Notes under the pieces: generated by a model | Databases searched by the model: none | The model's input: only the letters and a program-made list of their open reading frames with translations | What the model was told of the DNA's origin: nothing | In this document: in pieces, positions 1 through 64,000 of the stretch | How the letters are laid out: the number at the start of each line of letters is the position of its first letter | Numbering within the stretch: the stretch's first letter is position 1 | Source: Ianthella basta | Taxonomy: Eukaryota; Porifera; Demospongiae; Verongiida; Ianthellidae | Direction of reading: 5' to 3' | Assembly (NCBI GenBank): GCA_964019415.1 | Contig: OZ025877.1 | Location: forward strand, 4,767,742 to 4,831,741 | DNA length: 64,000 bases | Program-made: the position numbers and the translations under genes

Positions 1-1240
1 CGCAACCAACGCGCTACCAGGCGTTTATCCGGAAAGTCGATATGAACAACGTCGACGAATAAGACTCAGAAACGAGAGAAAACGACGACCAGAGGATGGG
101 AAACGTAGTCGCGTAGGCTTTCCTTGACGATTACGGGCTCCACAGCCGCAGCAAGTGTAATAAAAACAATTGTCACCATGTCTCAACTTTGGTCAATAAG
201 CGCCGGTGTCTCCATAATTGCTGCTGTGATCTGAAGCAGCAGCGATCTCATTGGTCAGCGCGAGCTGTGGAATTTACACATTCTGCTAGACCCCCATGTG
301 CGATGACTAAGTTGGGTCTAGCGGCTAGACTACTCTAAGCTGGGCTGCTTCTGCCAACAGAAGATCCACTTCTTCACTGTTGTCCAAGTTGTGTACTGTC
401 CCTCCATATGCAGAATCCAGACGTTCTTGTAGTGTATGTGTGTGTGCTCTTGTGCATTACCCTTAGCTTATCATTCTGCCCTGTAAGTGTTATGTTATGA
501 TTCATCCGGTGTTTTGTAAGTTCTGTGCTGCATGCTGAATAATCAGTTAGTTCTCGTTGTTGTCTGAATGCAGGAGTGGTCGTCCCACAACTGTAGTAGA
601 AGAGCTAAGACACTACAGTTCTATTCTCTAGGCCTCTGTTCCTAGTCTCGTGTAGCCAAGATAGCTATTCTGCCATCATTTTGTCCGCAGACGTCAGCGC
701 TCGGCAAGCAATGATGCCAGCATATAAAAATGGATGCTGGAATAATGGTTTGGGCTGCATGAGACTATCTGTTCCACAAAGAAACAATGCACCTCCGAAA
801 TAAGGAGACAGGAGGTAGACACGACTGCGCTCAATGGTCTAATCACTCCCCAACAGTACATTTCACATACGATTTACACATGTCACAATACCTACCAGTT
901 AGCACATCAACCATTTTTACTCACAAGAGTAACATTTTACTTGCACAAGTAGAATTTACGCTTACTGACATGCATGCACCATGGCTAGGTATCTTTAATT
1001 AGACAGCATGGTAGGGCTGTCATGTAGGGATGGCAGTGGCTGTTTGTATGCTGTAATACAAACGAAAAGTTGCACTACTCCTGAATAGTGCCGAAAACCG
1101 GCAAACGAAGCTTACCACGAGGAAGCAGTGACTGAATAGTGCACATAGCTAACCTTACTTCCCAGCGAAGGTGCGCCTACACGTAGATAGCACCCTCGAC
1201 ATTACCCACATTTCATCGTCTTCTGATTCTTCTTCTTCTT
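1..1240. other. left flank, no recognised gene
   Basis: No gene that I can name. From base 2 a plus-strand frame stays open to a TGA at 125-127 and is arginine-rich; frame 3 is also open to a stop near 60. Either could be the end of a last exon whose gene starts left of the window, but the two frames cannot be told apart. The rest has only short scattered open frames and mixed AT-rich sequence. Confidence 0.35.
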
Positions 1241-1244
1241 TGAC

Positions 1245-1445
1245 GATTCTGGAAACTTGAAACTCTTGCAAACCCAACAGTCTAGTGTATCTTGATGTAT
1301 ATTTCAAGCCAACAACAATGCTGTACCCCCAACTATCTGATTTACTGAACATACATGGGGAAATTGCTAGCAACTTGTTCAAGTTCAGGGGCAACCCGGC
1401 GCCCCATGAGTTTTTTCTTTTAACTCAAAATATTTGTTCATGGTG
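1245..1445 (+). repeat. dispersed repeat, copy 1 (partner 25080-25285)
   Basis: About 200 bp resembling 25080-25285 in the same orientation. Shared blocks include cttgaaactcttgca, ccccaactatctga and gaacatacatggggaa (second copy: gaacatacacagggaa), ending in a short palindromic stretch around a GGCGCC-type core. No coding capacity, so probably an old non-autonomous element. The second copy abuts the splice acceptor of a host exon. Confidence 0.6.
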
Positions 1446-1732
1446 TATTCACTAGCCAGAACCTTAATCCAATAGTCCCGAATGACGCATATAAGCGTCA
1501 TTAAATTAGTTAGAATTCAAATAATGCCGAATGACGCGTTTATGTGTCATGGCAAACCAGGCACAGAAAACGTCGCTTTTCTCTGGCTACGAGCAGTCCA
1601 CGGCAGCGTCTCTTTCACAGGACTTGCAGCAGTATCAGAGCCTTCCTTAGGCATACCTACCTCATCTCCTGGTCACGCAAGCTGCATTTGCGAGCAATAT
1701 TATGCGACGTGTCTCGTTCGTATTTTAAAGTG

Positions 1733-1880
1733 CCGCTGAAGCAAAAAAATATTTCATTTTTAAGTAGCACAAACCTTCCTAAGACAAACTGCCCATGCTT
1801 TGTGTTGATGAAAATGGCTCCTTCATACTGTTTTGACGATTTATGCTTGCTACCCAGCACCAAATACTGGTGACAGTGCC
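1733..1880 (-). repeat. dispersed repeat, copy 1 (partner about 13985-14140, opposite strand)
   Basis: Read on the minus strand, this segment matches the plus strand around 13985-14140 over blocks such as tttggtgctgg, gaaggagccatttt and cagtttgtcttagga, followed by acttaaaaatgaaat. It is diverged and non-coding, and I cannot place it in a family. Confidence 0.6.
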
Positions 1881-1884
1881 ACAA

Positions 1885-2634
1885 CCCCGTGACGTCACTG
1901 GGGTTGCAAAGGTCCCCGGTGTGTATATTTACAATGTATTATCAGAGAAGTTCATTGCATCGTTGTTCAATCGTAGATCCTCGAGGCGACTTGATATTGG
2001 GCAGGTACATAGCATAACCCCATCACAATGGACTGTAGAACGTTTCTGCTTCGTAGGCTATTGTTTATTGATGTTGCTGGGTGTGCAAACCACTGAAGAG
2101 TGTATGTTGAAGCATATGGCACAACGTGGAATTCTGGGCTCTATGGCTTAAGAAAGTGTTGTTTCCTCCTTTTCCTCTGCTACCTCCGATGAAGAGCTGT
2201 CTAAAGAAGATCTTGCGGAGTACTCGTCGCTCGTTAGACCCTATCAAGACGAACCATTGGCCGGGGAAGATATCACAAAAAACGAAAAATGCGACGCAAA
2301 TGGGCTCTGTCCGGTAATCCTGCTGGACAGATGCAAAAGAGCCATGGCTGTGAATTCCTGGTGAGTGCATTGCCTATCCTATATCATTCAGCTCATGTTG
2401 TCAGACGAAACTGGCACGGTGACTTTGTGCATGTAGATAGCGAATCTGCGGTGTGCCCTATCTTCCTCTAGGTGCACTTGCAGGCGTTGCGATGATGCAA
2501 AGCTGCTCCTTTAGCTCTTCACAGCTTTCTCTTGCTGCTGGGAGAGAGCTGGCTGGCACATCCAATACCTTTTCAAGAACCCACATAATCATATGATTGA
2601 TTATGAAAACAGAGCCCTTAATGTAAGGACTGAG
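1885..2634. other. no gene seen
   Basis: Only short overlapping open frames on both strands, none protein-like. Ends at the left terminal motif of the Mutator/YqaJ element. Confidence 0.4.
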
Positions 2635-5600
2635 TTAAGGGGGCGGGTGCACCTAATTTGCATAAAAATGTTATAACTGTGATGGCTTAAAATGCAAATG
2701 TTGGAAGTTCCAGAACTTGTGTATCTAGCTAGTTGAAAAGAGCATGTGTAGGTTGACCGTTCGACAGAGTTTCAAGACCCCCGAACAAGACATTGTCCAC
2801 TGCCGTGCACACTAACTTGCCACCTATTTTTGATGCCTCACCTCGTTATGAAGCCGTATTTCTTCAGATGAAGTAGCCCGCAGGACAGCTCCTTGAGCAC
2901 TCCAAGCTTCTATGCATCCGTTAGTCGTTACACCATTCGGAAGTGGAGAAAAATCCAGCAGAATTTCATAACGAAGTGTCGTTCACGACAGTTCTCCATA
3001 TTGGGACGTCACAGCTTGATAGAAATGCGTAGGTTCCTGCGCGTGCTTGTCACGAGTATCAGTACAAAATCTGGCGGCCGAAGAACAAAATTGGACAGAG
3101 AGAGCCGTCAAAAATGTGAAATGTCTAACAAAAATGTAATTTAGATGCCATAGTCACATGACAGAGCGTGTTGTGATTGTGCAACTTACATGTGTGCATT
3201 TAATATTGTCATCCTATGCGGACTCAGCAAATGGCTCGCGAATTGGCTGTCTGTTGCTGTACCGTGGGAGAACCAGTTGAGGGAGGACAGCACGCCTATA
3301 GAACTCGATTATCCTCCAACGTGCAGGAACCCAGAAGCCAGGATCGGCCTGAATTGTTTCTATACTTAATCCCTTTGGTGTCCATTGCACAAAGTGGTAC
3401 CAGGGCTTGCCAGTGATCGCCAAGAAGCCTTGCACTTGCTAAAAGTACGCGTGCGTGCGCTTCAGTTGAAGCTGGCCATCGTCGCTCAGTGTGGAACAGA
3501 ATCCTCTCAGCTGCACAGCTGCCAGTTGTGGTATTAGAGACTACTTCGCTGCTTTGTATGGACATTTGTACTCTACCAAGCTCTGTTCACCAGTGGCAAG
3601 AGTGACAATGTCATCAGGGCTACAAGCCAGGCATGGTTCTCTGTGATCGATGACAAGACCACACCGTGTGGTGACTGCTCCAGACATCTGATGCAAGTAC
3701 GCCTTGCGTGCATCGTCCTCATGCAGTCTGCCCCAACGAAGACTGGATATGTTGAATGGTCTTTTGTAAAGCAACTGCTTCACTGTGTTGGCAATTGGAG
3801 TAGAAGTCCTATGTCGTGTGATGTTGCCGAAGTTGGATGCTGTTATACGCAGCCGGCGTTGTCAGTACCACTCAGGTGACTCAGTCTGTTGTCGTGTGGT
3901 GATCTCTATTGCCTTAGCCTACTCCTCTGTCACCTGTACTTCTCGCTCAAAGTACTCACGGCACAACCGTTCCAGCTCATCTGGTGAAGCATCAGGCTGC
4001 TGAGAGTCTGGTCCATAGTGGTGTTGTGAGGATGATGTGGTGTACTTCGAGGACTGACGCTGGGTCTTGTAGACATCTGTGGCCTTCCTAGCTCTGTCCT
4101 TCTCCACCTGTAACGTTCCCTTCATCACGGCTGACTGGAAAACCTATATTGAATATACTGTACAGAAAGGCAGGTCAAAAGAACTCTAGTCTCTGCATAT
4201 GGTTGTATTGTTGTGAGCCCATTGACAACAGATGATGCCGAACTTTCTAGACACCTATATGTTATTGACATGATTTGACTGACATGACTTGATCTGTGTA
4301 CTCTAGAACATTCTCCACAGAAGCCTATAAATAAGATCTTTGTACTGCATTTGCCAGTCCTGCCTTGCCTAATCATTGATTTGAGCAACTGTCCACTTTG
4401 TACAATTACGGTCCCTGCGAATGCAACAGTATTTATGATAACTCACATTCCCAGGTGCTGAACTGGTAGCATACTCCAGCGCTTCCAACTGCCAAGATGG
4501 ACCAGCCTGAACCCTCATGCTTGCTGTATAGCACCGACCCTCAAAAGACCCCAACTGTGCTCGGTTGTACTGTTTCCCACCATCAAATGCACTTCTGATC
4601 GCCATGTAGCACTCTGCAAGATTACTGGTCTGATTATCAATTAACTGTTCACTCAGCATCACCAGACGATCACCAACAGCCCGCACTTTCTCCATTAGTC
4701 CAACAGGTAAACACAATGCTATTGTCTCACCACTTTTGCGTGCGTCATGTTCATCTGTAGCTGTAGATTCGTCATCTAATTCACATCCTATAATGTCATG
4801 TAGTTGTTCAGTCAGAGGTTGTGGAGGATCTTGAATGCTGTCGTCATTGTCATTGTCACTGTCACTGTCACTAGAAATGCTATCCTCAGTCACTGCTGAA
4901 GCGTTGCAAAATGCAGGGTTGCACTGTGCATGGTCACCAAAAACATGGTTTGGGCCATTTCTCAGATCGTGCCGAAGCTGCTTCACATCCTTGCTTTTGC
5001 TGTGCATTTTGATCGCAATGCGGGCACTAACAGTTAGGCGCTGTATAGCTCACTTTGTTAGACCTCCCTTGCCTCTTAATTCAGGATGGTCTTTCACCAA
5101 GGTTTCTAACCTAGAGCGATAACATTTACAGGCAAGATTGGCGCATTCTATCTTAGTAATGAATGGGCCATAAGTGACACATTGTTGCAAGTTCGTCATT
5201 ACCGAACTGTCACCATCCCCAATGACACGCATATACCTTAAGCCATGTGTCTGGTCAGAGAGACGAAACCCCTCTACAATGATATCACTTTCCATAGCTG
5301 TCAAAGACCCACTCCAATCACGATAGCATCTATGGTGTGGTGTTGGCTTCTGTTGCTTCTCTGCTACAGAGCAGACTGCACAGTATTTGTTTCTAACACC
5401 AACAAACAGTACCTATTTGTGCATTGACCAAAAATCACAGCCACACCACTCTTAGCATTATATGTGTGCTTATGTGAGCGCTTCCACCATCCTCCATCTA
5501 CTGCGACAGTAATGGATGGTATGCCATGATGCATATCAGCCCTCTCCACTGCCAGTCTGCGTTCTTCCTCTCCAGCTTCAGTCATATTCTCAGTAAGGAG

Positions 5601-6328
5601 CTGATGCATACAGTCACTCAATAACCGCTCTGTTGTGGAGTACAACCTCTTAGGCATACCTGGAACATTCATGGGTGTCACTGAGCACGTCAGTGAACTT
5701 GCACCCCCACCTGTAGCCATCTGGCCTAGTACAGCGGCAACATCGACCACCCATCTTTGATGCCCATCTGCTGTCTTCACACGCTTGGAAGAATTGATTT
5801 GAAATTTTGTGCCACATTTGAGGCATTTTACAGATAATATTGATGCCAGACCAGCGTGCATTTCCCCATCCAATACACACATTCCTCCACATTGCCCAAT
5901 GTGAGAGGAAACTTCAGCTAAACCAGAACCCAAATTTTTCAAATCCATGATTCATGACTCCAGTTGTGCAGTAATATTGGTGACATCTGTTAGAGCCTTG
6001 TAGTTTGTGAACAATTCCACCTGGCTTCTGCTGCTTTTCTAGCAGCATTCTTCTCCCAGTTTTACAATATGCTGCTCTGTCTAATCTATCATACCTAGCT
6101 TTTCTCCTGCTCATGCTGTTTGGTTGGTCTCTCATAGGCAGAATGCCCTTTGATAAAGCTTTCCCCCCTCCCCTCGCAACCTTCCCGCCACAATGGAGAT
6201 GGGAGGTCAGGAGAAAAGCATGTGATGTGTATTTAGTTAATTATATTCATTATGTGTTTAATGTTATTTATTATATCTAAGAATGTGTGTAGAAGGTGAC
6301 AAAATGGCAGGTCACCCTGCCACCTTAA
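2635..6328 (-). mobile_element. decayed Mutator-like/YqaJ DNA transposon (copy A)
   Basis: The left end reads ttaagggggcgggtgcacct. The right end, reversed, reads ttaaggtggcagggtgacct, so the ends form an imperfect terminal inverted repeat. The same motif bounds copy B (40613 and 43318) and the right side of copy C (near 47034). Inside, on the minus strand, lies one transposase/nuclease pseudogene (3214-6135). 2660-3213 is its non-coding 3' side. I could not find a clean TSD, so the exact ends are uncertain. Naming it Mutator-like rests on the protein, not on TSD length. Confidence 0.6.
3214..6135 (-). pseudogene. Mutator-like transposase fused to YqaJ-type nuclease, pseudogene
   Basis: Minus-strand pieces run in order: a basic N-terminus (6135-5914), a Mutator-like transposase part (5948-5050) with VDGGW and IGDGDS around likely catalytic Asp residues and a Cys-rich knuckle, an acidic Ser/Asp linker (about 4850-4900), then a YqaJ-like PD-(D/E)XK nuclease (4134-3214) with RLRITASNFG, SPDD and VEYKCPY, where the D and E-x-K positions are kept. 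A GT-AG intron at 4446-4135 matches one in copy C. The gene is dead: a one-base frameshift near 5405, in-frame stops just before and within the nuclease, and further frame changes in the C-terminus. Family assignment comes from recognised motifs; the single-gene fusion is inferred from order and strand. Confidence 0.7.
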
Positions 6329-6907
6329 GGTAGCAGCACTGGCTAAAAGCTTCCTTTAGGGTACATTACATTTGTGCATGTATCTCTCAAACCATGCAAG
6401 CAACAATCGTGACCATTGCAAATGTAATTGACATGAAAATTCCCCACAATTTGGTGATATTAATTAATTAATCAGTACTTCCCTTCATGAGATAATCAAA
6501 TTGGAAGTGAAAATTATCACCTCAGCTTCAGGAAAATTTTATCTTCTGTTCCATAAGGCTGAATTGGATCAAATCTGGGATATACAATCTACAAACATGT
6601 GTACACAAATCTATGGCAGCGATCTAGCACTTTCCAAATCATTACAGAGTTATTCCTGTTCCTTTCCAAATTGCGAAATTCGTGATAACTCGCTCGCAGA
6701 GACGATTTTCCAAGATCGCTGCCATAGTTCTCTGCATATGGGCGTGTGCTTCATGGCAAGAGATAACGCGTCTGCATCGATTGAAACACGCAGGACTAGA
6801 TAGATCAGCAACACCTTTGCCCACACACTAACTTGCCACAACTATCGCATTTGAATACTTCCTACCTAATTCCTGTGACCAGCGCTAGGAACTATGTGTA
6901 TGATGCA
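6329..6907. other. non-coding stretch with a fold-back
   Basis: No gene. A perfect 15-base inverted repeat, ctatggcagcgatct (6612-6626) and its reverse complement (about 6712-6726), encloses about 85 bp whose flanks also partly pair. This suggests a small fold-back element or MITE remnant. The rest is AT-rich. Confidence 0.4.
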
Positions 6908-6970
6908 GATATAAGCTAGTCTCATCCCCAGACCCTTCCCGCAAGGGAGGAAGGGTCTGGTGAAAGTGGG

Positions 6971-7267
6971 TGTAGTGACCAAGTAGTTAGTAGTCACTGC
7001 TGTTGATTGCTGGTTATTATCATTATTATTATTATTATGCTATTATTACGGTTGTGTTCTGTAGTGCAATGTATTAGTGATCATTATTCTTACGTATGTT
7101 GTACTATTATTGGTATCTGCATGGTTACGTAGTTGTACCCGGTTGTATTGTGCCTTTGTCCCATTGTTCATTGATTGTCTTGCTGAGCGGATCGCTGTGA
7201 CAAGTGCGGTGCATGAGCGTGGCCCGACCGACTGTTCCAGAAGTGTAAGAGCGTGCAGAACATCACA
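6971..7267 (+). repeat. 5' LTR of Gypsy element 1
   Basis: 297 bp starting tgtagtgacc and ending acatcaca. Contains an (att)n stretch near 7019-7035. Differs from the 3' LTR at three sites seen by eye (near 7013, 7081 and 7222). Confidence 0.95.
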
Positions 7268-7288
7268 TTTGGCGACGAAGGAAAGTCC
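7268..7288 (+). promoter_or_regulatory. candidate primer-binding site
   Basis: Directly after the 5' LTR lies tttggcgacgaagg. The second Gypsy element also has tggcgacgaagg just after its 5' LTR (56787 on). A motif shared at that position in two different elements is best read as the tRNA primer-binding site. I did not identify the tRNA. Confidence 0.6.
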
Positions 7289-7300
7289 GACGCGGGAGAG

Positions 7301-10300
7301 ATGACCACACACGGCCAGATCAGCGAGTTCCACGGAGTCCCGGAGGAATGGACCTCATACGTGGAACGCCTGGAGTGTTACTTCTTGGCCAACGATGTGG
7401 CCGACGCAGAGAAGCAACGCGCGATCCTGCTGAGTTGCTGTGGCGCCTCCACGTACAGCTTGATCCGGAGTCTGGCCACGCCAAGCAAGCCCACAGCCGT
7501 CGCGTACAAGGACTTAGTAGAGAAAGTCACCGCGTACTATGCTCCCAGAAGATCCAAGATTGTTTCGCGATTCAAGTTTAACTCGCGCTCACAACAGCCC
7601 GGTGAGTCTATCGCAACGTATGTGTCTGAGTTACGGAAACTTTCCGAATTTTGTGAATATGGTGCTACATTAGATGATATGCTATGTGACCGACTTGTGT
7701 GTGGCCTTGCTGAACGATGGGTTCAGCAGCGCCTCCTCGCGGAAGGGGATCTCACATTTGACAAAGCCCTGAAGATCGCCCAGGCCATGGAACTGGCAGA
7801 ACGAGATGCCAGGGACCTCCAGCAAGCCGGTGCACACAGGAATGTACCAGTTCATAGGGTAGCCCAGCCACCTAGGACTGCCAGACAGGACAAGGATGGT
7901 AAACCTTGCCACCGTTGTGGAGGGAGTCACGACCCATCCCAGTGCCGCTTTAGGGATGCGCAGTGTCACGCTTGTGGAAAGAAGGGCCACATTAAGCGGG
8001 CATGCAGAAGCCAGAGCAAGGTCCCCAGTGCTACCGGTGGTGAGCAACCCCAGAGGCAAGCTGTCCACCTAGCCAAAGAGGACACTGTCACTACACCGCC
8101 AGAGCTGCAGGAATACACTTTGTACCCACTCCACGATCTAGCCACACGACCCCTGAAGGCCACGGTGGAGGTAGAGGACCAGGAGCTCATCATGGAAGTA
8201 GACACTGGTGCCTCAGTTACCGTCATCAGTGAGGCCACGCTGGGAAGCATCTGGCCAAAACAACCTGCCCCACCACTCCAACCAACTGCCGTGAAACTGC
8301 GAACATACACCGGGGAGGCAATCCCAGTGGTTGGAAGGTTGATGGTCAAGGTGCAATACCAGGGCCAAGAGGAGCAACTTCCCCTCGTTGCCGTTGCTGG
8401 AGATGGGCCCAGCCTGTTGGGTAGAGACTGGCTTGCTAAGTTGAAGCTGGAATGGAAGCACATGTTCCGCGTGCATGCCCAGGAGAGTCTGCAGGATGTC
8501 CTGGAACGACACGACATGGTGTTCAAGCCAGAGTTGGGCAGGATCAAAGGAGTTGAAGCAAAGCGTCACATCAACCCTGAGGCCCAACCACGTTTCTACA
8601 AGTCGAGATCAGTACCATATGCTCTTCGCCAGAAAGTGGAACAGGAGCTGGACAGACTGGAGGAAGCCGGAGTCATTGTCCCCACCCAGCACTCGGACTG
8701 GGCAGCTCCTATTGTTCCGGTTGTGAAGTCTAATGGCTCAGTGAGGATTTGCAGAGACTATAAACTGACAGCCAACACGGCAACGAAGACTGAGTCCTAC
8801 CCTTTACCCAGAATTGAAGACTTGTTTGCATCCCTTGCCGGAGGTAAGGTGTTCTCCAAGCTTGACCTGTCCCATGCTTACTTGCAGCTGCCACTGGCTG
8901 AAGAATCACAACCCTTACTGACAGTCAACACCCACAAGGGGCTCTACCGTTACTTGAGGCTCCCCTTCGGAGTTTCTTCAGCACCAGCCATCTTCCAGCG
9001 TACCATGGAGACCTTACTACAAGGCGTGCAACATGTATGTGTGTACCTTGATGACATCCTCATCACCGGTTGTTCTCAGCAGGAGCACCTGAAGAACCTG
9101 GAGGAGGTCTTGCAGCGGTTGGAAGAGGCAGGAATGCGACTGAAGCAGGAGAAGTGTACCTTCCTCATGCCCGAAGTGGAGTACCTGGGGCACAAGATCA
9201 GCCCGGAGGGCCTGCAGCCAACTGAGTCCAAGGTGCGTGCCGTAGCAGATGCCCCCGAGCCGAAGAAAGTGACAGAATTGAGATCGTTCCTGGGTCTAGT
9301 GAACTATTATGGCAAGTTCTTACCCAACCTCGCCTCCACGGCAGCACCCTTGTATAACCTGCTGAAGAAGAATGCCCGCTGGACATGGGGCAAGACCCAA
9401 AAGGCGGCATTCAAGGGGGTGAAGGAGTTGCTACACTCGTCGGACATGCTAGTCCACTTTGACCCGGAGGAACAGCTCATCTTGGCATGTGATGCCTCGC
9501 CCTATGGACTAGGAGCCGCGCTATCCCATCGCATGCAAGATGGCTCTGAAAGGCCAATAGCTTTTGCATCCCGTACCCTTGCCCCAGCGGAAAAGAAGTA
9601 CTCACAGCTTGACAAGGAAGCATTGTCCATCATCTTTGGAGTCAAGAGATTCCACCAGTACTTGTACGGCCGCCAGTTCATCATCCACTCAGACCACAAG
9701 CCACTCATGTACATCTTCGATGAGTCAAAGGCAGTGCCACTCATGGCATCTGCAAGGATCCAGCGATGGGCTCTCACTCTCAGTGCCTACACTTACACCA
9801 TCCAGTACAAGGCCGGGAAGGATCATGCCAATGCTGATGGCCTCAGTCGACTTCCCCTGGAGGATGCCCCACCTGAAGTGCCAAGACCAGCTGAGACAAT
9901 TCTCCTTATGGATCATCTTGCAGCTTCACCAGTGTCGGCTAGCCACATTCGACAACAGACAGACAATGACCCTACCCTGTCAAAGGTTAGGAGTTTCGTC
10001 CAGCATGGTTGGCCTGATGTATTACCAGATACCAGTGACATGCAACCATACCATCACCGAAGACTTGACTTGAGCATTGAAGATGGCTGCCTGTTAAGGG
10101 GAAGCAGAGTGGTGGTGCCTCCCAAATTGCACAATAGAGTGGTAGACGAACTACACGAAGGCCATCCAGGCATTGCCAAGATGAAGGCACTGGCCCATCA
10201 ATATGTGTGGTGGCCGGGCCTGGATGGAGATCTAGAAGAGAGGGTGAAGCAATGCACCCCATGTCAGGAATGCCGTAAGAATCCACCAGCGGCACCACTC

Positions 10301-11050
10301 CACCCGTGGGAATGGCCAGAGCAACCGTGGAGGAGAGTGCATGCAGATTACGCTGGCCCTTACTTAGGACACATGTTCCTCATACTCATTGATGCACATT
10401 CCAAGTGGATGGAGGTACACATGACGAGGTCATCCACATCACTCGTGACCATCGAGAAAATGAGAAGCTCCTTTGCGACATTAGGGCTACCAGAACAGCT
10501 GGTAACTGACAATGGCCCTAGCTTCACCAGTGGGGAGTTTCGCCAGTTCATGAGGAACAATGGAGTACACCACATCACGACATCCCCCTACCATCCATCA
10601 TCAAATGGATTAGCCGAGAGGGCTGTCCAGACGTTTAAGTCAGGTATGAAGAAGCTGACTGAAGGAACCCTGGAGACCCGGTTGATTCGGTTTCTATTCC
10701 ACTATCGGACCACACCCCATGCCACAACAGGTCAGTCCCCAGCAGAGCTGATGTTAGGAAGACAGCTCAGGACACGCCTGGACCTGCTCAAGCCAGACAT
10801 CGGCAAAAGAGTAAGAGCACACCAGGAGCAGCAGAAGAGAGCACACGATGCTCATTCCAAACCAAGGGGGTTCCAGCCTGGAGTGCAGGTCTACGCCAAG
10901 AACTTTGGTCAAGGGCTTCCATGGCTACCTGGGGTCATCCAGGATTTGAAGGGTCCTGTGTCTTACACCATTGAGCTCCAAGATGGTCGTGTTGTTCGAC
11001 GACATGTGGATCATGAGAGCTCGCACAGCTACAGTCCAACCATCGGTTGA
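7301..11050 (+). CDS. Ty3/Gypsy Gag-Pol polyprotein
   Basis: One open frame of about 1,249 residues from ATG 7301; the frame is open upstream into the LTR, but 7301 is the first ATG after the LTR and primer site. Order by rough residue: Gag with two zinc knuckles (203-235, CHRCGGSH and CHACGKKGH), aspartic protease (DTGAS near 300), reverse transcriptase (YLDD near 582), RNase H (CDAS near 729), integrase HHCC zinc finger (about 949-990, CTPCQEC) and integrase core with Asp near 1013 (HADYAG), Asp near 1068 (VTDNG) and Glu near 1105 (LAERA). A basic chromo-region-like tail follows. All catalytic motifs are present with no stop or frameshift. Gag and Pol share one frame, so no programmed frameshift is needed. 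Confidence 0.95.
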   Translation: MTTHGQISEFHGVPEEWTSYVERLECYFLANDVADAEKQRAILLSCCGASTYSLIRSLATPSKPTAVAYKDLVEKVTAYYAPRRSKIVSRFKFNSRSQQPGESIATYVSELRKLSEFCEYGATLDDMLCDRLVCGLAERWVQQRLLAEGDLTFDKALKIAQAMELAERDARDLQQAGAHRNVPVHRVAQPPRTARQDKDGKPCHRCGGSHDPSQCRFRDAQCHACGKKGHIKRACRSQSKVPSATGGEQPQRQAVHLAKEDTVTTPPELQEYTLYPLHDLATRPLKATVEVEDQELIMEVDTGASVTVISEATLGSIWPKQPAPPLQPTAVKLRTYTGEAIPVVGRLMVKVQYQGQEEQLPLVAVAGDGPSLLGRDWLAKLKLEWKHMFRVHAQESLQDVLERHDMVFKPELGRIKGVEAKRHINPEAQPRFYKSRSVPYALRQKVEQELDRLEEAGVIVPTQHSDWAAPIVPVVKSNGSVRICRDYKLTANTATKTESYPLPRIEDLFASLAGGKVFSKLDLSHAYLQLPLAEESQPLLTVNTHKGLYRYLRLPFGVSSAPAIFQRTMETLLQGVQHVCVYLDDILITGCSQQEHLKNLEEVLQRLEEAGMRLKQEKCTFLMPEVEYLGHKISPEGLQPTESKVRAVADAPEPKKVTELRSFLGLVNYYGKFLPNLASTAAPLYNLLKKNARWTWGKTQKAAFKGVKELLHSSDMLVHFDPEEQLILACDASPYGLGAALSHRMQDGSERPIAFASRTLAPAEKKYSQLDKEALSIIFGVKRFHQYLYGRQFIIHSDHKPLMYIFDESKAVPLMASARIQRWALTLSAYTYTIQYKAGKDHANADGLSRLPLEDAPPEVPRPAETILLMDHLAASPVSASHIRQQTDNDPTLSKVRSFVQHGWPDVLPDTSDMQPYHHRRLDLSIEDGCLLRGSRVVVPPKLHNRVVDELHEGHPGIAKMKALAHQYVWWPGLDGDLEERVKQCTPCQECRKNPPAAPLHPWEWPEQPWRRVHADYAGPYLGHMFLILIDAHSKWMEVHMTRSSTSLVTIEKMRSSFATLGLPEQLVTDNGPSFTSGEFRQFMRNNGVHHITTSPYHPSSNGLAERAVQTFKSGMKKLTEGTLETRLIRFLFHYRTTPHATTGQSPAELMLGRQLRTRLDLLKPDIGKRVRAHQEQQKRAHDAHSKPRGFQPGVQVYAKNFGQGLPWLPGVIQDLKGPVSYTIELQDGRVVRRHVDHESSHSYSPTIG

Positions 11051-11201
11051 GATGGATGACTATCCCATCATCGAGACACCATCTCCGAACACCGAGTTAC
11101 CACCAACTGATCCGCCACCTGCCGCAGCGGGGTAGAGTCTTCGCCGTTCCTCCCGCCCCCACAAGTCACCAGAGCGTTATGGTGTGACTGTGAGACATTG
11201 A

Positions 11202-11217
11202 CTAATGGGGGAGGAGA
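11202..11217 (+). promoter_or_regulatory. polypurine tract
   Basis: taatgggggaggaga immediately precedes the 3' LTR at 11218, the expected place for the plus-strand primer of reverse transcription. Confidence 0.75.
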
Positions 11218-11514
11218 TGTAGTGACCAAGTAGTTAGTAGTCACTGCTGTTGATTGCTGGTAATTATCATTATTATTATTATTATGCTATTATTACGGTT
11301 GTGTTCTGTAGTGCAATGTATTAGTGATTATTATTCTTACGTATGTTGTACTATTATTGGTATCTGCATGGTTACGTAGTTGTACCCGGTTGTATTGTGC
11401 CTTTGTCCCATTGTTCATTGATTGTCTTGCTGAGCGGATCGCTGTGACAAGTGCGGTGCATGAGCGTGGCCTGACCGACTGTTCCAGAAGTGTAAGAGCG
11501 TGCAGAACATCACA
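11218..11514 (+). repeat. 3' LTR of Gypsy element 1
   Basis: 297 bp, same ends as the 5' LTR, followed by the TSD gtggg at 11515-11519. Confidence 0.95.
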
Positions 11515-11671
11515 GTGGGCAGGAAGTTTGGGCACAATGGAATGTAATCATGGGTGATGACGTAATACTGTGTGTGATTAGTTACAGCTTCTCTGACGCT
11601 TCGATCGCGAGTTACTATTCTGTGCGAAGCAGGGGACTCACAATGATGACAATCGAGGTAGGGCTGGCGTG

Positions 11672-11977
11672 CTAGGGTAGAACATCGTAAACGGCGGGCA
11701 GCGGAGCATAGCAGAGCGATTTCGACCGCCTGTTAACAGACTTACGAAGACGTCTTTGCCGCAAACGAACGAACAACACTGACTGGTACTGCTTGTCCTT
11801 CAACTGTCTACATCCAAGCTCTTTAGCTGCTCTGGAGGTGGCTGCGCTCACATCTTCAACTGCAAATTTGCTAACGTACGTACTTGCATTATATAATTCG
11901 TTCTCGAGGTGAGAAATTGTGCAATATTTCGCTACCAGCAATGTGATTGGCGCTGCCCACATTCCGGCAGCGGTCAT
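11672..11977 (-). pseudogene. RecQ-like helicase N-terminal remnant
   Basis: On the minus strand the frame reads AAKELGCRQLKDKQ, then SVLFV. Continuing in a shifted frame it reads GKDVFVSLLTGG, then returns to the first frame for KSLCYAPLPAVYDVL. This is the layout of a RecQ/DEAD-type Q-motif followed by a Walker A motif, normally of the form GKDVFVSLPTGYGKS. The Walker A is split by compensating frame changes near 11764 and the downstream helicase is missing. It lies within the 6917-12057 TIR element and gives that element its link to the helicase-carrying TIR group. Confidence 0.65.
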
Positions 11978-12260
11978 GAGAACCTGTCTATTTTCACCAG
12001 ACCCTTCCTCCCTTCGCTCACTCGCGTGCACTTCGGAAGGGTCTATGAACGAGACTAGATATAAGCAAGATCTGCGCATCACTACCAGAGCGAACACCCA
12101 CGAGAGGCTCAGATCCTTCTCGGAATGTCAAGTTCCAATTAGTCGTGGTTTTCACACCTAATCCCACACCTGTGCGTGTTATGCAACGTGTGTTTACAAA
12201 CTTGCAGAATTCATTTACATTCTTCTTGTGTACGACGGAGCTGATCGTTAGTTACAGTTC

Positions 12261-12342
12261 GGTGCTTCAGGCAGGCGTATCCCAAACTTCATCAGCTAAC
12301 CGCACTAGCTTCAGAAAGTTGGGAAATGCCTGCCTGCACCAG
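12261..12342. repeat. short inverted repeat / hairpin
   Basis: ggtgcttcaggcaggc at the left pairs with gcctgcctgcacc at the right. Pairing continues inward through tcccaaactt/aagttggga and agcta/tagct. About 80 bp, no coding. Could be a miniature fold-back element or a structured transcript. Confidence 0.55.
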
Positions 12343-12366
12343 TAGTAGCTACGGTAACAGTGCGTG

Positions 12367-12747
12367 ATGCCAAAAGTGAAGTCGGGGAAGAAACGCGCTC
12401 ACCTTACGGACATAAGTACCCGAGGGTACGCTATGCGCAGAGTAGGAATAGCCAGTAGGAACTCAGAGGACTTCTCACTCCCGTCAGATTGGATCACCGA
12501 AGAACAACGAGTTGGGTCAGAAGTTCGTATTAAGTATCGCTCTCCCACTGGACGCTGCTTCACAAGCAGGACGACTGTTCGGGAATTCCTTGCCGGCCCT
12601 AGAATGACAGCAATCAAGGCAGATACTGCGGATAATCCATCAATGGACAAATCTGGTTCGAAATACTTTCGAAGACTGCAAGCCATTAATCAATCAGGTA
12701 GCACTTGGAAGTTGAGACGTGATCTCACTTTTTCTTTTCGTTCATAA
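12367..12747 (+). CDS. MBD-like domain protein (small)
   Basis: A 126-residue frame from ATG 12367. Residues about 33-75 (LPSDWITEEQRVG, then IKYRSPTGRCFTS, then a TTVREFL helix) have the shape of a methyl-CpG-binding (MBD/TAM) domain: P..W, a basic turn, Y.SP.G..F.S and a following helix. The N-terminus is lysine-rich and the tail basic. An AATCAG/gtagca site near 12692 could be a splice donor, so the true C-terminus may differ. It may be a host chromatin gene fragment or transposon-borne; nothing adjacent decides. The family is a motif-level call only. Confidence 0.5.
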   Translation: MPKVKSGKKRAHLTDISTRGYAMRRVGIASRNSEDFSLPSDWITEEQRVGSEVRIKYRSPTGRCFTSRTTVREFLAGPRMTAIKADTADNPSMDKSGSKYFRRLQAINQSGSTWKLRRDLTFSFRS

Positions 12748-12904
12748 CTTACGCATGCTAGCAGTGATCAACACAAAACTTCCGATACGTAATTCAGATC
12801 CATAACTCTACCTCTCCACAAAAAATTGTACAGGTTTGATTTCGACACGTGAGCTAGTGCTGCTACCTTAATCTTTGTATATAACATCAGTGTCGTTATC
12901 ACAT

Positions 12905-13020
12905 GTGGGAGAGGCTGCTGTCTTACCTGCTTTGTGTGTCTTCGTTCTCTGTTGGAGAGGCTGCCACTGTGTTACCTGCATTGTGTGTCTTCGCGATCCG
13001 TCTGTCGATGGAGCTACTGT
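12905..13020 (+). repeat. tandem repeat, about 50-bp unit
   Basis: The block ggagaggctgc...ttacctgc.ttgtgtgtcttcg occurs twice (from about 12909 and about 12955), with a partial third (gatggagctactgtgtcgac). Non-coding. Confidence 0.6.
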
Positions 13021-13069
13021 GTCGACGTTCGGCACGGATCCTGCTTCAGAAGGGTATTAGGCGTTTCAT

Positions 13070-13200
13070 TAGAGAAGTTTAGCACAATGCTTAAACGTAG
13101 CGTAATAAGCGCACGTGCCACGGAGCAAATTCGTACGTTCTTCAATTTAGCACAACAATGTTCAAATGTAGCGTAACGTGGCCCCGAGCTAATCGTAAGC
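13070..13200 (+). repeat. degenerate tandem duplication, about 65-bp unit
   Basis: tttagcacaatgcttaaacgtagcgtaa (from about 13078) is repeated with changes as tttagcacaacaatgttcaaatgtagcgtaa (from about 13145). The following cgtgcca/cggagcaa and cgtggcc/ccgagcta stretches also match. Confidence 0.55.
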
Positions 13201-13757
13201 TCTTCCTTAGAGCGCAATGGGAGTGAGCGAAAATGGCGAGTAACAGCACAGAGGATGGCTGTACTCAATTCAGACAATTCGAAATTCGAACATGGAGCTT
13301 GCTGCGCAAGCGGAAAGACATTGGAGACATGGGAAACGCTTGGATTTTGAAATTCGCAAGAAATTCCTACTGCAGTGTTCCAGGTATGTCTTCCCAACTG
13401 GCCAACCCTCGTGCCGACCCTCGTGCGAAGGGGTGCTCACCTGCCACAACTTCGCGCAACAGTATTACAGCGAATGCTGCCTGAAAGTGAACCCGTGATG
13501 GCTTCAGCTGGTTTTCTGAAGGCAATACGGGGGATGGACTCAAACCTGCTGGGGTCGGAGACCGAGAAGGGGTGGAAGCAGCTGAGGCATACATGGCGAG
13601 AGCAGTGCGAATGATCTAAGACGAGCTTTTCGTAGCTGAACAACGTACGTATAAAATAAACGCAATAACCAGCCTTTTAACGTCTAAAACGTTACTTCCT
13701 GCATTCGATTTTTTAGAGAGCAGATTATTCTGATGGTTCGAAGTTGGTCCAATGACG
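13201..13757. other. unresolved short frames
   Basis: Several plus-strand frames of 68-83 codons overlap between 13233 and 13614, all different frames, with no recognisable domain. No gene called. Confidence 0.3.
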
Positions 13758-15405
13758 TCAGACAAATTGAGTCAACAGTCTCCGTAAACGTACATCTTTT
13801 GGGAAGCAGTGCATTGAAATGCCAGGGGTATAGCTGGTGTTCTTGCAGCTAACTGTATTTGGCCCACCAGCTAAGTAGTACCTTCCACCGTGCTTGACAA
13901 CTTCTTCAGCCATATCTTGGCAATGTAAAAAGTTTATATTTGCAAACCCAATGACATTTTCTGACATCACGATTATTGTGCAAGAATGGTCGCCAGTTTT
14001 TGGTGCTGGACAGCAAGCGTAAATCGTCAAAAACAGCATGAAGGAGCCATTTTCGTCAACACATAAAGGACAGGCAGTTTGTCTTAGGATAGTTTATACT
14101 ACTTAAAAATGAAATAAAATTTCACTTCAGTGACACTTTAAGCCTAAGTACGTGTGCACAGGCATGAATTGGTGTATGAAGAACTCCACGTCTTCTTGTA
14201 ATACTGAATCAAGCAGCAAATGTTCATCGTCATGGTTAGGGGCTGAGAAAAGACTCGGACATTACGATTATTTGCAATCTTGCTCACATGAGTCATGTAT
14301 GTGCGCGGAGAGTCGGGATTGTGCCTGATAATGCTGCCAACTGTCCTGGACTACTTCTGGAAACAGAGCATTCCTCCTACGTCGCTGTTAGGGTGAAGAA
14401 GTGACCTTAAAGCATCAAAGCACGGCTTGGCAAATTTCTTCATATGCACAGCGATTTTAATTTCGGAAGTGGGAGCTGGCGCACATCGACACTAATGGGT
14501 TAAGCATGAACAGTGGTCCTGAAAATGAAGAATTTCAATTCTCTTCAGACATCAAGGAGCATGCTAGGTTGTATTTCCCCTTGTATGCATTTTACTTTCA
14601 AACTAGCTTTAGTGCATTGTTTAAACATTACAGACTGCAATGTCCGTAATACAGTAGGTCACATGCAGTATCTGGCCAAGCTCAATTTCATAATGAATCG
14701 GTGATAAAATGGCCAGCATTTCATCTATCTCTTACACCGTACTCACCTGCTATCAGCAATCGTTCTTCATTGCTGTACACCCTTACACCATTGAGGAAAC
14801 CCGTGCAACGATACAGGGAGCCATTGTGATTTGCAGTATGGACAACGTGAAGTGTGTATGATCCATTGATCTGAGTTTCATCATAATCAAGATCGTTGTC
14901 TATTCTTGCAGAAGTCAGGGTGGAAAATCTAACTCCATTATGTTCAAAAACCTGAAAGAAAATACTACTAGCGCCATTAGCAATACATGGCAACAGCACT
15001 GAACCAGGGCAACCAGGCTGGACCTTGACTAGTAGAACAGGCTTATCTACAGAGAAAAACACAATATACAAAACTAGTCAAACAGCACACAATTATCTTG
15101 TGTGGGGTTAGCTGCATGAGCATCAACATAACGGTCAATGGTTTGTTTTGGCAAAGACAGCATTACAAGTGGTGAAAGGACATCAACATACTACAACTTT
15201 CGCTTAAACATACTGTTACACCATCCTGACACAGTTAGGGTTTGTGGCGATCCGAAAAGGCATTGTGTCTGAGCGGCTTGATTAACTCACTTCCTCTAGC
15301 TACGGGCCTAAACGCTACCAAATACCTGTCGATGAACTCCACACAATTACCTTGACATAGAACTCCAGCAACGCAGACAAATAGTACGCTGAGGGATCTG
15401 ATCAT
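13758..15405 (-). CDS. putative Ig-domain secreted or membrane protein, three exons seen
   Basis: Exon 1, 15405-15291: signal peptide MIRSLSVLFVCVAGVLC, then donor gtgagt at 15290. Exon 2, 15046-14747: Ig-like fold with Cys in LLPCIA and YRCTG and three NGS sequons; acceptor ctgtag, donor gtgagt. Exon 3, 14005 down to 13794 (donor gtacgt), or to the stop at 13758 if it is terminal: Cys-rich with an NTS sequon; acceptor gtccag. All joins are phase 1, typical of extracellular modules. An in-frame upstream Met (15417) is also possible. Exons 1 and 2 are strong; exon 3 fits in phase but has no domain I recognise. No transmembrane exon is seen, so the 3' end may be incomplete. Confidence 0.6.
13985..14140 (+). 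repeat. dispersed repeat, copy 2 (partner 1733-1880)
   Basis: See the partner entry. The repeat starts inside or at the edge of the acceptor of putative exon 3 of the minus-strand gene, which lowers confidence in that exon boundary. Confidence 0.55.
14141..14740. other. intronic, no element recognised
   Basis: Lies between putative exons 2 and 3 of the minus-strand gene. AT-rich, with no coding frame worth calling. Confidence 0.4.
14747..15046 (-). other. Ig-like exon
   Basis: A 300-nt exon, phase 1 at both ends, so it could be shuffled or skipped without changing the frame. The paired cysteines lie about 60 residues apart, with a YRCTG motif before the last strand, as in Ig V/I-type domains. 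Confidence 0.65.
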
Positions 15406-15523
15406 GGCAGTCTGCATTATCCACCGGTGCCGAGTGGCTTCATTAGTCCACTGCCCTTTTAGATTTCTGCGCATGCGTCGAGGCATGCTCAGCGAAACCA
15501 ATATGGCCGGAATGGTATTTCAC

Positions 15524-15585
15524 TAGTCTCGTTCCAGCCCACCACTTCCGCTAACAAAATGGCCGCGGAAAAGGTGGTCTGGTCA
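15524..15585. mobile_element. left end of an older TIR element (remnant)
   Basis: tagtctcgttccagcccac... through ggtggtctggtca is a divergent left terminus of the TAGTCTC group. Two younger elements inserted into it. Its continuation resumes after 16804 (tagcgataatgg). I did not find its right end. Confidence 0.6.
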
Positions 15586-16007
15586 TAGTCTCGTTCCCAG
15601 CCCCCCCCCCCCAAAAGGTGGTCTGGCACATTTGCTCGATATTCTGATTAATTAAAAACTTTCGGTAAGTTGCGTCACATGCATGCAAGAAGCACAAGGA
15701 TTGGGGCGCTTGCTAGAATCGTCTCAAGGGGCGGTAACGGACATTGAGAAACTGTACCAGGCCACCCTTCAAAATTGTGAAAGCGGTAACATTGGGTACA
15801 GTTTGATTTCATTTGATAGAATGCCTAAATATGACTCACGTAGGTGAGCGAATGAAGCTACTAAATTGCGTATCGCAACACATGGAGGCGCTTGCCAAGA
15901 TTTTGGCAAGCGCCCCAAGGGCGGTATCAAAATAACGAGCAAATGTGCCAGACCACCTTTCGGGCCATTGCAAAATGGCGGCCGGAAGTGGGCTGGGGAC
16001 GAGACTA
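15586..16007. mobile_element. non-autonomous TIR element, 422 bp, 9-bp TSD
   Basis: Starts tagtctcgttcccag and ends ctggggacgagacta, with 9-bp TSDs gtctggtca (15577-15585 and 16008-16016). The interior includes the palindrome ggcgcttgccaagattttggcaagcgcc-like stretch near 15885-15920 and a homopolymer C run near 15601. It encodes nothing. 18500-19402 is a second copy in the opposite orientation. Confidence 0.9.
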
Positions 16008-16243
16008 GTCTGGTCATAGCGTAGTCTCATCCCCAGCCCACTTCCGGCCGCCATTTTGCAATGGCCCGAAAAGGTGGTCTGGCGACTATGGTCGACTTTC
16101 TTGGGCCCGGAAGTCCATTCCCAGCAGGAATGTGTGCTGGCCAATCAGATTACACAACAGCTCATTAGTGGCATGTTATGCATAACATTCACACCTCTGG
16201 CGTTCACACATTCCTAGCAGCATAGATCTATGCTAGCAGCGAG

Positions 16244-16501
16244 ATGGCAGCTTCGATGGGAGAAGTGAGCTTCCCAGGATTAGGCGCAAGGCTACCTTCG
16301 GCCGCAGTGAACAGTGTTATTCTGGAAGCATACGTAATACCCGGCTACGAGAAGCCCACAGATCAGGAAGAGGCGATTTTGGACTTCTTAAAGGGACGCG
16401 ACGTCTTCGTTTTCCTCCCAACAGGGACGGGCAAGTCTCTCTGCTTCGCCACTCTTCCCTCCGCCTTGCTGCCTTTCTCCAGCTTGGAAAAGCAGGTTTG
16501 A
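16244..16501 (+). pseudogene. RecQ-like helicase N-terminus, truncated
   Basis: The ATG at 16244 opens an 85-codon frame. The helicase-like part is 16244-16450, with GYEKPTDQEEAILDFL as a Q-motif-like region and LPTGTGKS as Walker A, followed by LCFA. After 16450 the frame runs into the antisense of the zinc-finger gene, so the remaining residues are not helicase. Only the first ATP-binding motif is present; domains II-VI are missing, so it cannot be an active helicase. The 54831-55039 copy breaks at the same residue. Confidence 0.7.
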
Positions 16502-16738
16502 CACACGTACTGGTTACTACTTTCAGTTTCTGCAATTCGAAGCCCGACCGTACACTTGGCAAAGGCGAAAACCTTAGGGCTACTCTCTATTCGCCTGCAA
16601 AAAGAAGGATTTGCCACGCTGCAGAAACACACAGCACAGCGTGGCACTTCCATCTTGCCCGTACAAATTTCACACCTCGCTGTTCCCACCAGTGTTACGT
16701 AATCAGAACTGGCTTCCAGGTCCAAGAAAGTCGACCAT
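16451..16738 (-). pseudogene. Cys-rich zinc-finger protein, truncated
   Basis: From ATG 16738 (inside the TIR) the minus frame reads cysteine pairs CEIC, CAVC and CQTC, with a basic helix after the last pair, then passes into antisense helicase sequence. Same protein as the one encoded at 54379-54927, but an internal deletion of about 170 bp removes the acidic middle. The paired cysteines suggest a zinc-binding DNA-binding domain. I cannot name the family. Confidence 0.6.
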
Positions 16739-16944
16739 AGTCGCCAGACCACCTTTTCGGGCCATTGCAAAATGGCGGCCGGAAGTGGGCTGGGGACGAG
16801 ACTAGTCATAGCGATAATGGAATTCGGAATTTCCCTCCACTATCTATGGTCTGGTATCTTTGGGGTTGGCTCGCCTCGACGCATCGCGAATACTTTTGGC
16901 CAATCAGATCGCCGCTTGATCACGTGCTTACGAAATCACGCGTG

Positions 16945-17104
16945 AGCCTCGTACGTGAAGATATGGAAGATGACTCTCAAACGTTCTTTTATGAATCCTG
17001 GATATGCCACAGAACTGGATCCCAATCGTGGACTGTCCATAATCCAAGAAAGAACGCTTACACTTTGAGACTCCTCCCTATTCAGCTTCACGTACGAGGT
17101 TTTC
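16945..17104. repeat. fold-back repeat
   Basis: cctcgtacgtgaag at the left and its inverse cttcacgtacgagg at the right, with partly pairing inner arms (gactctcaaacgttctttt / aaagaacgcttacactttgagactc). About 160 bp, non-coding. Confidence 0.6.
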
Positions 17105-17358
17105 GGTGGACACGTGACTAAGCAGCGTAACCGTAAGTAACAGGCAGGGAAAGACGAACTACTACTTGTTACTTTGTTTTCAACCACCATTCATGTACAA
17201 GTATTATCATTACAATGTCATATCTTACCTTAAATACCTATATGGCAGTGCGCATGTGTGCCTATATACTTGTTTAATTATTATTCTCACCAGGGAAAGA
17301 CGAAAGAGGGTCTAGCAGAGGTCATTAATATTCATAGCCGAGTGACCAATCAGATCTA

Positions 17359-17846
17359 CTACAGAACTTTTTGGGTTGGTTGTCCCGACCGGACATGTGC
17401 AATCGGTTATCGGTTATCAATTTACAACCTGGTGACGTCATTATGGCGGCTACAACCTAGCCGAAGTAGCGGCGTTTGGAAAAAGGAAGACTGGAACAAA
17501 GCGTATTCGGACGATTTTAGGCTAAGAATGGTGGGGACATTTCTGTACCAAGAGGAAAACGCCTTCTCGATAAGCAAACAGACAGCACGGGAGCTAAACA
17601 GACTCGTACCGATCGCGTGCCACGATTTTCTGTAACCTGCGTTCCAGACCGCTGAGAAAAGTGTCGAATCACGACCAGTCGGTGATTGAGGTCGCCCGCT
17701 TTCGCCACGTACCCTGAATCTCCTGTTCACTGTCCGCCAATAGAATTGGGTATGCTAAAAGTTACGCAAAAATGACGTCACCAGGTTGATAACTGATAAC
17801 CGATTGCGACCATCCGGTCGGGACACCCAACCCAAAAGTACTGTAG
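17359..17846 (+). mobile_element. TIR element with transposase-like HTH remnant
   Basis: Termini ctacagaactttttgggttgg and, reversed, ctacagtacttttgggttgg, each followed by tgtcccgaccgg, then a stretch of about 85 bp through ggtgacgtcatt that matches between arms. Inside, a plus-strand frame (about 17447-17620) reads WKKEDWNKAYSDDFRLRMV. This resembles the homeodomain-like start of IS630/Tc1-type transposases that often read YSxDFRxRMV. Everything after it is missing. No clear TSD: the flanks cagatcta and ctggatcc only partly agree. The transposase link is tentative. Confidence 0.55.
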
Positions 17847-18499
17847 CTGGATCCAACTAGTAGTGGCACCTCGTCGACACCTCCACGTTAGTTAAACACG
17901 GACGGTTTTGTTGAAGCGCGAGCAGTAATGGCGGCGCACTTCACCGTGTGGATTGACACTATCTCAAGTCACCCAGTGCTGCTGACGAAGGCACGTGAAA
18001 TGGTAGAAGGCACAGGATTCTTGAAGCTCCTGTAATAACTCGCGGCGAGAAACAGACGTTGCTGATGGCTCTTCGGTGCTCCCTGAACCAGAAGCTAGTC
18101 TTTTGGCAAAAGGGGAGACTCCAGTTTTAGCCGAAGACCGCAGAGGTTGTTACTGCGACCGACTAGTCAATCCCGGAGGGCTATTCTCATCGGAGAGGGA
18201 GCAGAGTCGTAGTGCGGCTTGCGAAGAAGCTCACTCTTTGACTCTTCGTATCGTTTCTTCTGATTCTCGACCGTTAGAAGCTTACCCCGACATGATGCGC
18301 ATACAGAGCTCAGTGGTTCGCCCATTCTCGGTTCCTAACTGCACTAACTGACTGTTTGCACAGACTCGCTGCACTGCAGAGCAATCGTAGCCGGTTTACC
18401 CTGGGTGGGACGGTCTAGCAAGCCATACTACGGTACGCGTTGCTGGCAAAGTGTGAAATACCTTATTATGAATATTAATGACCACTGCTAGACCCTCTT

Positions 18500-19402
18500 T
18501 AGCCTCGTCCCCAGCCCACTTCCGGCCGCCATTTTGCAATAGCCCGAAAGCACGGCTGTTTCGCCGGGGTAACTTAGTTGTTACGCAACATTTTTGCATT
18601 CGAAAAATGGCGTCTTTTTCCCTATGCTAGCAATGTATAACGGATCTCATTCCTCCGAGTTTTTCGGAATAAACGGCTTGGTGCATCTTATTGCTGGTAA
18701 TTGTTTAGGTATTTTGGTATTAGTCTAATCTTACTCCTTATTTTTCCTGCAGTTTTGAGGAATGTATGTGCGTAATGGACATTTAGTATTAAATATACAC
18801 ATGTTTACAATATAAAACATACCGGTCCTGGAAACCTGCAGAAAAAAAGGAGTAAGATGGGACCTACACCGAAACGTCTATAATAATACCAACGATCAAA
18901 TGCTGTATATCATTTCTCTAGGAAAACCCGGAGGAGTGATATCTTTATACATGGCTAGCATACGGCAATGGGCGCCATTTTGCAATTGCGCAAGAATTAC
19001 TAAGTTGTACACGCGGGATACAAGTGAAACAGCCGTGAAAGGTGGTCTGGGTTGCTCGTTATTTTGATACCGCCCTTGGGGCGCTTGCCAAAATCTTGGC
19101 AAGCGCCTCCATGTCTTGCGATACGCAATTTAGCAGCTTCATTCGCTCACCTACGTGAGTCATATGTAAGTATTCTATCAAATGAGATCAATATGTACCC
19201 AATTTTACGGCTTTCACAATTTTGAACGGTGGCCTGGTACAGTTTCTCAAAGTCCGTTACCGCCCCTTGAGGCGATTCTAGCAAGCGCCCCAATCATTGT
19301 GCTTCTTGCATGCATGTGACGCAACATACCGAAAGTTTTTAATTAATCAGAATATCGAGCAAATGTGCCAGACCACCTTTTGGGGGGCTGGGAACGAGAC
19401 TA
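18500..19402. mobile_element. second copy of the 422-bp TIR element, inverted and interrupted
   Basis: Starts tagcctcgtccccagcccac and ends gctgggaacgagacta. 9-bp TSDs gaccctctt at 18491-18499 and 19403-19411. Without the nested 18551-19037 insertion it is about 412 bp and is the reverse complement of 15586-16007, including the aagcgcc palindrome. It landed in a further repeat whose end reads gaccctctttcgcctttccctg (19403 on). Confidence 0.9.
18551..19037. mobile_element. 487-bp TIR element nested in the previous one
   Basis: Begins cacggctgtttc and ends gaaacagccgtg, with long imperfect arms (about 110 bp, including tatgctagc.atgtataa on both sides). Flanked by aaag on both sides (18547-18550 and 19038-19041), a 4-bp TSD. 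Inner arms share atcttactcctt and ctgcag. No coding. The ends and the 4-bp TSD differ from the surrounding TAGTCTC group, so this is a different family. Confidence 0.8.
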
Positions 19403-19481
19403 GACCCTCTTTCGCCTTTCCCTGCCCGTTACTTCCGGTTACGCGAAAACGCGAAAGAGGTCTAGCTCGATAGACTAGGGA

Positions 19482-19556
19482 ACGGAACAGAACTAGGGTC
19501 TAATATACGGAATGGAACTAGGGTCTAATATACGGAACAGAACTAGGGTCTAATAT
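19482..19556 (+). repeat. three 25-bp tandem repeats
   Basis: Unit acggaacagaactagggtct + aatat, three times, the middle one with tg for ca. Lies 55 bp upstream of the start codon of the plus-strand gene, in its likely 5' UTR or promoter. Confidence 0.85.
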
Positions 19557-19610
19557 ACGGAACCAAGAGTAGAGTATCTCACAGTACAGTTATTGCTGTC
19601 CGATAGTAAC

Positions 19611-22600
19611 ATGAGATTCAGCGCCAAATGCGTGATTGCTGTGGCCGTGATCTGTTTTTGGCGTATGGGGTGCGCCCAGGACATTTGTCAGAAAGATTCA
19701 AGCTGTGAGCACAACCTGGCAGCCGATTGCACGGGAGACTGTGTAAGACGTAAGTGTTCCAAGCCATATGTCTATGTATTATTGTCTGTTTCTAATGACA
19801 GGGCCGTAGCACCCAGTCCGGCCGGTCCGGCCATGGCTGGACCGGCCATGGCTGGACCGGTTTTTGCTGCTGGAACAAAAATTCTAAATATTGAAGATAT
19901 GCACTTTAAACACACTTTGAAATTGGGGGGGGGGTACTGGCCTAAGGTTAAACAACGTTCTAAAAGCAGAGTGATCTTGTTACAGACTTAGTTTGAACAA
20001 GGAATAGCCAGATACTTAGTCCTCTACCAACCTTAACGGCGGCAGCCATTTTACGGATGGACGCATGACGTTTTATGACGCGCTAAAGTGGTGTGTTAAT
20101 CGATCGCCGCGCAAAATTGCGTTGATGGTGTCTTCTTTAGTCAAGAGGAGAGATTTGTGCTGCCTAGCATCGGAGAGACAGCTAACAAACCACTAGATTT
20201 TGATTTTTAATGCGCTATCTTCTTATTTCAATGCATTGTATTACCTGTTTCATATGGCACTTGATCGCCTTTCCTGCTGTAAGTGCTTGTTGGTCTATAT
20301 TACATTTTATCATACTCATTGGAGTGTTGGTTGCCTAGAATTGCTCTAAAAGTACTCACAACATCTAGATTTCAAAAATTATCCCTGGGGGGGGGGGGGG
20401 GGGCATGCCCCCAGACCCCCCTAGTTTGTGGCACGTCATCTATGGCCTGACCGGTTTTTATGTTGGTGCTACGGCCCTGAATGAAAATGTAAATGACTTC
20501 ATTTACTACTTACAATTGCCTGACATGATCTTTCTATTCCGCCATTCACGGATCTGCTTTACTGCTGCCTTACTTACCTTCCTCTGCAGTGATCAAGAGT
20601 GATCAGTTAACTTTAAGATTCAGCAGAAGCGAAGGAAGCAATGTGACAACTACTATAGACATTGTTAGACACATGCCGGCAAGCCCCGTTTTTTTTATTG
20701 AAGTTTTATTCAACCAAAGTCGGGTACCTGATGAAACGTTCACATGTCCAGAAGATCACCTCCTCCATATTCAGATGAATGGGACTGTGCTTGGCCGCAT
20801 ATCCTTTCCTAACAGTTCCAATTGCAGCAAGGCAGTGATTTACTTCACCCCTCCACCAACACTAGGCATACGGCTGTCACTCTTCGTAAACAATGGTGGA
20901 AGCATGGTAGCTTTTGGTCCTTTCTACATAGGGCAAGAAAGTGAGTTAAGTTAGTCCGTCCTGTCAATGCAGTGCAAGTTGCAATACATATGTATTTTAT
21001 ACTTGCTTAATTATGATTGGTACATGTACATTTTTGAGGTGCCAAAGGCGCCTCTATACAGTGAATCCGAACCCAAATGCCACAAACATTTTGTTCGGAT
21101 AAGTGAACTTACAAACAACTACAACATTAATTATACAAATACACATGCATGCTTTCATACATACATTTTCTTTTGTAGCAAATCTAGTAAGATTCTCTGC
21201 TTTAGGCGGCGGTCACACTACGGCGAAAGTGACGGCGACGGTGACGGTGACGTCACGTTTTTGCGGTCACACTACGAATAACTTACCGGGACCGCGACCG
21301 TGACCCTGCCGTACCGTGACCGTCGCCGTGACAGCGGTCGCCACGGTGACGGTGACGGCGACGATAGAGGCGAAGGTGTGAACCGTGTTCTGTGAGCGAT
21401 CTAGCGAACGATGGCGTCTGGAAGCAAGAAAACGAGAGCCAAATGGACACCTGACATCGAACGAAGACTGATCGACATCTGGGCCGACATCATAGAGGAG
21501 TTTAGTGGCAAAATGATAACGCGGAAGAAGAAAGAAGCAATTGCAACGATGAGACTGAACGCCTACTTGACGGAGGAGCTGGGGAGGACGAATGTGTACA
21601 CTGAAAAGGCGATCTGCAATAAAATTGACACAATTCTGAAGAACGGAAAGAAGATGTATGCCACTTACCAGAAAAAAGGAGAAACTGGCAAAGAGTATAC
21701 TGAAGAGGATGCAGAAATAGACCTCGAAGCAGCTGAGAGTAGCTGGCCTAACTTCAAAACATTCCATGAGCGCTTTAAAGACCATCCATCTTTGGGCCCT
21801 GGGGCAGTCGACGACTCCGTGACTCCCACTCCCAGTACTATTGCAAGGTCTGTAGCTGGTGATGAACCTGAAGTTACTGGCACTGCTACCAGTACCCCTG
21901 ATGTTTCAAGGCCCCCATCCAGGAGTGTGGTAGACAGTGATAGTGAAGAGGATGAAGATGACATTCCACTGCCACCTAGTAAGAAGAAAAAGGGAGATGA
22001 GACACCCACTGTTGCCAGAGTGGGACAGAAGAAAGGGAAAGGGACTGCAGCCACCCAGTTCTTGCTGGCATTGTCAGACATGCAGGAGAAAGCACAGGAA
22101 AGGCAGATGGCACATGATGCAAAAATGCAGGAGGATGCAATGAAGTTCCAGCTGAAAATGGAAGCAGACAGGGCAAAATTGGAAGCTGACATATCAGCAA
22201 GGCTGCAGCAGCAAAACGCACAATTTCAAATGGACATGATGCAGCAGAATCAAGCATTTCAAGCTGAGCTCTTGAAAAAACTGTTTGAAAAGAAGGACAA
22301 TCAGTGAGCATGAGTTAATACTTTGATTGTTTACTCCCTACTATATTGGTGCACACTTGTATTGCATCATTAGCGAGCGCATCCATGTTGTATTTCATCT
22401 ACAAAATTACTGGCAGATCCATGTACCATTGTCAATTATTATTCTGTGACAAGTACAACTACAGTTCACTAATAATTAAAACAGCTGTTCGAATCAGTGT
22501 GGAGCAGGCCTGTGGCGATGGATGTATTTGGCAATTGCATCCCTGACACTTGCTGCTGATCCAATCACCACATGTGCTTGTAAATTGGCTGGTATGGTGT

Positions 22601-25600
22601 CTGCATAAGCACTAGCATCTGGAAGCCATCCTAGTTCAAATGGGCACTGGTGCCTTTCACATACATTGTGCAAAGCACAGCAGACCATCGCCACCTGCCT
22701 CACAAACACTGGGTCATTGATTTTACATTGGCCGTCCATAATTTTCCACCGTCCTTTGAGCCTACCAAATGCTTGCTCGACAACGCGTCTTGTTCGGATC
22801 AAGCTGTAGTTAAAGCTGTGCTTTTGGGGCAAATCACTTGCTTCGTAGCACTTCATGCATGTTGCAGACAATGGAAATGCTGCATCAGCAACAAGAAACG
22901 GACTCACTTGCACACCTTCAATTGTTTTTGGTGAGTGTGCAAGCCAATCACCGCTACGGATCTTCTGCCATAAGGTACTGTGACGATAAGTGTACGAGTC
23001 TCCAACAGAGCCAGGTCGACCCGCATTAACATAAGTGAATATACCCCTAGCATCAACACATCCTAGTACAATAATGGCGCAGAAGCGTTTGTAACAAAAA
23101 TAGGTGTCTCCATAATTTGTTGGCTTCCTGATGGGCATGAAAGTGCCATCCAGCGCACCACCACAACAAGGCAAACCACACAGCGCCTCAAAATCTACCA
23201 TGACTTGATCTAGTTCTGATCCAGTGGGAAAACGGATGGCCTCAGGTACAAACTTTGCACGAAGTACATCTACACCCTGGTGTACCACAGCAACAACTGT
23301 GGACTTCCCAATCGCATACAATGCAGCAAGTTGAGCAAAACTACTAGCTTGAGCTAGCCAATGTAACACAATGGCTAGTCTCTTTGCATGAGGCAGTGCT
23401 AGCCTTAGATGCGTGGTTTCCTTCTTCAAGTATTTGCCATACGTCTGGGACAGATACCAGAAAGTATCCTTAGACATGCGGAAATGCTGTAGGTATTGGC
23501 TCTCCTCCCAGTCCGGATATCTTCGTCCCATCCTTCGCCACATGTCGCAAACATCTTCTTCCCAAAAACCATGGTCTCTTGGCGCTGCCCAAAATCGTCG
23601 TGGAGCCCGAAGAGAACGGATGATATCCTGGAAAGCGGGCTGAGCCAAGAGTGACGGCACAAAAAGCAGCCGTAACAGCGATTCCCGACTTTTCCGCAAG
23701 CAGCGCTGGCGAAGAAGAGTAAATAGGGTCCTGCGAAGTCGATTCCTGCAATGAGCATAGCCGCCGCCAAGCTGAAACAAGGAAAAAAGGTAAATGCACA
23801 CGAGCACGATGTCCGCCATTTTCTCTTTGTCTATACAAATAATCTTTCGGTAATAGTAGCAGTGTGACCGACCCGCCACGTTCCGGAAACGTCACCGTAA
23901 CCGCCGCCGTCACCGTCGCCGTCATTTTCGCCGTAGTGTGACCGCCGCCTTAGGGAGTCTCCTCGCTTACGGACTGTGAGGGCATGAATGTTCTCTCAAC
24001 GTGTATGTGTTGTATTGATTTACTTTAGGCTGCTATCGCTTTTGGCGCAAAAACTACGGAAGAGAATGCCACCACACTCTAAAGGATTATAAAGTGGGGC
24101 TCCAGAAGTGTTCTCCTCAGGTTGAAATTGCCTGTCTGGCAGTTCCTGAAGAAATATTCTTCAATTCCAGTTTTTCGTTCGCCACTGACAGCCATTTTAT
24201 GGATTATCGCTCATTGACTTCCGGTTATTGGGCGGTTTAATTCGCTGTCGTCCAACGTTCGAAGCTAACTCGACCGTCATTATAGTAGCTACCCTCCATT
24301 GCTAACAGCACAGATCCTTCAAATCAGCCTGGGCCCGACTCGCCGAAGCAAAAGCCCGCTAAAGCAGGCCCCCTGCTAGTAATTGCATAATCCATGTGTC
24401 ACGTGCAAGGTAATTTTGTGATCCGGATAATCGAGGTTCGGATAACCAAGGATTCACTGTATTGTTTTCAGATTTAGCTACTTGTATGGCTCATGTTCAT
24501 AATGATGTATATATTATATTTCTCTCATTGCAAATGGCGGCGCCTGCATCTTTCTTTGCAAAGCCTAAAATCATCTCAATTTTCATTTCACTATCTCTCA
24601 ATGGAACAAAATGTGTTCATGAACATGTGTTAATAGAGTGTTAGCTGTAAAAAGCTTAACGAAAGACTCTTCTGCGAGATACAGCTCCAATTATTACGGA
24701 CAGACATTGTAAAATAGATGCGCTCAATGCAGTATCTGTTAGACTCAAAATCATCTTTTTTTGTATTTTGCCATGTATCCAAAGAACGCAAAGACTTTCT
24801 AGAACACTCTTAAGTAATAGTATTGTAGTAGAAAGCTTCCCTAACTATTCTCCTGCGCTGTACAGCCCCAAATAAAGCGGAGGTCGAACGACCTGTTGGC
24901 CTATGAGAGACAATCGAATCATGGCATTACCAACTTGGGTAGCCTTATTAGCCAGCACACTCCTCCAGGTACAAAGTAACATGTACATCCTCATTCAGAA
25001 TGTTATGTAGATCAAAAAGCACCAGCAAAGCATTTTGACAGTTTGGTAGGGGTGCGTTCTCTGGATGACGTGCTGGTCTGGGGTCTTGAAACTCTTGCAT
25101 CCCCATCAGTCTATGGCATTGTGATGTATCTTTCTGGCCATCAGCAATGCTTCATCCCCAACTATCTGAGCTGTTGAACATACACAGGGAAGTTACTAGC
25201 AAGTAGTTCGTGTTCAGGGGCGCCGGGGTGCCCCTGAACTCGAACTACCTGGTCCCACAAGCTTTTTTTAACTTGAAATACTTGTTGTTGCAGGAATCAG
25301 GTTATGTGAGGCAGCTGCCAACACCACTGGAAGCAGAGTGACTGCATGGTTCACGAACATCACCAATTGCCAGGACCATATGCCTCCTCATGATGTAATG
25401 TTCTCGTATGGGATGAACAACCTAACTTGGTGGATGAATGGAACTATATCTGAGTCCCAGTGTTTCTCTGTTGAAACATTCTCCTGTAAAACCAGCAATG
25501 TCATGAAGTTTGAGTTGTTTTTGGATCACAGAACCTGTCCGATCACAGTGAACTCCTTGCTTAGGGCAGGATTTGTAGGTGGTATACAAATGGACAACTG

Positions 25601-25767
25601 CCTCGAAATCACGAGAGGTATGTTTGATATGCATACATATATTGCTGTCTTTGTCCTACTTGATATTATGAGACTCTTTTGTTTTATTTCTATCTGTAGA
25701 GCCAACGCCAATTTGGTGGATTGCAATTATTGCCGTAGGATTGATGGCAAGTTTTGCGTTCCTTTAG
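19611..25767 (+). CDS. putative type I membrane glycoprotein, four exons
   Basis: Exon 1, 19611-19749: signal peptide (KCVIAVAVICFW core) and a Cys-rich stretch, donor gtaagt. Exon 2, 20590-20940: acceptor ctctgcag, donor gtgagt; sequons NVT, NQS, NGT, NSS and NCS. Exon 3, 25294-25617: acceptor gttgcag, donor gtatgt; sequons NTT, NIT, NLT and NGT, several cysteines. Exon 4, 25700-25767: acceptor ctgtag, then EPTPIWWIAIIAVGLMASF and a stop. All three joins are phase 1 and keep the frame, giving about 296 residues. Predicted as an extracellular glycoprotein anchored by a C-terminal hydrophobic segment with almost no cytoplasmic tail. I recognise no named domain; Ig- or FN3-like folds are possible. 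Introns carry a hAT-type MITE, a Harbinger element and old repeats. The alternative 3' end is discussed under 37226-50978. Confidence 0.65.
19799..20479. mobile_element. hAT-like non-autonomous element, 681 bp, 5-bp TSD
   Basis: Termini cagggccgtagcacc and inverted ggtgctacggccctg, flanked by aatga on both sides (19794-19798 and 20480-20484). Contains ccggccatggctgga twice near the left and a poly-G run followed by catgccccc near 20385-20415. Non-coding. Lies in intron 1 of the plus-strand gene. TIR and 5-bp TSD resemble those of the hAT element at 30487-33714. Confidence 0.85.
21411..22307 (+). CDS. Harbinger Myb/SANT-like DNA-binding protein
   Basis: 298 residues. Residues about 8-90 form a trihelix/MADF-type Myb-like domain (WTPDIERRLIDIWAD, later ICNKIDTILKNGKKMYATY), followed by FHERF, a Ser/Thr-rich region, an acidic SDSEEDEDD stretch with a basic KKKKKG patch (likely nuclear localisation), and a Gln/Met-rich coiled coil (about 212-298). 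In Harbinger elements this accessory protein binds DNA and brings the transposase into the nucleus and onto the ends. Start is the first ATG after the left TIR. No disruption seen. Confidence 0.85.
   Translation: MASGSKKTRAKWTPDIERRLIDIWADIIEEFSGKMITRKKKEAIATMRLNAYLTEELGRTNVYTEKAICNKIDTILKNGKKMYATYQKKGETGKEYTEEDAEIDLEAAESSWPNFKTFHERFKDHPSLGPGAVDDSVTPTPSTIARSVAGDEPEVTGTATSTPDVSRPPSRSVVDSDSEEDEDDIPLPPSKKKKGDETPTVARVGQKKGKGTAATQFLLALSDMQEKAQERQMAHDAKMQEDAMKFQLKMEADRAKLEADISARLQQQNAQFQMDMMQQNQAFQAELLKKLFEKKDNQ
22494..23879 (-). CDS. Harbinger DDE transposase (HARBI1-like)
   Basis: Open for 461 codons; the more likely start is the in-frame Met at 23819 (residue 21), because the first 20 residues begin in the region next to the TIR. 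The DDE_Tnp_4 catalytic triad is complete: Asp 244 (GALDGTF), Asp 332 (VADAAFPL) and Glu 368 (VVEQAFGRLKGRW), with 35 residues between the last two, as expected for DD35E Harbinger enzymes. An N-terminal HTH-like segment (about residues 130-205) precedes it. It cuts and joins the element ends together with the Myb-like partner encoded on the other strand. No stop or frameshift, so it may be active. Confidence 0.93.
   Translation of the reverse strand: MAGRSHCYYYRKIICIDKEKMADIVLVCIYLFSLFQLGGGYAHCRNRLRRTLFTLLRQRCLRKSRESLLRLLFVPSLLAQPAFQDIIRSLRAPRRFWAAPRDHGFWEEDVCDMWRRMGRRYPDWEESQYLQHFRMSKDTFWYLSQTYGKYLKKETTHLRLALPHAKRLAIVLHWLAQASSFAQLAALYAIGKSTVVAVVHQGVDVLRAKFVPEAIRFPTGSELDQVMVDFEALCGLPCCGGALDGTFMPIRKPTNYGDTYFCYKRFCAIIVLGCVDARGIFTYVNAGRPGSVGDSYTYRHSTLWQKIRSGDWLAHSPKTIEGVQVSPFLVADAAFPLSATCMKCYEASDLPQKHSFNYSLIRTRRVVEQAFGRLKGRWKIMDGQCKINDPVFVRQVAMVCCALHNVCERHQCPFELGWLPDASAYADTIPANLQAHVVIGSAASVRDAIAKYIHRHRPAPH
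24420..24461 (-). repeat. pogo/Tigger-like MITE terminus
   Basis: Reading on the minus strand: cagtgaatccttggttatcc, then gaacctcgattatccgga, next to TA. This is the form of a pogo/Tigger inverted terminus. I could not find the matching end. Confidence 0.4.
24520..24885 (+). repeat. dispersed repeat, partner 47265-47470 (inverted)
   Basis: Shares tcattgcaaatgg.ggc, gttaatagagtg, tcttctgcgagatacag.tcc and gacattgtaaaata with the reverse complement of 47265-47470. The second half (about 24780-24885) looks like a diverged tandem copy (ctcctgcgctgtacagcccc). Non-coding. Confidence 0.6.
25080..25285 (+). repeat. dispersed repeat, copy 2 (partner 1245-1445)
   Basis: Ends with a palindrome gttcaggggcgcc/ggtgcccctgaac immediately upstream of the host exon 3 acceptor at 25293, so the repeat may supply the polypyrimidine/acceptor region. 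Confidence 0.6.
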
Positions 25768-26828
25768 GAGCACTTTACCCATTCAGAGTGCTCTTTGTAA
25801 TTCATTACAAGTGCTAGCACTCTAGATGCACTATTACACTAGCTATGCAAGCCAGACTGCTATTTTGTGGGAGGGTATAGTCTGCAAAATGATAGTCTGG
25901 CTCATGAGACTACTTTTGCACTTTATATACCTGCATTGACTCAGTGCGTAATTGGTAAACACATATAGCAGGAACATGCATCCGTGCATAGTACTGGGTG
26001 TGTGCCTAGCTCTATTACAGGAGTATAATTACCACATAACAAAAAAAGTTAATGTAAACCATTTTCCTTAAGCATTTCTTGTATTAATTTTGCAATTTGT
26101 GTATTTATATTTTGCAGTTGTGTTCGATATTCAAAGATCTTACACAATGACAAAGTAATGGAGGTATGAATAAGGGCTAATAGAGAGGTTTAGCATAGCG
26201 TAAAACCATACAATTTACGATTGAGTTATTGCACAATTACAAAATACGTTAAAACACTTCCATATTTTAACGATAGAACCGCACTTTACCATTATTGCTT
26301 TTAAACGGTATACACTTCATCATCCTTTCAGTGTCTGCAAGTGACCTAGGCACTTTTACAGCGTCTATGCGCATGCCACTACTCACCCAAGCGGCGCACA
26401 GCGTACTTACCAGTAAGCAAGTATCCAGCTTTGTCAGTGCGAGCGGTGCCTTGAACCGTTCTTGCTCCTTCTATGGAGGTTCCTCTAGCTTATATGGCTG
26501 GCACTCTTTTTACAAGGATACACACAACTTCACCTGTACTTTTTGGCATTGCTGACGGCATCTTCCTGCTTCGCAATTTTGTCAGACACAAACAGATATG
26601 CCTTTATAGTGTCACCTGCTGCGATGGAAGTTGCACTCGATTGCGAAGGGCGACATATTTCTGCTCGTTGTCTTCTTGCTTTGGCAAGTAATCGGTTAAT
26701 ATGTGAGTTCTGTCGCCGCCATCTTATATTTCTACTGTTTTTACCAAATTACCTTATGCCAAACGCGCTGAAGGCATCGTAATAGCAGTTCGATATCTAG
26801 CGTTATTATGCTATGCTAAAGCTCTCTA
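25768..26828. other. no gene recognised
   Basis: AT-rich sequence after the exon-4 stop. Short frames at 26295-26782 overlap in three frames and show no domain. Confidence 0.4.
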
Positions 26829-27512
26829 ATCACTGGATATTACGCCTACCAGCCTTCTACACCCTAGTGTCTTGGGAGGCTGGGAGGGAGCTCTATTGAT
26901 GGCAACCAGTGATTGCCTTCCCCTGGAAGAGCCACAGACAGCTGTTTCACCCAGATTGTGGCTCATCAGTGTGGCATATAGATGGAATGCAGAATTACTA
27001 GCCACTCTTGTATTCACCATCAGTGAAACACTTGTGGTTTCACTGAGATACTACGGTGTAGAAGGTTGGTAGGCATAATATCCAGTGATTAGCCCTTGTT
27101 CAACCTAGCCCAGCCTGGCCGTTGCAGTGGCTTACTGCAATGAACCAATCTCTCAACAATCTCACGCAAGTCATGCTGATGACTTAGCTTTCCCCCATTA
27201 TTATTCACTCTTGTTGAAACCACAAGTGTTTCACTGGTGGTGGATACAAGAGTGACTAGTCATCCTGCATTCCATCAGTATGCCACACTGATGGATGAAC
27301 TCCATCAGGGTGAACCAGCTGTCTGTGGCTCTTCCATCTTTGTAGGATGACTAGCGTGGGAAGACGATCACTGGTTGCCATCAATAGGCTCCAGCCCCCG
27401 AGCCTCCTGAGACACTAAGGCTGGTAGGCGTAGTATCCAGTGATTAGCCCTTGTTCAACCTAGCCTGGCCTGCCCGTTGCAGTGCCTTACTGCAATGAAC
27501 CGACCTCTCGGA
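26829..27512. repeat. compound inverted and direct repeat
   Basis: atcactggatattacgcct at 26831 is inverted at about 27067-27090 (aggcataatatccagtgat) and again at 27426-27447 (aggcgtagtatccagtgat). Between 27214 and 27425 lies a partial inverted copy of 26850-27060 (accacaagtg, atgccacactgatg, agccacagacagctg). Each inverted end is followed by the same direct tract ttagcccttgttcaacctag and gttgcagtg.cttactgcaatgaacc. No coding frame of note. Confidence 0.7.
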
Positions 27513-27587
27513 GGTATGGTAATGGAGGTATAATTCCATTGTAGCTGCGAGCTCGTGCAAGAGCATATTTTTGATTGAAAATCTGTA

Positions 27588-27762
27588 TGCAGTCAAGACA
27601 ACCACCTGTGGGCCAGTTCTATCTGACCTTCATAGAGAGGTGGCTGCTCTACAGAGGTAAATTGCAGTGCTTTAGTTCTATTTTGGGCCTGGGAGATTGG
27701 TTGTTTTAGAGACGTGTCTGCCTAACATACTGACTATCTGAGACAGGCTACACTGTAGATTA
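27588..27762 (+). repeat. MITE-like repeat, copy 1 (partner 51017-51192)
   Basis: cagtcaagacaaccacc through gacaggctacactgta. Matches 51017-51192 over gggccagttct, gaggtggctgctctacagaggta and cactgta. The outer ends are weakly inverted. Confidence 0.6.
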
Positions 27763-28626
27763 ATACCAGGAACTGGAATGTCAACTAGGGTTGTGTCTTG
27801 TTAGCAGCAATTAGCTGCTTTCTGAATATTCTCCGCATGAGCCTTCACTGCTGCATCTAGGTCTACTCCAAGATTCTGCTTTTCTTGCAATTAGGCAGTG
27901 TCCTTCATTGGGGTGAGCCTGAGCGAGCCCCACGCTGATCAGTTGTACGGCAATGTGTCTGCATGTGTCGTATGTTCGTACGGGCCACAGAAAAGTTTTG
28001 GTGCAATATTTTGGGCACGGGGACTGCAACTTATGCAGTATACAGTATATTTGCTCTTTGCCATCAATAAAATGGCTGCCATTTTAAGGGTGCACAGGGG
28101 GCATTCAACCACCCCACCCCACCCCACCCCCCCTGCTTTAATCTAGCTTCGTCTTGGAACATGCATCCAGCCTTATGTCATTCTTAAGAGCCCCCCCCCC
28201 CCCCCCCCCCCGAAGAAATATCTAAATTCAACACTACATTTGCCGGGGAAAGTTTGAATGCTGGTTTAAGCTAATGAAATGAAGGCAAATTATCTAACTA
28301 CCATCCAGTTGACGACCCTGGCACCCACAAGCCCTCACACAACTCCATTAAAGGTCCACTGTTATGGTTATACAAGTTGCCTTTATATATATGGTAGATT
28401 ATTGTCTAGAACCATGGAAAATTACAGTTTGAGCGCTTTAAAATTCCCTGGTAGAGGGATAATGGCTCACTTCTGAAAAATCAGCCAAAGAAATCTGCCA
28501 TATTGCTGTGATGTCATAGTAGGCTTGCTGTACACTTGTGGTCTATGCTTTGAACGGGTCACACGCCGTGTGGGAAGACAATCGCCGGCTGGCTTTCACT
28601 TCTCTCTTGCTGATGAGCTAGCCCCA

Positions 28627-28712
28627 ATGCATCACAAATGCGTTGCTGGAGGCTGTAGTAGGGCCAGTGGAGACAACGGTTGCTGCTTCATTTCCCAAAG
28701 AGCAATAGTCTG
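28627..28712 (+). pseudogene. THAP-like zinc-finger start, fragment
   Basis: ATG 28627 gives MHHKCVAGGCSRASGDN, the usual start of a THAP domain (C..C, then a short loop), but the frame ends at 28712. A shifted frame would give SFPKE, the expected next motif. Broken fragment, likely transposon-derived. The opposite-strand frame at 28721-29122 is not recognised. Confidence 0.35.
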
Positions 28713-29920
28713 AATAAGCGCTAGACAGCAGCTGTTGGCAAGGTCCATTGCATGTTTCTGTGCTTGGTAAGACTCTTCCGTAAGTTAGAGCACTTTTCGG
28801 ATTGCGACTGATGCTCTACATGCCATTTCACTGTTTCTTGGTCACAATATTCTAGCAACAACCACTTTGCTCTAGTACATCCGTCAGAATCCAGACAACA
28901 CTCTGACTTACAGGACAGGGGAAGCCAATCAAGAATACAACAAATTGCTATAAAGGGCGATAGTGTGAGTAGTAGCTTTATGATGATGAAAAAGGCGTCC
29001 CAAGGCCATTTCAATGCCCCCACCGCCTGGTGTTCTGTGCAGCCATGCACGATAGAGACATAGAGATTTCCTCTGAACCTTTTGCTGTGACCAGAGCTTG
29101 CGTGTGCCTTACTACCTAGCAAGTAGAAGTGAAGAGATGCTTCGTCTCATGATGTGCAAGCCAGTGACACAAAGTACGTGCTAAGCTCCTGAATATATTT
29201 TTGGCACACTTTGTATTTTCAGCTGTTACACCTCCTAGGAGGGGACAAATCAGCTTAGGCTGGTATGCCATCTCTGTTTTGTGTGCCCCTTTAGCAGTCC
29301 TAGAATGGTGCGAACCGGCGATAATACGGCTGAGGACAGGCATCTTTTTAGAAGTATTAGGACTGGAAAACCAGACATGCCCATGCGTAATTAGTCTTTT
29401 TGCAACTTTGCGCCCTCATAACTGTCATGCAGCAAAGCACACTAAAATGGATGTGAAGATACTTCAACCAAGCACTATCCATATAAAAATTAGAAAACAA
29501 ATGCGGCAGTGGACCTTTAGCTTCAGGCTTTCCACTATGCTTAGAGATGATGCCTCAGGCATGGACTGCTAGCGGCTATGGAGATCCGGCATGACCAACA
29601 GGAGCTACAGGAACTGAAACGAGCTTCAACAACAATAGCACAACAGGAGTGCATGCTGATTGCACCCTTGCTGCCCACCACATAAGCCCACTGCACAGAA
29701 TGCCGCACTAACTAAATGTGCTGTTCCTCTGCTTTGAGATGTCTCAGAACTACTATAGATGCCACGGAAAGTTGCAGCACTTCCAGACACTAATCCCGCT
29801 CAGGCTCGCCCTGCGGTGATCACAGGGTGGTTATACCAGGAAACCTGTACTTTAGGTGAAAGGTGTGGATAATTGCTAAGTTTTTTTCATTAACAGTTTC
29901 GGTGGGAGAAATTTAGTGAT
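28713..29920. other. no gene recognised
   Basis: A 133-codon minus frame at 28721-29122 and a 123-codon plus frame at 29201-29572 are open, but neither shows a domain. 28190-28212 just upstream is a long C run. cagggtggttataccaggaaacc at 29825 resembles an inverted gtttccaggtataactaccctg near 34398-34420, possibly the ends of an old larger insertion. Confidence 0.35.
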
Positions 29921-29924
29921 GTCA

Positions 29925-30465
29925 CGAATGACATCACTAAGCTATAGCTTACACAACAGACCAGCACTCAGCTAGAGTGCTTATACAACACACCAGCACT
30001 TCGAAGTACTCACACAACAGGATAGCCCTATGCTAGAGTAATTACATAGCAGATGAGCACTTGCTACAGTGCTCACACAAGAGTCTTTGCCCAATGAAGT
30101 TATTCTCTGTGTTCCAGTATTTGTCTACAGCAATAATGGAGTTGGTACTGAGTATGCGTAGAGCGAAACAGCGTGTGGAATGAGAAAACGTTTGTGGACT
30201 GAAGCAGCGCATCGAATGAGACTGTGTTAAAATAGCTACGTACATACGTAGTGCGTAGAGTGAGACAGCGCGTGGAGAGAGGCAGAGTGTTTAGTGAGGT
30301 CACATATGGAATGAGGCAGTGTGTGGAGTGAGACAGCGCATGGACTAAAACAGCGCGTGGACTGAGGTTGTGTGTGGAGTTAGGCAGCGCGTGGAGGGAG
30401 ACAATGCGTGAATCAAAGCTGTGCGATGACTTAGGCAGCGTGTAGTGTGGCACACATTGATGCAC
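29925..30465. repeat. degenerate tandem repeats
   Basis: 29925-30080: repeats of about 40-45 bp built on agtgctcacacaaca.accagcact. 30140-30465: many short units of about 20 bp of the form gcgtggagtgaggcagcgtgt. The 121-codon minus frame over the second block (SThT-rich) is a by-product of the repeat, not a gene. Confidence 0.6.
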
Positions 30466-30486
30466 CCCAACGTACCTTTGCTAAAT

Positions 30487-33400
30487 CATGGGCGTAGGAA
30501 GACTTTCAAAACTGGGGGGGGGGGGCGAAGATATTGGAAGAGATAGAATTTTTTCAGGGTAATTAAATTTTATAGGGTTTTGGTGTGAACCCCACAAACT
30601 CCCCCTATTTACATGCCTGCATACTCCCCGTTTCAATTTCAATAACAGCTATGATGCCATGAAACATACATATTATGCAAAAATAGCCAGTCCCATGTTA
30701 TAAAACAAAACTAATGCATGCAATCTTTCAAAATTCACCAAAATAGAACCTGCGCCTATCATTGGTAGATATAAAATTCCTAGCAATGTCTAACATGTCC
30801 AACTGATGGGTCCTTTCTTTATGGATGTGAAGGATTGTTACATGATTCAGTCAAGGTTGAGACATAGTGGATCGAAGGAATGTTTTTAGACATCGAAGCA
30901 CAGAAAAGGTCCTTTCTGCTGTAGCTGTGGTAACTGGAATGGTAAGAACAATTTGCAGCAAACGGGCGACCTCATCAAGCATCACTTTGCTGCTTGGCAT
31001 AGCATTCAGAATGTCACTGAATGTTCTGAGACTGGTAACTTCTTTCAATGAGCGGTCAGGGTGGGCTGCATTGAATGTACGGATGAGATCTGGTACCATC
31101 TTCAGCTGAACTGTCAGTTTACGCAAGTCAACATCTTGGCTATATATCTCTAACTCACTAGGAAGAGAGATATCTGCCGCAGACAATCGAGTAGCACATA
31201 GGAGGAGATTCTCCAAAGCAGCAGCTACAGGAAGCCCCCTATCATGCTGGAATCTGTGGCGAAGTTCACCAGCAACTGTGTCCAAAACCTCGAAATATAG
31301 CTGACGAAAGTAGTGCTTTGGGCTAGTGAATATATTGGCTTGATGTCTTCGGTTTCGAGGTAGTGCAGGTGGATACGTTAGATCTTTGCTTTCATCTACC
31401 ACTCGGTGGTAAAATGAATCAAAAGCTTCATCAGATCTTTGCCTTTGTATGTATTGTAGTGCAAGGTTTGAGGCCTGTATAGCTTCCTGAATTGTGGTAT
31501 CTTTTGCCTGTAGGTTCAAAGACAGCTGTTCAGTGGCTGAAAAAATCAAGTGACCTAGTTTGAGACCAAAGTAGGTGCTAAATTTCTCCATAGAATTGAG
31601 ATAGCCAACTGCCTTGAGCGCATATTCATCTGTACCTTGTTGAACGTCATCCAAAGCAGCTTGCAGTACAGAGTAGTTGGTGACAACAGAATCTATAGCT
31701 GCAGTACGTACTGTCCATCGGGTTGGACAGAGGGGCTTTAACGTACGTTGGATTACCGGGTGCAAACTGTTGCTGCAGGCCCTCAAATAAATTAGATCTT
31801 TTCGGAGAAATCGAATGAGCTAAGTGAGGCCCATCACCAGTTCTAGGGACTCCCGAATGCACAGTAGCTTCTTTGCTGTGGTCTGAAGGCACAGGTTAGT
31901 GCAATGTGCTAAACAGTGCACATAGATTGCCTTCGGCTCTGCCTGCTGAATGATAGCAGCAACACCACAAATATGGCCCTTCATGTTTGCAGCACCATCG
32001 TATGCTTGTCCGTGGCACTGAGAATTGGGTAGTGCAAGACGTAACATACAATCTTTTATTTGGCCAGCCAGTGTATCTGCGTCAGTCTTTGGTACATGCA
32101 TCAACTCCACTGGAGTTTCGTGAATTAGCATGGCACTGTCTACCCACCTGATAGCTACGCAGAGTTGCTCATTTTGGCTCACATCAGTGGCCTTGTCTAC
32201 AATGATGGAGAACATGGACGATTCCCTAATCTCCGCAAGGAGCTGCCGCAACACTGTATTGCTCATTCGAGCAATCAGCTCGTTCAAGATTTGTGGTGAA
32301 AGATACTGCTTATCATCTATATACTGCTTCAAACCAGGAATGGTTTCAGATCGCACAAGTAGTAGTTGGATCAGGTTGCTTTCCAAATCAATGTGTCCTC
32401 TTACAGCTAAACCTTGTCTAAGTAAGAATCTCAAGGATGAAAGAGTGACCATCAGCATTTGTCTTCGCACTTGCTGGTCCTTTTGCAGCTGAGTGCTCAG
32501 CAGTGCTGCCACGCTCAGACATTGGAGAGAGTCGATCTTGATTACAGCTTCTCTGTGCATGGCCGATTTCACATGGTGATCAAACCGATCCAAGGCTTTC
32601 TTCCAGTTATCGAAACCCGTGACAATAAATGCGACGTCGCCTTGCTTGTCCATTAATATTTCCTGCTTATCACAGATTCACAATATCGACAAAAATTGCA
32701 GAAAGCTTTCAGCCTCGTTATACAAAGCACTAGCCATGGACGACCCTTAAACCATTCAGCGCAAAATTGTCGTGCGTGACCTTGAACTTTTCTGGTCTTC
32801 TGCAAAATAGCTTGATCACTAACTTGGAATGATTCAACTGCATCCCTGCAGCAAGGGTGCATTACACTCAGCAGCGCCTGATGATGGCTCTTCTGCAAGG
32901 TCATCTTGATCTCTTGTAACAGGCAAGGACACTGAATCTTGCGCTGAATGGGACATTCCGGGTGGCTGAGAATCCAAAACAGTTACATCTTCTCCTGTGG
33001 CTCCTCCAGGCTCCAAATCAGCACATGTGCTTTCTTCACTTTCTACAGGGCCATGCCTAGTTGGAATATACAGTTCAAGTCATTTAGCAGCTGGTTTAAC
33101 CAGAAGCTAATTCATGTAGCTAGCTACTATATTCATTCATACTTTCCATCTACTTCTCTGCTACACTATGATGGGTTGACATTCCACTGACAGAGGATTC
33201 TGACCTTGAATCATTGTCCAAACCAGTGACAGTACTGTGGCTTGAAGACTCCGAGTCACAGGTACTATAGTACCGAGAGATTACCAATAAAGCCATACAC
33301 AGCTTGTCACTACTGACTAATCACCTTGGGACTTAAGCCTACCTGTTGGTAACATTGCTTTTTCTTCTCTTTGGTGGCTTTTCCAAAAAACTTAGGATAG

Positions 33401-33714
33401 ATTGCTGAGACATTCAGAACGAGATAGCGTGCGCAGACAATTATATTCAGGCCACGTGTAAATTGTGGAATCCGTAAAATGGCTGCCACATGCAGCCTCT
33501 AAATGGAATCTTGAACAACAGGTTTTGTTGGCTATAGATCCGAACGAAAATGCTGTGGACTCGTTCTATATACTTTGGTGAGATGACTAAAGAACTTCCT
33601 AGCGAAATCAAAGATTACAGAGGTGAGACAGGGCTAAAAATCTAGGGAGGCCTGGTCCCCCCCTTATGAAATCTGGGGGGCCTTGGCCCCCCTCCCCCGG
33701 TTCCTACGCCTATG
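30487..33714 (-). mobile_element. hAT element (ZMYM-type), 3,228 bp, 5-bp TSD
   Basis: Ends catgggcgtaggaag and, reversed, cataggcgtaggaaccggg, each followed by a G-rich run. TSD taaat at 30482-30486 and 33715-33719. Contains a decayed ZMYM1-like hAT transposase on the minus strand. 33020-33640 is its 5' non-coding part. Confidence 0.85.
30728..33016 (-). pseudogene. ZMYM1-like hAT transposase with TTF zinc finger, pseudogene
   Basis: N-terminal part 33016-32834, then a TTF-type zinc finger (about 32800-32690; FKGRPWL, AFCNFCRYC), then the hAT catalytic body: VDKATDVSQNEQLCVAIRW, YDGAANMKG, VHCLAHCTNLCL, and a C-terminal dimerisation region with TATAERTFSVLRCLKTFLRS. Lesions: frame changes near 32850 and 32690, a TAG at 31820-31822 (in frame), and a TGA just after LRSTMSQP at 30851. 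Beyond that TGA the same frame continues to a natural stop at 30728 (LNHVTILHIHKE). Known zinc-finger MYM-type protein 1 relatives are domesticated or transposon copies of such genes; this one is decayed inside its own TIRs. Confidence 0.85.
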
Positions 33715-36700
33715 TAAATCATACTATTCCAGTTCTGTGGGCCTGACAACAATAACAGATACTGCCCTCGATTGGCTGCACTTTGGTTGACAAGCCACGT
33801 CCTAACTTCTCTTTAACACATTGCTATTCGATAACATACAGTGACGTTTGTTGACGTCATCACAATGGTCAGTTTGTTGTTCAGGAAATTTTGTATAAAA
33901 AAAACGGCATACTTAGAGCCCCATCTTGGTGAGTGTGCTGCACATCATTGTGTTTAGTAGTAAATATACCTTCATATTTGACTGAGAACAGAAGTGTGCT
34001 GTAGTCTCTTTTCGAGAAAATAGCATTTAAACGTGCGAATTGTGGCAAAATTACTACCAAGAAGGTGTTTTTCTTTATTTTCTCTACAAACAGATGCATA
34101 TATGCCCAGTTCTCAGTCAATTCTGAAACTTTGCATTTCCCTACACCGAACCAGCGCAGCTGCGTGTGTTTCAGGCGTCGTCTAGATATGCCGGTTTTGC
34201 TCTGAATGTTGGCAAGTATGCCATTTTCAACACCTTCAAACATCTTTCTTCAAGCTTTCTTCGTTACGCTAATTGACCTGTCTGATAAAGCTAAGATCAT
34301 ATTTCCTTCTCCTGCCATTTGTTTTTCGTAGAATCATTCAGAGAGCAAAAATATAATGTTTGAAAAAGGTGCAAATTTAGCAGCCATGTTCGGGGTTTCC
34401 AGGTATAACTACCCTGTGATGATCATCTTCCTAGTTCTAGAATCAGAAGGGAGGAAAGCAGGTGTACCTTTTTACAGCTGTAAGTACTTGACAAGGAGCT
34501 ATTAGGGCCAGTGAGAGACTATACCAAAAGTACTGTAGCAAGGCTATGATTGCATGTATGATGGTAAAATCTTTTCTGACCAAGTGTGAGGATTTCCTAT
34601 CTGTAACAAATAGTAAGCCATAAGCACAAGACTGAAGATAATGAAAGCAAAGTAGGATGCCTAGCCATGTGTCGTGTGTTCATGCGATTTACACATGATC
34701 TGACAGAAGCTTGGGAAGAAAATTATCTTGCAATGTCATATCTTGCAATTTATTTATGTACGTACTTGAGGATGAAGACAAACCTAACAATGCAACCTTG
34801 ATCTACCAAGTCTACCTGGATGGCACAATGTGATGTTATGCTGTCAGACATTTGCATGCAGTGTGATAAAACTATTAGGTGTTCGTAGTCTTTTACTGAC
34901 TAGTCTGGCCTGCTATAGCCTACTTCCTGCCTCCGAATTGTGTGTAAATATGAAAGTGCAGTCTAGCAGAAATTGTAAAAGCCATGCACACCTTGACCAA
35001 TCAGCTTGCATCTACCGATTTTATGCCAGCTGTTATTAAGTTGGGTGTGTGTTTATTTTTGCCAAACACAGTGGGAACAAAAGCTGCATGGGAGCACAAG
35101 TATGATGCCGATTGGATGTACAACATAGCACATTGACCTCAAAGGCAGCATGGGTAGCAGCGTTAGGTATCCCAGGAACGAGTGACTGAATTTCGCACAG
35201 CACTTAGCTATGAAGGAATGGCTCTGCAGAGGAGATGTGTTCTCCAAACGATACCTTAATTAGTATCCTTGCACATCTTTGTCCACCATTGTTTTTACTA
35301 ATCACCATTTGTGAAGTGTGGCTTTAACTTTTTCTCTTAGACATCCTATACCCTGCTTTCTCGCCCAAGTGCAGTCTGGGGGGGCAGGAAGTAGGTGGAA
35401 AGTTTCATCCCACAAAACTTACACAAGGCCTTAGCTATTCTGCCTGAGACTCTGCAACCCTAAAAGTAAACATGTGAAAATGGTGACAACTCGCCAGCCC
35501 CAAAAGTTAACCCCACGGAATGTGATAATTGCAGTCATGGTGTGATAATTGTATTCATGACAGTCTGTACGGTACAGTGCATAGAAAAGGTAACGTAATA
35601 CCGTTTGTCAATTTTCCATAATCCGGTAATCATGTCATTTATTCGTTAAAGTTGGCGTTTTTCCACTACCGCTTATAAGTTAACCATTAACCGCAGTCGT
35701 TAACGAGTGAACGGTTTCGGGCATAATGGAAAAATGGCTATCAGTGTAAGTAAAATACAACCTGCTGTCGAACATTCCCCCAAAGCGCCGCCACAAACAT
35801 ATGCAACCAAATATTCGGCCATTATCCTTCGCAACAGAGAGAACAGGGTCTCATACTGCCGTTGCAGGTTTTAGGATTGGCGGAGATCGAAGCGGCGTTA
35901 AGCCCCCACTACTTGATTCATCATTGCGAGCCTTTTTGCATTTTAAACAGTGAATACTTAGAGCGTGGCTGTCTGAAGACCAAAGCCCTGGCTTGTGTGC
36001 GATGCTTGGACCACAGTAAACACAGATGATGATGAGGTAAAGGAGTGTCACAACTAGCTAAATGCTGGCTCTGAAAAACAGCAGCTACCATTGAATCACC
36101 ACCTGGTCGTGATTTGACAGTTTTCTCAGTAGTCTGAAATGCAGGTTACAGAAAATCATTGCATGTAATCGGTACGAGTCTGTTTAGCCCCCACACTGTC
36201 TGTACACTTATTGTGGAGGCGATGGAAGGACTGCACAACCATTCATCCATCCTCAGTTCTCCTGCTATCCCTGCTACCCCTCCCCCCCCCTATCGCTGCC
36301 TTTTCTGTCATACATTAACTGCACATTAATGTCACATTTTTTCTGCAATCGTAAAACATTGGGGGAAAGGGGGGAAGCTTGAATGTTTGTGGTGAAGCTT
36401 CCCTCAACCATCTACATGCCCCCCAGGGCTACAAATTGTAAAGAATTTCAGCTTAGAAAAGCCTAAGTGCTAGATAAACATCGAGACGTTCAAAGATTAT
36501 GGAGAACGGCCCAGAAAGTGTCCTCCTAGGATATAGGGCACCCTTCCTTTAGTCTTTGGAGTTATCCTTGGTTTTACGCTTCTTTCGTCGTGACGGCAGC
36601 CATACTGTTCTCTAATCACATCATATTTCGTCAACTAAATGGCGGTGTAGACCTCGCAATATAGTTGTGCTCGCTTGAATATTAGCCAATTCCTAAGTGG

Positions 36701-36806
36701 TTACTCACTGCAATTGGATTACTCCATTTGAAGGTAATTGGAGTCTTCAATGCAAGATCTCTTTGGTAACTAATAGTAAGTTCCTGATGGCTAATGTTAA
36801 TTTTAG
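33715..36806. other. intronic or intergenic, no gene recognised
   Basis: A 120-codon minus frame at 33881-34243 is open and fairly protein-like but shows no domain; it may be a hypothetical gene or chance. The rest is AT-rich with a T/C run near 36280. 35620-35740 has several gttaac/ttaacc pairings but no clear element. Confidence 0.35.
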
Positions 36807-36958
36807 CTCTAGCTGACAATTTCCTAGCTGGCTCACAAAACTTTGGTCCAGCCATGGCCAGAGTGGCCGGAGCAGTTCCCCCGGCCCTGTACTTTGCTTG
36901 CAGTTCATGTGTAAAGTGTACTATTTTGGCAGCATCTGTATGGGACAGAATTGTAAAT
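36807..36958 (+). other. candidate exon, phase 1 to phase 0
   Basis: Acceptor gttaattttag (ends 36806), donor gtaagc at 36959. The 152-nt segment is open when entered in phase 1 and exits in phase 0, just what is needed to join exon 3 at 25617 to the transmembrane exon at 37226. The translation is Ala/Val/Cys-rich and not domain-like. The opposite strand is also open for 94 codons (36966-36682), so this is only a candidate. Confidence 0.3.
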
Positions 36959-37225
36959 GTAAGCATGAAAAGTTGCCTGACACGGAAGCCATTGTTTGCA
37001 TACTGTATACATGCTGCTTGTGTAATAATTATGTCTCACTTGCGGGAGAAGCTAATGGCAAATATTTCGGTTTTGTGCTGATGTCATGCACTAAAGTTTG
37101 CCACTAGACTTATATGGACATAGTATAAGCCTTATGTCTTGCATTATCAGATCACCTGTACCATGCACACATGTTTAAATACCCGATAATGTTGCTGATG
37201 GTATATAACTCTGTAATACTTTCAG

Positions 37226-40200
37226 ATTATCTATATCTTCATCCCTGCTGTCATTGTGGTCATTGTGCTGGTGCACCACTATAAGAACAGGCCTGCTGTA
37301 AGTGCTTAATGTTTGTTCTCTGTTTATATATGCAGTACATTGTACAGAGCCTGTCTTGTATGACTTGTTCATATGTACGTACGTTAAGTATGTGCATTGG
37401 TGCATTGGTGCTACTAATGGTGCATGTGTATTATGACAGCATGGCATCAGTTAAAATTTCTCATTATTAGAGTACACTTAAACAGAGCTTTACTCCTTAA
37501 AAATAAGAATAGTAAAGCTTAGAGTGGATATGGTGTACGTATGTGCCATGTATGTGGTTTCAGTTTAAGGCTAATAATGTTTGCACCTTATGCACTTCTG
37601 TCTTTTCCCTATTAGCCAAAAGCGCCAGCTGACAATACTATTAGGATGGAAGAGGTAAGTACAGTAGTATGGATTGGTAGTCCTCTCGCAAGTCACTAGC
37701 CAAAGATTTGATTCTTTTCCAAACATTTCAGCTGACTGCTGCCTTCTCTCCATCTCAGAGACAAGTTACTTTACTTGATGTTGCCTCTAGCCTAGACATC
37801 TCTCTGTGCAGCTGTCTCTATTTTGAAGGCAGTTGGATCTTGTTCACTCTCTGCGGCATGTCTGGTAACTGGCACTGCCAGAGTTACCAGGCATGGACTC
37901 TTTGTCCTCCCTACTTGCTGTCTGTATCGTTCGTGTACCCTCTTTGATTATCATCGAGAGCATCTCAGGAAATGAGGTGGTCCTTTTCTATATAAATAAC
38001 TAGGCGGATGATCATCATCGCAGGGGCGAGTCTTAGCAAGATTAGATTCTTGTAGTGCTGCAACTTTTCTGTGGGATCCATAGTAGTTCTGAGGCTGCTC
38101 AAAAGCAGAGAAGCAGCGCTTTAATCTAGTATGGTTTTCTGTGCAGTGGGCCTACGTGGTGGGTAGCTAGGGTGCAATCAGCCCTCCTGTTGTGCTGTTG
38201 TGTGTCCTGTTGAGGCTGGTTTCAGCTCTTATAGCTCCCGTTGGTTGTGCCCGATCTCCATAGCCGCTGGTAGTCCACGCCACTGGTAGTCATCAAGCAT
38301 AGTTGAAAGTTTGAAACTCAAGGAGTCTTGTAAGGGCTTGTGGATGCCAGTGGTCATTGGCTAGATAGTAGTTAGGTCATTTGCCTTCTTGTCATTTGTT
38401 TAAGGGGGCGGGTGCACCTAATTGGCTTACAATAACACTGATTTGTACTTCGAAATCCTGACCATTTACGAAGTGCAGATTGCAACAACTGCTACGACTT
38501 TATGGCTTATCATACATTAATCACTTCTAGCAACTTTCCTAATGCAGTGCGCTATTCCCTTTCCTAAGAAACCGTGTTAAACAAGTCCCCCATAACGGCA
38601 GTTTGTACTGTTTGGTGTGGCCATTTTCCTTTGTACGATGCTGGTAGGGCATGTAATCACTTTTTTAGGAAGAACATCATGACTGTACGAGAGCGATTTC
38701 CTGTAATGTGACAGGAAATAGGTTAACCAAGAAAACATTGTACGAATGTACTATTCATATTGCTATATTTCCCATACTGTATGTATTAGCGAAAAATGCT
38801 CTCGTGTGATCACATTATTGCTAAGAAGCACAAGTTGTACAAATTTACAGGTACATGAGATGAAGCATGAAGGAATAGGACAGTAAACATAAAGTTACAT
38901 AAATAAAACCAGTCAAATATGCTACTTAGTGGTGATGTCATCACCGGAAGTTGGCTACCTAATAGGCTGTCCACGTGTTAGTCGAGGAAGAGTGAGTTCT
39001 GGTAGAACGGCTTTGTTGTAGAAGTTTAGGAGTTTGGGCTTGTTTCTGCCCATAGTTTGTTGTCGAATGGTATCCTTTCAACGGATATTCCCTTCGGCAA
39101 CCACACAACAAAGTCACACCAAGACCGTCCCATAATGGCCATTGTTCTTTGGACTTGGTAGAAGTAGTCATGTCCCCACTTCAGCTCCACCTCCCCTCTG
39201 GCACCAGCTTTGCAGAAGAAGGTCTTCATTATCTTGGCAGTCGAAAGTGGATCCAGTCCTTCCTTCGCAGCTGTGTGTGGGCAATTGATCTCAACAATGC
39301 CGCCTTCTTCCCCGGGACTGCATGCGAGACTTGTAGACTCAGCATCAACCACTAGTCCTGACTTCTTGATGGAAGCTTCTGCATGAGTGTCCCTTCGACT
39401 GCAAGTACTCCAAGTATTGCTGCTTGGCCTCGTCCTCGTGGTATGTACCCCATCGTGTTGCCTCAGTGGAGAATGCCTTGGAGTATAGTAAGGACTTCAC
39501 TAGGTTGCCAACAGGTGTGGTGGGACGCCGCTTTGAAACTCTGCCAAAGTTAGAAGCTGTGAGTCTCAGTCTCCGCTGATGGTGCCACCATAGATACTCG
39601 ACCCTAAACCGGGATAGGAAACTGCGATGGGAGCAGTGTTCCATGCTCATTAACCGGATATAGACTACAATTCTCATTATTAGAGTACACTTAAACAGAG
39701 CTTTACTCCTTAAAAATAAGAATAGTAAAGCTTAGAGTGGATATGGTATACGTATGTGCCATGTATGTGGTTTCAGTTTAAGGCTAATAATGTTTGCACC
39801 TTATGCACTTCTGTCTTTTCCCTATTAGCCAAAAGCGCCAGCTGACAATACTATTAGGATGGAAGAGGTAAGTACAGTAGTATGGATTGGTAGTCCTCTC
39901 GCAAGTCACTAGCCAAAGATTTGATTCTTTTCCAAACATTTCAGCTGACTGCTGCCTTCTCTCCATCTCAGAGACAAGTTACTTTACTTGATGTTGCCTC
40001 TAGCCTAGACATCTCTCTGTGCAGCTGTCTCTATTTTGAAGGCAGTTGGATCTTGTTCACTCTCTGCGGCATGTCTGGTAACTGGCACTGCCAGAGTTAC
40101 CAGGCATGGACTCTTTGTCCTCCCTACTTGCTGTCTGTATCGTTCGTGTACCCTCTTTGATTATCATCGAGAGCATCTCAGGAAATGAGGTGGTCCTTTT

Positions 40201-43200
40201 CTATATAAATAACTAGGCGGATGATCATCATCGCAGGGGCGAGTCTTAGCAAGATTAGATTCTTGTAGTGCTGCAACTTTTCTGTGGGATCCATAGTAGT
40301 TCTGAGGTTGCTCAAAAGCAGAGAAGCAGCGCTTTAATCTAGTATGGTTTTCTGTGCAGTGGGCCTACGTGGTGGGTAGCTAGGGTGCAATCAGCCCTCC
40401 TGTTGTGCTGTTGTGTGTCCTGTTGAGGCTGGTTTCAGCTCTTATAGCTCCCGTTGGTTGTGCCCGATCTCCATAGCCGCTGGTAGTCCACGCCACTGGT
40501 AGTCATCAAGCATAGTTGAAAGTTTGAAACTCAAGGAGTCTTGTAAGGGCTTGTGGATGCCAGTGGTCATTGGCTAGATAGTAGTTAGGTCATTTGCCTT
40601 CTTGTCATTTGTTTAAGGGGGCGGGTGCACCTAATTGGCTTACAATAACACTGATTTGTACTTCGAAATCCTGACCATTTACGAAGTGCAGATTGCAACA
40701 ACTGCTACGACTTTATGGCTTATCATACATTAATCACTTCTAGCAACTTTCCTAATGCAGTGCGCTATTCCCTTTCCTAAGAAACCGTGTTAAACAAGTC
40801 CCCCATAACGGCAGTTTGTACTGTTTGGTGTGGCCATTTTCCTTTGTACGATGCTGGTAGGGCATGTAATCACTTTTTTAGGAAGAACATCATGACTGTA
40901 CGAGAGCGATTTCCTGTAATGTGACAGGAAATAGGTTAACCAAGAAAACATTGTACGAATGTACTATTCATATTGCTATATTTCCCATACTGTATGTATT
41001 AGCGAAAAATGCTCTCGTGTGATCACATTATTGCTAAGAAGCACAAGTTGTACAAATTTACAGGTACATGAGATGAAGCATGAAGGAATAGGACAGTAAA
41101 CATAAAGTTACATAAATAAAACCAGTTAAATATGCTACTTAGTGGTGATGTCATCACCGGAAGTTGGCTACCTAATAGGCTGTCCACGTGTTAGTCGAGG
41201 AAGAGTGAGTTCTGGTAGAACGGCTTTGTTGTAGAAGTTTAGGAGTTTGGGCTTGTTTCTGCCCATAGTTTGTTGTCGAATGGTATCCTTTCAACGGATA
41301 TTCCCTTCGGCAACCACACAACAAAGTCACACCAAGACCGTCCCATAATGGCCATTGTTCTTTGGACTTGGTAGAAGTAGTCATGTCCCCACTTCAGCTC
41401 CACCTCCCCTCTGGCACCAGCTTTGCAGAAGAAGGTCTTCATTATCTTGGCAGTCGAAAGTGGATCCAGTCCTTCCTTCGCAGCTGTGTGTGGGCAATTG
41501 ATCTCAACAATGCCGCCTTCTTCCCCGGGACTGCATGCGAGACTTGTAGACTCAGCATCAACCACTAGTCCTGACTTCTTGATGGAAGCTTCTGCATGAG
41601 TGTCCCTTCGACTGCAAGTACTCCAAGTATTGCTGCTTGGCCTCGTCCTCGTGGTATGTACCCCATCGTGTTGCCTCAGTGGAGAATGCCTTGGAGTATA
41701 GTAAGGACTTCACTAGGTTGCCAACAGGTGTGGTGGGACGCCGCTTTGAAACTCTGCCAAAGTTAGAAGCTGTGAGTCTCAGTCTCCGCTGATGGTGCCA
41801 CCATAGATACTCGACCCTAAACCGGGATAGGAAACTGCGATGGGAGCAGTGTTCCATGCTCATTAACCAGATATAGACTACAATTTTTGTAACTTGGCCG
41901 CTAATCCTGGGGTGAAGATGATGTCATAATTATATTCATGGCCATCATAATCATATTCATAGTCGTGTGGTCGCTGCTGTATAAAAGAAGTACCTACTCG
42001 GGAGCTCGGGAGCGAGCCGTATTTAGTGCGCAGCGTTGGCGATATCCTCTTTATCCGCGGATGGATCAGCGGGTGGCACTTTACAGAAACTACATCTAGA
42101 TCTATCATTAGCATAGCTATTTTATATGCGAACATTACAAACTGACCACATAATGATATTCATTATGTGCCATGTATATACGGCAATTACGTCATCAGAA
42201 TTTAGGCAAGAAGGAGGGAGAGGGCACGCGAGTGCACTACAAGTATACGGAGTTGAAGGAGTAGCTGTTAGCTCTTTTGACTGGATACGCAGCCTACCGT
42301 ATACGGAAAAGCCTACTGTACACGTTTGTATACATTTCGTTCGGAATCAAGCAATATACGGAAAGTGTTTGAATGATTTCGCGAGTGCGGCTTCAGAGAA
42401 GAAGTCGACGATTTTGCCCATCAGGTGTTTTTAAAATTGTTCGACGACGGTCCTACTCGGTGCATAATGGTCCTATTGAACTAGCGCAGGGCAAGGACAA
42501 GGATTGCTGTGAGCGGGGGAAAAGTTTTTTGGATGATTTGTTGTGGTTTACCTACTTTTTGCGCTATACGTTCTTTCTGACTGTTCGTGTGTGCTACTTT
42601 GGCAATGTTAACGACATGCTCTCGTACGTATACCTTCCATCTGTAATGTGAAGTGAGCAAGAAGCTGTTTCTCCTTATTTAGGCGGGAGGAGCGAAGAAG
42701 TAAGGCTCGCCGATAGAAGTACGCTCACGCAAACGGTTAACGAGCATGGAACCCACAGAGTTACAATTATTATTGAAACGTTAGCATGTATAATCAATAT
42801 AATTTCGGGAGTTTCCTATCCCGGTTCAAGTATCTATGGTGCCACAAACTGCCTTCAGATTGACACTGTGTATGTTGCTCAATGTAACTGCGCTGTTGTG
42901 GGGAAAAAAGTACCTCTCTTTGATGGAACTCTTGGCAGAGCTGCAGTAGCTCAGTCGGTGACACATCGTTCTGATGAGAGTATGGGCCATAGTGGTGATC
43001 TGTGCTGGCTGCAGACTTACTGCGTGTGCTCCTCCTTTGGACCTTGTACTCCTTGTTTCTGGGGTTACAGCGTGCTTCTAGAACATTCCAGCTAGGATAT
43101 TTCAGTGCATACCCGCTTTCTTCCCGCCAACCAACAGTTTTCGGACAGTTTGAGCGGGAAAAAACTTCAGAAGAAGTTTCTGGGGAGAAGAGAAAAGAGC

Positions 43201-46200
43201 TTCTTCCACGTTCTTCCCCTGCTGTATGAATATAATTTGTGGATAACCTCAAATCATATTCATAACATACTTTCTATGAATATTTAGGTAGGATAATTAG
43301 GTGCATCTGCCACCTTAACCCATTAAGCCCCAATTTCGAACTTCGCGCTCATGTACTGTGAGCCCGACTTTAAAATGGCGGCTACATACAAGCACCTTAC
43401 TTTTGCTTTTTGGTGGCTTTCCTGGCTTTCTTCGTGCATAATGTTGACACTGGGTGTTGCATTCCATGGTGCTGTTTCTCAGGAAGACTATGGGATGTTC
43501 ATGGCCCATCTCTAGATTCTTCGCAAACGTGTACAGCCGAAGAAGACAAGAACAATAAGCGAACACTTGTATTTTACTTGCTGGCACTTCTATGGCCCAG
43601 AAAAGGACCTAGGAGCTGCTCTAGCTGCTGGACTATTTGTTCAACAGCCGACTACATTCGTTCTTGTCGCGACGTGGTACATGGTAGCTTTCAGGTCATG
43701 CACCAAGATGGTGCGTAACTTTGCAAAACGTTCAGTGCTTGACTGCGCGGCACGAGAATGACCAGAAGAGACGGCGAGAGTCCAAAATGATGGCCAAATG
43801 ACTACTAGGCATGCTGTGAAACGTTTGTACCATGGGCCTTAAGCGCATACTAAGATTTGACACAAATTTGCGCCTATGGGCCCTAATTAGTTCCATGTTG
43901 CCCCTTGTAATAGTATTCATTGCGACCATGAATATACTTATAAATGTAATGAATACCATTATCAGCATTCACAGCACATGCCATTCTTGTGACCTCACAT
44001 TCCCACCTATTTACTGGGTCTTGGCAGCAATTTCTGGATTAGTGCCTCAGTTCCGAAGTTCACTAGAATCATGACTACGAGGAAAGCAGAGTATGGCAGA
44101 GCAGATAGGGCAACATACAAGAGGATGAATAGAAAGGAGATTACTAGGAAGGCTGCACAAAACAGGTGGAAATGCACTGATCAATCTAAATCCTTAAGTG
44201 ATGTAACCAACACACCTCTCATCACAGCAGCACCCCATGACTGCACAATTAGGGTCAAGGATTATGTATATAGATAATTTAGGTGTGACTTTGTAAGAAA
44301 TTTTAAGCCACAGTGCACAGTGGTGGCATATGTATTCTGGAAGGCAAAATAATTCATGCTGGGATAGTGACAGTGCTGTCTGTGAAGTGCATTAAATGTG
44401 AAAGCAAATTTCGCATTGAGTCATCAAAGCGCATCAGGACAGCTGATGGGCATCAGAGGTGGGTGGTCAATGTTGCTGCTGTGTCATCACTGACATGCAC
44501 AATGGCGCCAATGAATGTCCCTGGGATGCCAAAGCGTCTGTATGCAACAACAGAAAGGTTTGTGAGTGACAGTGTAAAGCAGTTACTCACCGAGAAACTA
44601 ATCACCGCCAGTATAGAAGAACGGGACGTAGCCTTTGAGAGAGGTGATTTCCACCAAGGTGTGCCTGCTGTCACTGTTTCGTAGTGGATGGTGGGTGGTC
44701 CAAGCACTGCCACAAACACAGCTACGATGTCAAAAGTGGTGATGCTGTCATATTTGGCCAATGCACTAAGAAATTATTTATTGGTGTTCGCAATAAGTAG
44801 TGTTTTGTTCGTTCTGTTGCTACGCTGTGCTACCAAAACTGGTCTGGCTCGTCGGCAGCTATGGAGAGCGATATTGTGCTTGAGGGTTTTCGACTCTCCG
44901 AACAAACTCACAGCATTTGCTACATGCCTGTAATCGGTGACGGCAGCAGCTTTGCCACGACTTCAGAAATGGACCAAATCATGTGTTTGGCGACCATTGT
45001 GAATGCAACCCTGCATTTTGTAAGTTTCGATCGAATGACGGACGTTGTAGTGATGTTACTGGTAGCGGTGATGGCAGTAGCGATAGTGACAGCTATAGTG
45101 AAGACAGACAGGAAGAACAGACTCTGAAAGCACAATTTCAGAACATAATACATTCAGAACTTGACGATATACCAACGGCAACTGTCAAACACGATATACA
45201 TATTGGACAAACAACATTACATAGTTTACCTACTGGACTGTTGGAGAAAGTGAAAGCATGTGGCGATCGACTGGTGATGCTCAGTGCCCAACTTATCACC
45301 AAATGAGACCAGCAATCTTGCCGAATGCTACATGTCAGTCCGTACCATATTCAATGGTGGCAAGCACTACAACAGGGTGCAGTCAGGATCTTTTGAGGGG
45401 AGATGCTACGCAGCAGGAATGCGGGTACAAGCTGGTCCTACATGGCAACTGGAGACAATAGAACACATTCTTGGTGACACACCTGGCAAAGTGAGTCTTC
45501 ACATGACCATACACACAAATCCAACAGTGTGTAATTGTCCATCTATAACAGGTCTTTCAGACTGCTGTGATGAAGAGGGCATTCAAGTTAAACAAGGACA
45601 GGACCGTAAGACTACTGAAGAATACAAGCTACAATGTCAAGCTTTTTCAAAGTATGTGTCTTCCACAACTGTGCAACATCACTATGGACCAAATAGCCAA
45701 CAGCCAGACATTTCACCTGAGGAGCTTGATCATCTGTGCTACAAGAGGGAGGTATTAGTGACTGGTGAGGAAACCAAGGCCATTGAGAGGGCTATCCAAC
45801 AGCAATCAGATTCACCAGACTGGTACCGACACCGCCGTCTAAGACTTACTGCATCAAACTTTGGGAGGACTGCGTGCAGACAAGATAGTACTCCGGTTGC
45901 CAACCGCATCAAAATCTCTACTTTACACCAAGCCAGCTAATTCACCCAGTCTTTGGTGGGGGAGGACACACAAACAAGATGCATGGAGAGCTTATTTGCA
46001 AGAGATGACAACCCAGGGTCACATTGGAGTTAAAACCATTCCATCCAGCCTGGTCATTGACACCAGTGACCCTTGCTTGGCATGCAGCCCTGATGACTTT
46101 GTTGTGCTCCCCACTGAAGAGCAGAGCCTGCTACAATACAAGTGCCCCTACAAGGCTGCGAAGGAGAAACTCACCCCAGAACAAGCTGCTGCCAAATATA

Positions 46201-49200
46201 AAGATTTGTGTTTTATCCTGAATAGCAGTGGGCAGCTAGAGCTAAAGCAGAAACTTGCTTATTTTTATCAGGTACAAGATTCCCTGGCAGTTACAGGGAA
46301 AGAGTGGTGCCATATTGTGCTCTGGACACCAAAGGCTTACACCTACAACAATCCAAGCAGATCCCTGCTTCTGAAAACCTGTTCACGGCCGAATCATCAA
46401 ATCCTTCCAGAGCTTGCCCTGCCCTGTTATAGCATTGGTCAGCTGGTCCGCAAGCCATTTCTGTAGTACGCTCTGCACTTTATCACCCGTTATGTAATCA
46501 AGGCCACGTGACCAACGCATGGTAACTACATTTTTGTTGCTTTTTTTTTCATTTTTGACGTTTGTTGCTGCGGAGCTTAATGCCATTGGCTTCAATTTTG
46601 CACAAATGCCCTTGACATGCATGTGCCCCGGTCCATGCATGGGTTTTGAGACATGTCATTCCAATATGGCGGGAGGTTGCGGTTTGTGATATTTACACCT
46701 CGCCTTGACCACTTTCGGCGCTCGTTCATAGCGGTGCAACATTAGAACAACTAACGGATGCTCAGCCCGATGTACCAGGAACAGAACTCGCTAGTGACAG
46801 AAGACAAAGGTTAGTAGTCGCTTTACTATTATATGAGATGTCCAAAATAGGTCCCGAATATACGTGCGCAGTAGTGCATTCTACTTTCCTTAATAACCTT
46901 GACGCTTGGATATATTGTAGAAGTGTAGATACAACAGTTAAACGGATAGCCAAGAATTGCACAGGCACTCCCTGCTGCTGAAAAAGAGTGCTAAAGCTTG
47001 CTGCATATATATGCAAATTGGATGACCCCGCCACCTTAAACCGGCACTGAAAGTTTTCCCCGGCGAATGTTCTAGAGGTTCGCAAGTGTTAGCCATTTTA
47101 CGACATATAATATTATACTGTTCGTTGTGTCCATGCACAGTGCAGGTGCAATGATATGCATGATAGTGTAACCACAATGTTTATGAGATGCAATAAGTAT
47201 TTTGAGATTAAAAAAAACTTGTGGGTCGCAAACAGCAAACTAGCAAACAGAGAGCGCCGAGCATGCGGCCATTTTACAATGTCCGTCAGTGATAATTGGA
47301 ACTGTATCTCGCAGAAGAGACGTTCCTTAGGCTTTTCATTAGTGTCACTCTATTAACATATTTATGACCACATTTCGTCCGATTCAAAGGTGGTGAAATG
47401 CTATTAGAGACGATTCAAAGCTTTGTAAAGAATGACATTTGTGCCACCATTTGCAATGACAGAAATATGTACTAGTTATAACATGGCCGTGAGGGCGCTG
47501 GCTGATTTATCACACGAGGGCGCAAAGCGCCCGAGTGCGATAAATCAGCTAAGAACCCGAGTGGCCATGTTATAGCTGACTTGTTACAATTCAAACAGCA
47601 GCGAATAGCGTTTGAATTCGTTCGCTGTCAAATGAATTTACCGAACGAACCTGACTGTAGTTACTATAGAAACCAGAGAACATGCTCTTCTCAGAGCACA
47701 AGGCGAAAGGCGAGAAGCGTCACAAGAAGGCCTCTTGTACTGAATAAAGCGTTGGCGTCTGCTGCAGGAGTATGTCTTTCGCCTTGCATCTGCTAGGTCA
47801 ACACCACCCATGTAAGCAGTGTAGTCCTTCACAGACATGAGGGCATGACACTGCTGTTCTGCTGCTGTCTTTGTTCCTACGATTTACTGTGGTTGTTGCT
47901 GATGGAGATGACATAGTGTTGATTAGTGACACTACTTTGTTGTCTTCAGGCATTCCACCTGACCATTCATCACAATGGCGGATTTGTGTTCCCCTCGTTT
48001 GAGCGTCTTATTGAGTCGTTGTGCATCAAGCTCATCTTTGGGCCAGTGCCTTCAGTTGGTGCGAGCTGTTGCACAGCAGTACATGTTTCTGGATGCAATC
48101 CGCACACTTGAAAAGAAGTTGTCAAAGTAGAGGATGTATGCTTTGTCCAGAAAGGGGTCTGCAAGGCTGAGTATCACAGTTTCCCCCAGGCCATACTCTG
48201 TCGTTTCACCTGCCCCTGTGTAGATCTTGAAGAAAAAATGTAACCAGTCCTTGCATCGCAAATGCACCAAACTTTGTAGCCTCGTTTTGTGGGCTTATTG
48301 GGCATGTACTGTTTCATTGTGGAACATCCTTTGTAACCCACCATTGCCTCATAGATTGAAAGCTCCTGTCCTGGGTCGTTCAGCACCAGACTGTTATCAC
48401 GAATGACGTTGATGAGAGGGCAGAACTTGAGGACTTTGTCAAAGCCAGGCTGCCCTCATGTTGTTTCATTATTGTTTATATGGAGGCACTTCAAAAGAAC
48501 TTTGAACCTCCTGATGGCCATTCCACTGACAATGCCTGGTGCACCTAGCAAAGGATTGCCTGACCAGTAATCCTCCACCTGAGGAAGTTGATGTATTCCC
48601 ATGGCAATGAGGATACCAAGGAACTGCTGGATCTCCTCTTTGGATGTGTCAACCCAATAGTATCCTTCTCCAGAAGGATTCTGCCTTGCGTATCTATTGG
48701 TCTCGTCTGCAATTAGCTGGTACGTCTCCTCCCAGAACACAAGATTGAAGAAGTCCATTGGCAACGCATCACTTGGCAATGTCTTAGTAGGTCCAACTGC
48801 CTGTTCAAATGGCCCTGGATTAAATGGCGTTGCTCTTAGGCTGCTGGTGGGTATGGTGGAATCTGAAGAGCTATTGTTAGCCACTGGTGGCCTTTGTGGC
48901 AGTGATGTTGCAGTAGTCTTTATTTCCTCTGTCATCTCTGGTGTAGGAACAATCAGATCGGTACACTCAGTCTCAGAGGTGGCAACGATTACATCGGTAT
49001 ACATCTCTGGTACAGGAACCGTACAAGTGCAATTGGATCGATCAGTGGGCTCGTGATCAATCATCTCAGGGGTGGCAACGATAGGATGGGAACTTGCCAC
49101 TTCTTGCTCATGACCAGGCTCTGAAATATGTGTATATAGCAAGACCAACTATAAACTTGCATGTTTGAACTTGTATTGCATTTTGAATTTTCTCACCTGT

Positions 49201-50978
49201 GATATGTTCTGCATGATTCTGTGCAATGGTCAGTGGGTCGGCGAGTTCAGAGAAGTCTAACTCATCGTCATCATCTGCTTCAGAATCGAACCATTCGCTA
49301 TCGTCATTCATAAGGACGTTTGCAGCAGCATGCAGGCTCATTCTAGCTTTCTTCAGGTAAGACATGCTGCAGCTGTCTTCGATACTCGATCGTAAAGCAA
49401 GACAAGCACCGAACTTCTCGGGGGGGGAGGGCATGACACACCTCCATCAAATGGCATTCTGCACATCAACTTCAAAGTAAGCTAATTAGATTTCAACAGT
49501 CAGGCTGGTACACCCGACAAAAGCCTGTTGCATATAAGCATATAATCGTCAAATAATACTAGAGAGCTTAGTGTAAGGCTTTATCTTGGACAACAAAGCA
49601 AGAGTCACCTTTTCTAAACTCTCCATGGATACTTTGGCGTAAGGGACAAAAGACGTACGTGGTGGAGCCAGGGTCAACTAAATTCATCACCATTCACTGG
49701 CCTCCTTGGTCACACTTCCCTTGTTGGACAAACGGGGGCTCGCTCTGTCAACGTGTGTCGTTATGGAGTGTTGTGGGGCCCGCACTATCACAACAAATCG
49801 AGTTCAAACGATTATACTGCCCGCTAACTTCCTTAGCCACTACAGTGGCTCATAAACGATAACGGGTATGCAAAGAAATTTAATGCGAACAACAAAGGGT
49901 TAAGAGTTATAGTGTATAAATTGTGGTTCACTAAGAATGAAATAAATTTTGTAACCTTGCGGCTGTAGAAATGAACCACATTGGCTCTGATAGAAAATGC
50001 ATACAGCTAGTTGCACACGAAGATCAGTCATGGATGCTGCAATGACTACGAGCTCTGGTAGAAAGTTGATCAATGCACAAGTGTAAGCAAGGGAGCACTG
50101 CAGGAAGATGACACTATGCTAAAGCATGTAGGCCACGCTTCTTTTGTGATGGATGGACAATTATCTTGTATTCCTAAGATTCAATGTTCCAATCAATCCT
50201 AGAAAAGTTTGACACAGCTGTTCTACTTGTCATTTGTCCTTGTTTTCTATACACGCTAGCCAAGATATTGTCTTTCAGTCACAAGCAGAATGGCATGGCA
50301 ATGATATGAAATAGATACAAAGCTCTCAAATGTTTGCTAAGAGCGTATTCTTGATTTTTGTGTAGACAAGGAATAAAAGACTGAAACTCCCATGTTGAAC
50401 GTTACCAATGATGTTATAACCACAATTATTACCACACTCAACTACTGTGACTATACCTTAGCCTCTCATCTAACATGCACTTGTTTGTTTACTGTACTTT
50501 TATCTTCTTAGTTTCCTTTCAAACATCAAATGTTTGCCATCATACATTTCATTTTGTATTTTGTGAATGCCACAGGTGGCAAAGAATACAGGCATAAACA
50601 ATCCTATTAAAGAGGCCAACCCAGCTCGCTTTGGTGTAAGTTTAATTTTCACATATTAAACCATTGTACAGAAATTGAAGTGGGTATTGCATGTTTACCA
50701 TGACTTCAGCCAGCACAGCTCATTTCCTAATTTGTATGGCAGTGCTATTATTTGCATACCAGGCCATGTACAAGTACCCCAGGGCATTCTATTGTGACCA
50801 TTAAAATCATCAAACAGCTGCATACAGTAGCATCTTACATGTAGACACAATTATATTGATCCATGTGGTGTATAGCTGAATTTTTCTTTCCCTGTAGCGA
50901 AATGGTGACTATCAGTCTGCTGTTGGGATGGCTGACAGGGAAAGAGGTTCGAAGTTTGTTTCTTGGGATATTCTGTAA
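37226..50978 (+). CDS. transmembrane and cytoplasmic-tail exons of a host membrane protein
   Basis: Exons in order: 37226-37297 (IIYIFIPAVIVVIVLVHHYK; acceptor ttcag, donor gtaagt), 37616-37654 and its duplicate 39829-39867 (PKAPADNTIRMEE), 50576-50635 (VAKNTGINNPIKEANPARFG; acceptor cacag, donor gtaag), and 50898-50978 (RNGDYQSAVGMADRERG, then a stop). Every junction is phase 0 and every exon has good splice sites, so this is a real coding chain of a single-pass protein with a tail of about 60 residues, one unit longer if both copies of the 39-nt exon are used. The 5' part is missing here. It may be alternative 3' exons of the 19611 gene (via 36807-36958, or via a GC donor at 25747), or a separate gene. 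A repeat-rich GACAGCAG exon-like block at 52749-52799 could be an alternative end. Confidence 0.6.
37616..37654 (+). other. 39-nt symmetric tail exon, copy 1
   Basis: Acceptor ccctattag, donor gtaagtac, 13 codons, phase 0 at both ends. Identical copy at 39829-39867 with identical splice sites. Confidence 0.7.
38959..39670 (-). pseudogene. YqaJ-like nuclease C-terminal half, duplicated fragment
   Basis: Same content as 41172-41800 (see copy B). RLRLTASNFGRV, then RWGTYHEDEAKQQYL, a frame break near 39350, then IVEINCPH and DYFYQVQRTM. The catalytic Lys of the E-x-K motif is Asn and the usual SPD acid is replaced, so the nuclease site is lost even apart from the frame break. Confidence 0.75.
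39671..41883 (+). repeat. tandem duplication, unit 2 (2,213 bp)
   Basis: Second unit, directly abutting the first. Its right boundary falls inside the TIR element 41801-42839. Confidence 0.95.
39829..39867 (+). other. 39-nt symmetric tail exon, copy 2
   Basis: Duplicate of 37616-37654. Being a multiple of three and phase 0, including both copies keeps the frame and doubles the PKAPADNTIRMEE segment. Confidence 0.7.
41172..43252 (-). pseudogene. YqaJ-like nuclease pseudogene split by an insertion
   Basis: N-terminal half on the minus strand at 43252-42845: HHYGPYSHQNDVSPTELLQL, the same segment found in copies A and C before the nuclease. C-terminal half at 41795-41172: LRLTASNFGRV, WGTYHEDEAKQQYL and, after a frame break near 41565, IVEINCPH. 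Removing 41801-42839 and one tgcca copy rejoins the halves at WHH. The active-site Lys is Asn. It was therefore a single gene before the insertion and is now doubly dead. Confidence 0.75.
41801..42839. mobile_element. 1,039-bp TIR element, 5-bp TSD
   Basis: Ends ccatagatact...accgggataggaaact and its inverse, with tgcca on both sides (41796-41800 and 42840-42844). It interrupts the YqaJ pseudogene exactly between two codons' worth of TSD. Interior frames (42126-42434, 42373-42651) are not recognised. The 5-bp TSD would fit hAT- or Transib-like enzymes, but the ends match neither clearly. Confidence 0.8.
43319..44070. other. spacer between element copies B and C
   Basis: A minus frame 43587-43315 includes SKVLVCSRHF, like the end of a THAP zinc finger, but without its start. 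Otherwise no gene. The left end of copy C is not found here. Confidence 0.35.
44071..46466 (+). pseudogene. Mutator-like transposase/YqaJ nuclease pseudogene (copy C)
   Basis: Plus-strand relative of copy A. N-terminus from 44071, transposase part 44313-44950 (MNVPGMPKRLYATTE; a VDGGW motif out of frame; VIGDG), then an internal deletion that removes the Cys-rich segment and fuses to GPNHVFGDH. Acidic linker, an intron 45491-45560 at the same position as in copy A, HHYGPNSQQPDISPEEL, then the YqaJ domain to 46466 with RLRLTASNFGRT, SPDD and LQYKCPYKAAK. Lesions: frameshifts near 44690, 45305, 45600 and 45930 and a TAG near 44798. The nuclease D and E-x-K are still present. A right terminal motif (ccgccaccttaa) occurs near 47023-47034. 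Confidence 0.72.
46467..47264. other. 3' side of copy C, no gene
   Basis: Non-coding. ccccgccaccttaaa near 47022-47036 is the inverted form of the Mutator/YqaJ left end, so the element probably ends there. Confidence 0.45.
47265..47470 (-). repeat. dispersed repeat, partner 24520-24725
   Basis: Inverted relative to the partner; see that entry. Confidence 0.6.
47476..47577. repeat. fold-back MITE, about 100 bp
   Basis: ttataacatggcc at the left and ggccatgttata at the right, with inner arms gctgatttatc/gataaatcagc and gggcgc/gcgccc. Nearly the whole segment can pair with itself. Confidence 0.75.
47638..49434 (-). pseudogene. piggyBac-like transposase pseudogene
   Basis: Exon 1 49434-49197 (acidic, donor gtgaga), exon 2 from about 49126 (acceptor ttcag). 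N-terminal low-complexity repeats, then FWEETYQLIADETNRYA, LGILIAMGIHQLP, a TGA at 48456-48458, then LSIYEAMVGYKG, RGYKVW, a frameshift near 48240, YFDNFFSS, and MGGVDLADARRKTY near 47800. The first catalytic Asp (usual LSIDE) is Tyr; the second (YFDN) and third (GGVDLAD) are kept. So the enzyme is dead at the active site as well as by stop and frameshift. Confidence 0.85.
49897..49903. mobile_element. candidate piggyBac right end and TTAA site
   Basis: gggTTAA: on the opposite strand the element would begin ccctttgttgttcgc after TTAA, as piggyBac ends usually do (TTAA followed by CCC). The other end was not located. Confidence 0.4.
49904..50575. other. intronic, nothing recognised
   Basis: AT-rich sequence upstream of the tail exon at 50576. 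Confidence 0.4.
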
Positions 50979-51016
50979 TTGGTGGAGTGTAGGTGTAGCG
51001 GACCATTATTTGCAGT

Positions 51017-51192
51017 AGAGTGGAGTCTGTCTAAGACAACCACCATTGGGCCAGTTCTAACTGACCTGAGAGGTGGCTGCTCTACAGAGGTAGATTACAA
51101 TGTGTTAGTGCTATGTGGGGCCAGGGAGGCTGGCTGCTTTAGATAAATGCTGCCTTACACAGTGACCATGCACCTTAGACAGGTTTCACTGT
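51017..51192 (+). repeat. MITE-like repeat, copy 2 (partner 27588-27762)
   Basis: gcagtagagtgga...gacaggtttcactgta; the ends are weakly inverted (gtctgtctaag/cttagacag), which suggests a short TIR element. The LINE fragment begins just after it. Confidence 0.6.
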
Positions 51193-51238
51193 ACATCTGT
51201 TCTTAGTAGCAATTGGATGGCTAGCACACACACTCAAC

Positions 51239-52081
51239 AACCTGTTTAGTGGAAATCTGTGGCACCTTGAATATGCTGATGATATGATACTAGCATCACA
51301 TGACCTGGACACCCTACAAAAGGCCCTAGACCTGCTGGCAGAGGAGGGAAGGAATCTGGGCTTGGTCATTCATCCTGGGAAAACACAAGCAATGGCATGT
51401 GGTAGAGGAGACCCCACTCCATCTAGGTCCCTTCAATGCTCTGGTGTACATGTCAAATGGGTGAAGCGTATGGTGTACCTCGGAGCAGTTCTGACTCCTC
51501 AGAACTCAGCTCGAGATGAGGTTAACAGACGAACTGCAGGTGCAGGACACTTGTACCGACAGCTTAAACGCTTTGTTTTCAACAATCCTGAAATTAGTGC
51601 AGCCACCAAACTTAGGGTGTTTCAAACCATGGTAATGCCTGTTCTCCTTTATTGTATGCACCTGGTGCCCCTGCGTAAGTCAGACCAACGTCGGCTAGAC
51701 TCTTGGTTCCATACCAGAGTAAGATGGATTTTAGGCATCAGGTGGGAAGAGAAAATCACCAATCAAGAGGTCCAGCATTGTGCCACAGCCATACTGGGTC
51801 AGTTTTTGTGCCCTCCATTGGCACAACTTCGCCAGCTAAGGTTGCGTGCTTTTGGCCACTTTGCCCACCATGATGGTATTGCACACAGTGCAATGGTCTA
51901 CATACCAGAAGGCGCCAAAAGACCCCGTGGTAGACCACACATGAGGTGGTGGAGAGATGTCATCCTTAAGGACATTGAAGAGTTGGGATTCCCTAAACCA
52001 TCTGCGGAGGAGGCATTCATGTGGGCCCAGAGTAGAGAAGACTGGAGACTGATCTGTAGTACATTAGCGAGCACTGACTAG
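51239..52081 (+). pseudogene. LINE reverse transcriptase, C-terminal fragment
   Basis: The frame is open from 51239 (NLFSGNLWHLEYADDM) to a stop at 52081. YADD is the metal-binding motif of reverse transcriptase; then the thumb and a C-terminal domain with LRAFGHFAHHD, PRGRPHMRWWRD and EDWRLI. There is no stop in this part, but the endonuclease and most of the reverse transcriptase are missing, so no activity is possible. ATG 51284 is just an internal Met. Clade not assigned. Confidence 0.8.
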
Positions 52082-52143
52082 TATATATATTATGCGTATA
52101 CGTATGTATGTATGACTCAGTGAATTATGATTATGATTATGAT
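51239..52143 (+). mobile_element. 5'-truncated non-LTR retrotransposon (LINE)
   Basis: Only the end of the reverse transcriptase remains, beginning at the YADDM active site and continuing to the C-terminus. It ends in short tandem repeats attatgattatgattatg (52122-52140), a tail type seen in several LINE clades. 5' truncation is typical of LINE insertion. Confidence 0.8.
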
Positions 52144-53652
52144 GTAAAGTTTATATTGGTGCTACTGTATCATGTATGCGTGGCTGCAGTAGAAGTTTGC
52201 AGACATTAAATACTGAATTAATGTTGCTTAACCCACGTCACATGGTATTTGTCTATGACATACTTACCTATTGTATTATAGCAACTGATTGCTTGCAAAA
52301 GAATTAGAAGCACTGTAAAGTGCTACTAAAGCAAATTTTCTTTCATAATGGAGTACTATAAGCCTATCTTATTCAAAATGCCTATACCCAGGTTATAGCG
52401 GGGTTGCCATCACCCGTCTTGCGGTTCACAGAGAATTATCCGTCCATTTCAGCTTTTCCCTTCACAGACGACAGCCATTTTCTAATTATCATTTCCGTTG
52501 ACTTCCAGTTTTTACCAGACTTGATTGGCTGTCATCCCACGGTCGAATTTATACATTATCATCATGCATACCAGCTATTATTGTTAACCACTATAAGACT
52601 AGCTGTAACAGTATCATAACTGCTGAGGGCATCAGGGAACGGGTTAGTCAGGTGCTGTAGAAGAGAAGGTCGCAATAGGCGGGCTTCTCTGCTGCATGGT
52701 AGTATATATAACAGTATTAATGTACTACATGTGGCCTATTCATTGTAGGACAACGGGACAGCAGAACAGCAGAACAGCAGGACAGCAGGACAAACATCCC
52801 TTTTAGTAAGTTAGGTGATCATGCATGGTATGTTCATAAGTGTGATGTTGGAGTTAAATCATAATCGAATTAATGCGATTCCCATGTATGTACAAACATA
52901 CATATCAAAATGCAACCAGTGTAATGGATAGCTCAATCACTCTGCTTGAATACAGTGAATGTAATAATGCAGTAATGCAGAAATGTGATATTGATAAACT
53001 ATGCGAAGTGGGTCTTTGTCTCATATCCAATCACATATATAATATTATCACTGTGTCTCCTCCTGTCACTACAACCCAGATAACAATTGACACAGTGGCA
53101 CTAGCCACTACTCACTCTGGATACAGATGACTATAACTATAATAGTACACTTTTGTAGGGCTTTTACTGTAATTGCTTTGAGATTGATTGCTGTTAGTCA
53201 TTATAAAATTACTTCATTGTGTCACACAGATTAGTGAGAACAGTTTCTGCATGAATGTAGTATACAGATGTCACTTCAGTACAGCATGCAATGCTGTGCC
53301 ACTCCCTGCCTAGTATATGCATCCCTTGTAAGAGTCGTAGTGTTCATGCCACACACTGAAGTTGACGTCTCTCAAGCAGCTGCATGTGTATTTGTCTGAA
53401 ACAACACCAGGTCCTATACGCATGCATGGGTGCAAGAGTGACACGTGAACTGTACTACTCTGACTGTACTTACCAACAGTTTATATGCATGTACAGTAGG
53501 TTTGCAGGCCTAGGCCTAGGGGGCAGCACACATTTGGACTTGAACTGTTTCTGCTTCCTATCTATCCGTGTATACAATTTTGTTCAGCCATGCACTTCCT
53601 TCTATTGCACAATACTATAAATTATACACAACTGATAATCCATAATTATGTA
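52144..53652. other. intergenic, with a short repeat and one exon-like block
   Basis: 52749-52799: gacaacgggacagcag repeated as cagaacagcagaacagcagg, bounded by an acceptor-like cattgtag; may be an alternative tail exon. 52480-52560 resembles 24180-24270 (acagccatttt...ttgacttcc.gtt). Otherwise no gene. Confidence 0.4.
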
Positions 53653-53916
53653 CTAGAAATAATTAAATAACAATTTTCTGCAAAAATTGTAAGGATGTAG
53701 GGATGACATAAAAAGGACAGAAGCAAGTAAAGGCTGTTACACAGTGGAGCATTAACCATGGTCCCTACATACAAGAATGTAGTCGCATTGTATAGTCCTA
53801 CACCCTTGAATGTAAGGACGATGGTTAATGCTCCACTGTGTAACAGCCTTTGCTTGTTTCTGTCCGCATGCCATTCCTACATCTTTACAATTTTGTAATT
53901 TTTTTATTATTTCTAG
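53653..53916. repeat. fold-back element, about 264 bp
   Basis: ctagaaataat at the left and attatttctag at the right, then long arms: aattgtaaggatgtaggga / tacatctttacaatt, and aggctgttacacagtggagc and its inverse. Arms of about 100 bp with a short loop near 53780. Non-coding. Confidence 0.8.
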
Positions 53917-54171
53917 TTTCTGCACCTTTTATGGAGCATGAGCTAAGATGCATGATATGGTTGGCTATTTTAACTTCCTTTTGGAGCTCCTGATAGAATT
54001 TGCTGCAATTTGCATTTGAGAAATTGCATTGACATTGTAAAGAATTCATTCCACAAGCCAAATGCCATGCTAAATCGTAGAGCAAGGCGAAGAATTTCAC
54101 AGTGGAGCAAAACAATGGAAGAACGAGCCTCCAGAAGCTGTACGCAGCTGCTCGCAGTGGCACCACACACC

Positions 54172-54278
54172 TAGTCTCATCCCAAGCCCACTTCCGGCCG
54201 CCATTTTGCAATGGCCCGAAAAGGTGCTTTTTGGGCCATTGCAAAATGGCGGCTGGAAGTGGGCTGGGAACAAGACTA
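54172..54278. mobile_element. 107-bp TAGTCTC-group MITE, 10-bp TSD
   Basis: tagtctcatcccaagcccac to aagtgggctgggaacaagacta, almost wholly two inverted TIRs. TSD accacacacc at 54162-54171 and 54279-54288. The minimal form of the group. Confidence 0.85.
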
Positions 54279-54378
54279 ACCACACACCGGTTTAACATTT
54301 CATTAGGTTTCATTAGTCTCGTCCCCAGCCCACTTCCGGCCGCCATTTGCAATGGCCCGAAAAGGTGGTCTGGCGACT

Positions 54379-54927
54379 ATGGTTGACTTTCTTGGGCCTG
54401 GAAGCCAGTTCGATTACGTAACTCTGGTGGGAACAGCAAGGTGTGGAATTTGTACGGGCAAGATGGAGGTGCCACGCTGTGCTGTGTGTTCCTGCAGTGT
54501 GGCAAATCCTTCTTTTCGCAGTCCAATAGAGAGTAGCCCCCAGGTTCTTGCCTTTGCTAAGGTTACGATCGGGCTTCGACTTGCAGAAACTGAAAGTAGT
54601 AACCAGTACGTGTGTCAAACGTGCTTTTCCAAGCTGGAGAAAGGCAGCAAGGCAGAGGGGACACTCCGATCTACTGTTCAAGACATTCTACATTGTGCTG
54701 GACATCCGCATGACGTTTCTGTCTCAATCAGGAGCATAAGCTGCGATCAAGGTACCCAAACACAAACGGATTGCGAGGAAGAGCAGTGGGACAGTGACCG
54801 CCGAAGGTTGTCAAAGATGAAAGGAAGACTGGCGAAGCAGAGAGACTTGCCCGCCCCTGTTGGGAAGGAAATGAAGACGTCGCGTCCATTTAGAAGTCCA
54901 AAATCGCCTCTTCCTGATCTCCTGTAG
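54379..54927 (+). CDS. Cys-rich zinc-finger protein of the TIR element (C-terminus replaced)
   Basis: ATG 54379 lies in the TIR; open for 182 codons. Cysteine pairs CGIC (near 30), CAVC (near 42) and CQTC (near 85), then a Lys-rich helix, further single Cys/His and an acidic segment to about residue 148. Beyond about 54830 the frame reads antisense helicase, so the native C-terminus is missing. Paired cysteines suggest one or two zinc sites for DNA binding. I cannot name the family. This is the fuller of the two copies. Confidence 0.6.
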   Translation: MVDFLGPGSQFDYVTLVGTARCGICTGKMEVPRCAVCSCSVANPSFRSPIESSPQVLAFAKVTIGLRLAETESSNQYVCQTCFSKLEKGSKAEGTLRSTVQDILHCAGHPHDVSVSIRSISCDQGTQTQTDCEEEQWDSDRRRLSKMKGRLAKQRDLPAPVGKEMKTSRPFRSPKSPLPDLL

Positions 54928-55039
54928 GCTTCTCGTAGCCGAGCATTACGAATGCTGCCAGAATAGCACTGTTCACTGCGGCCAAAGGTAGCCTTGCGCC
55001 CAATCTTGGGATGCTCAATTCTCCCATCGAAGCTGCCAT
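54831..55039 (-). pseudogene. RecQ-like helicase N-terminus, broken
   Basis: From ATG 55039 on the minus strand: MAASMGELSIPRLGARLP, LGYEKPTGDQEEAILDF, then a stop at 54890-54892 caused by a small frame change. Past that, the Walker A region survives as a diverged G-GKSL-like stretch and ends at the join near 54831. Homologous to 16244-16450, with substitutions throughout. Confidence 0.65.
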
Positions 55040-55270
55040 CTCGCTGCTAGCATAGATCTATGCTGCTAGGTAGGTGTGAACGCCAGAGGTGTGAATGTTA
55101 TGCATAACATGCCACTAATGAGCTGTTGTGTAATCTGATTGGCCAGCACACATTCCTGCTGGGAATGGACTTCCGGGCCCAAGAAAGTCAACCATAGTCG
55201 CCAGACCACTTTTTCAGGCCATTGCAAAATGGCAGCCGGAAGTGGGCTGGGGTCGAAACTAAGGTTTCAT

Positions 55271-55919
55271 TACATAATTTGAAAATAGCGTCTGCCCCGC
55301 TTGGTCAAGTAACATGCATGGCGGGAGTCGTGGCAAGTGCCCTCTCCCGCACTAAACTATGCCGCCTTCTAACCTACAATGGAATGTAGCCAGCCAAAAT
55401 TGATGCAATATAGTGCAAGAAGTATTCCCCTGGTCCCTCTCAGTCTGGTTTGTGCGCTACGGCTGTCAGAGAAGAAGACGACGAAAAGTCATGTTTAAGT
55501 GGGAAATGTCAAGGGCGCTCTCTACATGTAGGCGCACTTTCGCTCGGAAGCAAGGTTAGTTATGTGCTCTGGCCTTCATGGGAAGCTTCTTTTGCCAGTT
55601 TTTGGTCCTATCCAGGAGTAGTGCGACCTTTTGTTTGTATTACAGCATACAAACTAGAGTACTCATAGGGTACATACCCCACGCAGGATAGCTATGTATA
55701 GCTATCAAGCACTATAGATCGAAGCAAAAGTGTAAACAAGAAGATAGGAATGAAAGCATTAAGTGTACATAATGTATGACATGCTATGTAGCTATTAAAC
55801 ACATGGACACTGGGTTCATACTGTATACATAGTTAATATAATGCAAGTAACAATAGAATGCAGTGACCTATGATATATGTGTAGCTAGCTAATCTGTGTT
55901 GCTATAGCTATAGCTTTTC
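55271..55919. other. no gene recognised
   Basis: A 72-codon plus frame (55450-55668) shows no domain. Confidence 0.35.
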
Positions 55920-56113
55920 CAGTGGCGGATCTAGGATTTCCGAAAGGGGGGGGGGGGGGGGTTCTAAAGTAGTTAGGTGCAAACACATTGCCCCTGATCA
56001 TGATATATGACCACCACACCTCTTTCTAGTCTAAAACTGCCCAAAATCCTACACAAGACTAGCAAAAGGTGGGTTCCTTTGCACCCCTGGATTCCCTTCT
56101 AGATTAGCCACTG
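55920..56113. mobile_element. hAT-like MITE, 194 bp, 5-bp TSD
   Basis: cagtggcggatctaggatt at the left, inverted cagtggctaatctagaagg at the right. ttttc on both sides (55915-55919 and 56114-56118). A long G run follows the left end. Non-coding. Confidence 0.8.
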
Positions 56114-56570
56114 TTTTCTACTGTAGTGTAAGTGGTGAATTTCTATTTTTTATGTTGGGCTTAACTGTCTATGACCATACAGTGTTGAACAGTACCAAGA
56201 AGTAATATAGCTGCCTGCGAAGTGTCCACTATGCGTAGGTATATACGTAATACACTGCCTACTACGTATTTGGGCTCCGCCATTTTACATTCCTGGCAAA
56301 AAATGGTGGCCCACAGAAAGCATCACTTAGTCGGCAAATGCTGCAAACACCAGTGTTATTGAATCGATTTGAATGAGCTGGAGCCAGTTTTCCACCAGTG
56401 GCAACCCCTGCGTAGCACTTATAAGTAGTGCAGGTGCCTTGATGTTGAGATATGCCGAAATTTGTGTCGATGACAACAACAACAGAACTGATCACTTTAC
56501 CCCTTGCACAGTCGTGCGGGGTAACAACCACTGCCATCCTTACATAGACAGTACTACCATGCTGTCTGAT

Positions 56571-56784
56571 TGATGTGTATTGAAGCAAACCTTGAACATG
56601 TTATTGTGTCTTGTCTATGATTGAACATGATTGACCTACCTGTTATTGTGTATTGTTCATGACAGTTTCTGATTTGCTTGCTTGCCTATATATATGCCTG
56701 GTTTATTCATTGAGTTGGTTGGTTGCTGATTAAACTGAGAGTTACGGTACGCGTGCCCCTTAGCAGAAGGACTAAGATACAACA
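56571..56784 (+). repeat. 5' LTR of Gypsy element 2
   Basis: Begins tgatgtgtattg, ends gatacaaca. Contains tatatatatgcc as a possible TATA region (about 56687-56698). Confidence 0.93.
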
Positions 56785-56818
56785 CTGGCGACGAAGGTAA
56801 AGCACCTTGTCAGCCAAG

Positions 56819-59317
56819 ATGACAGCAGCAACCTTCCCAGAATTCGATGATTCCAAAGAGGACTGGTTGTCATACACCGAGCGGATGCAGCAGTACTTCG
56901 TGGCTAACGCAGTCAGTGAAGATCGACAAAGAGCCACACTGCTCAGCACATGCGAACCCGTTACCTATCAACTGATAAAGGACTTAATAGCCCCGGAGAA
57001 ACCTACTACGAAGACATTCGAAGAGCTTGTTCAGTTGGTGAATGCACACAAGAACCCGCTGCCTTCAATGATTGTGCAACGTTTTCATTTCCACTCCAGG
57101 TCGCAAATGGAAACAGAAACCATTCCCCAGTATGTTGCAATCCTCAGACGACTGTCGACGCACTGCAACTTTGGAAATTCCTTAGACATGCTGCGGGATC
57201 GGCTGGTGTGTGGACTGCGGGATACAGCACTACAGAGGAGACTACTGTCAGAGAAAGACCTCACTTTTCAACGTGCCTTTGATATTTGCCAGGCCCATGA
57301 AGTGGCTGCAAGAGACACCCTTAATCTGCAGACAAATCGGGAAGAATCAGTCAGAGTGAAATCGGAGATGCCGGAGTCAGGTTCCATTGATAAGATGCAA
57401 GGTCTTCCAGCCAGTGAGATGTGTTTCAAGTGTGGACGCTCCCACCGACCAAGGGATTGTCCATTCAAGAATGCTGAGTGTTTTTCTTGTGGAAAGCGAG
57501 GTCACTTGGCTAAGGTTTGTCGGAGTAAGTTGAGGAACACCCCAAAGCACACTAATGTTGTGGATGGCGGGGAAGATTTGTCTGAAAGCACACACATGCT
57601 CTTCAATTTACCCAGTCGCAGGGTCCCTCCAATTGTTCTCCGTGTAGCTGTGAATGGCCAAGAAGTATCCATGGAGTTGGACACTGGTGCGTCAGTGTCA
57701 CTCATCACAGATAGAGTGTGGAAAGAGATGGTGGCACCCCGTCCAGTTTTGCGCCCTTCGGTCATCAAGCTCCGCACCTACACAGGGGAGACAATCGACT
57801 GTCTGGGAGAAATCTCAGTGAGTGTAGGCTACAACCAACAGCAGCACAATTGTAGAATGGTGGTGGTGAAGGGCGAGGGACCGTGTCTGCTGGGAAGAGA
57901 CTGGCTCCAACACTTTCAAGTACCCTGGCAAGACGTGCTCCACACAATGGCACACAATCCATCAAAAGCCAGCCTCAACTTGGAGGAAGTGGTGGGTAAG
58001 TACCCGAGCTTGTTCCGTGATGAACTGGGGAAAGCCTCACAGCATGAAGCACAGCTCAACGTTCCAGCTGATACCAAGCCAACCTTCTTGAAAGCACGTC
58101 CTGTACCTTATGCGCTGCAGGAGAAGACTGAGCAGGAGTTGCAGAGGTTGCAGGAGCTGGGGGTGATTGTGCCGGTGGAAAGCTCAGAATTGGCTGCTCC
58201 AGTGGTTCCTGTAGTGAAATCAGATGGGAGTGTTCGCATTTGTGGTGACTTCCGTCTAACAGTCAACAAGGTGGCAACTACCAATGTGTACCCCCTGCCT
58301 AGGATAGAAGACCTCTTCGCATCACTGAAAGGTGGGCAGGAGTTTACTAAACTTGATGTGGCTCATGCATACCTTCAGATTCCCCTAGCCGAGGCATCCC
58401 AGAAGTATGTAACCATCAACACACATAGGGGGTTGTTCAAGTATACACGACTACCGTTTGGCGTTTCTGCAGCACCAGCTATCTTTCAGTGCACTATGGA
58501 GAGCATCTTGCAGGGGATTCCTGGGGTTGCAGTCTACATTGACGACATTCTAGTCACGGGCAGAAGTCGAGAAGATCACCTATCCACCCTGGATACGGTC
58601 CTGGGGCGATTGGAAGCAGCAGGATTGTGTCTCAAGAGGAACAAATGTATATTTCTTGCTCCTTCTGTAGAGTACCTGGGCCATGTGATCTCTGCCAAGG
58701 GCTTACAACCATCTGAAGAGAAGGTGCGTGCCATTCGAGAGGCACCAGACCCAACCAATGCCAGCCAGTTGAGGTCATTCCTGGGCATGATTGCCTACTA
58801 CACAAAGTTCATTCCGAATTTGGCCAGTATGCTGTCCCCTCTCTATTTGCTCTTGCAAAAGGGCAAGACTTGGAGATGGGGAGATGCTCAGAGGGCAGCA
58901 TTTGAGAAGGCCAAGAGTGCACTCACATCAACGACAGTACTGGCGCATTATGATCCTGGGAAAGAACTTGTCTTGGCCTGTGATGCATCTCCGTATGGGA
59001 TTGGCGCAGTCCTCTCGCATCCATCAGAAGACGGAACACAGCACAGACCAATTGCTTTCGCAAGCTGCACATTGGCACCAGCAGAAAGGAACTATTCACA
59101 GTTGGAGAGAGAAGGCCTGGCGCTGGTGTATGGAGTGAAGAGATTCCACCAGTTCCTCTATGGCAGACGATTCACTGTCATATCAGACCACAAGCCACTG
59201 GAAGGCATCTTCCACAGTTCTCGGCAGTTGTCATCCATGGCGACTGCCCGAATCCAGAGAGCTGAGAACACATCTGGACATGGTAAAGCCCAACATTGCC
59301 CAGAAAGTGAAAGCTAA
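56819..59317 (+). pseudogene. Gypsy Gag-Pol with integrase deleted
   Basis: From ATG 56819: Gag, two zinc knuckles (CFKCGRSHRPRDC and CFSCGKRGHLAKVC), protease ELDTGAS, reverse transcriptase VYIDDILVTG, and RNase H start (CDASPYGIGA). The frame reaches ATARIQR and then, at about 59258, jumps to HLDMVKP out of frame and stops at 59317. Compared with Gypsy element 1, the end of RNase H, the HHCC finger and the whole DDE core are missing. A second frame, to 59701, carries the far C-terminus (HVDQVKRSYMED, Pro/Ser-rich tail). One clean deletion explains it. Confidence 0.88.
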
Positions 59318-59711
59318 ACAATTTCAGACCCTGGCCAATTCTGAAGAGCGAGACTTGTTATTGGAGACAATGTCCTGGTTCGCAGTTGGGGGAGCGGACC
59401 AAAATGGCTGCCTGGGAAGGTGGTTGGTTACCGGGGGCATGTGAATCTGGAGATTCAGACAAGCCAAGGCCTTGTCCATCGCCATGTAGATCAGGTGAAG
59501 CGGAGCTACATGGAGGATTGTGATTGGCCATCATCACAGGAGAGATCAGAGTCAACGCCAACCCCGGAGGCGTTGCCTGACAATCCTTCTCGTCCACCAC
59601 TGCTCCCATCATCTCCATCACAGCCAGAGTTGGAAGGTCCACCTCGACGATCAAGCCGGGTGACCAGAGAGCCAGACCAGTTTCAAGCTTCATGGAAATA
59701 GGAGGAAGGAG

Positions 59712-59925
59712 TGATGTGTATTGAAGCGAACCTTGAACATGTTATTGTGTCTTGTCTATGATTGAACATGATTGACCTACCTGTTATTGTGTATTGTTGA
59801 TGACAGTTTCTGATTTGCTTGCTTGCCTATATATATGCCTGGTTTATTCATTGAGTTGGTTGGTTGCTGATTAAACTGAGAGTTACGGTACGCGTGCCCC
59901 TTAGCAGAAGGACTAAGATACAACA
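59712..59925 (+). repeat. 3' LTR of Gypsy element 2
   Basis: 214 bp, preceded by the purine tract and followed by TSD ctgat. Confidence 0.93.
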
Positions 59926-59930
59926 CTGAT

Positions 59931-60679
59931 ACAGTATATATACATGTGACAGCGAAGCAGTTCATTACCATGAAGTAAGTGTCTTTCATATGTTTGTGCA
60001 CACGTAATACCGACACTATCATACAAGTCTGGATTGCTAGCCCCTCCCCACATACAACTGCATGACCACATGCACACATATCAGACATCACACTTGTGAC
60101 ATCTATTTAGGACTAGCTATGAGCTCCCAACCAGACGACTGCAGCCCAAATCTCCCTTAAGTAGGCTTCTCCCGTGGGCTAGGGAGAATGGCAGGATTCA
60201 GAAGACCCCCCAGCACTGGTTGAACCTACCACTGAGAACTGAGAATTTCATTCCCACAAATTTCATTCCCTTTATAATTAGTCCTCTATACGTACCTACA
60301 GTATTAAATAGCTCAGTTGAATACTGCTCAGCAGCACTCATAGTATTGCACCCTCCATTACACCTGTCATATGCAATAGTCTGCAATAAATACACGGGGT
60401 TCATGCTTCTACTCAAGCTTGATGAACTTGCATGACATGGAAAGGGAGTGAGCAAAAGTCGTGCTCTACTTTGACTGGGTAAGGCCCTCCCATATTAGCT
60501 AGCTATGACCAACCTGCGTGCCTGAATGCCTATAGAGCTTATGCAGTTGCGCAATCGAATTTTAGGGTCGGCCATCTTGGAGGACAATCGCGCAACAGCA
60601 GTATGCACTTGCGTATGTTTTGACCGTAAACTTAGAGCTAGTTGGCGTCACAGGTAGTGGGAACTGTATGCCTAAGACA
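59931..60679. other. 5' flank of the YqaJ gene
   Basis: No gene. 60560-60610 has a gcgcaatcg/cgcgcaaca pairing that might mark an element end, but no TIR could be confirmed because the partner end is beyond the window. Confidence 0.35.
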
Positions 60680-62830
60680 ATGGCTGCGAGTGGTCTTCTT
60701 CCAAGCTATCAAGAGTCAATAAAAAGTGTCGAAGACAAGAAGAGGTACTTGGAAAAATTGGCGTTCATCGGCGGCGACGATCCGTACTCAATTCCCACGG
60801 AAGAGTGGCAGGACGATGTGGACAGCTGGCCAGCCATTACCTACATTCATGTAGGATTGTATCTTTTGTTCACTCCGAGTCCGTACACGAAAGAAGATCT
60901 TGAAAACTACAAGAGTATGGACAGTTATGAGAGATTCCTCGCTGGCTGGGTTAGAGAAGTGCTCGTGAGAAGATGCTCTGGAGACATTGTGTTAATGGTG
61001 GCAAAGGTGAGCTATACACCAGCTCAGTTGTGAAGATATGTGCAGAATTTTGATCCAGACACTGTCTACATTGCTGTCTACATTGCACATACGTAGGTGA
61101 ACCATTCACAGCGCCTGAATGAGAAGCCCCTTATCCCATGGGTACTTGCAGAAGCTGGAGGTAAAATAATTACAGCACACTGCAACTGCATGGCTGGCTT
61201 GGGTGAAACTTGCTCCCATGTAGCATCATTACTGTGGGCAATTGAGGCAGGTGTTCGCACAAGAGAATCATTAAGTGTGACCGATAAGAAGGCCTACTGG
61301 GTAATGCCACCTGAGGTGAAAAAAGCACACCCTGCTCGCATTTCTGAAATCAAGTTCAGTAAGCAACACAGAAGATCTGAATGTGATGCTGTGAGTAGCC
61401 AATCTGTACCACCTCCATCTGAAGATGAGCAGAGTAGGTTTATTTCAACCTTGGGCACCTGCAAAACAAAGCCTGCTATATGTTCATTAGTGGAGCCATT
61501 TGCAGAGATGTTCATACCGGTGAGCATGAAGGAAAATTTACCAGCACCTTTGGCTAACCTGTATAACCCAGACCTCTTGATCGAATCCTACTCCACACTT
61601 TTACAAGTTGCCTCAACGTACAAGCTGGAGAATCTCACCTTGTCTCAGGTGACTGCAGTGGAAGAAAAGACACGTGGACAGGCACAATCAAAACTCTGGT
61701 TTCAATTACGCAGTGGACGCATCACAGCCTCAAAGGTTCGAGCTGTTTGCCACACTGATCCGTCTTCCCCGTCAATCAGTTTGATAACCTCCATTTGTTA
61801 TCCTGAGTTGTCAAGATTCAAGAGTGCTGCCACCACCTGGGGATGTAAGCATGAAGCCAGAGCACGCACTGCATACTGTGAAAGGCAGCAGAAAAGCCAC
61901 GATGACTTTTTCGTAACTGAATGTGGCCTTTTCTTGCTCACTGAGCATCCATTCTGTAAGGCATCTCCTGATGGAGTCACCAACTGCACCTGTTGTGGAG
62001 AAGGTGTCTTGGAAGTAAAGGTAAGTATGCACTCAGGTTTAAGCTTAAATTTATCGGTTGTGCTTAGGGTTTATGCAGGTATAAATTAACTTATACACAA
62101 CAATGTATCATTCTACAGTGCCCATATTGTCATAAGGATGACTTGTTGGAAGACTCTACAGCAGATAAGAATTCTGCCTTGAGGTGACAGCTGCAAGTGG
62201 GTACCAACTAAAGAGGACACATCAGTACTATTACCAGGTAAATCTAAATCATTTTTGGGTGGTAATGATACAGCTGTGGTGCACTGCATGCATGCATGTC
62301 TATTCAGTATTTACAGCCATTGCGTGTTCAATCCGTAACCCCTCCTGTAGGTCCAATGGCAGCTGCTGTGTACTGACAAGGATTTCTGTGATTTTGTATT
62401 GTGGACGAATGAAGATCTGCATGTGGAACGCATATGGCCATCAGAAGAGTTCCAGACTGAATGTTTTGAGAAATGTCAATCGTTCTTTACCCTTGCCATC
62501 CTTCCTGAACTATTCGGGAAATTCTATTCTCGCCCTCCACAGCAGAAATCACACAGTAGTGAACAGCAGCCTACTTTAGATGCTAGCACTACTTCTGCAG
62601 AGCCTATGCCATCAATGGAGGGAACACAGTTCATCACAGAGGACAGTGACAGCTTTTGCTACTGTAATGGACCTGAATATGGCATCATGGTCGCTTGCGA
62701 TAATGCGAATTGTCCACATGGCAAGTGGTTCCACCTGGAATGTCTACAAATCAAGGCACCACCCCGCTCTCGCACATGGTACTGCCCTGACTGTAGGAGG
62801 CATGTACCAAAAAAGAAAAGAAAAGTGTAG
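60680..62830 (+). CDS. SWIM zinc finger, YqaJ nuclease and PHD finger protein, one frameshift
   Basis: Four exons: 60680-61006, 61097-62020, 62119-62237, 62351-62830, all with GT-AG sites and phase-0 joins. Start chosen at MAASGLLPSYQ; an upstream in-frame Met at 60620 exists. SWIM finger in exon 2 (CNCMAGLGETCSHV), then a YqaJ PD-(D/E)XK nuclease: SGRITASKVRAV, WGCKHEARARTAY, ASPDGV and VLEVK followed by CPYC, so all catalytic residues are kept. The last exon holds a PHD-type Cys/His finger (FCYCN to WYCPDC) and ends PKKKRKV. Exon 3 is one base short: frame one gives HKDDLLEDSTADKN, then FCLEVTAASGYQ in the next frame. So it is either a fresh pseudogene or a sequence error. Convergent with the transposase at 62941. 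Confidence 0.8.
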
Positions 62831-62940
62831 TAACTAGCCAGAAACATTAATTGACTGCTGTAAACTTACGCAGCTGTAAACATAAAGAATAATGACATGA
62901 GTATGTGTGTCATGTTGCGTGCAAGGAAGTCACAAAAATG

Positions 62941-64000
62941 TTAATCAAAGGGAACAACTGAATTAGACATGTTCACTAATGCACAACACACTGTCGTGAT
63001 TTTGTCCAGTAGTGGCGGTTCACCATCTGTGGGAGCAATGAGGAAGTGAATAGGTTGGGTTTCTTGGAGCAACGAGTACTTCTGGCGGAGATTGCCAATA
63101 ACTCGTTCCACATGGATCCTCACATTTGCAATCCGTCTGGTCTGTTCCACCTCAATCCCACGGAGTTGGGCCTTTCCTTTTGTGAATGCAGGCATTTTGA
63201 TGGTAGCCATGCACAATCCAACAGAATCAGCAATGTCAAACCCTCTGTCAGCCAGAATTGTGTCGCCTGGTAATAGAAATGACAGAAGTCTACTACTCTC
63301 GGTTACATGTTTGTCACTTGCTCTGCCACCCCATCCACTTGAAATGAAACACACAGTACCCTGTGGTGTAACACCAATCAGATATTTTGCCGTATTGTGA
63401 TGCTTATAGGATGAGTAGGTCTGAGCCCTTGCCAACAAATTCGATGGTCGCTCAATAAACACTTCAAAGCAGTCAATGATGACTGTGCACTTTGGACAAT
63501 GCTTTCGAAATGCCATGGGCATTGTTTTTCGAATAGCACTCCTTTCTGGCCATTTGATAAGAAATCTCAACCTTACATACATGACATTAACACAGTGACA
63601 AAATATGCGGGAGACCGTAGACTGGCTTATCTGAAACCTGTATCCCAGGTCAGCCTGTGATAGTCCCAGCCTGAGCTTCATGAGGGTCAGAATCAGTTGC
63701 TGAAATGGAACCAGGGTACTCTTCTGCATCAGATGAGGACACACAAGCTGAGCAAGTGCATCTAATACTGTGCCTGGCAATCCAGTGTAAAATGACAGCC
63801 TGGATTCATCTGAAACTGCAGAGTCCATGTCAAATACAAGGTATTGCAACCTTTCCCTTATACTCTGCATGTCCTGTCCTTGATGACATAAGCGCTCAAT
63901 GTCACTGGCATTCAAATCCGTTTGAACACATGTTTCCACAGCAGTAAGAGCAGCAGACTGTGAAGCAATGCCTGGTTGCTCACCTTCTTCCCACTTCATG
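62941..64000 (-). CDS. DDE_4 (IS4EU/ISL2EU-like) transposase, N-terminus beyond window
   Basis: 352 codons open to the window edge. A helix-turn-helix ([21 protein letters not shown]) lies before a DDE_Tnp_4 domain: Asp in [13 protein letters not shown], Asp in [11 protein letters not shown] and Glu in [12 protein letters not shown]. All are intact, with no stop. The Met at 63999 may not be the true start; a THAP or coiled-coil N-terminus often precedes such domains. It ends about 110 bp from the end of the YqaJ gene, tail to tail, as in two-gene ISL2EU-type DNA transposons, where the transposase cuts and the YqaJ nuclease helps. The right end of the element is outside the window. Confidence 0.85.

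Follow-up and report, generated by a model that had tools for sequence, protein, structure and literature searches.

Two short inverted-repeat elements of Ianthella basta as very probable deletion derivatives of an AcademH-type DNA transposon that pairs DUF6589 with a RecQ-type helicase

Helitrons possess neither terminal inverted repeats (TIRs) nor target-site duplications (TSDs) and encode a Rep/helicase protein. TIRs are a feature of Academ transposons, the AcademX lineage of which employs an XPG-like nuclease, and AcademH, a further lineage of the Academ superfamily, was reportedly described by Kojima in 2020 (Mob DNA 11:15), the title giving animals and fungi. One source assigns TSDs of 9 or 10 bp to AcademH and of 3 or 4 bp to AcademX, and ties this to the presence of a helicase versus a nuclease (PMC10045372); the Academ helicase is named as RecQ in a second (PMC3627910), and a third attributes a RecQ helicase to KolobokH, from fungi (PMC9587614). 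Since AcademH and KolobokH have already been described, the type of element considered here is not new, and the premise of a preliminary description of this locus, that known helicase-bearing elements are Helitrons, proved wrong or incomplete.

In the current work, two short elements were analyzed within a 64,000-nucleotide stretch of Ianthella basta DNA (this whole stretch being referred to as the window), and both very probably arose by internal deletion, as non-autonomous forms, from a DNA transposon of the AcademH type; the same genome contains at least four full-length copies of the latter. The boundaries assigned to both elements by the preliminary description were confirmed by inverted ends and exact 9-bp TSDs. 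Element 1 (positions 16022 to 16804, minus strand, 783 bp) is flanked by two copies of GTCATAGCG (16013 to 16021 and 16805 to 16813) and bounded by a TIR on the helicase side (16022 to 16113, plus strand) and one on the transposase side (16713 to 16804, minus strand). It contains the 5' part of exon 1 of a RecQ-like helicase gene (16244 to 16458, plus strand), with the Walker A motif, which had been noted in one of the elements as TGTGKS, in frame as LPTGTGKS, and a part of exon 1 of the DUF6589 gene, the presumed transposase gene, which encodes a Cys-rich N-terminus and reaches up to the deletion join (16459 to 16653, minus strand). Element 2 (54314 to 55261, plus strand, 948 bp) is flanked by two copies of AGGTTTCAT (54305 to 54313 and 55262 to 55270), with its transposase-side TIR at 54314 to 54404 (plus strand) and its helicase-side TIR at 55170 to 55261 (minus strand). 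It retains exon 1 of the presumed transposase gene up to the join (54463 to 54799, plus strand), again specifying the Cys-rich N-terminus and corresponding to the previously named zinc-finger ORF, and the 5' part of helicase exon 1 (54792 to 55039, minus strand), the frame of which is broken before Walker A. The two elements lie in opposite orientation and are 93% identical over most of their length, and their TIRs, the presence of which had been correctly recognized although their length had been given as about 85 bp, measure approximately 92 bp, with an identity of 96.7% in element 1 and 92.4% in element 2.

Direct repeats of 9 bp at exactly these two spacings occur at only five of 126,233 window positions, both elements included, and an exact 9-bp TSD was found for 20 of 23 elements (being 22 of the window TIR family together with L029; the misses are L007, L009 and L026). 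Considering this rare repeat spacing together with the inverted ends and the recurrence of exact TSDs, chance is no reasonable explanation. When the 20 TSDs are read on both strands, they lean to a palindromic GT....AC, the residue at position 2 being T and that at position 8 being A in 22 of 40 readings.

A larger parent had been predicted to exist elsewhere in the genome, to be sought as long intervals bounded by inverted copies of the TIR. Within the host genome (209 Mb on 96 contigs), the TIR query matched at 45 or more places, 40 of 443 candidates having been scored, and 20 stretches around TIR matches were taken for the parent search. This prediction was borne out by full-length copies of 5.9 to 6.1 kb which share these TIRs, show 9-bp TSDs and encode a complete RecQ helicase along with another large protein, the intervals between inverted TIRs being 5940 bp in both L010 and L011, 5893 bp in L014 and 6094 bp in L009. 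The parental TIRs are approximately 92 bp in length and start with TAGTCTCG, the full-length ends matching the TIR query at 90-99%, and the TSD is an exact 9 bp in three copies and agrees at 7 of 9 positions in L009. Two of the 5940 positions distinguish L010 from L011, and the parent looks to have been active in recent time. A genome-wide search for DUF6589 returned 58 matches (67 of 67 candidates scored), among which are rows inside all four full-length copies. Some other DUF6589 matches also have an exact TIR end within 4 kb, at C1:1074198, C1:8784474, C3:4511179, C3:9458300 and C5:5047110, and these five sites are possible further or decayed parents.

The parent carries two open genes which run inward from opposite TIRs and whose reading frames end approximately 25 bp from each other, and the DUF6589 and helicase genes are therefore convergent. 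The predicted model of the DUF6589 gene, starting from the left TIR, comprises seven exons separated by six introns, all being GT-AG, and specifies 1020 amino acids without a stop; its exon 1 encodes the Cys-rich N-terminus, and the Pfam DUF6589 matches are located in the last two exons (2.6e-9 and 7e-31). Therefore, the Cys-rich zinc-finger ORF, previously regarded as a gene of its own, is exon 1 of this presumed transposase gene. The predicted helicase gene, on the minus strand, starts from the right TIR, has two exons, encodes 560 amino acids and displays the motifs GAGKS, DEAH, TAT and QESGRCGRDG, with Pfam matches to DEAD (1.9e-19) and Helicase_C (4.7e-17). The helicase piece recognized beforehand in the short elements is thus real, and belongs to exon 1 of this two-exon RecQ gene. 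RecQ_Zn_bind stays below the cut-off in the window family (0.0077), as it does in L030, a further DUF6589 locus. In a PDB search with the helicase the top 38 rows were RecQ-type, headed by 1oyw (1.2e-43), which we take to be E. coli RecQ, followed by RECQ1, BLM, WRN, RECQ5 and RECQ4, with DEAD-box RNA helicases appearing only after these 38 rows. Both genes are open in all four full-length copies; the DUF6589 protein of L009 reaches 1087 amino acids because of an in-frame insertion, which sits in the exon 4 region. A profile scan was applied to seven parent ORFs, corresponding to exons 1, 3, 5, 6 and 7 of the DUF6589 gene (exons 2 and 4 being left out) and to both helicase exons, and only DUF6589, DEAD, ResIII and Helicase_C scored above the cut-off in these.

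When placed on the parent, element 1 corresponds to position 345 joined to position 5482, and element 2 to approximately position 485 joined to position 5451. The element 1 junction gave 39 genomic matches at up to 2 mismatches (the control giving 0), and the element 2 junction a single match at up to 3 mismatches. These distinct joins, together with the difference in the number of matches, indicate two independent internal deletions which kept both TIRs, the element 1 type having subsequently multiplied. Sixteen copies of the 783-bp type, a set from which L019 was excluded since it represents a different deletion and in which element 2 was treated apart, show a mean pairwise difference of 2.4% (120 pairs) and differ from the parent by approximately 5-6%, and thus derive from a parent that was older than the four full-length copies or differed somewhat from them.

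The DUF6589 protein is inferred to be a DDD/E transposase, in which the D of VGDNxDK, the D of GDQ[LV]T and the E of the Y..E motif would be the candidate acidic residues. The glutamate of Y..E is conserved in 120 of the 121 rows aligned (the exon 7 query and, among the matches listed, 120 of 163 relatives). A pattern search over five loci found the D2 and DWH motifs in five of five, Y..E in four and D1 in three; by eye, L011 reads NYANE at Y..E and L032 reads CVGDNIDK, making the latter a fourth locus with D1, and the D1 pattern was not found in L029. A fold search with a structure model of the C-terminal part of a relative, a part which lies outside D1 and D2, matched no transposase. Four further DUF6589 loci that were examined (L029 to L032) are situated on other contigs and each adjoins a RecQ-type helicase gene, so that, the window family included, all five loci examined in this genome show the pairing. 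In L029, L030 and L031 the two genes are convergent, as in the window family; in L032, on contig C6, the helicase is located downstream on the same strand as DUF6589, perhaps as a fused or tandem gene. RecQ_Zn_bind exceeds the cut-off in L031 and L032. L029 is bounded by 90-bp TIRs starting with TAGTCTGG and by an exact 9-bp TSD, GTGACCAGT; L030 holds a piece of the window-family TIR, and no pair of TIR ends was resolved at L030, L031 or L032 when paired ends were sought there.

Considering that the window alone shows only a helicase N-terminus, this piece could represent a host RECQ exon captured by an unrelated TIR element. Such a reading is hardly credible given that the complete helicase is present in all four full-length parents, that a helicase accompanies DUF6589 in the window family and at all four further loci, and that the element helicases fall apart from the host RecQ gene L033. 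The tree comprised 3 element helicases, 29 transposon-like rows (those above 430 aa among P0121-P0166, the label reflecting search rank and absence of an RQC domain rather than a view of each genome), 16 cellular RecQ rows (picked from P0167-P0240, with few animal members) and two of the three RQC-bearing loci of the host. In this quick tree, made without bootstrap, the element helicases and their transposon-like relatives split from the cellular RecQ rows with an SH-aLRT of 100; L033, which fills only 25% of the columns, was placed among the latter, and L034 sits on a long branch at an unsure place. Together, the intact parents and the tree argue strongly against a captured exon. Relatives of the helicase include proteins of Dysidea avara, Oculina patagonica, Branchiostoma and Ptychodera flava, all of which we take to be animals. 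A different RecQ-type gene, with an RQC match, occurs in similar copies at L034 (contig C21) and L035 (contig C5), the open frame of L035 continuing into a Cys-rich C-terminal region; this gene may represent another mobile carrier of RecQ.

TIRs of this length and 9-bp TSDs would suit a Mutator-like element (MULE) to which a helicase had been added, yet a MULE transposase domain is absent from the seven ORFs scanned, DUF6589 being present instead, and the recurrence of DUF6589 with a helicase at every locus examined makes such an origin very improbable. The remaining known systems were compared by feature. Helitrons share with the present element the carriage of a helicase, and are ruled out by its TIRs and TSDs and by the result that neither Rep nor PIF1 was matched in the seven ORFs. 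KolobokH and Kolobok-1_CCri are described as DDD/E transposons with a RecQ helicase, located on the complementary strand in Kolobok-1_CCri, but Kolobok TSDs are given as the 4-bp TTAA, whereas those found here are varied 9-bp sequences, and this group was rejected accordingly. AcademX, the sister lineage of AcademH within the Academ superfamily, is described as having a nuclease, no helicase and TSDs of 3-4 bp (PMC10045372), as opposed to the helicase and 9-bp TSDs found here; the three loci at which XPG_I was detected in the genome (7 of 7 candidates scored) lie away from the DUF6589 matches, and AcademX was likewise rejected.

The element agrees with AcademH in the features tested, namely the helicase (here a 560-aa RecQ-type protein, open in four of four copies), a TSD length of 9-10 bp (here 9 bp in 20 of 23 elements, and 10 bp in a 107-bp foldback) and the TIRs (here approximately 92 bp), the likeness being drawn by description and not letter by letter. 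For the transposase, the feature present here is DUF6589 with its conserved acidic motifs, and DUF6589 is likely to be the AcademH transposase as judged from architecture and TSD length rather than from sequence. The same reliance on description leaves some room for a superfamily of DUF6589 and RecQ which is separate from Academ and resembles AcademH only in TSD length and helicase, as does the result that the term DUF6589 had no match in the literature searched. A separate superfamily is nevertheless unlikely, since PMC10045372 describes AcademH with the same pair of a helicase and a 9-10 bp TSD, and AcademH is placed in animals and fungi by the title mentioned above. The interpretation offered by the preliminary description is, overall, partly supported, and neither of the two outcomes which it named as refuting was encountered; what is new here is DUF6589 as the likely AcademH transposase, the recent copies, and the clustering of insertions around ends of the element itself.

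Such clustering is apparent next to both window elements. A solo TIR piece (15947 to 16007, minus strand, TIR positions 62-1) is located 14 bp to the left of element 1, and the 107-bp foldback of two TIR pieces (54172 to 54278), flanked on both sides by ACCACACACC as its 10-bp TSD, is located 35 bp to the left of element 2; a further solo piece (TIR positions 1-50) occupies 18500 to 18549 on the plus strand. Outside the elements, 14 TIR-like clusters were found in 222,891 bases, and seven of these, more than expected, lie no farther than 100 bp from where an element ends. Six of 22 elements, including both in the window, have such a nearby cluster, the seventh being at L028, outside the 22. 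The pieces beyond the window are those of L009 (6217-6247), L011 (1975-2037), L019 (830-928), L025 (25-63) and L028 (9901-9966), and two of the seven are weak, that of L009 spanning 31 bases and that of L025 matching at 79% over 39. The 28-bp TIR core has 241 genomic matches at up to 1 mismatch, which makes chance proximity unlikely, in a test made after the pattern had been noticed. L011 abuts a TIR piece representing positions 1-63, of which positions 55-63 constitute the L011 TSD. One tentative and rather doubtful explanation is that a RecQ-assisted complex prefers its own hairpin-forming ends, or the adjacent DNA, as target, so that insertions pile up by earlier copies; the same clustering could result from re-insertion nearby or from abortive single-ended events. 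On C1, C4, C5 and C6, exact TIR ends were also observed in inverted pairs that span no more than 72-92 bp.

The window is rich in other mobile elements. Plus-strand frames at 7217-11047 and 56801-59314 show reverse transcriptase, RNase H and aspartyl protease, as in Ty3-like retrotransposons, the former frame also having an integrase match, and matches to DDE_Tnp_4 (presumably a Harbinger-like transposase), to hAT dimerisation plus DUF4371, and to YqaJ are located at 22497-23891 (minus strand), 30854-32677 (minus strand) and 61097-62086 (plus strand).

In the mechanism proposed for the AcademH-type parent, the DUF6589 transposase would cut at the TIRs and join them to the target with a 9-bp stagger, and the helicase may act as a helper, for example in end unwinding or strand opening, or in repair after excision. 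Deleted copies would arise by incomplete repair following excision, and their TIRs could still be mobilised in trans.

Although this is not a new class of element, two unexplained short repeats have become part of a nearly complete system, which comprises parents with open genes, derivatives that have a junction in common, and DUF6589 paired with RecQ at five of five loci. A likely function, that of a transposase, can thereby be proposed for DUF6589, a Pfam family of unknown function, and the recent copies provide material for testing the role of a RecQ helicase in cut-and-paste transposition.
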